In this document: one piece after another, positions 1 to 49,557 of the stretch | Numbering within the stretch: the first letter of the stretch is position 1 | How the letters are laid out: every line of letters starts with the position of its first letter | Source: a virus | Direction: 5' to 3' (one strand) | Length of the DNA: 49,557 nucleotides | IMG/VR virus record: IMGVR_UViG_3300048997_000080 | Span: 1-49,557 of that record | Program-made: the position numbers and the translations under genes | Notes under the pieces: generated by a model | Told to the model about the DNA's origin: nothing | Database searches by the model: none | Seen by the model: the letters and a program-made list of their open reading frames with translations, nothing else

Positions 1-35
1 GGCAGACCCCAGCACCCCCCGCCCTGGGGCCTGCC
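1..35. other. Imperfect hairpin at the window edge
   Basis: GGCAG at 1-5 pairs with CTGCC at 31-35, and CCCCAG at 7-12 pairs with CTGGGG at 24-29. One A/C mismatch and an 11-base C-rich loop complete an 11-bp stem. There is no T run, so it is not a standard terminator. A second short palindrome (CCGCCGAT/ATCGGCGG, 54-70) follows before the lectin ribosome binding site. Role unknown. Confidence 0.4.
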
Positions 36-92
36 GGTGGGCTCGATTCCCCCGCCGCCGATCATCGGCGGACCACTTCACAAGGAGACGAT

Positions 93-1202
93 TTGAACAT
101 CTTTAGCAAGCTCGCCGCGCCCGTCGTGGGTGCCGGGCTCGCGCTGGGTGCCCTGGCTATGGCCGGAGGAGCAGCCTCCGCGGCCACCGTCACCCCGGGC
201 GTGACGACCACGGTCGTGCTGGACAACGGCGGCTACAAGCAGTGCCTGAACGACAAGGGCGGCAGCCACGCCGCCGGAACCCCGGTGGTGCTGTACACGT
301 GCAGCACCGCCGCGAACAACCAGTGGACCGCCTTCCCCGACAACACGCTGCGGCCCGCCGGTGACACCAACGTCGCTCTCGCGGACGTGTCCGGCAAGGC
401 AGTCCTGGAGCCGGTGGGCGGTACCGGCCAGGACTGGTACGTCCGCGCCGACGGGTCGATCATCTCGGGCCTGTCGGTGCCGGGGTCCTCGATCCTGAAG
501 CTCAACGACCCGGGATTCAATGCCGCGAACGGCACGCAGCTGGTCGTGTTCAACGAGACCGCGGCGACCGGGACCAACGAGCACTGGTATCTGCCGAAGG
601 CCCGGTATGCGACGTCGAAGCTGTCGGCGCGGCCGGACTCGGGCAACGGCGGGAACAACTGGGCCAACGATGCGATGACCCGCGGCTCGATGGTCCTGTA
701 CACGGGGGACGCCAGCACCGGCGTGCACTCCTACCAGGGCAGTGTCTACGACAACGGCACGTTCTACGGGGTCGCCGGGACGCTCACCCCGAACCAGGGC
801 GGCGCCTATGCGACCGTGACGCAGGCTGATTCGACCACCGGCCAGATCGCCGGGTTCGCGAACTACCTGTTCACCTCCAGCGCGTTCGTGTCCTCGGCGC
901 CGGGTTCGGCCTACTCCGGCAGCCAGCCGTCCACGGGATCCTGGCCGGCGCTGTTCTTCGCCTCCGGTGCGGTCACCGATGGCGGCCTGCAGAACAGCGG
1001 GCCGGTCGCATGGCACTGGGGCTATGGGCAGACCAGCAACGACAACTGCTCAGTGAAGGAAACGTGGGTCGACGGGGCCGCCAACTCCAGCGGGAATGTG
1101 ACCGGGGCGGGCAACATCTTCGGCGGTTCGGGAACCGGTGGCTCGAATGCTTCCTGCGCCACCATCACGGCCGCTGCGCGGCCCAGCATCTACGGTGACT
1201 GA
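93..1202 (+). CDS. Secreted ricin-type lectin protein
   Basis: The 369-residue product begins with a clear signal peptide: Lys near the start, a hydrophobic Ala/Gly/Leu core, and a likely cut after an ASA motif near residue 31. Residues 40-165 resemble a ricin-B beta-trefoil, with QW- and DW/HW-type repeat ends (NNQW, GQDW, NEHW). The remaining 200 residues are Gly/Ser/Asn-rich with no domain I can name. The start is TTG, chosen because AAGGAG at 82-87 lies 5 nt upstream. It is on the plus strand, opposite the phage structural genes, so it looks like an independently expressed accessory gene. Carbohydrate binding outside the cell is inferred from the fold; the target is unknown. Confidence 0.8.
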   Translation: MNIFSKLAAPVVGAGLALGALAMAGGAASAATVTPGVTTTVVLDNGGYKQCLNDKGGSHAAGTPVVLYTCSTAANNQWTAFPDNTLRPAGDTNVALADVSGKAVLEPVGGTGQDWYVRADGSIISGLSVPGSSILKLNDPGFNAANGTQLVVFNETAATGTNEHWYLPKARYATSKLSARPDSGNGGNNWANDAMTRGSMVLYTGDASTGVHSYQGSVYDNGTFYGVAGTLTPNQGGAYATVTQADSTTGQIAGFANYLFTSSAFVSSAPGSAYSGSQPSTGSWPALFFASGAVTDGGLQNSGPVAWHWGYGQTSNDNCSVKETWVDGAANSSGNVTGAGNIFGGSGTGGSNASCATITAAARPSIYGD

Positions 1203-1229
1203 CCGGCTGATCCCGGCCTAGTGATGGTT

Positions 1230-1257
1230 CGCGCCCGATCCACCGGGGCCGGGCGCG
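1230..1257 (+). terminator. Hairpin after the lectin gene
   Basis: CGCGCCCG at 1230-1237 pairs perfectly with CGGGCGCG at 1250-1257 across a 12-base loop. It lies 27 bases after the lectin stop and before the phosphoesterase gene. There is no real T run, so termination may be partial. Confidence 0.45.
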
Positions 1258-1288
1258 TTCCACCGGAGACCGGGACAAAGGAACTGAT

Positions 1289-1972
1289 ATGACCGCCGTT
1301 TACTTCACCGCCGACACGCACTTCTGTCACCGCATGGTGGCCGATCTGCGCGGCTTCGGCTCGTCCGAGGAGCACGACGAGGCGATCATCGCCAACTGGA
1401 ACCGGGTCGTGCGCCCGAGCGATCTGGTCTGGCATCTGGGTGATGTCGGACTTGGCAACGAGGCGCGCATCCTTGCGCAGGCCGCCCGGCTGAACGGGCA
1501 CAAGCAACTGATCACCGGCAACCATGACGCCTGCTGGCCCGGTAACCGTGGCGCGCGCTCTCGCCAGCGCCGATGGCTTGAGGTGTTCGAGTCAGTGCAG
1601 GCGTTCGCGCGCATCCGCCTTGAAGGGCGGCCGGTCCTGCTGTCGCACTTCCCGTACGAGGACGATCACACCGACGAGCGCCGCCATGGCCAGTACCGGC
1701 TGAGGGATGAGGGCATGTGGCTGCTGCACGGCCACACCCACCGGGACAACCGGATCAGCCAGAACATGTGGCAGGTCCCGGCAACTATGAGTAGCCCCGC
1801 CGAGGATCGCGGCCGGGAAGTTCACGTCGGCTTGGACGCCTGGACTTTCTGTCCGGCCGGTGAGGCCGCAGTCGTCAGGGTGATCAAGGAGTACGAGGAT
1901 AGCGTGGCCGTTGTTGCCGAACAGACGGCGGCTTGGATGTGCCAGAGGATTGCCGAATCCCGGCACTCCTGA
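1289..1972 (+). CDS. Calcineurin-like metallophosphoesterase
   Basis: The 227-residue product shows the full metallophosphoesterase signature in order: DTH near residue 9, GDVG near 51, GNHD near 79, a SHFPY segment near 118, and HGHTH near 148. These residues bind the two metal ions of this family. Phages often carry small stand-alone members that hydrolyse phosphodiesters or phosphomonoesters; the substrate here cannot be told. AAAGGA sits 6 nt before the ATG. It follows the lectin on the same strand and converges on the minus-strand lysis genes. Confidence 0.85.
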   Translation: MTAVYFTADTHFCHRMVADLRGFGSSEEHDEAIIANWNRVVRPSDLVWHLGDVGLGNEARILAQAARLNGHKQLITGNHDACWPGNRGARSRQRRWLEVFESVQAFARIRLEGRPVLLSHFPYEDDHTDERRHGQYRLRDEGMWLLHGHTHRDNRISQNMWQVPATMSSPAEDRGREVHVGLDAWTFCPAGEAAVVRVIKEYEDSVAVVAEQTAAWMCQRIAESRHS

Positions 1973-1989
1973 TTCCGCGCATGCGAAAA

Positions 1990-2033
1990 GGCCCGGCCGC
2001 CCCCGATCCCGAAGGATCAAGAGCGGCCGGGCC
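1990..2033. terminator. Bidirectional terminator between convergent operons
   Basis: A perfect 11-bp inverted repeat (GGCCCGGCCGC at 1990-2000 and GCGGCCGGGCC at 2023-2033) separates the plus-strand phosphoesterase from the minus-strand operon. Read on the minus strand the stem is followed by TTTT (complement of 1986-1989), a good intrinsic terminator. On the plus strand the tail is TCTCGTCT, weaker. Confidence 0.8.
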
Positions 2034-2066
2034 TCTCGTCTGCACTGGGGGATGTCCCCCGCCTAG

Positions 2067-2174
2067 CTACTCCTGCGGCTTACTCTCGCGCTCTGCCCCG
2101 TCCCCGTGGGCGATGCGCCACCATCCGTTCACCCACGCCAGGAACGCCCGCCAGCGGGCCAGCAGCCTGCTCAC
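2067..2174 (-). CDS. Mini-protein 2 of a tandem pair (35 aa)
   Basis: The GTG start overlaps the TGA of the preceding mini-gene (GTGA). The 35-residue product starts MSRL, is Trp-rich in the middle (WVNGWW) and ends in a charged tail. It is the last gene before the terminator of the long minus-strand operon. The same CCGTGAGCAGGCTG junction occurs one gene upstream. Function unknown; the position after a holin-like gene suggests a lysis accessory role. Confidence 0.5.
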   Translation of the reverse strand: MSRLLARWRAFLAWVNGWWRIAHGDGAERESKPQE

Positions 2175-2290
2175 GGGTGCGCCCGCCTAGCCTGCTTCTC
2201 CCGCTCCTCCCTGGGCTGCCAGCCGAGCGTGATCGCGACCGCGTAGATCCGGTCGAGCAGGAAGTACGCCACGGCCCGCAGCCTGCTCAC
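2171..2290 (-). CDS. Mini-protein 1 of a tandem pair (39 aa)
   Basis: The GTG overlaps the TGA of the holin-like gene by GTGA, implying translational coupling. The 39-residue product starts MSRL, has a short apolar segment (VAYFLL...AVAITLGW) and ends in a strongly basic tail. Its first four residues and the junction DNA match those of the next mini-gene, so the pair may be a duplication. Function unknown. Confidence 0.5.
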   Translation of the reverse strand: MSRLRAVAYFLLDRIYAVAITLGWQPREEREKQARRAHP

Positions 2291-2676
2291 GGGGCAGCCC
2301 GCAAGGCCGCCGTACGCCGCGCCGACCGGGCCCGCAGCGTCACCAGCGTCGTCAGGTTCGGCCGCATCACAATCATGCCCAGGATGAGGTTGACGGCCGA
2401 CACGACCGCGGCGATCCCGGCGCTCGGCAGGTGCACGTTGAAGATCACCAGTGATTGCAGGATCGTCCCCGCCGCTCCGGAGATCACCGCGACGTTCACC
2501 GGCCGGGCCAGGAACGCCGTGACGACCGTGCCGATCGCGGTGGCCAATCCGGCGAGCGTCCCCGCTTCCACCGTGGTGAGGTGACCGAAAGCGATGATCA
2601 GGGCGGCCGCGGCGGAGAGCGCGGTGACGTACCAGGCGGCCGGCTCGGCCTTGAGGGTGGCGAGCAGGTTCTTCAC
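2287..2676 (-). CDS. Holin-like multi-pass membrane protein
   Basis: The 129-residue product has about four predicted membrane segments (near residues 12-32, 38-57, 64-80 and 88-106) and a basic C-terminus, the layout of many actinophage holins. The start is GTG at 2676, chosen because AGGAAGGGG lies 6-9 nt upstream; the frame is open further up but there it only mirrors the next gene. It sits in the lysis region, 13 nt after the papain-fold-like gene and two genes after the GH25 lysozyme. Holin function is inferred from topology and position. Confidence 0.6.
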   Translation of the reverse strand: MKNLLATLKAEPAAWYVTALSAAAALIIAFGHLTTVEAGTLAGLATAIGTVVTAFLARPVNVAVISGAAGTILQSLVIFNVHLPSAGIAAVVSAVNLILGMIVMRPNLTTLVTLRARSARRTAALRAAP

Positions 2677-2689
2677 GGTGCCCCTTCCT

Positions 2690-3610
2690 CTACAGACCGT
2701 GAGATGCCAGGAAAGCGACGACTTCGCTGATGTCGCGGTCGACGGATGCGGCCACGATCCGGATGTGCTCGGCCAGTTCGCCCAGGAGCGCCCGCTCGCG
2801 GGAGACGGCCGGGGGCTCGTCGGTGCTGTCGCCTCCGGCCGGCTGACCGCCCGTGCCGTGCAGCGCGTCGATGTCTGCCCGGAGCGCAGCGAGGGCCTGC
2901 GCGTCGATCTCGTCCTCATGCATGACCACGGCCCACGCCTCGGAGAGGCAGGCCTTCGTCCACGCGGTGGTGGCGTCCTGCTCGGCGCCCCATGTGATGT
3001 AGCCATCGGTGCCCTGGCCGTCTGCCTTCACCTTGAGGATGCAGTGGCCGTCGTCCGGGTCGGACTCCTGGCCATTGGCGACGGTCCACGCCTGGCTCTC
3101 GCCGAACAGCTGGTCGGCGTCGTCGGTGAGGTCGACGCCCACGTAGAGGCCCTTGAACTGCTGCATGGCCGAGTCGCAGGCCTTGGCGTTGGTGTGGTCG
3201 ACGGGCGCGAAGGCCAGGACCTTGCCGGACCGGTACCACGCGAGCAGGACATCGGCGAGGTTGACGCCCACGTCCTGGCCGTGGTCGTACTTCAGGTACT
3301 CCGCCACGAGGTCGTCGCTGGACTCGGGGGTTTCGCTCAGGCCCCGGCAGGCGGCCTTACTCATCTGGTAATGCTCGCGGCCGGCGTACCCACAGTCGCC
3401 CACACCGTCCGGGTAGGTGGTGCACGTGGGGTCGGGACCATTTCCGGCCATGCCCCAAGATTCCTTGGCGATCCCGCCCGTGACGTCCACGGGGTAGCTC
3501 GGCGCAGGCAGGGGCTCGCTCAGGTACTCGTGCAGATAGCGGATCGGCAGGCGCTCGCCCTCGGGCTTGACGGGGAGCTTGCCGCGCTTTCCGGGCGTGC
3601 GGGTGATCAC
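2690..3610 (-). CDS. Papain-fold-like phage protein, possible cysteine peptidase
   Basis: The start is GTG at 3610, with GGAGG 7 nt upstream; product 306 residues. It contains a GDCGYAG segment where a papain-type nucleophile Cys would lie, and about 130 residues later a DGHCILKV segment fitting the active-site His, followed by an ITWG strand. That spacing and order match C1/C39-like folds seen in actinobacterial phages. The N-terminus is Lys/Arg/Pro-rich. The last 70 residues form an acidic, helical tail. Catalysis is not proven. It has its own ribosome binding site and lies just after an intrinsic terminator, so its expression may be set separately from the genes upstream. Confidence 0.5.
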   Translation of the reverse strand: MITRTPGKRGKLPVKPEGERLPIRYLHEYLSEPLPAPSYPVDVTGGIAKESWGMAGNGPDPTCTTYPDGVGDCGYAGREHYQMSKAACRGLSETPESSDDLVAEYLKYDHGQDVGVNLADVLLAWYRSGKVLAFAPVDHTNAKACDSAMQQFKGLYVGVDLTDDADQLFGESQAWTVANGQESDPDDGHCILKVKADGQGTDGYITWGAEQDATTAWTKACLSEAWAVVMHEDEIDAQALAALRADIDALHGTGGQPAGGDSTDEPPAVSRERALLGELAEHIRIVAASVDRDISEVVAFLASHGL

Positions 3611-3629
3611 AGGGGTACCTCCGGGCGTG

Positions 3630-3652
3630 AAAAAGCCCGGCTGAAGCCGGGC
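3630..3652 (-). terminator. Intrinsic terminator inside the lysis region
   Basis: GCCCGGC and GCCGGGC form a 7-bp stem with a 4-base loop; on the minus strand it is followed by five T (complement of 3630-3634). It lies between the small membrane-protein gene and the papain-fold-like gene, both minus strand, so it may reduce read-through. Confidence 0.7.
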
Positions 3653-3678
3653 GGGGTGAAACGGATTAAACCGGCAGG

Positions 3679-3861
3679 TCAGATGCTCCGAACTGGCAGC
3701 AGCGAGACAAACCACGCCACGGCCAGCGTCGCCAGCCCCGCAGGCTCCAGCCAGTCCCCCGAAGACATGGAGATGGCTCCGGCGGCGATGAGGGTGGCGA
3801 GGATGAGGAACAGGGCCGCGAGGGCGGCAAGGCCAAGCACGAGAATCAGCTTTCCGGTCAC
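3679..3861 (-). CDS. Small two-helix membrane protein (60 aa)
   Basis: The GTG start has AAGGAG 6 nt upstream. The product is almost entirely two hydrophobic helices separated by a short polar turn (MSSGDWLEP). It lies directly after the GH25 lysozyme gene, so a lysis role is plausible, but I do not recognise a family. Confidence 0.55.
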   Translation of the reverse strand: MTGKLILVLGLAALAALFLILATLIAAGAISMSSGDWLEPAGLATLAVAWFVSLLPVRSI

Positions 3862-3893
3862 GGGGCGCTCCTTGTCCGCAGGGACGGTCGGCG

Positions 3894-4931
3894 TCAGAGG
3901 GTGTGGTACGACAGCGGTGCCTTGCCGTCCTGGTCGCCGCCGTCGACTCGCCAGATCGAGAAGCCGTTGCAGTCGGCCGGCGCGGCGATCTCGTAGGTCC
4001 AGGTGCCGTTGGCGGGCAGCGCGATCTCGGGGGTCAGGTAGGGCTGGCCACCCTCGTGGTTGATCAGCAGGTGGAACTTCGGCGGGACGGCCTGCATCTC
4101 CTGCCAGCCGCCGCAGACGATGACGATGTTGCTGACCTGGCCGCCGGCCCAGGAGAACGCCTCCCAGGTTCCTTTGGCGGCGCTGACCGGTCCTGCTGGC
4201 ATGTCTTCCTCCATCGGTGGCTGAACGGGCCCGGGCGTGGGCTTGGGTGCGGGCTGCTGGCCGCCGTACGCGAGGGCGGCGAGCTCGTCGATCGAGCCGT
4301 GGTAAAGGCTCGCGTCACAGGTGCCGACACCGGGCACGGCGTAGCTGTCGGTGAACTGCCACAGCGTGTGCGGCGTGGACGGTTCGGCGGACTGATAGGC
4401 GGCGATCCACTGGACGGGCAGCAGCCCGGTCTCCTGGCCGAATGAGAGGCCCGTGTAGGTCCACAGGTACGGCTTGATCCCGTTGCCGTACAGCTTGACC
4501 ATCTCGTTGTACCAGGCGGTGAGCATGGCCTTGGCGCCCTGCTCGCAGTCGGCGATGAACACCTCACCCGGCTGGATGGCACCGACGAGAGTGCGGAACG
4601 CCCGGGCCTGCGCCGCACCGTCCTGGCCCGCGACGAGGAATTGGTAGATCCCGCAGAAGCGGACGCCACCCTGGTGCAGCGCCAGCCGCCGGGCCCCGCT
4701 GTACCAGGCTGTGTCCACGTGGCTGGTGCCGTACAGGCTGCGGATGACGATGGCCTTAGACCAGTTGAGGTAGGCCGCGTCGGTGATGCTGGCCTGGAAT
4801 TCTGAGCAGTCGGCCAGCAGAACCTTGGAGCCGGACGCGACAGCCCCAGCCGCGTGCAGGGGCAGGTAGCCGGGCTGCTCGCCGGGCACATGCCCGGCGC
4901 GGAACGCCTTGAACTCGGGGTTGATGCTCAC
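3894..4931 (-). CDS. GH25 lysozyme (endolysin) with C-terminal binding region
   Basis: The GH25 fold is indicated by LADCSEFQ near the start (family D-x-S-x-x-Q), FIADCEQG (the D-x-E acid pair) and a late LWQFTDS...GVGTCDAS segment. This enzyme class cuts the N-acetylmuramyl-N-acetylglucosamine bond. A Pro-rich linker then leads to about 90 residues likely to bind the wall. I start it at GTG 4931: AGGAAGG lies about 10 nt upstream and the GTG overlaps the stop of the zinc-ribbon mini-gene (GTGA). The reading frame is open up to 5369, so a 491-residue fusion with the upstream membrane gene is also possible on paper. Product from 4931: 345 residues. Confidence 0.8.
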   Translation of the reverse strand: MSINPEFKAFRAGHVPGEQPGYLPLHAAGAVASGSKVLLADCSEFQASITDAAYLNWSKAIVIRSLYGTSHVDTAWYSGARRLALHQGGVRFCGIYQFLVAGQDGAAQARAFRTLVGAIQPGEVFIADCEQGAKAMLTAWYNEMVKLYGNGIKPYLWTYTGLSFGQETGLLPVQWIAAYQSAEPSTPHTLWQFTDSYAVPGVGTCDASLYHGSIDELAALAYGGQQPAPKPTPGPVQPPMEEDMPAGPVSAAKGTWEAFSWAGGQVSNIVIVCGGWQEMQAVPPKFHLLINHEGGQPYLTPEIALPANGTWTYEIAAPADCNGFSIWRVDGGDQDGKAPLSYHTL

Positions 4932-5038
4932 TGCGCGGCTACCTTCCTGACGGGGCGCCATGCCTTCAGGCAGGTCTGGCACCAGCCTTTGACCGTGCTC
5001 GGTGCCGCCCACCGGCCGCATCGCCAGCACCACTTCAT
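4928..5038 (-). CDS. Zinc-ribbon mini-protein (36 aa)
   Basis: This short frame encodes CWRC, a 13-residue spacer, then CQTC: two CxxC pairs fit one zinc site. A GGGGG ribosome binding site lies 5 nt before the ATG, and the stop overlaps the lysozyme GTG. About 86% of its third codon positions are G or C, somewhat higher than the overlapping lysozyme-frame extension, which supports this frame as the coding one. Partner and role unknown. Confidence 0.55.
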   Translation of the reverse strand: MKWCWRCGRWAAPSTVKGWCQTCLKAWRPVRKVAAQ

Positions 5039-5369
5039 GGCTGCCCCCGGCCTGATCCTTGTTGTGCCGGTGAATGTGCGCGATGCGGCGTCTTGTCAGC
5101 CGCTCTCCCGTGTGGGCGGGATGGCAGTGGCGGCAGAGGCGGTATGTGATCCCGGTCGCCTCATCAGTGAAGTCGTACTTGGCGTGCCGCGGGCACCACC
5201 AGGTGTGGCAGGTGTGATGGATGTACCAGCCGAAGAACCAGACGGTCACGCCGACGAGGAACGACCCGGCTATGCCGGACCAGAACGAGTACCAGCCCCA
5301 GTGACCGTAGGGCAGGCCGTAGTCGATACCCCCGGTGTGGACGAGCCATCGCCAGATGACGGCGATCAC
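5035..5369 (-). CDS. Membrane protein with Cys/His cluster, 3' end unclear
   Basis: The GTG at 5369 has AAGGAG 5 nt upstream. The product starts with one hydrophobic helix (SGIAGSFLVGVTVWFFGWYI), then Cys/His pairs (HHTCH, CPRH, CRHCH) and a basic helix. Related actinophage proteins are about 110 residues and end here. In this sequence the frame has no stop and runs into the lysozyme. One extra base in the GGGGG near 5046 would create a TGA overlapping the zinc-ribbon ATG. The given 3' end is that expected stop, so the interval is not a multiple of three. Confidence 0.5.
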
Positions 5370-5378
5370 TGGCTCTCC

Positions 5379-5873
5379 TTACGGGTAGACGCAGATGCCG
5401 AGGAGGATGCGGACGCACACGCTGGACAGCCCGATCTGCACGCTGATCAACGGGCCCGGCTTACCCGGCGGTGACGGCCGCGGTGACGGGGATGGTGACG
5501 GCTGCGGCCGGGGCGACGGAGTCGTGGGTGCCGGGCGCGGGCGTGTGCTGCTGGTGCGCGGCCCCGGTGCCGCGGGGGGCAGGGTCGCGCCAGTGCGCCC
5601 GGGCCGCCCGCTGGGGCCTGCGCTGGCGGATCCTGGACGTTGTGTCCTGCTGGTGGCTCCCGGGCGCGCACTGGGCCCGGCGTGGCCGCCCGGGACCGCC
5701 TGACGCGCCCCGGGCGTGCTCCGGAACGGGGACGGTGAGGCGCTGGGCCGGGGCCGGTAGCCCGGCAGGTGCAGCGGCGGCGCGGTGCCGGTCAGCAGCA
5801 CGGCCGGGGCGGCGATGGCGAGCAGGGACGCCCACAGCAACAGGAAGGCGGCGATCGTCTTAAGGTGCCCCAT
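5379..5873 (-). CDS. Membrane-anchored Pro/Ser/Arg-rich protein
   Basis: The 164-residue product has an N-terminal membrane helix (about residues 7-28). About 105 residues of Pro, Ser, Arg and Thr follow, likely an unfolded or wall-spanning linker, and then a short apolar C-terminus with two Cys. Its stop codon lies inside the ribosome binding site of the next gene. It overlaps the upstream gene by 14 bases. It might be a spanin-like or wall-spanning lysis factor, but I see no specific motif. Confidence 0.55.
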   Translation of the reverse strand: MGHLKTIAAFLLLWASLLAIAAPAVLLTGTAPPLHLPGYRPRPSASPSPFRSTPGARQAVPGGHAGPSARPGATSRTQRPGSASAGPSGRPGRTGATLPPAAPGPRTSSTRPRPAPTTPSPRPQPSPSPSPRPSPPGKPGPLISVQIGLSSVCVRILLGICVYP

Positions 5874-6204
5874 CGTCGTCCGGGTCTTCCCGGCGATCTT
5901 CCCGGCGGAACTTGGACCACGCGACCACTCTCCAGGCCATAACCGGGGTGATCAGGCCGATCAGCACCACATCTGCCCATGCGGTGACGATGGAGTCGGC
6001 CCGGGACAGGTGGAAGAACAAGGCCAGCGATGTGGGGACCAGCAGCATCGCGATCAGGGCATCCTTGACCACGAGGGTGCGCCCGATCACGTTCCTCCAC
6101 CACTTCGCCCACGCGGAGTACAAGGCGACCCACAGCACGATGGACGCGAAGCCGCTGATCAGGAACACCCGGAGCAGCAGGTCGATGAGCTGTATTTCCG
6201 TCAC
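5860..6204 (-). CDS. Phage membrane protein, three to four helices (114 aa)
   Basis: Hydrophobic segments lie near residues 5-28, 46-66 and 72-92, followed by a charged tail (KFRREDRRED). The GTG start overlaps the stop of the upstream gene (GTGA). Similar membrane proteins sit after the tail fibres in many actinophages and are often annotated as holins. Holin or antiholin is possible; not decided by the sequence. Confidence 0.6.
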   Translation of the reverse strand: MTEIQLIDLLLRVFLISGFASIVLWVALYSAWAKWWRNVIGRTLVVKDALIAMLLVPTSLALFFHLSRADSIVTAWADVVLIGLITPVMAWRVVAWSKFRREDRREDPDDDGAP

Positions 6205-6422
6205 GATCGCCCCTGCGTGATCTGCCGGGCGATGCTCTCGGCGAAGTGATTGCCTGCTGTCATCCGGGCGATGTCGTCGGTGACCTGCTGGGCGTCGCTC
6301 GCCCGCCGGCGTGACTGAGCAGCCTCAGCGCGGGCAGCCGCGATGGCCCTCTTCCGCTGGGGGCGGCCCGGCCAGGGCAGCATGGCTGCCGCCAAGCGCC
6401 TCACCGCCTTCCATGCGCTCAT
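6201..6422 (-). CDS. Small basic helical protein (73 aa)
   Basis: Arg/Ala-rich, helical, with a conserved-looking C-terminal NHFAESIARQI segment that I associate with actinophage hypothetical proteins in this position. The ATG overlaps the upstream stop (ATGA). No function known. Confidence 0.5.
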   Translation of the reverse strand: MSAWKAVRRLAAAMLPWPGRPQRKRAIAAARAEAAQSRRRASDAQQVTDDIARMTAGNHFAESIARQITQGRS

Positions 6423-6724
6423 AAGCCGGCTTCTTCCAGCGGAGGGGGCGCACCCGCCGGCGGTGACTGCCGGGCGAGCTGTATCCCCGCCTGCAGCGCG
6501 GCCATCATGTCCCGGGATGCCTGGGCGGCGGCGACCGCTGTGTCGGCCCGCTCCCGCTCGGACGCGAGAGCGCTCTTGAGCTCTTTGATCTCCTCGTCTT
6601 TGTCCGCTATCACGGATTTGGGGAAGATCAGGCCGAGGATGAACAGGCAGCAGAACACCCCGGCGACGCCGGCGCTGGACAGCAGGGAGATGAGTGCCGG
6701 GTCCGGCATCTCAGCGGGCGCCAT
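6419..6724 (-). CDS. Membrane-anchored coiled-coil protein (101 aa)
   Basis: One membrane helix (residues 13-34) is followed by a KDEEIKELKSAL coiled coil and a Pro-rich end. This layout recurs next to tail-fibre and lysis genes in actinophages. The ribosome binding site is weak and an ATG at codon 6 is an alternative start. It is the first of a tightly overlapping set of membrane genes. Confidence 0.6.
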   Translation of the reverse strand: MAPAEMPDPALISLLSSAGVAGVFCCLFILGLIFPKSVIADKDEEIKELKSALASERERADTAVAAAQASRDMMAALQAGIQLARQSPPAGAPPPLEEAGL

Positions 6725-6801
6725 GTGCGATAGCGCCGGGGGTGATCCGTGAGGTCGCTTTGCCTGCCGTCATCCGCCCCCCTTGTGGCTCGAGGTCTGG
6801 C

Positions 6802-7185
6802 TCAGGCCGAAGGCGTGTAGGCCATGAAGTCCTGGCCGGTGACCGTCAGCGGCGAGCCCTCGACGCTGGGGTAGAACGTCCAGTACCGCTGGACCTTGGC
6901 CTTCAGCGCCCACTGGGACTCTTCGATGCCCATCGTGGTCATCATGCTGTTCAGCAGCGCGGTGAACGCGGCCTCAATCTCATCCTGGTCAAACGTGCCG
7001 TAGTCGACCTGCAGATCACCGCTGCTGTCGTACGACCAGTCGAACGAGAACGAGATCGCCGGAGCGGGAACGCCCGTGTTCTGCACCATTCCGTTGGTGC
7101 CGATGGGCACGTTGTCGACCAAGGCCAGGCCGTACTGGACGGTGACTACTTTGGCGTCACCGGACGCGGGGAAGTGGTTCGCCAC
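6802..7185 (-). CDS. Conserved phage protein after the tail fibre (127 aa)
   Basis: The GTG at 7185 was chosen for the GAGG/CAGG upstream. The frame stays open far upstream only as a mirror of the fibre gene. The product is soluble, beta-rich at first (VVTVQYGLALVDNVPIG) and helical in the middle (EIEAAFTALLNSMMTTM). Probably a structural or assembly accessory of the tail tip; I do not recognise a named family. Confidence 0.55.
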   Translation of the reverse strand: MANHFPASGDAKVVTVQYGLALVDNVPIGTNGMVQNTGVPAPAISFSFDWSYDSSGDLQVDYGTFDQDEIEAAFTALLNSMMTTMGIEESQWALKAKVQRYWTFYPSVEGSPLTVTGQDFMAYTPSA

Positions 7186-7196
7186 GGGAACCTGCC

Positions 7197-10007
7197 TCAG
7201 TGGGTGTAGGTGATCTTCAGGAACGGGGCGACGCCTGAAGCGGCGTTGTTGCCCGCCCAGTAGCCGTAACCGGTCAGGGCTGTCCCGCCGCTGGGGACTC
7301 GCACGCCGACGTACCGGAGGCTGCCCGCCACCATCGCGGCGACCATCACGGTTACGTCGATGACCAGGCCTTGGCCTTCGCCGAAAGCCACCTGGTTGTA
7401 CTGGCTGGAGAACGTGCCCACCGACGAGCTGGTGGCGGTGTGCGTGTAGAGATAGGCGCCGGTGTCGTACCAGGTGCGCTTGTTCTGCAGCCGCAGCAGC
7501 GCTTGGTTGACGACCGCCCCTGACGGGACCGCGTTGATCACGGAGAAGAAGTCCATGATCGAGTACTGGGAGCCCCAGCCACCCGGGTTGCCCGAGGCCT
7601 GCCCCTGGTACATGTCGCCGTTGTGGTTCCGCTGACCGCCGGCCGAGCTGTACGACCAGGTGTTGTCGGTGAGGCCCTGCGCAACCTGCGTACCGCCCGA
7701 CGTGCCGGAGCCGCCCGCCCGCGGCACCCACGAGTTTGGGACCGTCGGGGCGCCCATGTCGTACACGGTGAGAGCCCCGGTGCCTTGCAGGAAGGTGCTG
7801 GATGACGTGTTGATCACTTGGATCGCCGGGGTGGCGCCGCTGCTGGCCAGCGAGACCACGAGCCGTAGCGTGCACGCCGCAGTCGTCTGGAACACTCGCA
7901 TGGCCGTGGCGGATGCGCCGGTAGTGGACACCGTGGCCACGATCGGGACGGTGAACAAGATATCGCTGCTGGTGGTGGGCTGGCTGCCATCAGTGGTGCC
8001 GTGGACTCGGACGGTCCCGTTCCCGGCGGCGCTCATCGAGAACCGCATCGTTTCCAGGGTGACCAGGTACGAGCGGTTGGCCTGCAGATCAACGTCGATT
8101 TCGTAGAGAGCTACGAGTCCGGTACCGGTGACCGCGGTTGTCGGGTACGGCAGGTTCGCCGATGGAATGTAGCCGCGCTGGATGACACCGGCCGGGTAGG
8201 TCGGCAAGGCGTCGTTGACGATCGACTGCCCGTTGATCAGCATGTCGGAGCCAGAGATGACCTGGCCGTTGATGTTGCCCTGGGAGTCGATCGAGGCCAG
8301 CTGGGTGCCGTACGGGTCCTGCACGCCGAATGTGTTCGTCTGCCCGGGGATGCCGTAGAACTGCTGCCCCTGCTCGTAGACGTTGCCGAACTGGTCGGTG
8401 CCGCCCGTGGGGCTGTTCGAGTAGACCAGGCCGCCGGGGATCGCGATGTTGTCGATCTCGAAGAACTGGCCGGAGGTGGCGTTGGCCGCTTCCAGCACGG
8501 ACAAGGTCGCCGACAAAGCCCCGGCCGGCACCGTGGCCCCGGTGATCGTCAGGGTCGCGATTTCACCGGCGGTGGTCGCGATCGTGCCCAGGTCGCCTGC
8601 TGCCGTGCCCAGGTTCGAGCCGGTGCCGTTCGCCCCGGACCAGAACGTGAGCACGAGCTCCAGCGCCGACAGCGCCGACGGGGTGTAAATGTCCAGCTTC
8701 GCTGAGGCGGTCGCCCCGGCCTGCACCACGAACGCGGGACTCTTCGCGCCCCATGGATTGGTGGTCGTCCCGGACGCGGTTACCTTCAGCGAGTCGTTGC
8801 CGTCGCTGGCCCATGTGGTCGTGTCGACCGACAAGGTGGACGCTGTGGCAACCCACGACATCGTGGTGCCGGTCTCGAAGCTCCAGTTCGTCGGCCCGGT
8901 GAGCGACTGGTAGACGAGCTGGGTGCCGTTCGGCTGGATCTGCTGGAGCAGCTGGCCGCTGGCCTGGTACCAGTTCGTCGTCCCGTCTGGGGCGATCTGG
9001 AACAGCGTCACCCCGGAGCTGTTCGTGATCGTGATCGACCCGTCCGGGTTGATCGACGTCTTCGGGTTGGTGGCGCTGTTCCGGATCGTGGAGCCGGTGA
9101 TGACCTGGCCGTCGACCACTCCGGCCGCCACCTTCGCCGCGGTGATGGCGTTGGCGGCGATCTGCGCAGCGGTGATCGTCCCGGCCGCGATCTGAGAGGC
9201 CGTGATCGTGTTCGCAGCGATGAGAGCCGCGGTGATCGTCCCGGCCGCGATGTTGGCGGCGAGGATCGTGTTCGCCGCTATCTGGGCGGTGGTCACCGCC
9301 CCGTTGGCGATGGCGTTGGTGCCGAACTGGTAGAACGACCAGGTGGTGCCATTCCACTGGTTCATCCGGTAGTTGTTGCTGGTGTCGAACCAGATGTCGT
9401 TCACCAGCGGGCTCGCCGGAGCGGCCGGGCTGATCGTGACCGTGACGCCGTTGGCGTTGAACGTGACGTCGCCGGAGCCGATGAGGGCCGGGGTCGCGCT
9501 CTCCTGGTCGCTGGGTGCCGAGGCCGCTCCGGACCGGTTGATGGCCACCAGGACCACATACTGTGCGACGGTGGCCAGCGGCACCGCCGTGTAGGTGCCG
9601 GCCTTCGGGAGCGTGCTCATCAGCGTCCCCGACGACGGGGTGAACCCGCTGGTGCCGGAGACGTGGACCTCAACGTGGTCGAAGTCGTTCGGCTGGGAGA
9701 CGCCACCAGCGAACGTGCCGTCCCACGTGATGCTGATCCCCAGCGGTGCCGGGGTGACCAGCGGAGCGGACGGGACCGGGCCGGCCGGGCCGTTGATCTC
9801 GGTGAGGGTGACCGTGCCGTCGGACTGGGCGCCGATCACCTGCCGGACGGTGCCGTCGGTGTCTTTCACCAGCAGGGCACTGCCGTCGATGGCCGCGTTG
9901 TTGAGGTTGTTCGTGCGGGTGCCGCGCTCGAGCCGGGCCTGCCGCTCAGCGAGCTTGCCGATTTCGGCCGTCAGCCCCTGCAGCGTCTGGGCGAGCCGGG
10001 CGTCCAT
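7197..10007 (-). CDS. Large tail fibre / minor tail protein with decapeptide repeats
   Basis: The 936-residue product begins with a coiled coil (residues 1-30), then a fibronectin-like region. It continues with six tandem ten-residue repeats of the form TxxxIAAxTI (about residues 245-310), typical of trimeric fibre shafts. Several beta-rich Thr/Gly/Ser domains follow. The ATG at 10007 is 1 base after the hub gene stop, with no strong ribosome binding site, so coupling is likely. As the long protein after the hub it is the best candidate for the receptor-contacting fibre. Confidence 0.75.
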   Translation of the reverse strand: MDARLAQTLQGLTAEIGKLAERQARLERGTRTNNLNNAAIDGSALLVKDTDGTVRQVIGAQSDGTVTLTEINGPAGPVPSAPLVTPAPLGISITWDGTFAGGVSQPNDFDHVEVHVSGTSGFTPSSGTLMSTLPKAGTYTAVPLATVAQYVVLVAINRSGAASAPSDQESATPALIGSGDVTFNANGVTVTISPAAPASPLVNDIWFDTSNNYRMNQWNGTTWSFYQFGTNAIANGAVTTAQIAANTILAANIAAGTITAALIAANTITASQIAAGTITAAQIAANAITAAKVAAGVVDGQVITGSTIRNSATNPKTSINPDGSITITNSSGVTLFQIAPDGTTNWYQASGQLLQQIQPNGTQLVYQSLTGPTNWSFETGTTMSWVATASTLSVDTTTWASDGNDSLKVTASGTTTNPWGAKSPAFVVQAGATASAKLDIYTPSALSALELVLTFWSGANGTGSNLGTAAGDLGTIATTAGEIATLTITGATVPAGALSATLSVLEAANATSGQFFEIDNIAIPGGLVYSNSPTGGTDQFGNVYEQGQQFYGIPGQTNTFGVQDPYGTQLASIDSQGNINGQVISGSDMLINGQSIVNDALPTYPAGVIQRGYIPSANLPYPTTAVTGTGLVALYEIDVDLQANRSYLVTLETMRFSMSAAGNGTVRVHGTTDGSQPTTSSDILFTVPIVATVSTTGASATAMRVFQTTAACTLRLVVSLASSGATPAIQVINTSSSTFLQGTGALTVYDMGAPTVPNSWVPRAGGSGTSGGTQVAQGLTDNTWSYSSAGGQRNHNGDMYQGQASGNPGGWGSQYSIMDFFSVINAVPSGAVVNQALLRLQNKRTWYDTGAYLYTHTATSSSVGTFSSQYNQVAFGEGQGLVIDVTVMVAAMVAGSLRYVGVRVPSGGTALTGYGYWAGNNAASGVAPFLKITYTH
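9115..9305 (-). repeat. 30-bp tandem coding repeats of the fibre shaft
   Basis: Six direct repeats of about 30 bp encode the decapeptides TTAQIAANTI, LAANIAAGTI, TAALIAANTI, TASQIAAGTI, TAAQIAANAI and TAAKVAAGVV. Positions 7-8 alternate between AN and AG. The alternation suggests a structural period of two units (20 residues). Confidence 0.75.
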
Positions 10008-10008
10008 A

Positions 10009-13000
10009 TCAGCTCTGGCCCGGGATGTAACTGCCGGTCCCGCCACCGCCGCTGGTGTCGGCCGGCAGGTAGGTGAACGTGTCGGACCGGGCGGTGGTCA
10101 GGTCCACGGTCGTGCCGGTCAGGTCCAGGGTGTAGCTGGTGATCCGGTGCCAGATGACCCGCTCGCCACCGGGCCCCTTCAGCGTGATGGGGATGTCATC
10201 GCCGTCGGCGTAGGAGCCGATCGGCGCGTTCGGGTGCTGGGCGACGGTCAGCGAAGTCACCTCATCCAGTCCCTGGCTGGCGGCGAGTTCCTTCCGGGCC
10301 GCGGCCGTGACCGCCGAGGCGGAGATCAGCGACTGGTCGGTGTAGGCGAGGCGGCGCAGCAGCCGCCCGTCGCTGACCGCCACCACCGACCGGAGCATCT
10401 CCGACCCTGACCCGGCGCCGAGGCCGACGACCTCGTTCGCGTAGTCGGTGCCGCGATTGGTGACGGTGACGACGGAGGAGATGTTCTCCCCCTCGGCGAA
10501 CCGCAGGTTTGAGCGGCGGGTGCCCAGGCGCGGGGAGCCGATCATCAGCCGCTTGGTGACCGCCTGCTTGCTGTCATCAGCCCACGAGCAGGTGACGGCG
10601 AAGTCGGCGGGGGCCTGCTGGGCGAGGCTGGCGATCTCCTGGCCGAGGTCGGTGGAGTTCCACCAGTCCAGCTCGTACGGGGTTACCGCCCCCGTGTTGA
10701 CGCTGGTGATCGTGCAGTAGCCGCCCGAGTCCGGGGTGGAGATCACCCAGTGCTCGTTGTCGGTCCCGCTGATCGGGTAGATGATGATCGGCGCCCGCTC
10801 AGCCTGCGACTGCTGCTTGACGTTGAGGGCCATCCCGGTGGCCTTGTTGATGATCGTCACGTAGTTGCCGCCGCTGACAACCTGCCACTTCTGGGTGTCG
10901 AGGCCGTCCGCGGGGTACTGGATCGCGGCGGCGCTCTGGGCGGTCGACGCGATGCCGATGTTCATGCCGGAGTGCTTGTTCTTGATCGTCAGGTAGCCCT
11001 GGGCGTCGAGGGCGGAGAACTTCCACAGCTGGTTGTCGCTGCCCAGGTTCGCGAACTGCTCCAGCCACTGCCCGGCCGTGGTGGACAGCTGCGGCACATC
11101 GATGACCATGCCGCTGCTGTCCTTGGTGTTGCCGATCCGGGCCGTGCTGGCGGTGGAGTCCAGGACGAGGCCGAGGTTGGAGGTGACGGCAGTGGGCAGG
11201 CTCGGGTCGTCGTTGCCGCGGGTCTGGATGTAGGTCCACAGGTCGCGGATGACATCCAGCGGGTCCGCGTTGGTGCGCACGTACGGGTCGCCGTTGTAGA
11301 TGAAGCCTTGGCTGTAGTCGGAGAAGCCGATCCCGTTGAGGGTCAGGGTGGGGTCGGTGTATTCGGGGTCGTTGAGGATGCCGCCCCAGATGATCTGGTC
11401 GTCTTCCTCCACATACAGGTAGCAGCCCCAGGCGGGCAGGATCAGGTTGCCGCGGGCGTCGTACAGTTCCGGATCGGCGGGGGCGATGGCTGGCGCGCAG
11501 GCGTCGCCGCCATTCAGCCCCCAGGTGAGGCTGCCTCCCGTGACTTGCAGGTCGCGGTGCAGCCACGTGCCATCGAGGGCCTGGGCGTAGTAGCGGTACC
11601 GGGGCCCGGCAGGCAGGGGCTGCGATCCGCCGGGGAGGGGTGAGGACAGGACCGGCGGGGAGGCTTGGCCGCCGAACATGGCGAGGAACGCCCGGCGGGA
11701 CTGCGGCACGGGCAGCAGGGTGCCGTTCAGCTTCCGGACGGCTGCGGTGTCGGGGTCGAAAACACCGTTGCCCGGATGCTCCCACAGGGCATGCATCCCG
11801 GCGCCGGCGATGTAGCCGGCGGCCATCGCGCTGATGAAGTGGGCGTTGTCACCGCCGCCGGGGTAGCCGTTGCTCCACCACAGTTCCAGGCCCCATTCGG
11901 GGAACGCCAGCGGCACTCCTTGCGCCGCCGCGAACGACACCCACGACGTCAGCCCGGAGCCTTGGCTTTCCTGCGCGGCGAACCGGGTTTCCTGGGTGGC
12001 GATGTCCCGGGTGTACGGCGGCTTGGAGAGGTTCGCGTACCCGCCGTCGTAGACGTCCAGCCCGATGAAATCGGTGTAGTCGGCACCGGGGAAGGCTGAG
12101 GAGACGGTGCTGATCCCGGACCCGCCGCCACCGAGGAACGGGTTCCACATGAAGGTAAACTCCGCGCCGGGCAGGTTCCGCAGCAGGGTGACGATATGCT
12201 GCCAGCCGGCGATGAAGTTCGCGACCCCGCTGGTCCCGGTGGCCTTCACTTCCCACGGGTACCAGGTGCCGTTGAACTCCCGCGCGATTCGCAGGCAGGC
12301 GTCCCCGTAGCCGTTGGCGATCAGGTAGTTGCCGAGCGCCGTCCAGTGCGCGTCGTTCTTGCCCGCCGCCTCATCGGCCCACGTGGCGCCGCCGGTGCCG
12401 ATGGTGGAACCGCAGCAGGCAGGCACGCCCAGCATGATCCGCCGCGACCCGATGTCCCCCCAGGCGGACAGCGGGCTCGCCGGGGTGGTGAAGCACTGCT
12501 CAAACTGCGTCCACGACGTGGGGCCCTCGATCATGAAGTCGAGGACGTAGTCGACCTGCCGGCCCAGCCACGCCTCGTACGCCTGGATGGACGACAGCGG
12601 CTCCCCGGCGACTGGGGGCATCCCCGCGTACTTGCTGTAGGAGATGCCGAGGCCGCTGGTCGCGTACTGCCCGCACCGGCCCCGGAACACGCCGGCGGGA
12701 ACAGCAGACAATGTCCCAGCGATGCCGAATGTGACCGCGCACCCGTCCCAGTCGTGCACGGATCCCTGTGTCGCCGAGAAGGACCCGCTTCCGCTGGTCC
12801 AGGCGAACTGGCCGAAATCCGACAGCAGGTGATCGGACAGGCCGGACGGCCAGGGCGTGCCGCTGTTGTTGCCCGGGTAGCCCGCGCAGAACACGCTGAA
12901 CGTCCCGGCCGCCTGCCCGGCCGGGCTGGCGAGGGTGATGGGCCGCACGGCCGTGTTCGAGCCACCGGTGACGACGCCGAGGTTCGCGAACGCGCCGGCT

Positions 13001-13302
13001 GGCCCGGACGCCTCCACGTAGCCGATGGCATAGCAGCCATCGCAGGAAAGGCCGGTGACCCCGGCCGGCACGTCCGGGTAGAGGAAGATGCCGGTGAAGT
13101 CGCCGCCGTGCCCGGCCGTCCAGACCAGCGGGGTGAGGACGGTCCCGTCGGAGGCGGTGACCACGTCCGAGGTGGCCGAGTTCGACAGCACGACAGCGAT
13201 CAGCGCGTGCCCGGCCGCTCCGCTGGTCGGGGTGCCCAGGGTGACGCTGCTGGCACCGCCGCCTGATGCGCCTTCCTGAACGGGCGTGAAGGTTGCGGTC
13301 AC
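10009..13302 (-). CDS. Tail hub protein carrying GH26-like and ricin lectin domains
   Basis: The start is GTG 13302, overlapping the upstream TGA (GTGA); product 1097 residues. Residues 1-200 are a beta-rich head. Residues 205-545 match a GH26-type glycosidase: LRIAREFNG (acid E342), FMWNP, IGLDVYD and FPEWGL (nucleophile E469). Residues 560-1097 resemble a siphovirus hub/minor tail protein (YVEEDDQIIWGG near the start, FAEGENI and DDIPITLKG near the end). Inside the hub, residues about 715-875 form a ricin-B lectin with NQLWKF, TQKWQV and NEHWVI motifs. The protein should bind and cut a host surface polysaccharide during adsorption; that role is inferred. Confidence 0.8.
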   Translation of the reverse strand: MTATFTPVQEGASGGGASSVTLGTPTSGAAGHALIAVVLSNSATSDVVTASDGTVLTPLVWTAGHGGDFTGIFLYPDVPAGVTGLSCDGCYAIGYVEASGPAGAFANLGVVTGGSNTAVRPITLASPAGQAAGTFSVFCAGYPGNNSGTPWPSGLSDHLLSDFGQFAWTSGSGSFSATQGSVHDWDGCAVTFGIAGTLSAVPAGVFRGRCGQYATSGLGISYSKYAGMPPVAGEPLSSIQAYEAWLGRQVDYVLDFMIEGPTSWTQFEQCFTTPASPLSAWGDIGSRRIMLGVPACCGSTIGTGGATWADEAAGKNDAHWTALGNYLIANGYGDACLRIAREFNGTWYPWEVKATGTSGVANFIAGWQHIVTLLRNLPGAEFTFMWNPFLGGGGSGISTVSSAFPGADYTDFIGLDVYDGGYANLSKPPYTRDIATQETRFAAQESQGSGLTSWVSFAAAQGVPLAFPEWGLELWWSNGYPGGGDNAHFISAMAAGYIAGAGMHALWEHPGNGVFDPDTAAVRKLNGTLLPVPQSRRAFLAMFGGQASPPVLSSPLPGGSQPLPAGPRYRYYAQALDGTWLHRDLQVTGGSLTWGLNGGDACAPAIAPADPELYDARGNLILPAWGCYLYVEEDDQIIWGGILNDPEYTDPTLTLNGIGFSDYSQGFIYNGDPYVRTNADPLDVIRDLWTYIQTRGNDDPSLPTAVTSNLGLVLDSTASTARIGNTKDSSGMVIDVPQLSTTAGQWLEQFANLGSDNQLWKFSALDAQGYLTIKNKHSGMNIGIASTAQSAAAIQYPADGLDTQKWQVVSGGNYVTIINKATGMALNVKQQSQAERAPIIIYPISGTDNEHWVISTPDSGGYCTITSVNTGAVTPYELDWWNSTDLGQEIASLAQQAPADFAVTCSWADDSKQAVTKRLMIGSPRLGTRRSNLRFAEGENISSVVTVTNRGTDYANEVVGLGAGSGSEMLRSVVAVSDGRLLRRLAYTDQSLISASAVTAAARKELAASQGLDEVTSLTVAQHPNAPIGSYADGDDIPITLKGPGGERVIWHRITSYTLDLTGTTVDLTTARSDTFTYLPADTSGGGGTGSYIPGQS

Positions 13303-14234
13303 GGCGCTTCGACGAACTCGATGTCCAGCGACATGGACGTGTTCGCGTCCGCGGTCAGGCTCTGGTCGGTGCCGGACTTGATGCCCTCGATCGCCGCGGT
13401 GATGGTGGTGCCGCGGATCGCCGAGGGGATCGCGCCCTGGTCGGCGTTGATGACGGTGAACCGGTCGTAGTTCGCGCCGGACGGGACCGAGAGGTCGTAG
13501 CCGGCACCCGCTGAGACGATCCCGCCGATGTTCCACCGGATCCGCCCGAACGTCGAGCCGACGGCGCATTTGGCACCGCTGACCGTGGCGACGGCGATGA
13601 CCCGCCCGGCCCACGGCGGCACATAGACCGACCAGCTCGCCGGGGTGGGCCAGGTCGCGTACGACGCCGAGCTGAGCGCGTAGGTGGTGGCGCCGGTAAT
13701 CGTGCCGGTGAAGATGCTCCGCTGCTGGCGGGGCGACAGCATCTGCCGCAGGTCGGTGATCATCGCCTGCGTGATCGCCGAGGTGGACACCGGGATGTCG
13801 ATGCGGGCCAGCGCCACCCCGGTGATACCGGACGGGACATCGGTGGTGCCCGAGGTCACTCCGCTGACCACCTGGGGCGACCAGGGCGGGTCGGTGTCCT
13901 GCCACGGCGAGCCGGGGAACGTGGGGTCCTTCACCTGCGCGATGATCAGGTCCGACCGGCCGCCGCCGGAACCGGTCGCCGTGATCGGCACGGACACTGA
14001 GCCGACGTTGTAGCCGAAGTAGGAGCCCTGGAACGTGGATTCGGCACCGAGCGCCACGGCTGCTCCGGACGCCACGTCAACGGCCGCCCCGGGCGTGCCC
14101 AGGGCGGTGACGGCCAGGTCGGTGGCATCAACGACGCCGTTGCCGGAACGGGACGCCGACTGAAGCTGCAACCGCCAGATCTGGGCGGGCATCGCCACGT
14201 CATCGATGGCCCAGGCCGTATCCGCGAAACTCAA
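13299..14234 (-). CDS. Minor tail / baseplate protein (311 aa)
   Basis: The start is taken as TTG 14234, 13 nt after the previous stop, with GAGGGGG about 10 nt upstream; a GTG and an ATG follow in frame at codons 11 and 13. The product has two beta-rich parts: residues 1-160, with a GSYFGYNVGSVSVPI strand region, and residues 185-311. Position between the distal tail protein and the hub is that of a tail-tip component. No catalytic motif seen. Confidence 0.6.
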   Translation of the reverse strand: MSFADTAWAIDDVAMPAQIWRLQLQSASRSGNGVVDATDLAVTALGTPGAAVDVASGAAVALGAESTFQGSYFGYNVGSVSVPITATGSGGGRSDLIIAQVKDPTFPGSPWQDTDPPWSPQVVSGVTSGTTDVPSGITGVALARIDIPVSTSAITQAMITDLRQMLSPRQQRSIFTGTITGATTYALSSASYATWPTPASWSVYVPPWAGRVIAVATVSGAKCAVGSTFGRIRWNIGGIVSAGAGYDLSVPSGANYDRFTVINADQGAIPSAIRGTTITAAIEGIKSGTDQSLTADANTSMSLDIEFVEAP

Positions 14235-14247
14235 GCTGGCCGCCCCC

Positions 14248-15150
14248 TCATACCTGTGCGCCGAAGATCTGGGATGCATTCCGCCATGCGACGGTGCACG
14301 AGGAGCGGCCGGTGGAGTCCTGGCCGCTGTAGGACATGGCCGTCGCACCGGGCGGCAGGGCCAGGTCGGCCGGCCGGTTCCCCGTGAGCCGGCCGGCGAA
14401 CGACCCGCCGGACGGACTGGTCACCGACCGGGCCCACGGCCGGGTGTCGATGATCGCCTGCTGCCCGCTGACCAGCGTCCCGGTCAGGCCCACCGACAGG
14501 GCCAGGTCGGTGAAGGTGAGCAGCGGGGTGGTGACCGGCCCGGTGAACGTGATCACCGGCCACGTGGATTCCGTGCCAGCGTTGACGGCCACACCCGGTC
14601 GCGGGCCGCCCGGGGCTGCGAGAAGCACTGGGGGCGTGACCGGGGGTGCCACTCCCCCGCCCGGGTCAGCCCAGGCCAGCGACATGGCGACCTGCTGCTC
14701 GGTGTCGTCGTAGAACAGCGGGTCGGCGGTCGCGAACGCCGCCGTGAACCCGATCAGGTCGATGCCCTTGCTGTAGAGCGCCGGGGCGATCGACCGGCCG
14801 CGCCCGTACATCCGCCACGTCCCCGGCAAGCCCGGGAACCGGTACCGCAGCACCGACACCGCGCGGGGAGACAAGCGGACCGCCGGGTTGTTCCACGCGG
14901 CCACCAGCGCCGCGTAGTCGCCGAACACGCCCTGCGGGTCGCCGCCATCGGCGACGTGCCCGGTGAACGTGACCGTGCGGGAGCCCATCGCGTCGATGCC
15001 GAACGCCTGCCCGTCGGCAAGGATCATCGGGGTGTCCTGTGTCACCGCCGCCGGGGCGTCCACCTCGACCTGCTCGATCGTGATCCGGCCCGTGCCGCCA
15101 CCGAACAGGTACCCGTCAAGGTCACCCTGGTTCTCGGCAAGCCCTGCCAC
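14248..15150 (-). CDS. Distal tail (Dit-like) protein
   Basis: The 300-residue product follows the tape measure directly, the usual Dit position. Features fit siphovirus Dit proteins: an N-terminal beta domain (GYLFGGGTGRITIEQVEV), a LYSKGIDLIGFTAAFATADPL strand region, and a C-terminal galectin-like beta region from about residue 175. GGAGGTGA upstream supports the GTG start, and that site overlaps the tape-measure stop. Confidence 0.7.
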   Translation of the reverse strand: MAGLAENQGDLDGYLFGGGTGRITIEQVEVDAPAAVTQDTPMILADGQAFGIDAMGSRTVTFTGHVADGGDPQGVFGDYAALVAAWNNPAVRLSPRAVSVLRYRFPGLPGTWRMYGRGRSIAPALYSKGIDLIGFTAAFATADPLFYDDTEQQVAMSLAWADPGGGVAPPVTPPVLLAAPGGPRPGVAVNAGTESTWPVITFTGPVTTPLLTFTDLALSVGLTGTLVSGQQAIIDTRPWARSVTSPSGGSFAGRLTGNRPADLALPPGATAMSYSGQDSTGRSSCTVAWRNASQIFGAQV

Positions 15151-15153
15151 CGC

Positions 15154-18100
15154 TCACCTCCGGGGGAATCCGGCTTGCCGGGCGCGTCGCATCGTGAACA
15201 GCAGCTGCCCCATGGCCTCATCCACGGTCGGGCCTTGCTGCGGGGTGATAGTCACGCTGCCGATCAACGGTGCCGCGGCCCCGTCGCTGCCGCCGTAATT
15301 GGCGCCGAGCGGGGTGACGGTCACCTTTTCCGGCCGTGTGCCCTCGCCGACGCCGATCAGGGTGGGGGTGCTGAAGATCTGGCCAGGGAGGCCCTTGGCG
15401 TACCAGTTGAACGCCCGCTCGTGTGCCGCCGCCGCTATCGGGTTCCCGTAGCGCTGAGCGATGTAGTTGACCATTCCGACGGCCTGGCCGGCGGCCGTCG
15501 TCGAGTTGCCGCCGTACTGGGCGTATTCGGACGGCCCGTTGATGAACTGCGCCATCCCGTACGCCCCCGATGACGGGTTGGTGGCGGTCAGGCTGTATCC
15601 GGCTTCCCGCATCTCCACGTAGTTCAGCGCGTTCCACTGGGCCCCGGTCCAGCCCTTCTTGGCCGCCGCCGACTTCAGCGCCGCATAGGCCGAGGAGTTC
15701 GCCACTCCCGACGTGCTGATCCCGCCGCCACCGCCGCCGAAGCCGAGCAGGCCCAGCAGGTCCGAGCCGAGGCCTTTGGCCCCGGACAGGGCCGACCCGA
15801 GCCCGGCCAGCACCGACGAGCCGAGACCCTTCAGCGCGGAGATCGCCTTGCCGGGCAGCTTCGCGGCTGAGATGATGCCGTGCTCCAGCAGCCCGGCCAG
15901 CGCCCTCGGGGCCGACCCGAAGATCTTCTTGATCGCGCCGAGCGGGTCACCGGCGATGATGCCGCGCAGCAGCCCGGCGATCATGTTGAAGCCGATCCCA
16001 TGGAACACCGTCGACGGCGACTTGATGCCGAAGTGGTGCTTCACCCAGGTGATGATCGGGTTGACGATGTTGTTCTTGACCCAGGAGCTGATGCCCTTCA
16101 GCCGGCCGGTGATGCCGTTGAACAGGCCCTGGATCAGATCCCAGCCGTGATTCCACAGCCACGAGCCGCCCTTGGCGAAGTAGCCGGTCAGGGGCTTGTA
16201 GATGTAGCGGTACAGCCACGTGCCGACCGACCGGGCCCGGTTCCAGATGCCTGTTCCGAGCCCCTGGATGATGTCGGATCCGCGCTGGTACAGCCAGGTC
16301 GCGCCCTTCACGAAATAGTCAGTGAGCGGCTTCCACACGTACTTGTAGAGCCACGTCCCGATGGACCGGGCCCGGTCCCAGATCCCGGACCCGAGCCCCT
16401 GGATGATGTCCCGGCCCTTACCCAGCAGCCACGAGCCGCCCTTGACGAAATAGCCGGTGACCGGCTTCCAGATGTACTTGTACAGCCAGCCTCCGATGGC
16501 CTTGGCCCCGGTCCAGATCCCGTCGCCGAGCCCGGAAAGGATGTCCTTGCCCTTGCCGAGCAGCCAGGATCCGGCCTTGGCGAACGGCTTGAGGATCTTG
16601 CCGCCGATCTTGCCGAGGAACCCGGACACGGCACGCCAGCCGTCCTCGGCCCCGTACCACAGCCCGAGCAGCGCCGACTCGCCCTTGCCGAGCAGCCAGG
16701 ACTTCGCGTCGCCGACCGCCGCGCCGATCTTGTCGCCGACCGGGCCGAAGACCTTCTTCAGCACCTTTCCGAGGCCCTTTTCGACTAGGCCGCCGGCCTT
16801 CTCGACCGGGCCCAGGAAGACCCGCACCAGCGGCCCCAGGAGCGGGATCTTGTCGAAGATGTCGATCAGGATGCCCGCGGCCCGCCCGATGGGGATCAGT
16901 GACGCCAGGAACATCAGCATGTCGAGCGGGTGGTGGATGGCCTCATTGATCAGTGCTGGGACCAGGCCGTTGACCAAGCCCACGGCCAGGCCGACCATGA
17001 CGGTCGCGAGACTCCCGCCGAGCGAGGTCCAGTTGATCTTGCCGAGCAGCTTGACGAACTCCGCGCCGATCACCTGCGCGTCACTGATCGCGCTGTCGAT
17101 GATGCTGGTGAAGACCTTCCCCCAGTTGACCTTCTTGATCATCGACGTGATGGAGTCGCTGGCCTTCTTGCTCGCGGCCGGGGCCGTCTTGGTGAAGATT
17201 CCCTCGTTCTGCAGGTCGATCTGCGGTGTGGTCTTCAGGACCGGCGTGTGGGTGAACAGGCCCTCGTTCTGGATGTCGACCTGCGGCTTGACCTTCAGCG
17301 TCGCCGTCTTCGTGAACAGGCCCTCGTTGCTCAGGTCGATCCGGGGCGTGATCTTCGGGGCCTTCTCCCCGCCCATGCCGAACAGGTTCTTGACCCACTG
17401 CTCGGCCTTCTTGACGTCCTGCTCGATCGCGGAGACCGGGATGATCCCGGCGACCTTCTTCGTGAATGCGGCCACGCCGGGCACACCGGTCTTGTTCAGC
17501 CAGCCGACGAACTTCGTGACGGGGGGCAGCAGATCGAGCCCGAGCCGGATGCCGAGAGCGTCGACGGTGCCCTTCAGCATGTCGAACTGCTGCGCGGCCG
17601 TCTTGTTGTTGGCGGCGACCGCGCTGCCGAAGTTACTCGCGCCCTTGGTTATCTCTGGGTACTTGGACTTCACCCGGTTGAGCTGGTCCATGAGGACGTT
17701 GATGCCGGTGCCGGCCTTCTTGCCGAAGATGTCGGTGATCTCCTGGCCCTGCTCCTTCGCGGTGACGCCATTAGCCTTGAACAGCCTCTGCAGGTGTTCC
17801 AGGGCCGGCAGCAGGCCGCCGTTCTGCATGTCCTTCGCCAGGGAGTCGGCGGAGACACCCCAGCCGTCCAGGATCTTCTTCCCGGCGGCTGACGGGACGG
17901 CCAGAGCCATCACCGACATCCGCAGGTCGGTCGCGGCGTCGGCGCCGCGGATGTTGTTGTCACCGAACGTGGCTAGTGCGGCGCCGACGTCGGTCAAGGA
18001 CAGACCGAAGCCCTTGACAACGGCGACCATGCCGGTGCCGAACGCCTCGGCGAGGTCTTGCATGTGCATGTCACCGGAGCCGACGATGGCATTGAGGGCA

Positions 18101-18609
18101 CCCATCGCCTGGCTGTAGTTCTGCACCCCGGGGATGTTGGAGGCCACAGCCGCGCCGAGGGCGTTGGTCACGTCGACGATGTCAGCGCCGCCGACCTTGG
18201 CTCCTTCGGCGGCGATCTTGACGAGGTTCAGCGCCTTCGGCCCCGTGATACCCAGGGAACTGAACGCGGACTCGACGTGGTACAGGGACTCGGCCAGCGA
18301 GTCCGGGTCAACACCGACCTGCCCGGCGAGCTGGAGGACACCCTTGGACAGGCCGGCGATCTGGGACTGAGCCACCCCGGCCTGCGTGTGGATCTTCTCC
18401 ATCGACGACTGGAACTTCGCCGCGGCCTTGACCGACTCCACGCCGACCGCGACCGCCCCGCCAGCGATCACGGCCCCGGCCAGCGCGATCGTCTTGGAGA
18501 CCCGCGAAACGGTCTTCTCCAGGCGGCCAGCGGACGCCCCGGCCTTGTCGAACGCGGGAGAAGCCCGGTCCCGCCCGATTAGGTCGTATATGACCGCAGT
18601 TGTCCCGAT
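15154..18609 (-). CDS. Tape measure protein with C-terminal transglycosylase domain
   Basis: About 1151 residues. The N-terminus is helical; residues about 385-445 hold three 20-residue repeats around NEGLFTKT. A hydrophobic block near 500-570 follows, then four 45-residue repeats around WLYKYIWKPVTGYF. The C-terminal 190 residues resemble a lytic transglycosylase (VEMREAGY with the likely catalytic Glu, then GAYGMAQF). It sets tail length and probably opens the wall during DNA entry. The start is odd: the frame opens at a TGA, and GGGGGTGA lies 6 nt before an ATC codon at 18609, with no ATG, GTG or TTG until 18471. The 46 residues between (AVIYDLIGRDRASPAFDKAG and on) look like a real N-terminus. 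Confidence 0.85.
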   Translation of the reverse strand: MGTTAVIYDLIGRDRASPAFDKAGASAGRLEKTVSRVSKTIALAGAVIAGGAVAVGVESVKAAAKFQSSMEKIHTQAGVAQSQIAGLSKGVLQLAGQVGVDPDSLAESLYHVESAFSSLGITGPKALNLVKIAAEGAKVGGADIVDVTNALGAAVASNIPGVQNYSQAMGALNAIVGSGDMHMQDLAEAFGTGMVAVVKGFGLSLTDVGAALATFGDNNIRGADAATDLRMSVMALAVPSAAGKKILDGWGVSADSLAKDMQNGGLLPALEHLQRLFKANGVTAKEQGQEITDIFGKKAGTGINVLMDQLNRVKSKYPEITKGASNFGSAVAANNKTAAQQFDMLKGTVDALGIRLGLDLLPPVTKFVGWLNKTGVPGVAAFTKKVAGIIPVSAIEQDVKKAEQWVKNLFGMGGEKAPKITPRIDLSNEGLFTKTATLKVKPQVDIQNEGLFTHTPVLKTTPQIDLQNEGIFTKTAPAASKKASDSITSMIKKVNWGKVFTSIIDSAISDAQVIGAEFVKLLGKINWTSLGGSLATVMVGLAVGLVNGLVPALINEAIHHPLDMLMFLASLIPIGRAAGILIDIFDKIPLLGPLVRVFLGPVEKAGGLVEKGLGKVLKKVFGPVGDKIGAAVGDAKSWLLGKGESALLGLWYGAEDGWRAVSGFLGKIGGKILKPFAKAGSWLLGKGKDILSGLGDGIWTGAKAIGGWLYKYIWKPVTGYFVKGGSWLLGKGRDIIQGLGSGIWDRARSIGTWLYKYVWKPLTDYFVKGATWLYQRGSDIIQGLGTGIWNRARSVGTWLYRYIYKPLTGYFAKGGSWLWNHGWDLIQGLFNGITGRLKGISSWVKNNIVNPIITWVKHHFGIKSPSTVFHGIGFNMIAGLLRGIIAGDPLGAIKKIFGSAPRALAGLLEHGIISAAKLPGKAISALKGLGSSVLAGLGSALSGAKGLGSDLLGLLGFGGGGGGISTSGVANSSAYAALKSAAAKKGWTGAQWNALNYVEMREAGYSLTATNPSSGAYGMAQFINGPSEYAQYGGNSTTAAGQAVGMVNYIAQRYGNPIAAAAHERAFNWYAKGLPGQIFSTPTLIGVGEGTRPEKVTVTPLGANYGGSDGAAAPLIGSVTITPQQGPTVDEAMGQLLFTMRRARQAGFPRR
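16075..16600 (-). repeat. Four 135-bp coding repeats in the tape measure
   Basis: Four imperfect direct repeats encode about 45 residues each, centred on GSWLLGKGxDIIQGLG and WLYKYxWKPxTxYFxKG. They read as an amphipathic, Trp/Tyr-rich unit. Unit gain or loss would change tail length. Confidence 0.7.
17185..17365 (-). repeat. Three 60-bp coding repeats in the tape measure
   Basis: Three direct repeats of about 20 codons encode variants of PxIDLxNEGLFTKT: RIDLSNEGLFTKT, QVDIQNEGLFTHT and QIDLQNEGIFTKT. Function unknown; regular spacing suggests binding sites for a repeating partner. Confidence 0.65.
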
Positions 18610-18628
18610 GGGGAATCACCCCCATCGC

Positions 18629-19161
18629 CTACCGCTTGTTCTGCTGCTTTTCCTGCTCGGCCTTCTCGTCCTCGTCGCGGAGCTGGAACTCCGCCATCCA
18701 CTCGGTGATCTCGGCCGAGGAGATCCGGTCCAGCAGTTCAGCGACCGTGCAACCGAGCTTTTCCGCTAGCCGGAAGAGGAATCTTCGCTCTGGTCGCTGC
18801 CTGAGGATTTCCCCAGTTCATCGATGTCCTCTTCGGACAGGCGCGACAGCTTGGCGGCCACCTCGAAGACCCGGTCCAGGCCAGCAGCGGACTTCGCCCC
18901 GAGGGCGTTGACCTCGTTCTCGCTGAACAGCCGCTCCCCGTCCTCGCCGACGAGGCACTTGGCGACCAGCTTCGCCCGCACATTGGCCGTGTTGCGCACG
19001 TAGTCCTTGCCGCGCTGCTGCTGCAGCGACGCCTCGAAGGCGTCACGCTCCTTGCCGCTCAGCGCCCGGACTCGCACGGTACCGTGCCATTCCGGCACGT
19101 CAACGTCCTCCGTGGGCAGGTCGTCTGCCTGGAGGATCGCTTCTTTCGACAGCAGGGCCAT
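18629..19161 (-). CDS. Tail assembly chaperones gpG and gpGT (-1 frameshift)
   Basis: The zero-frame product gpG runs 19161-18766 (131 residues, ending SEDSSSG). A -1 shift at GGGGAAA (18814-18808) gives a 177-residue fusion. Its extension starts ILRQRPERRFLFRLAEKLG, includes ISSAEITEWMAEFQL and ends at TAG 18629. The extension matches the usual gpT pattern. The pair lies directly upstream of the tape measure, where siphoviruses keep these chaperones. They coat the tape measure during tail assembly and are not in the virion. Confidence 0.85.
18808..18814 (-). promoter_or_regulatory. Ribosomal -1 slippery heptamer GGGGAAA
   Basis: On the minus strand the codons are CTG GGG AAA TCC. Slipping back one base continues without a stop for 59 codons to 18629. 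The site sits 40 bases before the gpG stop. It is close to, but not the same as, the lambda GGGAAAG site. Confidence 0.75.
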
Positions 19162-19174
19162 TCAGTTCCCCGAT

Positions 19175-19675
19175 CTAGGTAATTTTCCTGGTGATGTCCA
19201 TGACCACCTTGTTGACGGCGACCTTCGCCGCGGCGCCCATAGGCCGCACGACGCGGTAGAAGTACGGGTGCGGCGGCTGCTGTACGTACACGTCCTCATC
19301 ACCGAAGACGGGATGGCGCCAGCGTGGGCGGGTGCCTTCCATGTAGGACGGCAGCGCGCCTTTGCCCGCGGGCATCTTCCGGCCGGTCACGGCGATGGAC
19401 ACCTGGGCGTTCCTGCCGACGGTCCGCACCGACAAGGTGGTCGCTTTCTTCATCGCCGCCCGCAGGCCCGTCGACCGGGGTCCCTTGGCGGGGATCTGGC
19501 CGATGGACGCGCGGACGGCGGGCACGAACGGCGCGGCGGCTGCGCGCAGCTCCTTGCGGAACTGCTTGAGGATCGCCTTGTCGTCCATGGCCCGCAGTTC
19601 CCGGCTGATCTGCCGGAGTTCCTTCCCGGACGCCCGCATCTGGATCGCGGGGGGCCCGGCGTCCCGGGAGGGCAT
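19175..19675 (-). CDS. HK97 gp10-like / tail completion-type protein (166 aa)
   Basis: The ATG shares its A with the upstream TGA (TGATG). An N-terminal helix (ISRELRAMDDKAILKQFRKELR), Ala-Ala-Ala-Pro segment and later beta strands fit the gp10-like family of head-tail joining or tail completion proteins. Its place after the tail tube gene, between tube and chaperones, is unusual for gp10-like proteins, so it may act in tail completion instead. Confidence 0.55.
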   Translation of the reverse strand: MPSRDAGPPAIQMRASGKELRQISRELRAMDDKAILKQFRKELRAAAAPFVPAVRASIGQIPAKGPRSTGLRAAMKKATTLSVRTVGRNAQVSIAVTGRKMPAGKGALPSYMEGTRPRWRHPVFGDEDVYVQQPPHPYFYRVVRPMGAAAKVAVNKVVMDITRKIT

Positions 19676-20157
19676 CAGGCGGGGATGGCCACGTTCTCGG
19701 CAGGCTCGCTGGTCACAGCGAAGTTGACCGTGATCATTCCGGCGTCGGTGGTGGTCACGTCCTTCGGTGCGGCGGTCACACGCACCGGGAACACGTCCAT
19801 CAGGTTGGCGGCCACGTCACCTTCCCAGAACACGACGATGAACCCGGCGGTGTCCCGGGGCATGATCTGCCGCGCGTCCTGGGAGTCCTCGGAGGTGTAC
19901 AGGGTGATCGTGCTCGCGCTCACAGTGATCGCGCCGGGGATTTGGGAGGTGAACCGGCTGGCCAGGTCCGGGGTGTCCACGGTGGCGCTGGTCGGGTCGA
20001 AGCCGGCCATGGCGTTGATCTCACCGGTCAGGTCGGTGCCCGCGTCGAGTTCGGAGCGGGTGGGTGCGTTCTTGGACGCAATGGAGGGCACCCAGTAGAC
20101 CTGCCTGGTGCCGGTGACGTAGTAGCGGGTTGAACTGGCGAGCGGCGTGGCGGCCAT
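19675..20157 (-). CDS. Major tail tube protein
   Basis: The start is ATG 20157, since AGGGATGTG lies upstream; a GTG two codons earlier is too close to it. The 160-residue product opens TPLASSTRYYVTGTRQVYWV and has the beta-rich pattern of siphovirus tube proteins (TLYTSEDSQDARQIMPRDTAGFIV spans a central strand pair). It lies upstream of the chaperones and tape measure, as expected. Confidence 0.75.
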   Translation of the reverse strand: MAATPLASSTRYYVTGTRQVYWVPSIASKNAPTRSELDAGTDLTGEINAMAGFDPTSATVDTPDLASRFTSQIPGAITVSASTITLYTSEDSQDARQIMPRDTAGFIVVFWEGDVAANLMDVFPVRVTAAPKDVTTTDAGMITVNFAVTSEPAENVAIPA

Positions 20158-20159
20158 GG

Positions 20160-20381
20160 TCACATCCCTGTCGTGTTGTCGGTCTGGCCCGCCGGGTGGC
20201 CGGGCTCGCTGGTGCCCGGCTCGCCGCCGGGCTGGTCGTTCTCCGTGCTGGGCGGCTTGGGCGGGGCGGGCGGCGGTTCGGGGACTTCCTCCCAGCCGGC
20301 GCGGATCATCGCGGAGACCGCGGACGGGGCGACGGTGATCTCGCCTTCCACGCCGTCGTGGCGCATCGTCACCTGGCGCAT
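20160..20381 (-). CDS. Small protein with Pro-rich tail (73 aa)
   Basis: The ATG shares its A with the previous TGA. The first 35 residues form a compact unit (VRHDG-like start, then ITVAPSAVSAMIRAGW); the rest is a Pro/Gly/Glu-rich disordered tail. Such proteins are common just before the tail tube gene in actinophages. Role unknown. Confidence 0.55.
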   Translation of the reverse strand: MRQVTMRHDGVEGEITVAPSAVSAMIRAGWEEVPEPPPAPPKPPSTENDQPGGEPGTSEPGHPAGQTDNTTGM

Positions 20382-20719
20382 CAGGAGGCCCGGATCACGG
20401 CGACGGTGACGCTGGTGGGGGTGGCGTTGTAGGTCCACGACGCGAGCCCGGTGGCCGGATCCTTGTACAGGTCCAGCAGCGGGATGTAGCCGGTGTCCCC
20501 GGCGGCCACGGCGATGGTGCGGCTGGAGACGGCGAGGCTGTCGACGGTCTCGGGAACGGCGAGGATGACGGAATGGGCACTCGAGTCGCCGTTCTTCACC
20601 ACGAGCAGCATTCCGGCGCCGGTGGCGGCCTTGTCGCCGCCGGATGAGGCAGCGGCGAAGTCGGATGAGCCGAGGATGAGCCCGGCGTGCGGCACCGCCT
20701 TGGTGGTCAGGGTTGCCAT
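20381..20719 (-). CDS. Small beta-rich structural-type protein (112 aa)
   Basis: The ATG at 20719 has AAAGGA 6 nt upstream and gives MATLTTKAVPHAG. The product is Ala/Ser/Thr/Val-rich and beta-like (MLLVVKNGDSSAHSVILAVP), resembling small decoration or connector proteins seen in this part of actinophage genomes. Not assignable further. Confidence 0.5.
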   Translation of the reverse strand: MATLTTKAVPHAGLILGSSDFAAASSGGDKAATGAGMLLVVKNGDSSAHSVILAVPETVDSLAVSSRTIAVAAGDTGYIPLLDLYKDPATGLASWTYNATPTSVTVAVIRAS

Positions 20720-20721
20720 CG

Positions 20722-20750
20722 CTGTCCTTTCGGGGGCCGCGGCGTACAAT
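20722..20750 (+). promoter_or_regulatory. Plus-strand promoter for a leaderless gene
   Basis: TACAAT at 20745-20750 fits a -10 box; CTGTCC at 20722-20727, 17 bases upstream, is a weak -35. Transcription would start about 7 bases downstream, at the ATG at 20758. There is no ribosome binding site, consistent with leaderless translation, which is common in actinobacteria. Confidence 0.5.
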
Positions 20751-20757
20751 CCGCGTC

Positions 20758-21090
20758 ATGAGCGGGGATTCAGGGGGCGGTTACCGGCTGCCCGGTGTGG
20801 CGGTGTGGCTGATCGCCGCCGGCTGCGCGGCGTACTGGCTGGCCCGGGCGGGAGTCCTGTCCACGGTGTGGGCGGTGATCGCCGGGGTGGCTGCGGCGGC
20901 GGTGGTGCTGGCCGCGGCGCAGGCCGCGGGGCGGCGGGCGGGGCGGCGCCGGGAACTGCTCACCCGGCTGGCCGGGGCGATGCGGCAGGCCGCAGAACGT
21001 CAGCCCCGGCACTTATGCCGGGTTGAGCAGAGCGGACCAGGGGTCAGGGTGCCGGCGCGGGGGCCTGCTTCTCCGGGGTGCCCTCGGTGA
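20758..21090 (+). CDS. Leaderless two-helix membrane protein on the opposite strand
   Basis: The 110-residue product has two membrane helices (about residues 9-30 and 34-55), then an Arg-rich cytoplasmic segment. Third codon positions are nearly all G or C, so it is coding. It stands alone on the plus strand within the minus-strand structural operon, filling the gap between 20719 and 21044, and its end overlaps the next minus-strand gene by 47 bases. Separate transcription suggests expression when the late operon is silent, for example in a lysogen. Superinfection exclusion is one possibility; nothing in the sequence proves it. Confidence 0.6.
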   Translation: MSGDSGGGYRLPGVAVWLIAAGCAAYWLARAGVLSTVWAVIAGVAAAAVVLAAAQAAGRRAGRRRELLTRLAGAMRQAAERQPRHLCRVEQSGPGVRVPARGPASPGCPR

Positions 21091-21637
21091 CCTGGAAAGT
21101 GGCCACGTCCCCGGCCACCACGTCCACGGCCTCGGTGGCGGACACGGTGCCGTCGGAGATCGTGATCACTGCTGAACCGGGGTTACCAGCGACGACCAGG
21201 CAGGACAGGCCGTCGTCGGCGGGCTGCAAGCTGACCACCGTGCCGTCGTCGGCGGCGTAGGTGATCTGGTCGCCCGAAACCGGGAAGCCCTTGGAGTCCT
21301 CGGGCTGAACGGACAGGGTGAATTGCTCATCGTCGTGGAGCTGCACAGCGCCTCCTGGCGTGTAGGTGGTCGGCCGCGGCTGACCCGCGGACGCTTGTTT
21401 CCATGCGCGGCGACTGGCGGTCACCAGCAGGTGGCGGGGCAGCACCCACGCGGCCAGTTGGCCGGCCAGGTGGGTGACATGCCCGGGGTCGGCTCCGGCG
21501 CCGCCGCCGGAGAAGATCAGCGCCGCGGCGATCAGGCCAGCCGCCCGCGCGACCGTGTCCGCGCTCACCGCCTCGTCGCAGCCGAACCGCAGCGGCGGCA
21601 GCAGCGGCGGGACTGAGAACACGTCGTTGCTGGTCAC
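21044..21637 (-). CDS. Ig-like head decoration-type protein with N-terminal extension
   Basis: The GTG at 21637 has AAGGAG 8 nt upstream. Residues 1-97 are helical and Ala-rich. Residues 98-197 read as an Ig-like fold (ITYAADDGTVVSLQPADDG, SAVITISDGTVSATEAVDVV) with a Pro/Ala tail. An internal GTG at 21346 has AGGAGG 5 nt upstream and would make the Ig-like part alone (100 residues), the size of stand-alone actinophage versions. No stop separates the two parts, so the gene could make a long form, a short form, or both. Confidence 0.6.
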   Translation of the reverse strand: MTSNDVFSVPPLLPPLRFGCDEAVSADTVARAAGLIAAALIFSGGGAGADPGHVTHLAGQLAAWVLPRHLLVTASRRAWKQASAGQPRPTTYTPGGAVQLHDDEQFTLSVQPEDSKGFPVSGDQITYAADDGTVVSLQPADDGLSCLVVAGNPGSAVITISDGTVSATEAVDVVAGDVATFQVTEGTPEKQAPAPAP

Positions 21638-21652
21638 GTGGCTGACTCCTTC

Positions 21653-22144
21653 TCAGCGGCCGGTAAACGCCCGCACGTCGACGCCGAACACGAGGGTCGC
21701 GATGGCGCCTCGCGGTGTCGGGTCCTGGGTGAGAGAGTGCGTCCCGATGCTGGCCATCCCCACCGCTCCGCCGAGGGTCTTGTCTGCGGCGAGGATCTGC
21801 CCGCAGTCACCCAGCAGTGCGTAGGCGCGGGTGCGGGCGGCGGCTATGTCTCCTGACCCGTTCAGGACCGCGATCATGCTCTGGATCGTGTACGTCTCTT
21901 CCTGCGGGGAGACCACGACGCCGTCGATGACCGCCTGCCCCTGGACGACCGGCTGCATCGGCTCGGGGTAGGCGCCGGTCCGGGACATGCGCTCCCCGGT
22001 GAACCCGACCGCGATGGCTTCCAGGGCGCTGCTCTCGGTGACAACCGGCCCGTCGTGGATCTCTGTCCCCGACAGGGCCGGGGCGGCCTTGAGCGCGGTG
22101 ACGAGGGCGGACAGGGCTGCGGGGACGGTCGATGCCCAGGCCAT
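21653..22144 (-). CDS. Head-tail joining / tail terminator-like protein (163 aa)
   Basis: It starts right after the connector stop (TAG then ATG). The mixed alpha/beta pattern with an early helix (ALSALVTALKAAPAL) and a HDGPVVTES segment fits small tail terminator or completion proteins. Position between the connector and tube supports this. Confidence 0.55.
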   Translation of the reverse strand: MAWASTVPAALSALVTALKAAPALSGTEIHDGPVVTESSALEAIAVGFTGERMSRTGAYPEPMQPVVQGQAVIDGVVVSPQEETYTIQSMIAVLNGSGDIAAARTRAYALLGDCGQILAADKTLGGAVGMASIGTHSLTQDPTPRGAIATLVFGVDVRAFTGR

Positions 22145-22960
22145 CTACGCCACCACAGGCCGCGGGGGCCCGATCCATTCTCGGACCTTGCGGGGCATCA
22201 TGAACGCCTGCTTGTAGTCACCGGCTTCCTCCGGCCCGACCACGCCGCCGCCGATCGCGCCGGGGCCGCGCTGGGTTTCCCACACGTGCTGGAGCAGCAC
22301 CAGCGAGCCCTGCATGAGGTTGTACGGGATCACCTGGTACCCGGCGGTGATGCCATAGCTGAGCCAGCCGCACAGTGACGGCCCGGAGATGAGTTCCACG
22401 AGCCCGGTTTCCGGGTCGGTGTACACGTCGCTGGTCACGTCCCAGGTGTGGCTGCCGTCCTTGCGGGCGAGGCTGTCCAGGGAGATGACGGGGACGTTCC
22501 ACAGCCGCAGCGAGCGGTGGCGCTCGTTGCGGACGGTGCGGGTGATGACGCGGCGGGCGATGACCTCGTTCTTCGCGTCCTCGACCGCCGCCGTGGTACC
22601 CGCGATCCACCACCGCAGCTCATCATCCTCGGACGTGTCAGCCGGGTCCATGCCGAGATGCTGCTTCGCGTCGGCGAGGGAGATGATCGATGGCGGGATC
22701 TCGGGGGCGACGTCGAACACGTCCGTGTAGGGGGCGACGGGTTCGGTGGTGACCCAGCGGGCGACGTGCAGGCCGGCCTGGGTGGTGGGATAGGCGTATC
22801 GCAGCTTCCCGGTCACGGCGGGCGGGAGCTGGATCGTAGGCGTGACGGTGCTGTTGTCCGGCAGGGTGATCGTCAGGGTGGCGGTGGCCGGATTGACCAG
22901 TGCCCCGCTGTCGTCGCGGACGTCGATGGCGGCCGGATACAGTGCCCCGAAGTCGATCAC
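22145..22960 (-). CDS. Head-tail connector (adaptor) protein
   Basis: The GTG has AGGAGG 6 nt upstream. Residues 1-85 are a beta domain. From about residue 90 the SLADAKQHLGMDPADTSEDDELRWWI helix region is the classic start of a gp6/gp15-type adaptor. The usual VITRTV...VISLDSL strands follow, then a GYQVIPYNLMQGSLVLLQHVW helix. The fused N-terminal beta domain makes it longer (271) than the common 100-130. Confidence 0.7.
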   Translation of the reverse strand: MIDFGALYPAAIDVRDDSGALVNPATATLTITLPDNSTVTPTIQLPPAVTGKLRYAYPTTQAGLHVARWVTTEPVAPYTDVFDVAPEIPPSIISLADAKQHLGMDPADTSEDDELRWWIAGTTAAVEDAKNEVIARRVITRTVRNERHRSLRLWNVPVISLDSLARKDGSHTWDVTSDVYTDPETGLVELISGPSLCGWLSYGITAGYQVIPYNLMQGSLVLLQHVWETQRGPGAIGGGVVGPEEAGDYKQAFMMPRKVREWIGPPRPVVA

Positions 22961-22973
22961 GGCCGGCCTCCTG

Positions 22974-25900
22974 TCAGTTCCACTGGCCCGCCACGGCGCG
23001 GGGTACGGTCATCTGCCCGGCACGTGCGGTGCCGTATGCGGTACCGGTAGTGGCATCGGTGGTCGCTACGGCAGTGATGGCCAGGGAAAGGATGGCGCCC
23101 GACGACGTTGCCACGTTCCCGGCCGCGGCGAGCGTGACAGCGGCAGCGAGCGTGGCGCCGCCGGACGCCCCGGCGGTGACCGACCCGGCCGCCGCGAGAG
23201 TGACCGTGACCGGCAGGCCCGCGGTGCCAGAGTCGGTTCCCGCCGACGCTGCGGTCATCGATACGGCGAGTGCGGCGCCGGAAGCGATGCTCCCGGCCGG
23301 GGTTGCTGTGAGGCTGACGGCGACCGCCAGCGGGGCGCCGCTCGCCGTAGCCACGGTCCCGGACGCAGCCAGGGCCACGGCGACAGCGAGGGACGTGGTG
23401 TCGTCTGCTGTCCCGGCCGCTGCGGTCGTGACCGCTATGGCCAGGGCAGCGCCAGAAGACAGTGTGCCGCTGCCCGCGGCCGTGAGCGCGGCCGCCACGG
23501 CGAGGGATGCACTGCCGGTGGCGCCGCCGCTGGCGCTGAGCGCAGCTGTGATGGTCAGGGGCGCGCCGCTTGCCTCAGCGACGCTCCCCGTAGCGGCCAG
23601 GGCGGCCGTGACGACCAGGGCCGCGCCGGAGGACAGGGTGCTGCTGCCCGCGGCCGCCAGCGCGGCCGCCACGGCGAGCGGGGCGGTGCCGGTGGCGGTG
23701 CCGGTCGCGCTGAGCGCGGCTGTTACGGCCAGGGCGGCGGCGCTGGCGGCGCCACCAGCCGGAGTTGCCGTCAGGCTGACGGTGGCCGCCAGGGACGCCC
23801 CGGAGGCCGTGGCCACGTTCCCCGCCGCAGCGGGGGTGACCGTGACCGGCAGGCCTGCGGCACCGGCGGTGCCCCCGGCCGCCGCCAGGGTGGCCGTGAC
23901 AGCGAAGCTGGCCGCACTGACGGTGGCGACGTTCCCGGTCGCCGTCAGGGTCACGGTGGCGGTGAGGCTGGCACCACTCGCCGCCGCGACGGTCCCGGCC
24001 GCGGTCAAGCTGGCCGTGACGGCGAGTGAGGCGGTGCCGGTGAAGGCACTGACCGGGGGCGCCTGCAAGACCAGCAGCCAGTCAGGGTCGGCCGCGCTGT
24101 TGCTGCCCTGCGCCGTGCTGTTGTACGTGCTGCCCACCGTGGCGGACGAGGTGGCGCCGCTCGCCGGGTCCACCCACGTCGCGGTGTACCCGGCGGCCAT
24201 CTTGGTCTGGTCGATCGTGATGGTCGCGTGCGCCGGGATGTAGATGACCGCCAGCGCCGACCCGGACCCGCCATCCGGGGTGCGGCTGGCGGTCACATAG
24301 GTGTCGCCGCCCTCATACTGGGCGCCGCTAGTCGGGGCGCCCACGCCAGCGAACAGATCAGCGGAACGGGTCCCGCGGCCGGCCGTCACCAGCGCGCTCG
24401 AGGTGTCCGGGACCAGCAGGTGCCAGCCGGGGATACCGGCGAACGTGTCCAGGATCGTCTTGATCGCCGACGGCTGCATGTACCCGGCACCGGGGCTGGA
24501 CGCCCGGGTCAGCGCGTTAGCGGCGAAATTCCACACGTCCTGCGCGCCGTACATGTAGCCGCGCGACCCCGACGACAGAGCCCACCAGTAGCTCTTGCGG
24601 CCGAACAGCTCCTCGCTCTCGGTCAGCGCCGTGGCCTCGTTGTCATACCAGCCGTCCATGCGGACGTTGACCAGCGAGGGAACCGAGTTGGCGGCGGCCT
24701 CGGTGTAGGCGTCCTCGACCGCGTTGTACGTGGTGCTGTAGTCGTAGATCCAGTTGAACTGGGCGTGGGCGATGCCCCAGGCGTAGGAGGCGTCGCTGGG
24801 CCCCCGGCAGGCGTACCGGGAAGCGCCGCCGGACATGTTCTCCACGGAGATCAGCTGGTTCGCGCTGGCCCCGCGCAAGCCGGTCAGGAACCCGCTGAAC
24901 TGCGCGTCGAACGCGCCCGCGCCGCCGACCCAGCTGCCGTTGTAGTCGTCGCCAACCTCCCAGATGAGGTTGGGTGTGCTGGCGTACCGGGCGCCCGCCG
25001 CCGCGCCGTAGCTCTGGCACTGGGTGGCCGTCCACCCGTGCAGCGAACCGCCCGTGTTGAACAGGGCGTAGGTGTACATGGCGTTCAGCACCACGGTCAG
25101 GCCGTTAGCCGCCGCCGAGCTGATCAGGTAGTCCACCCGGGCCCAGAAAGTGCTGTTCAGCACCCCCGGGGAGCTGAACGGGAACACACCGTCCCAGGTT
25201 TCCCCGCTGTCATTGGGGGATCCGCTGCCAGCCGTCCCGACCGGGGTCGCCAGGAAGCCGTTGAAGCCCTGCGCCGCGCGGGTCGCGGTGTAGGCGTCCA
25301 TGTCGGACTGGAAGGTGGTCGCGCCGCCGTTCTGCCCCGCGTTGGTGATGACCGCCCACGCCGTGTCCCAGCGCAGCAGGTACGGGGCACCGGACTGGTC
25401 CGCGAAATACAGCGCCTGCCCGGACCCGGCGGTGGACGTGAGGAACTGCGGGGTCGCGGTGGCCCGGGCGCTCGCCGTGACAGCGAGGGAAGCGCCGGAG
25501 GACGGCTGCGCAGGCGGGGGCGCCCCCGCGATCTGCTGAAGGCGGCGGTGCCGGTGCCGCCAGTTCCTGCTGAACACCTGCCGGGGGGCGGTCGCGCCCG
25601 GTGAGGCGCCCCCGCCGCCGGTGGCGAGCTGGAACGCGACCACGATCTGGCCCCAGCCCTGGCCGCTGCTGGTGATCCCGTAGGAGCTGGCCTCAGATCC
25701 GCCCGTGGAATTCTTCGAGGCGATCTGCAGGTCGTCGATGGTGCTGGCGTTGACGCCGTTCGCGTCGCCGGTGTACCCGGCGGGGACCGTCCAGGTGGCG
25801 CCCGAGCCGTCGTCGCCGTAGATGCTGACCAGGTACTCGTTCGCGGCCGCCGTGCTGTAAGCCGGGCTGCCCGTCGAGGTGCCGCCGGTGCCGGAAGCCG

Positions 25901-26282
25901 ACACCGGCGTGCCGTCGCACATCGCGGCCGTGTTACCCGCCAGGAGCCCGGAGACTTCCTGGGCGATCATGACCGCGCCGCCGGTCCCGGACAGTGTCGC
26001 GGTGAGCGCTGGCTTGGTTCCCGCGTCGCCCGCCGGGACGTCCAGCGCCCACAGGGACGTCTCCCCGAACGCGGGCAGGGCCTGCCGTTTGATCAGCGTC
26101 CAGGCGTTGCTGGCGGCGTCCGCGACCCCCGTGCAGGTGATCGCCGGGCTCGACGCGCACGCCACCGCGACGATGATCTTGCTTCCGGCGGTGACATTCG
26201 CCGTGGTGAACGTGACGGTGAGGCTGGACAGGGCGCTGCCGCCGGTGTCCGCTTCCTTCGACTGGAGGACCGACCAGGCCAC
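22974..26282 (-). CDS. Virion-associated glycosidase-like protein with Ala-rich repeats
   Basis: 1102 residues; the GTG has GGAGG 6 nt upstream. Residues 1-220 are a beta domain (a similar one opens the hub protein). Residues about 290-735 match a DUF4038/apiosidase-like TIM barrel: PYLLRWDTAW, QGFNGFLATP, ETWDGVFPF, NLIWEVGDDYNGS and ISVENMSGG. From about 745 to the end are some 17 degenerate 20-residue repeats of the type SGASLAVTASLTAAGTVA. It lies between the capsid and connector genes. A role in host polysaccharide breakdown or particle decoration is inferred; I cannot name the substrate. Confidence 0.65.
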   Translation of the reverse strand: MAWSVLQSKEADTGGSALSSLTVTFTTANVTAGSKIIVAVACASSPAITCTGVADAASNAWTLIKRQALPAFGETSLWALDVPAGDAGTKPALTATLSGTGGAVMIAQEVSGLLAGNTAAMCDGTPVSASGTGGTSTGSPAYSTAAANEYLVSIYGDDGSGATWTVPAGYTGDANGVNASTIDDLQIASKNSTGGSEASSYGITSSGQGWGQIVVAFQLATGGGGASPGATAPRQVFSRNWRHRHRRLQQIAGAPPPAQPSSGASLAVTASARATATPQFLTSTAGSGQALYFADQSGAPYLLRWDTAWAVITNAGQNGGATTFQSDMDAYTATRAAQGFNGFLATPVGTAGSGSPNDSGETWDGVFPFSSPGVLNSTFWARVDYLISSAAANGLTVVLNAMYTYALFNTGGSLHGWTATQCQSYGAAAGARYASTPNLIWEVGDDYNGSWVGGAGAFDAQFSGFLTGLRGASANQLISVENMSGGASRYACRGPSDASYAWGIAHAQFNWIYDYSTTYNAVEDAYTEAAANSVPSLVNVRMDGWYDNEATALTESEELFGRKSYWWALSSGSRGYMYGAQDVWNFAANALTRASSPGAGYMQPSAIKTILDTFAGIPGWHLLVPDTSSALVTAGRGTRSADLFAGVGAPTSGAQYEGGDTYVTASRTPDGGSGSALAVIYIPAHATITIDQTKMAAGYTATWVDPASGATSSATVGSTYNSTAQGSNSAADPDWLLVLQAPPVSAFTGTASLAVTASLTAAGTVAAASGASLTATVTLTATGNVATVSAASFAVTATLAAAGGTAGAAGLPVTVTPAAAGNVATASGASLAATVSLTATPAGGAASAAALAVTAALSATGTATGTAPLAVAAALAAAGSSTLSSGAALVVTAALAATGSVAEASGAPLTITAALSASGGATGSASLAVAAALTAAGSGTLSSGAALAIAVTTAAAGTADDTTSLAVAVALAASGTVATASGAPLAVAVSLTATPAGSIASGAALAVSMTAASAGTDSGTAGLPVTVTLAAAGSVTAGASGGATLAAAVTLAAAGNVATSSGAILSLAITAVATTDATTGTAYGTARAGQMTVPRAVAGQWN
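23060..24050 (-). repeat. About seventeen 60-bp coding repeats
   Basis: Degenerate direct repeats of about 60 bp encode Ala/Thr/Val units such as SGAPLAVAVSLTATPAGSIA and GTASLAVTASLTAAGTVA. DNA identity between neighbours is high enough for recombination. They form the C-terminal third of the glycosidase-like protein. Confidence 0.7.
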
Positions 26283-26325
26283 GGCCTACCTCCGGTCCCG
26301 GGCAGCCTCCCGGCTAGCGGTCACG

Positions 26326-26901
26326 TCAATCTTCCAGGTACAGCTTGAACTGCTGGCAGTTGATCAGGTTCGCCGCGTTCGACGTGCCGCACGCGGCCGA
26401 CAGGAACAGGTAGTACTGCACCGAGGCGTCGATCGTGGCCAGCGAGTAGGTGCCGTTCGCGGCCGGGATACAGCCCATCGTGGGGAACCCCAGGCCGCTG
26501 ACCGTGCCGGTGGCGACAACCGCCGTGGTCGCCGACCCGGCCGCGGCCAGGGTCCGCAGCGTCACGTCAACATCCAGCTGCCACGGCGCCAGCGTCACCG
26601 TGCTGCCCGCGGTGATCGCGTTGGACGTGCCCAGCACCAGGCCGCCCGCCGACCAGGACGTGGCGGTCAGCAGCCGCAGCGTGAACGTGAACGTCGGCGT
26701 GGCCGTCGACCCGACCTGGCCCGTCGCCCGGATCTTCATCGACGAAGAGCGCTTGCCGACGCTGGCCAGGTACCCGATGGGGATGTCGCACAGCGGGTAG
26801 GTCTTCATCAGGTTGTCTTCGGTAGTGAACGTGGCCAGGTTCGTGCTGGCCCCGCCGTACGCGTAATAGAGCTCCGGCTGCGTCCCGCTGTAACCCGAAA
26901 T
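26326..26901 (-). CDS. Structural/decoration-type protein with non-canonical start
   Basis: The coding frame extends above the first ATG (26808): 31 codons reading SGYSGTQPELYYAYGGAS and LATFTTEDNL look genuine and match what I recall of this actinophage family. GGGAGG at 26915-26910 lies 8 nt before an ATT codon at 26901, with no ATG, GTG or TTG between. I therefore place the start at ATT, giving 191 residues. The rest is beta-rich (TPTFTFTLRLLTATSW) with a C-terminal AACGTSNAANLI segment. Probably a capsid- or tail-surface protein. Confidence 0.6.
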   Translation of the reverse strand: MSGYSGTQPELYYAYGGASTNLATFTTEDNLMKTYPLCDIPIGYLASVGKRSSSMKIRATGQVGSTATPTFTFTLRLLTATSWSAGGLVLGTSNAITAGSTVTLAPWQLDVDVTLRTLAAAGSATTAVVATGTVSGLGFPTMGCIPAANGTYSLATIDASVQYYLFLSAACGTSNAANLINCQQFKLYLED

Positions 26902-26914
26902 TTTAACCGCCTCC

Positions 26915-27319
26915 CTATGCCGCGATCGGCGACAGGGAGACGCCCAGCGAGGTGAGCGTGAACGTGTTCGCCGCCGCCCACGCCTGCGAGGCGGTCAGCG
27001 CGACCGAGTAGAAGAACGTGCCAGCCGACGCGGCCGACCACACCGAGATGTGGGTCAGCGTCTCCGACGTGCCGCCGTTCGTCCACGCCCCCGGCAGCGT
27101 GCCCGCCGCCTGCGACCCCGCCGAGGCGGCCGCCTGGGCGACCGCGTTCCGCGTCGTTGAGCCCACCGACACGTTCGCCGTCCCGGACGCGCCCGGGTCG
27201 CCCGTGTGCAGCTGCGCGAACAGCGTCGCCGGGGCGGTGAACGTGACACCCGCGCCGCTGCCGCGGAGCACGTTCAGCCACGCGTTGGCCGTGTTGACAG
27301 CCGAGATCCCGACAGTCAT
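26915..27319 (-). CDS. Phage structural protein, HTGDPG family (134 aa)
   Basis: AGGTGA lies 6 nt before the ATG, which overlaps the stop of the small upstream gene (ATGA). The LHTGDPGASGTAN motif and later WTNGGTSETLTHISVWSA pattern belong to a widespread actinophage virion family that I recall being described as tail-fibre-like (gp80-like). Position between capsid and connector suggests a surface or decoration part. Confidence 0.6.
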   Translation of the reverse strand: MTVGISAVNTANAWLNVLRGSGAGVTFTAPATLFAQLHTGDPGASGTANVSVGSTTRNAVAQAAASAGSQAAGTLPGAWTNGGTSETLTHISVWSAASAGTFFYSVALTASQAWAAANTFTLTSLGVSLSPIAA

Positions 27320-27444
27320 TCCTGCTCACCTTTGCTTTCCGCTGTGCCCTCGCCGACGACGCCGGACGCCTCGAACACGATCTCGTACCGGTTCTCCGCA
27401 GTCGGCGGCTGGCCTTCCGGCTGGCCATCTGGTGTCTCGCTCAC
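27316..27444 (-). CDS. Small acidic protein (42 aa)
   Basis: The GTG at 27444 has AGGGG 6 nt upstream. The product is Glu/Gln/Pro-rich with one strand (RYEIVFEASGVVGEG). Its TGA overlaps the ATG of the next gene, so coupling is likely. Function unknown. The 97 bases upstream, to the GT2 stop at 27542, hold no frame I can support. Confidence 0.5.
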   Translation of the reverse strand: MSETPDGQPEGQPPTAENRYEIVFEASGVVGEGTAESKGEQE

Positions 27445-27541
27445 CGGTCACCCCTAGATCAGCATCGTTGTTTTCATGTGCCCCGCCTGCGGACGTGCAC
27501 CGGGATTCCCGCCTTCATGCAGCGCGGGCAGGACGGTCAGG

Positions 27542-28219
27542 TCAGGCGGTGCTGGCCCGCAGCGCCGCGATGGTGGCTATGTCCGCCGCCATCCGGCTGG
27601 CCCGCCACTGCTGGTATGCCTGCCGGTCACGGAAACCCTCTGCTTCCGCTTCGGTATAGGTGGCGTCCCGGGCGACCCCGGGGCGGGTCTGGTAGTGCAG
27701 GTGGTCCACGACGGCCTCCGGCACGTAGGCCAGGCATCCCGCGCCACGGCCGAGATCGGCCAGCAGGTCATCCGCGTAGTAATGCTGCAGTGACGGCTCG
27801 AAGAACCAGCCGAGCGCCGCGATGATCGCCGAGGAGATGAACGGGTGCTCGGGAACGTCGTCCCTGCGGCGGTCGTCCGGGTAGGCGATCGAGGGTGTTT
27901 CCAGCGCGCCGAGCAGCAGCCGGTCCCAGCCGGGCGTCACGGGCACCGTGTCATCGGCGAGGAAGCCGATTGCGGGGTACTCGCGGGCCGCCGGGACGGC
28001 GTGCCGGTTGAGTTTCGGCGCCAGCCGCGCCCTCGGGCCCGTGACTACCCGCGCCCGCGGCGGGAGGGCAAGGCCCTCGTAGGTGGCCGCGTCGTCGTCG
28101 TCGATGACCACCAGCAGGTCCGTCGCGGCCTGCCGGGTCGTCCCCGCGGCGGCCAGGAACCGGTCAAGCTGCGCTCGGCGCCCCCGGGTGGGGACGATGA
28201 CCAGCAGGTCCGCGCTCAC
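27542..28219 (-). CDS. Family 2-type glycosyltransferase
   Basis: The 225-residue product starts ADLLVIVPTRGRRAQLDRFL, the typical GT-A entry, with VVIDDDDAATY about 30 residues later and FLADDTVPVTPGWD as the DxD-like site. HPFISSAIIAALGWFFEPSLQHYYADDLLADL matches the acceptor side. It is short, with no membrane segment. GTGA overlap with the upstream nucleotidyltransferase marks one translational unit. Donor and acceptor sugars unknown. Confidence 0.75.
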   Translation of the reverse strand: MSADLLVIVPTRGRRAQLDRFLAAAGTTRQAATDLLVVIDDDDAATYEGLALPPRARVVTGPRARLAPKLNRHAVPAAREYPAIGFLADDTVPVTPGWDRLLLGALETPSIAYPDDRRRDDVPEHPFISSAIIAALGWFFEPSLQHYYADDLLADLGRGAGCLAYVPEAVVDHLHYQTRPGVARDATYTEAEAEGFRDRQAYQQWRASRMAADIATIAALRASTA

Positions 28220-28632
28220 CCTCGCTCCGCGATCCGCCGCAGGATCTCACTGGTGCTGACCGGCGCATGCTGCACGTACGGGACGTAGGCGAGGGTGATC
28301 TGATGCTCATCCAGCCACTCATGCGTGCAGTCAATCTGCGCGCAGTAGTCCTTGCGTGCCCAGTCCGACCCGACGGCCAGAACGTCCGGGGCGCGGGACT
28401 CGATCAGTTCCCGCCCGGCCGAGTCGTTCAGCACAGCCGCATAGCCGAGCTGCCCCACCGCGTACAGGCGCTCGTCCTGCGACATGACAGGGCGCCGCTT
28501 GAACCGCTCGGTGAAGTCGTCGCTGTTCACGCCGACCGTCAGTTCCGTGCCGAGCCGTACGGCTGCGCGGAGGAAATCAACCTGGCCAAAGTGCAGCAGG
28601 TCGAACGTGCCGATGGTCAGCACGCGGGTCAC
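28216..28632 (-). CDS. Cytidylyltransferase-like enzyme (TagD/GCT type)
   Basis: The 138-residue product fits the full length of glycerol-3-phosphate cytidylyltransferases. GTFDLLHFGQVDFLRAA stands in place of the usual GTFDLLHxGH, RPVMSQDERL is the helix after the loop, and VSTSEILRRI is the conserved C-terminal (R/S)TS motif. The second His of HxGH is Gln here, which may reduce or alter activity. It overlaps both glycosyltransferase genes by GTGA. In bacteria this family makes activated polyols for wall polymers. Confidence 0.75.
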   Translation of the reverse strand: MTRVLTIGTFDLLHFGQVDFLRAAVRLGTELTVGVNSDDFTERFKRRPVMSQDERLYAVGQLGYAAVLNDSAGRELIESRAPDVLAVGSDWARKDYCAQIDCTHEWLDEHQITLAYVPYVQHAPVSTSEILRRIAERG

Positions 28633-29763
28633 AGCATCGCCTCGAGGCGCTCAAGCGCGGGCACCCAGTGCTCTTTCAGCACCCGGTCCGCGTCGTACTG
28701 GAGCACGTGCTCGCGGGCGGCCGCGGCCTTGGCGTTGTACGGGGCGCCGCGCTGGTACGCCTTCTCGTACACCCGGTCGATCACGGCGATGGACGGGACC
28801 ACCCACTTCGCCTTGTGGCCGGGATGCCACGCAGGCTGCCCGTCCACCAGCCACCCGCCGCACACCTCGGCCATCGCGGAGGCGTTCGTCGCCACCGCGG
28901 GTGTCCCGCTGGCCTGCGCCTCGGCCAGCGGCAGCCCGAACCCCTCACCGAGCGAGCAGGAGGAGAACAGGTGCATCGCGGCGAACGTGCGGGCCATCTG
29001 CTGCGGAGTGACCTTCCCGTTCCCGGCGGCGTAGTCGTCGGTCCACAGCACCGCCTCCGCGATGCCCAGGTCGCCCGCGAGGCCCCGCAGGTCCAGGCCG
29101 CCTTTCTGGCCGGGGCTCGTGTGGGCGATCAGCACCGCGTCGTCGTGGCGGGAATGCAGCCGGGCGAACGCCGACAGCTGCTCGAACCAGCCCTTGCGCC
29201 GCTCGTCGCTGTTCGCCGCCACCATCCCGACCACGAACCGGCCGGCCAGGCCCAGTTCCTCCCGCAGCGCCTCCGCTAGCTCCGGCTGCGGCGCGAACAC
29301 GGACGTATCAATACCGTGCGGGACAAGCAACGGCGAATGCCCGGCCCCGGTGAGCATCTTCTGGCCATGACGGGTCATGGCGATCGTCTTCGCGCCGCCC
29401 CGGGTGATAGCGAGATGGTCGGCGCGGCCGAGCGGGGCGCAGTCCACCGGCAGCCAGCACGCCACCGGCAGCCCGCGCATTGCCACGGGCCCGAGCGCCC
29501 AGGCGTCGCACAGGGCGATGATCAGGTCTGGCCGGAAGTGGCGGGCGTGGCGGGGCAGCGAGTCCGCGCCGTACACGTGGCTCCCGCCGGGGTAGACGGT
29601 GTGCCCGTTCCAGTCCATCGACGCGCCGTGCAGCCCGGAGAACGCGCTGATGGCCACCTCGTGGCCGAGGGAGGCGAGCCTGGGCACCCAGAGGGCGGTT
29701 TGCTGCCCGTAGCCGGCACTAAGTGGGGGCCCACGGTGCCACGCTGTGCCACAGGACCCTCAC
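28629..29763 (-). CDS. Family 4-type glycosyltransferase, frame broken near the start
   Basis: The main frame (28629-29718) shows a GT4 fold: GHEVAISAF, GHSPLLVPHGIDTSVF, FVVGMVAANSDERRKGW and the SLGEGFGLPLAEAQASGTP donor motif. The true start is GTG 29763, with GGAGGTGG 6 nt upstream. It encodes RVLWHSVAPWAPT and then meets TAG at 29719. The other frame supplies AGYGQQTALWVPRLASL, so the protein continues after a +1 shift in or just after the run of five C (29725-29729 on the plus strand). Full product about 377 residues. Programmed shift, decay or a base-calling error are all possible. Confidence 0.7.
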
Positions 29764-29782
29764 TAAAAACCACCTCCCCCTC

Positions 29783-29800
29783 TCTGGATCACGATCCAGA
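29783..29800. promoter_or_regulatory. 18-bp palindrome before the sugar cassette
   Basis: TCTGGATC and GATCCAGA flank AC. It lies in the 46-base gap between the 79-aa gene and the GT4 gene, directly upstream of the GT4 ribosome binding site. It could be an operator or an RNA hairpin affecting GT4 translation. Confidence 0.4.
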
Positions 29801-29809
29801 TGCCCTAGG

Positions 29810-30049
29810 TCAGTCCTGCTTGGCCTGCGCGCGGCCACCGGCCGCGGGCTTGGCCTGATGCTTGCCCTCGGCCTTGCCGGGCTCCGGCAGTGCGTAGGTG
29901 ACCGTGAACGGCTCGAACAGGTGCTCGTTGCCCTTGAGGATCGGGTGACCCTCCTGGATGGTGGTCTGGCCAGCCGAGAAGATGCGCCGCTGGCCCTCCC
30001 AGTCCGTGAGGAAGCTCTCGCGGCAGACCAGGATGCCCGTTTCAGCCAT
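29810..30049 (-). CDS. Conserved phage protein, capsid-proximal (79 aa)
   Basis: GAAGGAG precedes the ATG by 7 nt. Residues 1-45 (ILVCRESFLTDWEGQRRIFSAGQ, then HLFEPFTVTY) match a short family found after actinophage capsid genes; the end is a Lys/Ala/Gln-rich tail. Probably minor structural; not proven. Confidence 0.55.
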   Translation of the reverse strand: MAETGILVCRESFLTDWEGQRRIFSAGQTTIQEGHPILKGNEHLFEPFTVTYALPEPGKAEGKHQAKPAAGGRAQAKQD

Positions 30050-30052
30050 GAT

Positions 30053-30256
30053 CTATCTCCTTCTGCCGGATCGATGGCCGGCGAGTTGGCGGGGTACCGC
30101 GAAGCCCCCGCGTTCATCCACGGACACCAGCAGGCCCGGCGGGGTCTGCTGGTCATCGGCAGCGAGAGGGGACGCCGCGGCGTGCTGGCAGTTCTCACAC
30201 GTGCCGCAGCGGCCCTCTGCGCGCTCCCGGGTGCAGGGCCAGAGGTCGTCAGGCAT
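30053..30256 (-). CDS. Cys-containing small protein (67 aa)
   Basis: The ATG at 30256 has AGGGGA 6 nt upstream. A CTRERAEGRCGTCENCQHA segment has four Cys with spacing 8-2-2 plus a His, suitable for one metal. The rest (GLLVSVDERGGFAVPRQL) is ordinary. It overlaps nothing and sits between an HNH gene and the 79-aa gene. Function unknown. Confidence 0.5.
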   Translation of the reverse strand: MPDDLWPCTRERAEGRCGTCENCQHAAASPLAADDQQTPPGLLVSVDERGGFAVPRQLAGHRSGRRR

Positions 30257-30272
30257 GCGGTCCCCTGCTCGG

Positions 30273-30887
30273 TCAGCTAGCGAGACGGCCTGCGTCCAGG
30301 TCGGCAAGCAGGTCCGGCGCGTACTCACGGAGCAGTTCCACCGCGAACTCGATCTTGTCCGCGACACGCTGGCCGGATGGCTGCCAGGAACTCCACAGTT
30401 CCAGGTTGCCGGAACGGAAATTTACCAGCGGCCCATCGGTGCGGTTGTCGGCTCGCTGCCCGTTGACGTGATGCACGGTCTCGTTCCGCTTCAGTTTCCG
30501 GCCGAGGAGTTGCTCCATGATGACCCGGTGCTCGTAGATGTATCGGCCTGCTGTTTTTCGGCACATATAACCGTTCTTATCCCGGTGCCATTCAGCTGGC
30601 AGATCGGGGGAACGGTATGGCCGTCCAGTCGGGCCTGATGGACCGAGGTGTCCGTGAACTCGCATGCGTTTCTCATGCATTGAACACCAACCGGTGGCTG
30701 TGCGGAAGCTCATTCGGTCGCATCCATCGACAGAGCACGGTGTGATTCCACGACGGTACGGCGTTTCGCCCTTGACCGGGGCCTCAGACGGGATTCCCCG
30801 AGCCTTCCGGTATCGGTGCATGTCGCAAAGCCCTTTGGCAACGTGCGGGCGTCCGCAGCCCTCCACGTCGCATGTACGATTACTCAC
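30273..30887 (-). CDS. HNH homing-type endonuclease with zinc fingers
   Basis: The start is GTG 30887 (AGAGGG upstream); 204 residues. Two CxxxxC...CxxH fingers (CDVEGCGRP...CDMH and CSVDGCDRM...CSMH) precede an HNH_3-type core: YEHRVIMEQLLGR, ETVHHVNGQRADNR and NLELW. Base composition is clearly lower in GC than neighbours, so it is a recent arrival. It sits directly downstream of the capsid gene, whose last 25 or so codons share its AT-rich usage. Likely a free-standing homing endonuclease that targets the capsid region; cleavage is not shown. Confidence 0.8.
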   Translation of the reverse strand: MSNRTCDVEGCGRPHVAKGLCDMHRYRKARGIPSEAPVKGETPYRRGITPCSVDGCDRMSFRTATGWCSMHEKRMRVHGHLGPSGPTGRPYRSPDLPAEWHRDKNGYMCRKTAGRYIYEHRVIMEQLLGRKLKRNETVHHVNGQRADNRTDGPLVNFRSGNLELWSSWQPSGQRVADKIEFAVELLREYAPDLLADLDAGRLAS

Positions 30888-30917
30888 GCTGGTGCCCTCT
30901 AACGCAGGGTGCTGGCA

Positions 30918-30949
30918 GAGGCCGGGCGGGCTGACTCCCACCCGGCCTC
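30918..30949 (-). terminator. Hairpin after the capsid gene
   Basis: GAGGCCGGG at 30918-30926 and CCCGGCCTC at 30941-30949 pair over 9 bp, with a further GGG/CCC pair inside. It lies in the gap between the capsid stop and the HNH gene. No T run follows, so termination may be incomplete or the hairpin may protect the capsid mRNA. Confidence 0.5.
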
Positions 30950-31004
30950 ACCAGTTTAACGGACCCCTCCGACAAAACCCCTCTAATCGGAGAAGTGAAT
31001 CGGC

Positions 31005-34000
31005 CTACAAGACCTTAATTGCACGAAAAGCATTTGGAATGAGAATTACCGAGTTGTTTCGCCAGAAACAAATTAGGCCACGCTGGCCACTCGGGCGCCC
31101 CGTTGATTGGTCGAAAAGCACCGGCGCGACTTCGCTGCTCATCCCGACACGGTCGACTATCAAAAACCCGCGTCCGAAGTCCCCGAGGATAATCGGCCGG
31201 TCACCGCTCGCGTGCGTGGTGACCATGTCGGAGTCCTCGTACGCCGGGTAGCCGAGCAGTTCCGCCGGCTGGCCCTGGCTCGGCCGCGCCCACGGGTCGC
31301 CAGCCGAGGACGCGACAGCGGTGAACAGCTGCCGGTAGGCGTTGTACGTGGTCTTGCTGGCCATCCAGTTGGCCCGCGGCCGGAACCGCGGGGGCATGAC
31401 GTCTTCCAGCGCGTACAGGTCGGCCGCCGTCAGGTTGGCCGTGCTGCCACCGGAGACGTTGCTGGCGGTTCCCAGGGTGCCGAGGATGCCGCCGGCGTTG
31501 GTGCCGGTGCCGTCGCCGTTGGTGAACGAGGACGACTCCTCCACGTCCTTGGCGTCCGCGATCAGCATCATCATCTCGCTCTGGAGAGCGGCCCAGTCCT
31601 GCTCGACTTCCATCGAGAAGGGCACGAAGGCGGTGACGCGCTCCGCCTTGACGGTGGGCTGCGCGAGGGTTGGCGTGTTGTCGGCCATCGCCGCGTTTTC
31701 CGCCGACCGCGAGACGCTCACCCCGGCGCTGGTCACCAGGTCGTATTCCTTGCCGGTGATCGTCGCGGTCCGGCTGATCTGCCGCAGCGGGTTGATGGCA
31801 CCGTTCGAGGTGAGGATCACGGTCGGGTCGAGCTGGAAGGGCACCGCGAAGCCGCCGGCCGAGCCGGTGCCGACCGCCAGGGCCCGCCCGCGCTCCAGTG
31901 CCGCCTGCTCCTCCTGGGTCATGGCCAGCGGCGACTGCCGGGCCATCGCCTTGCCCCATGCCCGCATGTACAGCGGCGAGCCGGTGACCATGACGCGCCT
32001 GGCGAGGGTGGCCTCCTCGTCGTCGATCGAGTTCAGGAGCCGTTCCACCACGGACTGGGACCGCTCGCGGGATTCCGAGCCGGGGAAGGTGCCCCGTTCC
32101 ACCACCCGCAGTGCGTTCTCCCGGTAGGCGGTGGCGGACTCGTCCAGGGACAGCCCGCGCTGCCGGACAGCTGCCACGTCGTAGATGCCGTCGTCGCGGG
32201 ACGGGATGAACGCGGGCGCGCTGCGGCCCTGCCCGTTTCCCGCAGGCGCGGTGTACCCGGACGCGGTGCCGTCCACCCGCTCGCCGGAAGCCTGGCCGGC
32301 GGCCAGGCGCTGCCGGGCGTGGATCGCCGCGACCCGCTCCCGCCGGGCCGTCAGGGCCCGCTCGTGCTCGTCCAGGGCGCGGGTGTGCTCGTCCAGTTCG
32401 GAGCCGAGCGCGTCCCATTCGGCCTGGATCTCCGGGGTGTAGGCCCGGTCCGCGTACTCGTCGCTGATGGCGAGGATCCGCGAGTCGATCTCGTCCCTGC
32501 GAGCCGCCCGCTCCTCAATGGTCGGTGTGCCGTCCACGTCGTTCTTCCCTTCATCGGTGCTGCTGGTGGATGCGGCCGTTGAGTGCTGGTGCGGCTCGAC
32601 GGTTCCCTGCGCGGCGGCTCCCTCGGGAGTGCCGTCCCCGGTGCCATCGCTGGCGGCCGGTACGGTCTCGCTCCTGCCGGAAGTGCCTGAATCCCCGGAA
32701 TCCCCTGACCCGCCGGATGCGGACGGGGTGTAGCCCGGGTCGATCTGCTTCATGGCCCGCTCCAGGGCCGCCTTCGCCTGCGCGGCGTCGGTCAGGCCCT
32801 GCGTCTGCGGGAGCCGGGACAGCGCGTCCCGGACGCCTGCGGCGTTCGGTGCGTCGCCCGGGTGGTACTTGTACGGCAGCGCCCACGCGGCCTGCGTGGA
32901 CTTGTCGCCTGCCTTGCGCCCGGCGCAGATCCCGGCGTAGAACACGGCCGGGTTGGGCGAGTTCGCCCCGTTGGACCACGCCTTGGAGGCGTCCCAGTCC
33001 GAGTTGTCCACGGCCGCGGCCCGCTCAGCGGCCTCGTCCGGCACGTCAGCGCGGCCGGCGCTGTCGCCCTCGGCGGGAGCATCAGCGGGGGCGTCCTGCG
33101 CGTGGCTGTGGCTGTGGCTCGCGTCCCCGTCGTGGGTGTGCTCGTGGCTGTGGTTCGCGTCGCTGCCCTGCGACCCGTAGGCGGGGTGCGGGTGGCTGTG
33201 GCTGCCCTTGATGGGCTCGTGCCGGGCCATCGCCGACGCCCGCTCCGCCTCCGTGCCGGCCTCGCCCGCATCCCGGCCGCTGGTGGCCGCGCCCGCGACG
33301 TCCCCGGTGGCGTCCATCGCGTCCGTGCCGCCCGGGGCCGCCGGGGTGCCCTCATAGGCGGTCTCCGGGAGCTTCGCCCCGCACTGGTCGCAGAAGATGG
33401 CGTCCGGCTCGTTCCACCGGGAGCACGCCGGGCACTGCACCGTCTCGCCCGCGGCCTGCTGGTACGACTGCCGGGCACCAGTGGCTCCGCCGCCGCCCGG
33501 GAACGCCGAGTCCGGGAGTTCAGCACCGCACTGGTCGCAGTAATTCGCGTCGGCCTGGTTGTACTTGCCGCAGGACGGGCACTGCACGTCCTCGCCAGGG
33601 CGGCGCTGGTACGGCTGCGCGGCGTCCGGCCGGGTCGCGTCCGGCTCGTTCCCGGCGGCGCGGTCCGCCTCGCGGGCCTGCGCGGCCCGCACGCCCAGGA
33701 TCTCCGCGTCGGCGAACGCCGGCATGGGCGTCGGCCCGTACTCGATCAGCGCGATCTCCTTGCGGACCACGTGCTGCAGCGAGCCGTCACTGCGGGAGTA
33801 GTACGGGCCTTTCGGGTCGGACTGCAGGTAAGCCCCGGTGTAGGACATGCCCATCGGGTCGCCGTTGCGGATCGACTCCAGCACGTCATCGGCGAGCTGG
33901 GTCCGGTTGTAGGCGGTGTGGGTCAACAGCCCCCTGCCGTCCGGCTTGACCAGCACCGGGCGGCCGATCGGCACCGAGCCGCGCTCCGACGGCGTGCCGT

Positions 34001-34286
34001 GCAAGGTGCGGCCGTGGTGGTAGAACGCGCCGAACCGCAGGCCCCGGTCAGCGACCGTCTTGTGGAACGCCTGCGGGTGGTTCTCCTCGGTGTAGTGACC
34101 GTCCTGGTCGTGGATCTCGGCCGGGTTCCCGAACGTCGCCGCGTAGGCGACCACCGTCCGGCCGTCACCGCCCTTGGCGCGGGACAGGATCTCGATGTCA
34201 TCCAGCGGCAGGACGCGGGAGCGGAGCCCGTCACTGTCACCGTCCAGCGCCCGGCGTACCCGCCGATCCGTTTCGGTCGTGGACAT
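31005..34286 (-). CDS. Prohead protease - zinc-ribbon - capsid polyprotein
   Basis: 1093 residues in one frame; GAGAGG precedes the ATG. Residues 30-200 are an HK97-type prohead protease (FYHHGRTLHG with H90/H91/H96, MGMSYTG with likely Ser148). Residues 236-253 and 285-302 are two CxxC...CxxC zinc ribbons. Residues 356-396 are His-rich (17 His in 41). Residues 428-515 are a WDASKAWSN...YAGICAGRKAG domain seen in other actinophage proteases. Residues 588-660 are a coiled-coil scaffold-like segment. Residues from about 690 form the HK97 capsid (TGSAGGFAVPFQLDPTVI, ANWMASKTTYN). Self-cleavage should release the capsid. The last 25 or so codons are AT-rich, unlike the rest. Confidence 0.85.
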   Translation of the reverse strand: MSTTETDRRVRRALDGDSDGLRSRVLPLDDIEILSRAKGGDGRTVVAYAATFGNPAEIHDQDGHYTEENHPQAFHKTVADRGLRFGAFYHHGRTLHGTPSERGSVPIGRPVLVKPDGRGLLTHTAYNRTQLADDVLESIRNGDPMGMSYTGAYLQSDPKGPYYSRSDGSLQHVVRKEIALIEYGPTPMPAFADAEILGVRAAQAREADRAAGNEPDATRPDAAQPYQRRPGEDVQCPSCGKYNQADANYCDQCGAELPDSAFPGGGGATGARQSYQQAAGETVQCPACSRWNEPDAIFCDQCGAKLPETAYEGTPAAPGGTDAMDATGDVAGAATSGRDAGEAGTEAERASAMARHEPIKGSHSHPHPAYGSQGSDANHSHEHTHDGDASHSHSHAQDAPADAPAEGDSAGRADVPDEAAERAAAVDNSDWDASKAWSNGANSPNPAVFYAGICAGRKAGDKSTQAAWALPYKYHPGDAPNAAGVRDALSRLPQTQGLTDAAQAKAALERAMKQIDPGYTPSASGGSGDSGDSGTSGRSETVPAASDGTGDGTPEGAAAQGTVEPHQHSTAASTSSTDEGKNDVDGTPTIEERAARRDEIDSRILAISDEYADRAYTPEIQAEWDALGSELDEHTRALDEHERALTARRERVAAIHARQRLAAGQASGERVDGTASGYTAPAGNGQGRSAPAFIPSRDDGIYDVAAVRQRGLSLDESATAYRENALRVVERGTFPGSESRERSQSVVERLLNSIDDEEATLARRVMVTGSPLYMRAWGKAMARQSPLAMTQEEQAALERGRALAVGTGSAGGFAVPFQLDPTVILTSNGAINPLRQISRTATITGKEYDLVTSAGVSVSRSAENAAMADNTPTLAQPTVKAERVTAFVPFSMEVEQDWAALQSEMMMLIADAKDVEESSSFTNGDGTGTNAGGILGTLGTASNVSGGSTANLTAADLYALEDVMPPRFRPRANWMASKTTYNAYRQLFTAVASSAGDPWARPSQGQPAELLGYPAYEDSDMVTTHASGDRPIILGDFGRGFLIVDRVGMSSEVAPVLFDQSTGRPSGQRGLICFWRNNSVILIPNAFRAIKVL

Positions 34287-34372
34287 GGGCCGCCTCTCTT
34301 GTTGGATGGCAGGGCAGCGCGAAAGGACCGCTCTCGCCCAGGGGTGCGGGAGCGGCCCGGCAAGGGGGCGGG

Positions 34373-36382
34373 TCAGTGAGCGGCGGCCGGAACCCGGCCA
34401 TTCGCGCTGGGTGCCGCAGTGGCGCCGAGCGGGAAGCGCATCACGTCATCGCCGCGGTGCACGGCCAGGTGGGTGAACGTGACCGGCGTGTCCGGCACCG
34501 GAGAAGGCAGGTCGCCGCCCGGCCCGGCGTAGGCAATGGTTACGTGCGGCACCCACTGGGTGTGCTCGCTGGCCGACAGGTCTTCCAGGCCGGCCCGGAG
34601 CGCGGCCGCGCCAGGAAGATCCACCGGGGCGTACACGGGCTGCTGGCCGTCGCTGGAACCGGACGGGGGGAACGTGCCGAGGCCGCCTACCGTCCCGGTC
34701 AGCGGGCCCGGGGCGTCGCTGGCCGCCTGCAGGGCCCGGGCGCACGCCTGCGCGAACGCGGCATCGTCCAGGTCGGGCCCGAGGTAGACGACGGTGATGT
34801 GGTGATCGGTGACGCCGCCGGGCACCGGGGCGATGGTCCCGGGCGGCAGGTCCAGGGAGATCATGCCGGGCCGGGTGTCCTGCTCGCCTGCCGGGTAACC
34901 GTTCATGGCGCGGGCCCCGGCGGTGCTACCGTTCGCGCCGATCGCCGCGGGAGCCTTGCCGTTGCCGGACGCCGGGACTGCGGGCTTGGCGCTGGCAGCC
35001 GGGGCCGGGACGGCAGCAGGAGCGCCGGCGGGGACGGACGGGCTCTCCGCGCCCGGCTCCGGGTGGGCGGAACTCTCCGCACCCGGTTCCCACAGCTGCA
35101 CCGAGATCATGCCCGAGTGCTGGAGCACGCTCCAGTCCTTGCCGGTGACGGCGCTCACCGCGGACTTGGGGGTGAAGCCGTCCCGGATCAGGGCCGTGAT
35201 CGTGGCCGCTTCCTGCTGCTGGATCTTGGCCACGTCCCCGGCGTCCTGCCGCATGAACGGGACACGGGAGTCGTACCAGAGCGACGCACCGGCGGGCGGT
35301 GACCTGAGAATGGGCTGCAGCGACGAGGCGGCATTCCCCCACAAATGGACGAGGGTTCCGTCGCTGAACCGGCGCCGCGCCGAGTCGAAGTTCCCCGCGT
35401 TCAGCGCACTGCCCTGCAGGCCCTCGGAGAAGCCCACCCACGACGGCGGGACACCCGCCGCGGCGGCGAGACGGGACTCAGCACGGCCCTGGACCACCGC
35501 GTAGTCCATGTCCTTCAGCGACGACCCGACCACGGTCACATCCGCGCCACCGCCGAGGAACAGGGTGCGGAAGGCGTTACCGATGCCCCGGTGCTCCTCC
35601 TCCATCAGGGCCTTGAACGCCTTCACCTTGTCGATGGTGAGCTGCGGGTCGAACTTCACCGCCAGGTTGACCGTGGCCGAGTTCTCGAAGAACCGCCACT
35701 TGTGCTCCACGCTCGCCTGATCACCCTGGAGTTCCCGGATGACCGGGGTGATCCACGACTGGCCGAGGAAATGGAACCAGGGGTCGGGCACCGGGGCGAA
35801 GTGGGCCACCTCGTCCGGCAGGAAGATCTGCGGCCGCCCGCCGGCCGGGGTGTAGAAGTACCCGGCGACCTCGGTGTCCGCGGCGAGCGCCGGGTTCTCC
35901 TCGTTCTCCTGGCTGCCCAGGATGATCGTCACCAGGTCCGGGCGGAGCACGTTCAGCTGGTCCGGGCGGGTCCGGCGCACGTAGGCGTTCCCGGCGAGGG
36001 AGTTGTGCAGTTCCATCCGGGCCAGCAGATCCGAGGTCGTGCCGCCCGGCCACGGGCTCTCCAGGACGGCCAGCTCAGGGGTGCCGAACAGGTCACCGGG
36101 CATGGACCCGCTGAACCGCGTCCACTGGAAACGGACCTGGGAGAACACCTGCATCCGGGCCATGATCAGCGCGAAGACCGGCCCCGACGTCTTGTACGCC
36201 GCGACGGCAGAGGCGGCGACCTTCTCCCGGTCGAGGGAGCCCATCGTGGTCTGCACGAACGGCGCCGCCGGGCCGCCGAAGGAGAAGAAATCCTGGTACT
36301 GATCCCAGGACAGCGGGTCGATCGACCGGGACTGGGACTGGCGCGCCGGCATGCTCGCGCTGATGCGCTCGAGGAGACCCAA
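34373..36382 (-). CDS. Portal protein fused to a 2H phosphoesterase domain
   Basis: 669 residues; TTG start with GGAGG 6 nt upstream. Residues 1-430 match an HK97-type portal (LLARMELHNSLAGNAYVRR, QIFLPDEVAHFAPVPDPW, RAESRLAAAAGVPPSWVG). A Pro/Ala linker covers 431-505. Residues 506-669 have the 2H signature: H528-I-T530 within DHHITVVYLG, and H613-V-T615 within VPHVTIAYAG. 2H enzymes open 2',3'-cyclic or 2'-5' phosphodiester bonds; phage members include anti-CBASS nucleases that cut cyclic nucleotides. No stop or start separates the two parts. What the domain does on a portal is unknown. Confidence 0.85.
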   Translation of the reverse strand: MGLLERISASMPARQSQSRSIDPLSWDQYQDFFSFGGPAAPFVQTTMGSLDREKVAASAVAAYKTSGPVFALIMARMQVFSQVRFQWTRFSGSMPGDLFGTPELAVLESPWPGGTTSDLLARMELHNSLAGNAYVRRTRPDQLNVLRPDLVTIILGSQENEENPALAADTEVAGYFYTPAGGRPQIFLPDEVAHFAPVPDPWFHFLGQSWITPVIRELQGDQASVEHKWRFFENSATVNLAVKFDPQLTIDKVKAFKALMEEEHRGIGNAFRTLFLGGGADVTVVGSSLKDMDYAVVQGRAESRLAAAAGVPPSWVGFSEGLQGSALNAGNFDSARRRFSDGTLVHLWGNAASSLQPILRSPPAGASLWYDSRVPFMRQDAGDVAKIQQQEAATITALIRDGFTPKSAVSAVTGKDWSVLQHSGMISVQLWEPGAESSAHPEPGAESPSVPAGAPAAVPAPAASAKPAVPASGNGKAPAAIGANGSTAGARAMNGYPAGEQDTRPGMISLDLPPGTIAPVPGGVTDHHITVVYLGPDLDDAAFAQACARALQAASDAPGPLTGTVGGLGTFPPSGSSDGQQPVYAPVDLPGAAALRAGLEDLSASEHTQWVPHVTIAYAGPGGDLPSPVPDTPVTFTHLAVHRGDDVMRFPLGATAAPSANGRVPAAAH

Positions 36383-36445
36383 AACCCGCCTCCCCGATCA
36401 CTGGTGCGGGTGATGGGCGGGCGGAACGGTCAGGTCAGGCGGGTG

Positions 36446-36667
36446 TCATGCTCGCGGCGGAGGCACAGGCCGGGCGGACCGCCAGCCCTCCCGCCCGGCA
36501 ATCGCGCACCAGGTCAGCGCGAACCACGCGATCGTGAACGCCCTCGCTAGCAGCCAGCCGATCCCGAACAGCAGCCCGGCGATCAGCGTGAGCACGGTCC
36601 GCCAGAAGTGGATCTCGCGGGCCTGTGCGGTGATCCGCTCAGCGGGGATCCGCTCAAGCGTGACCAT
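36446..36667 (-). CDS. Small two-helix membrane protein (73 aa)
   Basis: The ATG at 36667 has GGAGGG 5 nt upstream and overlaps the upstream gene by 14 bases. Two membrane helices (about residues 20-40 and 42-58) are flanked by charged ends. It lies just before the portal gene. Function unknown. Confidence 0.55.
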   Translation of the reverse strand: MVTLERIPAERITAQAREIHFWRTVLTLIAGLLFGIGWLLARAFTIAWFALTWCAIAGREGWRSARPVPPPRA

Positions 36668-36911
36668 CGCTGCCCTCCGTGGCCTCAGCGAGCCTGCCGG
36701 GCTCGTACACGGCGAAGGCGGAGACGCCGACGAGAACGCGGACGGTGACGCCAGGGAGGCCGGATTCGACAATATTGGCCAGTTGCCGGGCCTGGGCGGC
36801 GGTGACACTCTGGTCCGGGACGGCCAAGAGCAGCGTGTCACCGGAGTGCACTACGGCTGCGCTCTGAACGTGCAGCCGGATATCAGCCTTCGGACTGGTC
36901 TGACTTGCCAT
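36654..36911 (-). CDS. Small alpha/beta protein (85 aa)
   Basis: The product reads as one compact unit (GDTLLLAVPDQSVTAAQARQL, then GVTVRVLVGVSAFAVY). The ATG has GGAGGG 5 nt upstream, the same GGAGGGCAGCGATGG context as the next gene. It overlaps both neighbours. No family recognised. Confidence 0.5.
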   Translation of the reverse strand: MASQTSPKADIRLHVQSAAVVHSGDTLLLAVPDQSVTAAQARQLANIVESGLPGVTVRVLVGVSAFAVYEPGRLAEATEGSDGHA

Positions 36912-37146
36912 CGCTGCCCTCCTCCGGTGCCGCGACGCTGCTGATCTCGACGCCGGTCATCGCGGGCGCGATGTTCAGCAGGCGCTGGTCGCCGAACCGC
37001 TCGAGGTAGATCTGGACGGCGTAACCGCGGCGGGCGTCGATGACGATCCGCGAGATCGTGTTCACGTCGGTGTCTCGGACGACGTGGGCCCCAGCGAGAG
37101 CGTCCAAGAACTCTTCGCTGGTGATGGCTCGCGGCCTGGTGCCCAT
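36883..37146 (-). CDS. Small phage protein (87 aa)
   Basis: The ATG at 37146 shares its A with the upstream TGA. An ITSEEFLDALAGAHVV helix is followed by strands (RIVIDARRGYAVQIYLERFG). The acidic Gly/Ser tail is dictated in part by overlap with the next gene. Unknown function in the terminase-portal interval. Confidence 0.5.
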   Translation of the reverse strand: MGTRPRAITSEEFLDALAGAHVVRDTDVNTISRIVIDARRGYAVQIYLERFGDQRLLNIAPAMTGVEISSVAAPEEGSDGKSDQSEG

Positions 37147-37460
37147 CAGACGCGCTCCGGCCAGTGCCACGTGCCGCCGTTGTGCGTGCGCCGGTCACCG
37201 GGCAGGATCTTCTCGGGTGCGGGCAGTTCGTCCTGCGGGACGCCCTGATTGAAGAACAGCCCCGTCGGGTTGAGCACGCACAGGTCAACGAGTTGCGCGT
37301 CGTCCGGTCCGAGGTCATCGGCCCCATCGCCGTGAACCGGGTACTCCAGCGGCTCACCGACGCCCGTAACGACAGCGGCCCGGCACTGGCTCGTGTACTC
37401 GCCGCCCGACGCGCCGTAGCTGACATAGTGAACTATCCGGCCCACCGATGGCTGCTGCAC
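37146..37460 (-). CDS. Conserved actinophage protein (104 aa)
   Basis: AGGAG lies 6 nt before the GTG. The PSVGRIVHYVSYGASGGEYTS opening and LCVLNPTGLFFNQGVP and GGTWHWPE segments are a pattern I recognise from many actinophage and actinobacterial hypothetical proteins. Short barrel-like domain; role unknown. Confidence 0.65.
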   Translation of the reverse strand: MQQPSVGRIVHYVSYGASGGEYTSQCRAAVVTGVGEPLEYPVHGDGADDLGPDDAQLVDLCVLNPTGLFFNQGVPQDELPAPEKILPGDRRTHNGGTWHWPERV

Positions 37461-37469
37461 TCGCTGCTC

Positions 37470-38933
37470 CTAACCGAACATCACGAACGGGTCCGGCGGC
37501 TCGGCCAGGCCATGGGTCATGAACCCGTGCCGGGCCAGCGTCACCGCGTTCAGCGGGCAGGTGCCCGCGCCATCGCCCCGGGAATCGAACGCCCACGAAT
37601 CACCCAGCTTGCGCCGGACCACATCCCGCGCCGCGTCATCGAGCGGGCCTGCCGGCAGGATGCGCAGCCGGTCATCGGCGACATCCCGGGCCAGCGCCAC
37701 GCACGCCTGCGCCCACTCCCGGCCGCCCACCACATGCAGCAGATGCTCACCCGGGCCCGGCTTCGGCTTCACGCCCCGCTCGATCAGGTCCTTCTCGATG
37801 CTCGCCGCCGCCGACGACGGATTCAGCACCACCGCGCACGGCTTCCACCGCTCCACCATCTCCAGCAGCCGGCCAGTCAGCCACCCGGTGCCATCCCGGT
37901 AGTCCACCAGCTCGATGTGGCCGAGACCGTCCGTACGCCGGCCGCTGACCCCGATCGCCGCACGGGACAGATCCGGGGCGACACTGAACCCGATCGCCAC
38001 CGTCCCCGCCGGGGCCGAAGTGTCATCCGCACACCCGCGCCACCGGTCCAGGCTGATCGCGCCACCCGCAGTGCCGTCCCACACACCGAGCGCCTCGCGC
38101 ATGAAATCGGCCGGGCTCAGCAGTTTCCGCATCCGCAAGATCGCCCGCGCCGGCGTCCGCTTCGGATACGAGGGATTCGCCTTGCGCCACGCAGCCCGGT
38201 CATCCGGGTCCGACCCCGGCGGCGCCGACAGCTCCGCGTACAGAACGCCCTCGCTGTCACCAGCCAGGGCCTCCTCGCGTATCCGCCGGACAACCTCACC
38301 CGGATCCGTGGGCTTCGGCGGCGTGCACATCAGGATGATCTGCGGGTTGACCGCCTGGTTCATCGTCGGCACCAGATCCGACAGCGCGTACTCCGTCAGG
38401 ATCTGCGCCTCATCCAGGACGAGGCGCCGCACCTTCGTGAACCCGCGGATAGCGCCCCGCTCCCGGGCAGCGAACACAATCCGCGAGCCGTTGCGGAACG
38501 GGATGCACTCGTTGCCCGCCGCGGTGGTGATGTCGTCATAGTCGATGTGCGGCCCGAGCGGCTGGGACTTCGCCCATGCCCGCATCTCGTTGAACGACTC
38601 CCGCGCCACCTTGAACCGGTGCGCCGTCCACACCGTCGTCGTACCCGGATTGATGATCGAGTCGGCGAACGCCAAGCCGCCCACATCGAACGTCTTCCCC
38701 ACCTGCCGCGGAATTGACAGCAGCGCCGTGTCCGCCGCATAGAGCCCACTGCGGGTCTTCGCCAGAATGCACCGGTTCAGCCCAGCCTGCCACGGGTCGA
38801 AAATGATCCCGATCCGCTCACAGACACGCTCAGTCGACGGGAAACCGCTGGTTACTATGCCCCTCGGCAGGATGAGGTGGGCAGCTTCAGGAAGAAGCCC
38901 ACTTCTCGTCCGGGGTCGCTGCCGCCTCGCCAA
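37470..38933 (-). CDS. terL: Terminase large subunit
   Basis: DNA-packaging ATPase and nuclease. SIPRQVGKT is the Walker A variant, RLVLDEAQ the Walker B with its catalytic Glu, followed by NPQIILMCTPP (coupling motif). The nuclease half contains GFSVAPDLSRAAIG and VVLNPSSAAAS, where acidic residues expected in this fold are partly replaced. About 487 residues from TTG 38933, the only standard in-frame start near the N-terminus. That start overlaps the small-subunit gene by 47 bases and lacks a ribosome binding site, so the true start is uncertain. It follows the small subunit and precedes the portal module. Confidence 0.85.
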   Translation of the reverse strand: MARRQRPRTRSGLLPEAAHLILPRGIVTSGFPSTERVCERIGIIFDPWQAGLNRCILAKTRSGLYAADTALLSIPRQVGKTFDVGGLAFADSIINPGTTTVWTAHRFKVARESFNEMRAWAKSQPLGPHIDYDDITTAAGNECIPFRNGSRIVFAARERGAIRGFTKVRRLVLDEAQILTEYALSDLVPTMNQAVNPQIILMCTPPKPTDPGEVVRRIREEALAGDSEGVLYAELSAPPGSDPDDRAAWRKANPSYPKRTPARAILRMRKLLSPADFMREALGVWDGTAGGAISLDRWRGCADDTSAPAGTVAIGFSVAPDLSRAAIGVSGRRTDGLGHIELVDYRDGTGWLTGRLLEMVERWKPCAVVLNPSSAAASIEKDLIERGVKPKPGPGEHLLHVVGGREWAQACVALARDVADDRLRILPAGPLDDAARDVVRRKLGDSWAFDSRGDGAGTCPLNAVTLARHGFMTHGLAEPPDPFVMFG

Positions 38934-39189
38934 TGTCGTCTGCCCTGGTTTCCGCGTCCAGCGCCTCGATCTCCCTGGCGATCTCCAGCAGCCGGCGCGA
39001 CAGCGCAGCCAGGTCACGGGGCGGCGTACTAGAATTGTCAATGTCGGCCGCGATGCGCGCCCGCAGCGCGATCAGCAGGTCACGGCGCACCCCGTTCTCA
39101 GCGGCGGCCCTCACGGTCATCGGGCCGCGCTTGGGCGGCATCTCGTCCTTGACCACCTTCAGCGGCGGCTTCCGGGAGCGTGCAGGCAC
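38887..39189 (-). CDS. Probable terminase small subunit (100 aa)
   Basis: The GTG at 39189 has GGGAGGTG 6 nt upstream; a GTG nine bases earlier lies inside that site. A basic N-terminus (PARSRKPPLKVV) is followed by helices (RRDLLIALRARIAADID, LAALSRRLLEIAREIEAL). Such short proteins precede terL in many actinophages and bind DNA. Called by position and shape. Confidence 0.6.
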   Translation of the reverse strand: MPARSRKPPLKVVKDEMPPKRGPMTVRAAAENGVRRDLLIALRARIAADIDNSSTPPRDLAALSRRLLEIAREIEALDAETRADDIGEAAATPDEKWASS

Positions 39190-39408
39190 GGGGCCCACCT
39201 CCCGGGAAAATGGAAAAAAGCGTGTGTAAAAAAGTTTGACGCGGCGGGTCAGGGACTACACGGGGTTACATCGGAACCCCGCCCCCCCTACCGTGTGTGA
39301 TGGCTGGGGCTTGAGAGCGTCGCCCGCGGTCACGGTTCGTGCTGCTTACCTGCGACGATGCCGGACGGTCAGGCTCGAGGTCGCCGCGCTGAATCTCGCC
39401 GCAGGCAT
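39190..39408. other. AT-rich leader region before the terminase genes
   Basis: 219 bases without a supported gene. It holds a hairpin (39261-39281) and, nearer the terminase start, an A/T-rich tract (39209-39237) reading ACTTTTTTACACACGCTTTTTT on the minus strand, in contrast to the GC-rich surroundings. A promoter or terminator is plausible; I could not fix a -35/-10 pair. Confidence 0.4.
39261..39281. promoter_or_regulatory. Inverted repeat upstream of the terminase genes
   Basis: CGGGGTT and AACCCCG flank a 7-base loop. On the minus strand the stem is followed about 23 bases later by six T, too far for a standard terminator. It could be part of a packaging (cos/pac) or regulatory region, as such sites often lie next to terS. 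Confidence 0.35.
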
Positions 39409-39939
39409 TCACCAGCAGGCATTCCCGCCATGGTGCAGTGCGCCCGGCTGCATGCGTCCCATACCCACGACGCGGCGCCTGTGGTGTGGCTGCCTGACTG
39501 CTGGCGTATCCCGTGGGTGTGCGGTGTGCGGTGTGCCAAGCCTGGTGACTGCCGTACTCCGTGCCGTCTGCTGCTTACCTGCTGTGCGACTGCCCGCCTG
39601 CCGTGTGCTGGATGCCGCGGGTAACCATTGGCGGGATGTTCGCCAGGGCTTGTTCGCCGGGGTGGTTCCCGGGGGGATGGTTGCACGGCGGGTCCTGGCA
39701 CGGCGCCGGTTCCGCTCGGCAAGATTGCAACGGCTGTGTGCTGGTCCGCGATAGGCCGTGCGATCTGGTGTATGGGCCAGGTGCCACGGTGTGCCGGGCC
39801 TGATCCACCGGGTAGGCATCAGGCAGATGACCTCAGCACAGAACGCCTCACCGGCATCCACGATGGGCTTGAGCCGGGCGCGTTCTTTCTGGTGCTCTGA
39901 TCCGTAGCCGCGGTCTGTCGTGCTGCCGGGTGTGGTCAT
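39409..39939 (-). CDS. HNH endonuclease next to terminase
   Basis: The product reads RGYGSEHQKERARLKPIVDAG, then CAEVICLMP, IRPGTPWHLAH, YRGPAHSRCN: the HNH arrangement of packaging-associated actinophage nucleases. Such enzymes sit beside terminase genes and aid genome cutting in some phages. The last 80 residues are a basic, low-complexity tail. The ATG overlaps the upstream stop (ATGA) but lacks a good ribosome binding site. 176 residues. Confidence 0.7.
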   Translation of the reverse strand: MTTPGSTTDRGYGSEHQKERARLKPIVDAGEAFCAEVICLMPTRWIRPGTPWHLAHTPDRTAYRGPAHSRCNLAERNRRRARTRRATIPPGTTPANKPWRTSRQWLPAASSTRQAGSRTAGKQQTARSTAVTRLGTPHTAHPRDTPAVRQPHHRRRVVGMGRMQPGALHHGGNACW

Positions 39940-40160
39940 GGTGTGTGGCCGGGGCATGGCCCGTAGTGCGGTGCTTCGGTCCGCACGACCACACCTCCAG
40001 CGCTGTGCATCGCCGGGCAGCGGTACTCGGCCGTGTCTGTGACGACCTGGCAGTCGCACAGGATGGCACCGCTGGTCTGCCGGTAGCTGCACTTTGGGTG
40101 GTGCGCGTCAGCGGGCATGGCGTGTGCGAGTTCGAAGGCGCGCGGGAAGTCGAGTGCCAT
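39936..40160 (-). CDS. Small Cys/His-containing protein (74 aa)
   Basis: The ATG shares its A with the upstream TGA. HHPKCSYRQTSGAILCDCQVV and EYRCPAMH could form a zinc site (C-x11-CxC plus C/H). Coupled to the HNH gene by ATGA. Function unknown. Confidence 0.5.
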   Translation of the reverse strand: MALDFPRAFELAHAMPADAHHPKCSYRQTSGAILCDCQVVTDTAEYRCPAMHSAGGVVVRTEAPHYGPCPGHTP

Positions 40161-40447
40161 CAGCGCTCGTGGAGTTCCGGGCCGTCCTGGCGCGGCCGGC
40201 TGAAGATGTAGCGCTGCCCGTCGAAGGTGACCAGACGCCAGCCGTCATCGGCCATGGCGGTGAGTGCGGCGGCGATGTCCGGGCCGAGCGCCTCTGGTGT
40301 GCGGTCGGCGTACTCAAGCTGCTGGCGTGTGCCGTGGCCCAGTGAGTCGCGCGGAGCGGGCTTATTCCTGACCCCTGTGCGCGGCCTGACCGGAATGATC
40401 CTCGGCGCTCTGACCTCGCGTGGCGGCGGTTCCGGTGGCGCGGTCAC
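40160..40447 (-). CDS. Small protein with Pro/Arg-rich N-terminus (95 aa)
   Basis: GTGA overlap with the DUF6221-like gene. The first 40 residues are Pro/Arg-rich; the rest (DIAAALTAMADDGWRLVTFDGQRYIF) reads as a small alpha/beta unit. No family recognised. Confidence 0.45.
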   Translation of the reverse strand: MTAPPEPPPREVRAPRIIPVRPRTGVRNKPAPRDSLGHGTRQQLEYADRTPEALGPDIAAALTAMADDGWRLVTFDGQRYIFSRPRQDGPELHER

Positions 40448-40776
40448 GGCTTCCGCGCTGACTTGTAGCCCGGGTGCCCGGCGTAGACCTCGGCGAAGGA
40501 TCGGGCCACCATGCGCAGCGTGGCGACGCCCTGCGAACCGGTATCGAGCTGCCGGGCCTCGTCGAACATCTCCACGATTTGGCGCTTGCCTCTGACGTCG
40601 CGGAGCGTTGCAGCCGGGTCCTGCTGCCGCCAGTACGTCTCGGCGGCCGGACCGCCGCAGGCCGTGAAATCGGGCATCTTGCCGGGGATGCGCGCGGCGA
40701 ACAGCAAGCCCTCGGCGCCGCGCTCGGCTTCGCCCAGCCGGGCGGTCAGGAACGCGATCAGCGCGTCATCGGTCAC
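40444..40776 (-). CDS. DUF6221-like protein (110 aa)
   Basis: Starts at GTG 40776 (AGGA upstream) with TDDALIAFLTARLGEAE, then DPAATLRDVRGKRQIVEMFDEA and a FAEVYAGHPGYK ending. This layout matches DUF6221, common in Streptomyces and its phages. Function of that family is not known to me. Confidence 0.65.
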   Translation of the reverse strand: MTDDALIAFLTARLGEAERGAEGLLFAARIPGKMPDFTACGGPAAETYWRQQDPAATLRDVRGKRQIVEMFDEARQLDTGSQGVATLRMVARSFAEVYAGHPGYKSARKP

Positions 40777-40818
40777 AGCGCCATCCTGCCACGGGACAGC
40801 ACGGCCGGCATGAGCCAA

Positions 40819-40896
40819 TCAGCGCACGCCGCCGCCCGACCGGCGCATCTCTGCCAGGAAGCGCTCTTTGACCTCCGCCGCTTCCGCGTCGGTCAT
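40819..40896 (-). CDS. Possible micro-protein (25 aa)
   Basis: A short frame MTDAEAAEVKERFLAEMRR plus a Gly-rich end, in the 138-base gap between two genes. GGAG touches the ATG, so initiation would be poor. A helical peptide; weak evidence. Confidence 0.25.
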   Translation of the reverse strand: MTDAEAAEVKERFLAEMRRSGGGVR

Positions 40897-40914
40897 CTCC
40901 GGCGCGCTGAACCT

Positions 40915-41238
40915 TCATCGCGCCCAGCCAAACGGGATGTGGATCGAGAGCCAGCCGAACAGCAGCCACACGATGATCGACACGGCGTAATGCAGCGGCG
41001 TCCAGGTGGCGAAGTCCAGCGGGTGCCCGAAGTCCAGGCCCTCCAGTGACCACAGGTTGCGGGACAGGGTGAACGCCGGGTTGACGATCAGCCCGTACAT
41101 CTCGGGGACCATGAAGCCCGCGACGATCCACGCGCACCAGAACGCGCCCCAGTCGGACAGGGAGCCGAGCGTCACCCAGGTGACCGTGGCCACGGCGCTG
41201 GTGACGGCGAAGACCCGGCGCGGGTGGCTCGTGCGCAT
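40915..41238 (-). CDS. Three-helix membrane protein (107 aa)
   Basis: GGGAGG lies 5 nt before the ATG. Membrane segments lie near residues 9-25, 30-52 and 82-103, with two short basic or polar loops. Unknown function; not near the lysis genes. Confidence 0.6.
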   Translation of the reverse strand: MRTSHPRRVFAVTSAVATVTWVTLGSLSDWGAFWCAWIVAGFMVPEMYGLIVNPAFTLSRNLWSLEGLDFGHPLDFATWTPLHYAVSIIVWLLFGWLSIHIPFGWAR

Positions 41239-41358
41239 CAGGCCTCCCGCGATTTTGCTCAGGGCGTCTCGCAGCCCGTTCTTGCCGGCCGGTGAGCGTT
41301 TGTAACTTTCCGCAGGTCAGAGGATCGGGCCTGATCGGGCCGATTTTGCACTTGCTGC

Positions 41359-41460
41359 TCATTCGGGCATCCCCTGGCAGCAGGTGCACCGGACATCGTG
41401 GCAGCGCCCGCATTGGCCGCGTTCGCAGAACGAGCAGACGTACTCGTCCTCGTTAGCCAT
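41359..41460 (-). CDS. Cys-rich mini-protein (33 aa)
   Basis: Seven Cys in 33 residues: CSFC, CGRC, CTCC. This suits one or two zinc sites. The ATG shares its A with the previous TGA, so translation is coupled. The 120 bases downstream hold no gene I can support. One of several Cys-rich small products in this arm. Confidence 0.55.
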   Translation of the reverse strand: MANEDEYVCSFCERGQCGRCHDVRCTCCQGMPE

Positions 41461-41663
41461 CAGGCGGCGACCTGAGTCAGCTGCCTTACGCGGAAAGAGC
41501 CGTCCGGCTCGCGAACGATCCAGTCCCCGCTGTGCGCCACGACTTCGCCCTCGGGCGTCTGGACACGGATGTTGTGCAGGCAGTCGTCGTAGGTGCTGCC
41601 GCACCACTCGGCTACCTCGTAGCCGTAGACCGAGCAGACTTCGCGCGCTTCTCGCGCCATCAT
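41460..41663 (-). CDS. Small conserved phage protein, GDWIVR type (67 aa)
   Basis: GGAGG lies 4 nt before the first and 7 nt before the second of two adjacent ATG codons. The EGEVVAHSGDWIVREPDGSF segment is shared by many short phage proteins of unknown role. Three Cys lie in the N-terminal half. Confidence 0.6.
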   Translation of the reverse strand: MMAREAREVCSVYGYEVAEWCGSTYDDCLHNIRVQTPEGEVVAHSGDWIVREPDGSFRVRQLTQVAA

Positions 41664-41674
41664 CACGCCTCCGT

Positions 41675-41980
41675 TCACGCTGTTGCCGTCTGCGGCCCGT
41701 AGGCGGGTGGCTGGCATTCGATGGTCACCCGCACCATGTCGGCCTTGGCCGGGTCATCGCACGAGGTGAGCAGGTTCGAGCACAGCGACGGGGCCGGGTT
41801 ATGAGCGTGACGCATGTATACGTGCCGGATTGTCGCGTCGCCCTTTGGGTCGTCCTGGCCAAGCGCCCGCACCATGTCCCTGAGAATGCCCAGCAGCTCA
41901 ATCTGGACGCGGGCGAACTGGTCATAGTCGGCGGACGCCGGGATGTCGGCGGACACCCACAGCGGGGAATCGGGCTGCAC
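41675..41980 (-). CDS. Hypothetical protein (101 aa)
   Basis: The start is GTG 41980, because AGGAGG lies 4 nt upstream; a GTG at 41995 is upstream of that site but overlaps the previous stop. A central helix (ARVQIELLGILRDMVRAL) dominates. Unknown function. Confidence 0.45.
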   Translation of the reverse strand: MQPDSPLWVSADIPASADYDQFARVQIELLGILRDMVRALGQDDPKGDATIRHVYMRHAHNPAPSLCSNLLTSCDDPAKADMVRVTIECQPPAYGPQTATA

Positions 41981-41991
41981 CGGCCCTCCTG

Positions 41992-42132
41992 TCACGCTGC
42001 TGCAGGTCTCAGATCGTCCTCGTCGTCGCCGCGGCGGTCACGGGGCGGCAGGAACAGCCAGAAGTACAGGCCGAAACCGGCCATCAGCGAGTAGCACGCG
42101 ACGATGAGGGCGACATGGAGGAAGGCGTGCAT
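41992..42132 (-). CDS. Single-helix membrane mini-protein (46 aa)
   Basis: One membrane helix (VALIVACYSLMAGFGLYFWL) and a strongly acidic tail (RGDDEDD). The TGA overlaps the next gene's GTG. No clear ribosome binding site, so the start is uncertain. Function unknown. Confidence 0.45.
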   Translation of the reverse strand: MHAFLHVALIVACYSLMAGFGLYFWLFLPPRDRRGDDEDDLRPAAA

Positions 42133-42189
42133 GAGCGAGCCGATCGAGCGAGGATGGCAGCGGCCGAATGGCCGGTTTCACCCTATCGG

Positions 42190-42465
42190 TCAGGCTGCCC
42201 GCTGAAGATCGGCAGGTGTGGCGCGGCGGCCGCGGAGCTGGCGCGGGTCGATGCCCGACGTGCGCAGCCCGTTCTCGCGGGCAATCTCCTCAGCGCGCCG
42301 GACCGCTTGCGGCGTGTGCAGCGGCCAGCCGCGCTCGTTCAGGCCTTGCGGAACCAGCCAGCCCTTGCGGCGCCAGTCGCGGATGGTCGCGGGCTCAACA
42401 CCCACCAGCCGGGCCGATTGCGGAGTGCTCAGCATGCCGTCACCACGGGTGGGGCGCATGAGCAT
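42190..42465 (-). CDS. MerR-like helix-turn-helix DNA-binding protein (91 aa)
   Basis: LSTPQSARLVGVEPATIRDWRRKGWL is a winged-helix/MerR-type DNA-recognition helix pair, followed by the wing (GLNERGWPLHTPQAV). A short C-terminal tail holds RQLRGRRATPADL. No ligand domain, as in phage excisionase-like or regulator proteins. Starts at 42516, 42465 and 42435 are all in frame; I chose 42465 for its GGGCGGGTG. It has its own promoter. Confidence 0.65.
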   Translation of the reverse strand: MLMRPTRGDGMLSTPQSARLVGVEPATIRDWRRKGWLVPQGLNERGWPLHTPQAVRRAEEIARENGLRTSGIDPRQLRGRRATPADLQRAA

Positions 42466-42535
42466 CACCCGCCCTGTACAGCAGAAATGCCCCGGCCGCA
42501 AATCGGCTCGGGACATACGTGTGACGCCTGCGCTT

Positions 42536-42564
42536 AGTGTGGTACCCCCGCGAGTAGCTGTCAA
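42536..42564 (-). promoter_or_regulatory. Minus-strand promoter before the HTH gene
   Basis: A perfect -35 TTGACA (42564-42559), 17-base spacer and CACACT (42541-42536) as a moderate -10. The -35 begins two bases after the TAA of the upstream gene, in an otherwise tightly packed operon. Transcription should start near 42529. Confidence 0.65.
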
Positions 42565-42565
42565 C

Positions 42566-43678
42566 TTACGCCGCGGCGCGCCGGCGCGGGTGTTCTGCCC
42601 GATCACAGGTGCACGCCTGCCAGGCGCACTGCTCATGATCGCCGTTCTGGCACCGCCGGCACGACGGCAGCCCCGCACCTTCCGCCCAGCGGGCATACCA
42701 CGCAGCCCACTCGCGGAACTCCTTCGCGTCCATCGTGTCGCCGCAGGAGTCGCACCGGGACATCTTCGCCGGGAGCCTCGGGTCCGACGGTGGCTCTGCC
42801 CGCTCAAGTGATCCCATCGCGTTGCAGCTACGGCATGGGATGCCGTCGAACGACTCTGGCTGCGGCCTGGTCTCGCCCAGGATCTTGCGTGCCCGGTGAT
42901 GCAGGTCGAGGATCTCGTTCCCGGCTTCGGCGCCGGACAGGAGCTGGGGCACTTTCACCCACCCGTCGCCGCCGTTGATCATCTCTATGCCGCCGATCAC
43001 CGCGTCGAGCTCGGCGGGCAGAATCGGCCGGTCCGGGATCACGATGCTGGACGGCTCGTGCTCGCAGCCGAGCGAGCAGGCGTCCGGGTCTGCGGCGCGC
43101 CACAGGCCGGACTGAACGCTGTAGCTGATCCGCAGCTTGCAGCGGCGGCAAACACTCGTGGGTACCGGGACTGAGCGGGTGCGGCCGGGCGGATAGGTGA
43201 ACACGCGCGATGTCCAGCCGGGCTGCAGGGCGATCAGGGCATCCACGTGGCCGTGGAGAGTTACCGCCGCGCCGGCCACCGAGCCGGGGGCCAGCAGGTC
43301 GCGGCCTGGATTGCGGGGAGTCAGGTGGGCGACGGCGCGGACGCGGGCTTCCCATCCGGCGAGGACCGCGGCGATGGTGCGCATGAGCGCGTCCACCTCG
43401 GCGCGCACCGGCTCCGAAGGCCCGAACGGGGAACGGACGTTGCCGGCACCCACCTTCGGGGGATCACCGAGCGACGCCGCCAAGCGCAAGTAGGCGGTGG
43501 GGAACTCGTCCAGGCAGGTGCGGATACGGTCGCGGCACGGGTCGCAGAACGCGCGGTAGGTGAGGCCGGGTTCGCGGCGGAAGGTGCCGTCGCCCTGGTC
43601 GACGATGCGGGATCCGCTGCACCATTCGGGGGGCTGCCGGGAACAAATGCGCTGGCCTTCGTCGTCGCGCTCCACCAT
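42566..43678 (-). CDS. Zinc-binding actinophage protein (370 aa)
   Basis: Three Cys clusters are visible: FCDPCRDRIRTC near residue 45, CRRCKLRI...CSLGCEHE in the middle, and CRSCNAM, CDSCGD, CRRCQNGDHEQCAWQACTCD at the end. This suits several zinc sites. Proteins of this size and Cys pattern are common in actinophage regulatory arms; I cannot name a function. The ATG at 43678 has no ribosome binding site; a CACACT box 6 nt upstream hints at leaderless expression, without a clear -35. Confidence 0.5.
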   Translation of the reverse strand: MVERDDEGQRICSRQPPEWCSGSRIVDQGDGTFRREPGLTYRAFCDPCRDRIRTCLDEFPTAYLRLAASLGDPPKVGAGNVRSPFGPSEPVRAEVDALMRTIAAVLAGWEARVRAVAHLTPRNPGRDLLAPGSVAGAAVTLHGHVDALIALQPGWTSRVFTYPPGRTRSVPVPTSVCRRCKLRISYSVQSGLWRAADPDACSLGCEHEPSSIVIPDRPILPAELDAVIGGIEMINGGDGWVKVPQLLSGAEAGNEILDLHHRARKILGETRPQPESFDGIPCRSCNAMGSLERAEPPSDPRLPAKMSRCDSCGDTMDAKEFREWAAWYARWAEGAGLPSCRRCQNGDHEQCAWQACTCDRAEHPRRRAAA

Positions 43679-43755
43679 GAGGCCAGTGTGCAGGGGGGTG
43701 GCAGGTGGTACGGACAGGGCGGGCAACGATTGGGCAACGGAGCAGAGCGGGAGGT

Positions 43756-44124
43756 TCAGCTCGCGCTGGACGGCGGGGATTCCGTCGCGTAGCAGAAACG
43801 CCACAGGCACCGGCCGGCCGACGAGAACACGTGGTCATGCGCGGGAACCTCATCTGGTGGCACCTTAGCCTCGGCATGCGCGGCAAGGAACACCTGCTGC
43901 TGCTCGCTGTGCTCCTGCTCCCGCAGATACCGTTCGGCTTCCTCGGCCTGCTCAAACCCGCACACACGCGCCAGGCTGGCGACAGGTGCCGCGTCCTCGG
44001 CGCTCAGGAAACCGGAACCCCAGTCCATGCTGCTGATCACCAGGTCGTAGAGCGCCTGAACGCCTTCGGTGATGTCCGTCTCGGTGCCGTCGGCAGCCCG
44101 CGCGAACATGTGCACGTCGTTCAT
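43756..44124 (-). CDS. Hypothetical protein (122 aa)
   Basis: ATGA overlap with the upstream gene. A helical acidic middle (AAPVASLARVCGFEQAEEAERYLREQ) and an ending with HDHVFSSAGRCLWRFC, which may bind metal. Not recognised. Confidence 0.5.
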   Translation of the reverse strand: MNDVHMFARAADGTETDITEGVQALYDLVISSMDWGSGFLSAEDAAPVASLARVCGFEQAEEAERYLREQEHSEQQQVFLAAHAEAKVPPDEVPAHDHVFSSAGRCLWRFCYATESPPSSAS

Positions 44125-44453
44125 CTGCTGCTTGCCCGGCCGATGCGCTCAGACACCTGCATCAGCTGGGAACGCATGGCCGCAGCGGCGTCCGCGCTCA
44201 TCTTGCCGTCCATAAACAGCTCTACCTGCCGTTTGGCGGCTGGCTGGCCGAACACCATGACGGTCAGAGCGGCACCTGTGACCTTGATGGCGTTGATGAT
44301 CGGCTCGTGCGCCTTGATCTGCCTGGCCTGCCAATCGTCGAACTCGAGCTGGAGCGCGGCCATACGGCGCTGATAGTCGCGGGTATGCGCGATTCCCTTG
44401 GCTACTCGCTCGTTGTACTCGGCCAGCTCCTCGAAGCGCCTAGGCATGCTCAT
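44121..44453 (-). CDS. Helical hypothetical protein (110 aa)
   Basis: Charged helix at the start (RRFEELAEYNERVAKGIAH), a more apolar segment (IKVTGAALTVMVFG) and a final helix. GGAGGATGAGGGG precedes the ATG. No family recognised. Confidence 0.5.
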   Translation of the reverse strand: MSMPRRFEELAEYNERVAKGIAHTRDYQRRMAALQLEFDDWQARQIKAHEPIINAIKVTGAALTVMVFGQPAAKRQVELFMDGKMSADAAAAMRSQLMQVSERIGRASSR

Positions 44454-44489
44454 CCCCTCATCCTCCCACCGGGGCGCAGCTGCTGGCCT

Positions 44490-44714
44490 TCACGAGGATG
44501 CCGAAGTCGCGGTAAGCCCGTTCCAGGGCTTCCAGCGGTCACGCTCGTCCCGCAGGTCCAGCACGACCGGCGGCCCATCCCAGACCGCCGTGACCCGTAC
44601 CTCGCAGCCCACATAGTCCGAGTCGAACTCGGCACGGTGCTCGGTGTGATCGCCGGTCTCCTGGCAGTGGATCACCGACTCCGGGCCGACCAGCGTTGCG
44701 CTGCACTCGCTCAT
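44490..44714 (-). CDS. Small hypothetical protein (74 aa)
   Basis: The ATG at 44714 is preceded by GTGAGGGG. The product (SATLVGPESVIHCQETGDHTEHRAEF then VRVTAVWDG) resembles a short beta unit with two Cys and two His. Role unknown. Confidence 0.45.
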   Translation of the reverse strand: MSECSATLVGPESVIHCQETGDHTEHRAEFDSDYVGCEVRVTAVWDGPPVVLDLRDERDRWKPWNGLTATSASS

Positions 44715-44718
44715 CCCC

Positions 44719-44919
44719 TCACGCTCCCATGTCCGGCGGCACCTCGGCCCAGTCCTCGACGACGATGATCCGCCGGCGCTGCACACGCGACCCCAGCGCC
44801 TGCTGGTCCCGGGCCCACCGGGCAGCCGGGTACTTCGGATCCTCACCGGCCGTGGAGCGGATCACCACGTCACCGTCGATGGTGCGGGCCGCGTACTCGG
44901 TCACCTCGCCGGAGCTCAC
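44719..44919 (-). CDS. Small hypothetical protein (66 aa)
   Basis: GTGA overlap with the upstream Cys-rich gene. A VTEYAARTIDGDVVIRS strand region and a basic helix (ARDQQALGSRVQRRRIIVVE). Unknown. Confidence 0.45.
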   Translation of the reverse strand: MSSGEVTEYAARTIDGDVVIRSTAGEDPKYPAARWARDQQALGSRVQRRRIIVVEDWAEVPPDMGA

Positions 44920-45149
44920 CCGGCGCACCGGGGCCAGTCGCAGTCCTGGTAGGCCGACGGCGGGCAGTGCGATGCCTGGCAATCGTCCGGGCCCGGCTCG
45001 GGGCAGTCGGCGCATGGCCCGCTGTTCAGGCTCACCAGTTCGTAGTGGCACCGGGCGTTGCGCGAGTCCCAGAAGTGGCACGTCTCGCGGGAATCCTCAA
45101 TGGTTTCATCGTCAACCTCGTCATCAAGGGTGCTGCGGCTGTCGGTCAT
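44916..45149 (-). CDS. Acidic Cys-rich protein (77 aa)
   Basis: GGGGAGG lies 5 nt before the ATG at 45149. An acidic N-terminus (DDEVDDETIEDS) leads into eight Cys: CHFW, CHYE, CADC, CQASHC, CDWPRC. Likely metal-binding or disulfide-rich. Coupled to both neighbours by overlaps. Confidence 0.5.
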   Translation of the reverse strand: MTDSRSTLDDEVDDETIEDSRETCHFWDSRNARCHYELVSLNSGPCADCPEPGPDDCQASHCPPSAYQDCDWPRCAG

Positions 45150-45292
45150 CAGTCCTCCCCGCAGTAGCACTCTTCGTAGCCGCCACGGCCGGAACAGATC
45201 CCGGTGTAGGCCGGGTCTCCGTAAGACGGCTCGGCGCAGTAGCACTCGCCGTCCGGGCAACCCCTACGGCAGACAGGTTCGCTCCTTCGCAT
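45149..45292 (-). CDS. Cys-rich mini-protein (47 aa)
   Basis: Seven Cys in 47 residues (CRRGC, CYC, C, CYC) with Gly and Tyr; GAGAGGACC precedes the ATG at 45292. Its stop shares bases with the next ATG (TGATG). No family recognised. Confidence 0.5.
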   Translation of the reverse strand: MRRSEPVCRRGCPDGECYCAEPSYGDPAYTGICSGRGGYEECYCGED

Positions 45293-45320
45293 GTCCTGGT
45301 CCTCTCTCGCTGCTGAAATA

Positions 45321-45337
45321 ATGACCACCATGGTCAT
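45321..45337. promoter_or_regulatory. 17-bp operator-like palindrome
   Basis: ATGACCA and TGGTCAT flank CCA. It lies between two divergent genes and includes the candidate start of the plus-strand small gene. A dimeric regulator could bind here; the encoded HTH protein is a candidate. Confidence 0.45.
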
Positions 45338-45486
45338 CGACGTCATCCCCCGCCCAGCTGCTCGACCTGCACGGCCTCACCCTGGAGCAGATCGCCGCAC
45401 TGGACACCACCCACGAAGTCCTCGCCCGCATCCTGCCCGACGGGACCGTGCCCGTGCCCGTCGCGTCGTTCAGCTCGTCGATCTGA
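45321..45486 (+). pseudogene. Small plus-strand gene with a broken frame
   Basis: ATG at 45321 starts TTMVIDVIP. After the run of five C at 45347-45351 the protein-like reading moves one base on: QLLDLHGLTLEQIAALDTTH, then EVLARILPDGTVPVPV and a stop at 45484-45486. Joined by a +1 shift this gives a coherent protein of about 54 residues. No ribosome binding site is seen, so a leaderless start is possible. Its stop lies in the arm of a strong hairpin. Confidence 0.45.
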
Positions 45487-45536
45487 GCCTCCAGCCGGGC
45501 CGCCCGTACGGGACGTGCGGCCCTACTGGAGGCTCA
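45484..45536. terminator. Two-tier hairpin shared by convergent genes
   Basis: TGAGCCTCCAG at 45484-45494 pairs perfectly with CTGGAGGCTCA at 45526-45536; inside, GGGCCGC (45497-45503) pairs with GCGGCCC (45517-45523). The stop codons of the plus-strand gene and of the minus-strand 31-aa gene are the first bases of the two arms. No T run, but a very stable structure acting on both strands. Confidence 0.65.
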
Positions 45537-45629
45537 GAACCGGTCCGGGATCGGGTTAAGACGCCGCCAGATCGCGGCTTCGCGCTGGCTGCCCTCACTG
45601 GCGCTGAACGAGTTGCCATTGCTCCACAT
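45534..45629 (-). CDS. Mini-protein (31 aa)
   Basis: GGAGG lies 8 nt before the ATG at 45629; an ATG at 45635 overlapping the upstream TGA is an alternative. The polar product ends RREAAIW-like (REAAIWRRLNPIPDRF). Its TGA forms one end of the two-tier hairpin. Unknown. Confidence 0.45.
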   Translation of the reverse strand: MWSNGNSFSASEGSQREAAIWRRLNPIPDRF

Positions 45630-45634
45630 CGTCA

Positions 45635-45955
45635 TCACCTCCCCTCGCTGTCCTGCAGATCGGCGGTCAGCACGACCTGCACCCGGTCAATGCGGTTCCA
45701 TACGGCACTCAGGCGCGTGCGGTTGAGCGTCACCTCGTGCTCCTCGTCCGGTGGCCCGAGAGCATCCCGCCAGCGGGTGAAGACCGCACGCCGGTCCCCG
45801 TCGGTGAGAACCTGGCCGCGCAGTTCGCCTGTGGTGCCGATCGTCCACTGCAGCGGGGGCAGCTGCTCGGTGACAGCCCGGTCCATGAGGGTGCCGAGCA
45901 GGGCCAGGGCACGGAACTGCCACGCCAGGCGCTCGGTCTCGGTGACGGGGGTCAT
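45635..45955 (-). CDS. Hypothetical protein (106 aa)
   Basis: ATGA overlap with the upstream gene. Opens with a helix (ERLAWQFRALALLGTLMDRAV), then strands, and ends SAVWNRIDRVQVVLTADL. Compact small protein of unknown role. Confidence 0.5.
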   Translation of the reverse strand: MTPVTETERLAWQFRALALLGTLMDRAVTEQLPPLQWTIGTTGELRGQVLTDGDRRAVFTRWRDALGPPDEEHEVTLNRTRLSAVWNRIDRVQVVLTADLQDSEGR

Positions 45956-46422
45956 GGCGCTCCCCCCTCTGACGCGGCGATGACCGCCGCCACCCACAGC
46001 CAGGCGATGTGCCATGCCTGATCCAGGGCAGCGGCACCCGTGCCGAGGCCGGGGTTGTCGTCGTGGCCGGGGCGGGGTGCGCCGAGCCGGTAGAAGGTGA
46101 GCTTGCCCGTGGAGTCCTCGAGCATCCCGGCGAGGCGTTCCAGTGGCCTGCGACGGTCAGCGACGTAGTGGGTGGCCGCATCGGCGGCGAGAGCGACCGC
46201 GGCACGCGGCCAGTTCACCCGGCGGCCGGAGACGTGCAGGACAGCCAACGCGCCCGCTTTGCAGGCGGTCATGGACGCCACGTGGGCGGCGCAGGCCCGG
46301 CGGCCCACGTTACCGGGGAGTCCCTTGGCGGCTGCCTGCGCGTTGGTCTGGGCCCAGTAGTCACCCGCCTGGTGGGCGGTGAACAGGGCAGCAAACAGGT
46401 CGCCGGTCGTCGCGGTGGTCAC
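45952..46422 (-). CDS. DUF3307-like membrane-associated protein (156 aa)
   Basis: GAGGAG lies 5 nt before the GTG at 46422. DLFAALFTAHQAGDYWAQTNAQAAAKG, then RACAAHVASMTA and ATHYVADRR match the pattern of DUF3307 and related actinophage proteins, with helices of moderate hydrophobicity. Biochemical role unknown. Confidence 0.55.
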   Translation of the reverse strand: MTTATTGDLFAALFTAHQAGDYWAQTNAQAAAKGLPGNVGRRACAAHVASMTACKAGALAVLHVSGRRVNWPRAAVALAADAATHYVADRRRPLERLAGMLEDSTGKLTFYRLGAPRPGHDDNPGLGTGAAALDQAWHIAWLWVAAVIAASEGGAP

Positions 46423-46475
46423 GTTCTCTCCTCTTACGTCCCCGGGCCCCGGGAGGCCGGTCACAGTTGGGTGTC

Positions 46476-46766
46476 TCAGACTTCTCGCGCCGACATGATG
46501 TGGCACTCCGCGCCATCCAGGAACAGCGCCGCGGCCACGTCTTCGGTGGTGACGTTCCAGTGATCGTCCGGGACGATCTCGAAGCCACCGGGGCGGTCCA
46601 GCGCCCGCAACTGCTCATCCAGCACGTCACGCGGAATGTCAGGTGTCAGTTCGCGAAGGCGGGCGAGGCCGACCCAGTTGGTTTGCGTTTCGCGGCTAAT
46701 CGCCCAGCACAGGGACCGGATCCGCTGCTCAAGCTCGGTCATTCCGTGAGTGGTGGCCGTCTCCAT
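46476..46766 (-). CDS. Hypothetical protein, possible winged helix (96 aa)
   Basis: AGGAGAGG precedes the ATG. The ELEQRIRSLCWAISRE, LARLREL, PRDVLDEQLRALDRPG and FEIV pattern reads as a winged-helix-like unit. No confident match. Confidence 0.45.
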   Translation of the reverse strand: METATTHGMTELEQRIRSLCWAISRETQTNWVGLARLRELTPDIPRDVLDEQLRALDRPGGFEIVPDDHWNVTTEDVAAALFLDGAECHIMSAREV

Positions 46767-46774
46767 TGCCTCTC

Positions 46775-47176
46775 CTAGTACCAGTTCGGGCTGTGGGATG
46801 TCTCAAAATGCCATGCGGCGCACGGCGTCCCGTACTTGCCGTTGATGTACGCGAGCCCCCACCTGATCTGGGCGGCGGCGGCTCCGGGCTGGTAGTCGCC
46901 ACCCCACCCGGTGATCTTCTGCGGGATACCGCGCGCGTCCGACGATGGGTTGGCGGCGTAGGCGTCGAACCCGGACTCGTGCGTCCAGAGTTCGTCCAGG
47001 CACGTTGCTTCGCTGCCGGTCCATCCGTAACCGGACGCGGCCATCGAGTTGGCGAGCGTCTCGTTGGCGTTGTGTGTCACCGGGCTGGCTGCCCCGGTGG
47101 CGCTGGTGACGGCACCGGGATGGCTGCCGAAGTAGACCACGGCCGCCGCCGCGGCGAGGATCGCCAGTTTTTTCAC
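46775..47176 (-). CDS. Anchored transglycosylase-like wall hydrolase (133 aa)
   Basis: Residues 1-20 are a Lys-led signal anchor. The rest matches the short lysozyme-like fold of actinobacterial transglycosylases: CLDELWTHESGF (likely catalytic Glu), AYAANPSSDARGIPQ, IRWGLAYINGKYGTPCAAW. GTGA overlap couples it to the NlpC/P60 gene. The N-terminal anchor is nearly the same as in that protein. It probably acts outside the membrane on peptidoglycan. Confidence 0.7.
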   Translation of the reverse strand: MKKLAILAAAAAVVYFGSHPGAVTSATGAASPVTHNANETLANSMAASGYGWTGSEATCLDELWTHESGFDAYAANPSSDARGIPQKITGWGGDYQPGAAAAQIRWGLAYINGKYGTPCAAWHFETSHSPNWY

Positions 47177-47667
47177 GCCGCACTCCCGGACGCTGCCGGG
47201 CGGGTGAACCCCACCGGGTTCGTATCGCCAGGTGGTGAGGACGGCAGGCCGAACGTGGACACCCGGACCGGGTAGCCGGATCCGTATGCCTCGATCATCT
47301 TGTGGGGGCCGATGACGATTCCCTCATGGCCGGGAGCGGACGCCGTGCCGTCGCTGCCCGCGAAGAACACCGCGTCACCGGGCTGCTCCTGGCCGGCCGG
47401 GACATGCGGTTCGGTGGCCCACTGATCCTGGGACCTGTGCGGCACCCTGACCCCCGCCTGCTGGTAGGCCGCCATCACGAGCCCGGAGCAGTCGAACGCG
47501 GACGGCCCGGTGCCGCCCCACAGGTACGGGTCGCCGATCTGCTGCTGGGCGTAGGTGACCGCTGTCCCCGCTGCACCGGAAGCGGAGGCAACGGGGATGA
47601 GACCGCCGTGGTGGCTGCCCACGTAGAACACGGCACCAGCCGCGCCGAGAATGAGCAGCTTCTTCAC
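47173..47667 (-). CDS. Anchored NlpC/P60 peptidase (164 aa)
   Basis: After a signal anchor (residues 1-20) comes an NlpC/P60 core: YLWGGTGPSAFDCSGLVMAAY with the catalytic Cys, RSQDQW, GDAVFF and GHEGIVIG with the catalytic His. It should cut peptide bonds in wall stems. The start is GTG 47667, next to GGTGAG; earlier codons mirror the upstream gene. It pairs with the transglycosylase-like gene. Confidence 0.75.
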   Translation of the reverse strand: MKKLLILGAAGAVFYVGSHHGGLIPVASASGAAGTAVTYAQQQIGDPYLWGGTGPSAFDCSGLVMAAYQQAGVRVPHRSQDQWATEPHVPAGQEQPGDAVFFAGSDGTASAPGHEGIVIGPHKMIEAYGSGYPVRVSTFGLPSSPPGDTNPVGFTRPAASGSAA

Positions 47668-47674
47668 GGCGAAC

Positions 47675-48097
47675 TCACCGGAGCGTCCCGGCGTCGCAAA
47701 GATCCTTGGCGATCTGAAGGATGCTGTCCGGGTCGATCGCGGCGGCACGCTCACAGACCAGCCGGAGCGTCAGCGTCCGCTTCGGCACCTGCACTTCGCC
47801 GGCGTCGATCAGCCATTCGGCCCACTTCCTGACAGGGGATTTCATCTGCCGGCGGGACCAGTCCGCGTAGCCCGCATTCAGGCCGAAGACATGCACCCCG
47901 CAGGCGATGGCGGCGCACCCGGCGGCGTATGTCAGGTCACCGTAGTTTCGGAGGTCTGGGTCAAGGAGGGGAACACCAGTCCACCATGGGATCATGGACG
48001 TGCCCGGAACGGTCGGCAGTCCCCCCTGCGGCGGGAAGGTCACGGCGGCCCTCTCTGGTTCGGTGTCCGCGCCCATCAGGCGCTCCATGACAGTCAT
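47675..48097 (-). CDS. Hypothetical protein (140 aa)
   Basis: ATGA overlap with the upstream membrane gene. Polar N-terminus, a GDLTYAAGCAAIACGVHVFGL helix and a helical end (KRTLTLRLVCERAAAID). Unknown. Confidence 0.5.
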   Translation of the reverse strand: MTVMERLMGADTEPERAAVTFPPQGGLPTVPGTSMIPWWTGVPLLDPDLRNYGDLTYAAGCAAIACGVHVFGLNAGYADWSRRQMKSPVRKWAEWLIDAGEVQVPKRTLTLRLVCERAAAIDPDSILQIAKDLCDAGTLR

Positions 48098-48312
48098 CGC
48101 CGGGCACTCTTTCTCTTAGTTCCCAGCACGTTCAGGATGAGGAACGGCACGCCGAGGAACAGGGCGGCGATCCATGTCATCTGGGCGTTGGTGTGGCAGG
48201 CCGGGTGAGCCGCCATGCAGGCGACCGGCGGCCCGGAGATGTGCGGGCCGATCAGGGCCGCCAGTGCCATCCAGGCCAGCGCTATCAGCAGGGGCGTCCA
48301 CAGCCCTTTCAT
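48094..48312 (-). CDS. Two-helix membrane protein (72 aa)
   Basis: Helices near residues 4-24 and 45-64 with a Cys-containing loop and a basic end (GTKRKSARR). The ATG overlaps the upstream stop (ATGA). Unknown. Confidence 0.55.
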   Translation of the reverse strand: MKGLWTPLLIALAWMALAALIGPHISGPPVACMAAHPACHTNAQMTWIAALFLGVPFLILNVLGTKRKSARR

Positions 48313-48830
48313 AAGTTCTCCTCGGCGCTGCTGGCCGCACGGAAGCGTGGGCCGAGGTCGACTTTGCCGGGATCGGCAAGCAGGTCATCCAGAGACAGCG
48401 CGCGATGATCGCGGGCGACCGGGTAGTACACATAAACGCCGCGCGGGAGCGTCCAGCCGTCTGGGCTGTCAAGGTCCATCTCAACCGCGATACTGCCGGA
48501 ACCGGTAGCACTGATGGTGTCGACCCAGAACACGAGATCCTGCGTGTCCCCCAGCAGGGGCGCCAGATCCACGATCCGACCGTCCCGGTAGTAGCCCCAG
48601 AACCACGAGCCGAAACGCGGGCGCGCAACGGGCATCCACGCCGCCTCAGGAACATCCGTGCGCGGCATGGTGGTGAACCCCGGATCTTGGGGCTCGGGCT
48701 TGACAGAGCACTGGATCAGGGCGGCGACATCGCCGCCGTCAGGGCGCCAGCCGAACATGGCACCATGCTGGGGAAACGGGACGCCGTCGAAGATGACGTC
48801 GCCGACTGGCAGGTCAGATATGCCGTTCAT
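48309..48830 (-). CDS. Hypothetical protein (173 aa)
   Basis: GAGGAG lies 5 nt before the ATG, which shares its A with the FtsK stop (TAATG). Beta-rich middle (WFWGYYRDGRIVDLAPLLG, DLVFWVDTISATG). No family recognised. Confidence 0.5.
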   Translation of the reverse strand: MNGISDLPVGDVIFDGVPFPQHGAMFGWRPDGGDVAALIQCSVKPEPQDPGFTTMPRTDVPEAAWMPVARPRFGSWFWGYYRDGRIVDLAPLLGDTQDLVFWVDTISATGSGSIAVEMDLDSPDGWTLPRGVYVYYPVARDHRALSLDDLLADPGKVDLGPRFRAASSAEENL

Positions 48831-49557
48831 TAGTTCTCCTCGGTGGTGTTGTGATTACGGATGCTGGCCAGCGTCTCGGCCAATTCGTCAGGCGTGGTCA
48901 GCACGTCGCGGGCTTTTGATCCCTCACTGGGGCCGACGATCCCGCGTGCTTCCATCAGGTCCATGAGCCGCCCGGCCTTGGAAAAGCCGACCCGCAGTTT
49001 GCGCTGGAGCATCGACGTTGACCCGAACTGGGTCGACACCACCAGCTCAGTGGCCTTGACCAGCAGGTCCAGGTCGTCGCCGATCTCACCGTCGATCTCC
49101 CGGTTCCGCTCCGGGGCGACCGCGGTCAGCAGGTCATCGCGGTACTCGGGGCGCTTCTGCTTCTTGCAATGCGCCACCACCGCCCGGATCTCCGTCTCCG
49201 TCACGAAAGCGTTCTGCAACCGCATCGGGGTCTTTGAGCCCATCGGGGAAAACAGGGCATCCCCCCCGCCGATCAGCTTCTCCGCCCCCGGCTGGTCCAG
49301 GATCACGCGGGAATCGGTGAGGCTCGAGGTGGCGAACGCCAGCCGGGACGGCACGTTGGCCTTAATCAGGCCCGTCACCACGTCCACGGACGGCCGCTGG
49401 GTGGCCAGCACCAGGTGGATGCCGGCCGCCCGGGCCAGCTGGGTGATGCGGACCACGGAGTCTTCCACGTCGCGGGGGGCGACCATCATCAGGTCGGCCA
49501 GCTCGTCCACGATGGCCAGCAGGTACGGGTAGGGCTGGTAGACCCGCTCGCTGCCGG
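48830..49557 (-). CDS. FtsK/SpoIIIE-type DNA translocase, 5' part cut off
   Basis: The frame runs off the right edge; 242 C-terminal codons are present. [11 protein letters not shown] is the Walker B, followed by [21 protein letters not shown] and the [19 protein letters not shown] segment. The last 60 residues match the gamma winged helix ([23 protein letters not shown]), which in FtsK reads DNA polarity. The Walker A lies outside the window. A full motor plus gamma domain suggests directional DNA movement in phage replication, segregation or transfer. Confidence 0.8.

What the first reader, a model, noticed from the sequence alone, without database searches (positions are those of the whole stretch)
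10009..13302. Tail hub with a GH26-like enzyme in front and a ricin lectin inserted inside
The hub fold is interrupted by a beta-trefoil lectin (about 715-875) and preceded by a complete GH26-like catalytic domain with both acidic residues. Binding and cutting functions are built into a core baseplate part and not a detachable fibre.
Basis: partly seen in the sequence, partly recalled or inferred. Interest (0 to 1): 0.8.

Follow-up and report, generated by a model that had tools for sequence, protein, structure and literature searches.

The report
Phage tail hub with built-in lectin, glycosidase
A virus of (most likely) soil actinobacteria has built both a sugar-binding lectin and a polysaccharide-cutting enzyme into the hub at the tip of its tail, using a loop of the hub where related phages plug in a variety of other domains.

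Summary
Window 10009-13302 (minus strand, 1097 aa) encodes a tail hub. Its two halves (566-725 and 875-1078) match the hub gene of Arthrobacter and other actinophages, in the same gene order. They fold with high confidence into the gp44/gp27/Tal hub fold on both sides of a ricin-type beta-trefoil (about 727-872). In front lies a full GH26 barrel domain (about 200-548). Its E342 and E469 align with two glutamates of GH26 lichenase and are invariant in nine sequences. The same catalytic module (62% identical) sits on a different tail-region protein in one other virus; secreted relatives occur in soil Acidimicrobiales.

Of 91 related hubs, 37 carry 40-160 aa inserts there (coiled coils, LysM-like, beta domains), but none found carries a ricin lectin or a GH26. 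Limits: one of three lectin repeats keeps the usual sugar-binding residues; the subsite His next to the acid/base is Arg, so mannan is not a safe guess; activity, trimer geometry and host are untested. Domains inserted in hubs are already known (lambda gpJ, T5 pb3), so this is a new variant of a known kind.

The parts
10009..13302 (-). Tail hub protein, 1097 aa, GTG start overlapping the stop of the upstream gene
12718..13302 (-). N-terminal segment, residues 1-195, probably beta-rich; no family found
   Evidence: no Pfam match; AF2 model below 50 pLDDT; no BLAST similarity to L033 or to the apiosidase-like protein N-terminus
11659..12705 (-). GH26 catalytic domain, residues about 200-548; E342 codon 12277-12279, E469 codon 11896-11898
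11128..11607 (-). First half of hub fold, residues 566-725
   Evidence: PHROG 1885, alignment to actinophage hubs, AF2 and Foldseek
10687..11124 (-). Inserted ricin-type beta-trefoil lectin, residues about 727-872, three QxW-type repeats
   Evidence: Pfam and PDB sequence matches; absent from all relatives examined; not resolved in the AF2 model
10069..10680 (-). Second half of hub fold, residues 875-1078
13299..14225 (-). Upstream minor tail protein (PHROG 25212); a homologue ends directly before the hub in 76 of the 85 related loci where one was found; start not fixed
14248..15150 (-). Distal tail protein (Dit-like)
   Evidence: PHROG 5577 and PHROG 33
15154..18471 (-). Tape measure protein
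   Evidence: Pfam PF10145, PHROG 28
7197..10046 (-). Downstream large tail protein, probable distal or central fibre
   Evidence: tail-fibre PHROGs; same position as the tail protein after the hub in Arthrobacter phages

Best explanation
The gene encodes the baseplate hub of a siphovirus of actinobacteria. Each subunit carries a GH26 endo-glycosidase at its N-terminus and a ricin-type lectin inserted in a surface loop of the hub, which in a trimer would place three enzymes and three lectins around the tail tip. Most likely mechanism: during adsorption GH26 cuts a beta-linked polysaccharide of the host envelope, capsule or surrounding matrix, while the lectin holds the tip on a host surface sugar, so that the hub is brought to the cell wall before opening. 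Shown here: gene, domain architecture, hub fold, GH26 fold and catalytic pair, lectin identity, and use of the same loop by relatives for other domains. Inferred: assembly as a trimer (from homologous hubs), surface exposure, enzymatic activity, sugar binding, their order of action, and the host.
For: Hub: PHROG 1885 E=1e-50 across the insert; alignment with actinophage hubs; conserved order tape measure - Dit - minor tail - hub - tail protein; Foldseek hits to MuSo2 43 kDa tail protein (E=3e-11, TM 0.68 by target), Mu gp44, T5 pb3, 80alpha and Bxb1. GH26: profile E=1.6e-40 to lichenase 2bv9 over the whole domain with E342 and E469 on chain positions 109 and 222; GH26 best fold hits; R338, E342, N344, G345, W347, Y348, W350, Y418 and E469 invariant in nine sequences; GH26 two-Glu retaining mechanism and conserved R197/E201/Y263/E291 in BoMan26B (PMC6556568). 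Mobile module: 62% identical GH26 at the front of an unrelated protein in the tail region of L094. Lectin. Tolerant loop: 37 of 91 related hubs with inserts of at least 40 aa at the same place; all 14 other members of the window's 15-member clade carry an insert. Precedent: an Ig-like FNIII-A domain inserted in lambda gpJ and a plug in T5 pb3 (PMC10721106); glycan-binding baseplate domains in a mycobacteriophage (PMC13033339).
Against: No biochemical data. GH26 model confidence is moderate (barrel core 60-97 pLDDT, parts lower) and rests on nine sequences. The canonical subsite His is R341. The lectin did not fold in the model (no homologues in the alignment), and repeats beta and gamma lack the usual Asp (G783, N827), so it may bind weakly or at one site. 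No trimer was modelled. Host unknown.
Confidence: 0.72

Rival explanations
1. The inserts, lectin included, are mainly structural: they brace the baseplate or dock partner proteins (as coiled-coil inserts could), and the lectin fold is used as a scaffold, not for host sugar binding.
For: Several relatives carry Ala-rich coiled-coil hairpins or Pro-rich segments at the same loop, which are not obvious sugar binders. Two of three lectin repeats lack the usual sugar-binding Asp.
Against: Relatives with short loops exist, so an insert is not needed for assembly in the family. Repeat alpha keeps D735 and Q758-L-W760; a LysM-like domain (weak, E=0.03) at the same loop in sister phages points to glycan binding.
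Confidence: 0.2
2. The GH26 domain is a retired enzyme used only as a carbohydrate-binding module.
For: Substitution of the canonical His next to the acid/base (R341); position at the free N-terminus of an adsorption protein.
Against: Both catalytic Glu, R338, W347, Y348 and Y418 are kept in all viral and cellular relatives aligned. Four soil actinobacterial relatives with signal-peptide-like N-termini carry Trp at the same His position, so that position varies in the whole subgroup.
Confidence: 0.13
3. The GH26 acts on environmental polysaccharide, that is, it is an auxiliary metabolic gene of the kind reported for soil viruses, and its fusion to the hub is incidental.
For: GH26 genes are reported as auxiliary carbon genes in soil viromes (PMC6460857, PMC10127799); a viral GH5 endomannanase was shown active (PMC6786970).
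Against: In-frame fusion to a hub makes it a virion part; the second viral copy (L094) is also in the tail cluster.
Confidence: 0.08
4. The fusion is an assembly or gene-calling artefact.
For: Metagenomic record; no second copy of the same architecture found.
Against: One uninterrupted frame; third-position G+C 0.90-0.97 in every domain; fusion boundaries match domain boundaries; an independent GH26-tail protein fusion in L094.
Confidence: 0.03

Closest known systems
PHROG 1885 baseplate hub ('minor tail protein') of Arthrobacter phages such as SWEP2, Yang, Phives
   Same: Same hub core on both sides, 37-38% identity over aligned parts, same gene order; Phives and Janeemi have an insert at the same place
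   Different: No N-terminal enzyme; the insert is an Ala-rich coiled coil of about 110-130 aa or a short loop, not a lectin
[quoted passage not shown]
   Same: Extra domain inserted into the hub protein; adhesion role suggested for Ig-like domains (PMC10721106)
   Different: Ig-like or plug domains, no beta-trefoil lectin, no enzyme in the hub; not shown here that the insertion point is topologically identical
Evolved Dit proteins with inserted carbohydrate-binding modules in lactic acid bacteria phages
   Same: Glycan-binding module inserted in a core baseplate protein (PMC10688798 and related)
   Different: The host protein is Dit, a hexamer, not the trimeric hub; no hydrolase
RcGTA hub and megatron
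   Same: Oligosaccharide-binding domains built into hub-level proteins (PMC7296036)
   Different: No GH26 and no ricin lectin reported there; different host phylum
GH26 enzymes, nearest solved relative lichenase CtLic26 (2bv9, endoglucanase H)
   Same: Barrel fold and both catalytic glutamates
   Different: His before the acid/base is Arg; embedded in a virion protein

Membership tests
Tailed-phage baseplate hub (gp27/gp44/Tal family, PHROG 1885) | Sequence match to the hub family on both sides of the insert | tested here: met
   PHROG 1885 E=1e-50; two-piece tblastn matches in phage records
Tailed-phage baseplate hub (gp27/gp44/Tal family, PHROG 1885) | Hub fold | tested here: met
   AF2 model, flanks mostly above 85 pLDDT; solved hubs are the top Foldseek hits
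Tailed-phage baseplate hub (gp27/gp44/Tal family, PHROG 1885) | Position after tape measure and Dit | tested here: met
   Gene order
Tailed-phage baseplate hub (gp27/gp44/Tal family, PHROG 1885) | Homotrimer at the tail tip | not testable with these tools
   No multimer prediction; known for homologues (PMC13252515, PMC13033339)
Glycoside hydrolase family 26 | (beta/alpha)8 barrel of GH26 type | tested here: met
   Foldseek top hits GH26, with moderate model confidence
Glycoside hydrolase family 26 | Acid/base and nucleophile glutamates | tested here: met
   E342 and E469 align with 2bv9 positions 109 and 222 and are invariant in nine sequences
Glycoside hydrolase family 26 | Pfam PF02156 gathering score | tested here: inconclusive
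   18.6 bits against 20.2 for the window protein; 29.2 bits for the 62% identical L094 relative
GH26 beta-mannanase (subgroup of GH26) | Conserved minus-one subsite His before the acid/base | tested here: not met
   R341 in the window, Arg in L094, Trp in four soil actinobacterial relatives, His in three more distant ones; lowers the claim of beta-mannanase, not of the GH26 fold
Glycoside hydrolase family 26 | Catalytic activity | not testable with these tools
   No assay
Ricin-type beta-trefoil lectin | Three repeats with QxW-type ends | tested here: met
   QLW 758-760, QKW 804-806, EHW 850-852; Pfam above cut-off
Ricin-type beta-trefoil lectin | Sugar-contacting Asp in functional repeats | tested here: inconclusive
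   D735 in repeat alpha; G783 and N827 in beta and gamma; the role of this position rests on general knowledge of the fold

The most novel reading that the evidence does not exclude
One loop of the actinophage hub is a general exchange site for adsorption modules (coiled coils, LysM-like, beta domains, ricin lectin), so that host-surface recognition evolves by domain swapping inside the essential core of the baseplate; in this phage it is combined with a tail-borne GH26, making the hub itself a bind-and-cut device and showing that some viral GH26 genes counted as carbon-cycling auxiliary genes can be entry enzymes.
Probability: 0.5. Interest if true: 0.7.

Novelty: new variant of a known kind. 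Interest (0 to 1): 0.55.

Why it matters
It points to one precise, recurrent site in an essential tail protein where phages of actinobacteria carry different extra domains, which gives a testable model of how adsorption specificity changes without touching the fibre. It is also a clear case in which a viral GH26, a family counted as auxiliary carbon-degradation genes in soil viromes (PMC6460857, PMC10127799), is welded to the tail hub and is therefore more likely an entry enzyme.

Tried and rejected
Full-length protein and lectin as single queries in IMG/VR: no relatives. Lectin in 50,697 phage records: none at E<=0.01. GH26 in phage records: only weak hits (best E 0.2 with the domain alone; with the whole protein E=2e-4 to an endoglucanase of GX15bay). 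A 40-row full-length alignment (A3) misaligned the cellular GH26 rows to the hub, so the protein was folded as two parts. Idea that L094's tail protein is the same hub family: hhalign gave no support, so it is called only a tail-region protein. Idea that the N-terminal segment 1-195 is shared with L033 and with the apiosidase-like protein of the window: BLAST gave nothing. LysM identity of the L019-group insert is weak (E=0.03, below cut-off). Artefact rejected on codon-position composition. A paper naming the Lic26A catalytic residues was not found in the library.

Full report
Observation. The window is an IMG/VR virus record of 49,557 bases, 69% G+C, with its virion genes on the minus strand. 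The ORF at 10009-13302 (minus, GTG start overlapping the upstream TGA) encodes 1097 aa. Third-position G+C is 0.90-0.97 in each of its domains and the frame is uninterrupted, so this is one gene and not an assembly join.

Hub. PHROG 1885 (minor tail protein) matches residues 566-1082 at E=1e-50 while using only positions 12-387 of its profile; the excess is the lectin. tblastn finds matches to the flanking pieces, without the insert, in 141 phage records of Arthrobacter, Gordonia, Mycobacterium, Curtobacterium, Streptomyces and others. Gene order is the same as in Arthrobacter phages: tape measure, Dit, minor tail, hub, tail protein. The AF2 model of 546-1097, built on 27 viral relatives, is mostly above 85 pLDDT on both flanks, and its PDB neighbours are hubs: MuSo2 43 kDa tail protein (E=3e-11), Mu gp44, contractile-system hubs and VgrG, T5 pb3, 80alpha, Bxb1.

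Insertion site. The lectin interrupts the hub between the conserved RIGNT (to about 725) and YELDWW (from about 877). Locating hubs in 91 other loci with two profile models shows the same boundary: 37 carry at least 40 extra residues there, 24 at least 80 (some loci are near-duplicates). The inserts are of unrelated kinds by inspection: Ala-rich coiled-coil hairpins (Phives, Janeemi, Mysterium), coiled coils with a folded tip (L027, L075), LysM-like domains (L019 group; Pfam E=0.03, below cut-off), tandem beta domains (L014, L033, L092), Pro- or charge-rich segments (L062, L076). In a tree of the hub core, the window falls in a supported 15-member clade whose other 14 members all carry an insert of LysM-like or beta type. 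A Pfam scan of 41 insert-bearing or N-terminally long relatives found ricin and GH26 in the window protein only, and a direct search of all ORFs of these loci with the window's lectin found none.

Lectin. Pfam E=2e-22 and 7e-9; ThreeFoil E=6e-17. Repeat alpha has D735 and Q758-L-W760; repeat beta has G783 and QKW; repeat gamma has N827 and EHW. By general knowledge of the fold, only alpha has the usual sugar-pocket pattern, so one site per subunit is the conservative expectation. The AF2 model did not resolve this domain, no lectin homologues being in the alignment.

GH26. The window protein is just below Pfam's cut-off (18.6 against 20.2 bits), but a 62% identical domain in another virus (L094) passes it. 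A profile of nine sequences matches CtLic26 (2bv9) over the whole domain at E=1.6e-40, with E342 on chain position 109 and E469 on 222. The AF2 model's top PDB hits are GH26 lichenase and mannanases, at moderate model confidence. R338, E342, N344, G345, W347, Y348, W350, Y418 and E469 are invariant in the nine sequences. BoMan26B uses R197, H200, E201, Y263 and E291 (PMC6556568): the window keeps R338, E342 and E469 but has R341 in place of the His, as L094 has Arg, while four soil actinobacterial relatives have Trp. The domain is therefore an atypical GH26, and its substrate cannot be read off.

Where the module comes from. The nearest non-viral relatives found are proteins with signal-peptide-like N-termini in Acidimicrobiales and Solirubrobacterales draft genomes (31-38% identity), with up to eight matches per Acidimicrobiales genome; 10 of 100 genomes drawn from the phylum of the Solirubrobacterales draft (itself among them) had a match. 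In L094 the GH26 heads a 1371 aa protein a few genes after the tape measure; its C-terminal part is not shown to be a hub (hhalign). So this GH26 appears on two unrelated tail-region proteins.

Mechanism. Homologous hubs are trimers, and in mycobacteriophage Douge the hub's peripheral domains contact glycan-binding baseplate partners (PMC13033339, PMC13252515). Three GH26 and three lectin domains around the tip would cut and hold surface polysaccharide during approach to the cell wall. Trimer, exposure, activity and order of action are inferred. The phage retains a separate large tail protein downstream (7197-10046), so the hub adds to a fibre and does not replace it.

Comparison and novelty. 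Domains inserted in hubs (lambda FNIII-A, T5 plug; PMC10721106), glycan-binding modules inserted in Dit (PMC10688798 and related) and oligosaccharide-binding domains in the RcGTA hub (PMC7296036) are known. A GH26 on a hub with a beta-trefoil lectin in the same chain was not found in the literature searched nor in 50,697 phage records. I file it as a new variant of a known kind; the hotspot is the part with the most general interest.

Noticed in passing
window 22974-26282 (-): 1102 aa protein with an apiosidase (PF13204, E=2e-25) and cellulase-like domain at 292-590 followed by long Ala/Thr-rich repeats, lying between head and tail genes; no match in 50,697 phage records. A second carbohydrate-active enzyme that may be on the virion.
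   Followed up: partly
window 31005-34286 (-): 1093 aa fusion of prohead protease (S78), double zinc ribbons (about 233-306) and HK97-type major capsid protein in one chain; the zinc ribbons between protease and capsid look unusual.
   Followed up: no
window 34373-36382 (-): Portal protein whose C-terminal part (505-655) weakly resembles RNA-ligase PHROGs.
   Followed up: no
window 3-1202 (+): Another ricin-type lectin (Pfam E=4e-8) on a protein with a signal-peptide-like N-terminus at the left edge, opposite strand to the virion genes; may be host flank, which would show that the host uses such lectins. Not closely related to the hub lectin.
   Followed up: partly
window 28629-29687 (-): GT4-type glycosyltransferase inside the head-tail gene cluster.
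   Followed up: no
window 48830-49555 (-) and 49048-49123 (+): FtsK/SpoIIIE with gamma domain at the right edge, overlapped on the other strand by a tRNA-Glu (CTC) call.
   Followed up: no
window 47173-47754 (-): NlpC/P60 peptidase domain (Pfam E=3e-20), far from the GH25 lysin-like gene at 3894-5369.
   Followed up: no
L094 5830-9945: GH26 (62% identical) at the front of a 1371 aa protein in the tail region; the C-terminal part matches only PHROG 5313 of unknown function and has no relatives in phage records.
   Followed up: partly
L007 8131-9465 (Streptomyces phage Gilgamesh): GH6 with a CBM4_9 domain two genes downstream of a hub of the same family: another hydrolase in the tail cluster of an actinophage.
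   Followed up: no
L014, L022, L033, L092: In the sister clade several genes, including Ala-rich repeat proteins of 749-1093 aa ending just before the hub, lie between the minor tail gene and the hub.
   Followed up: partly
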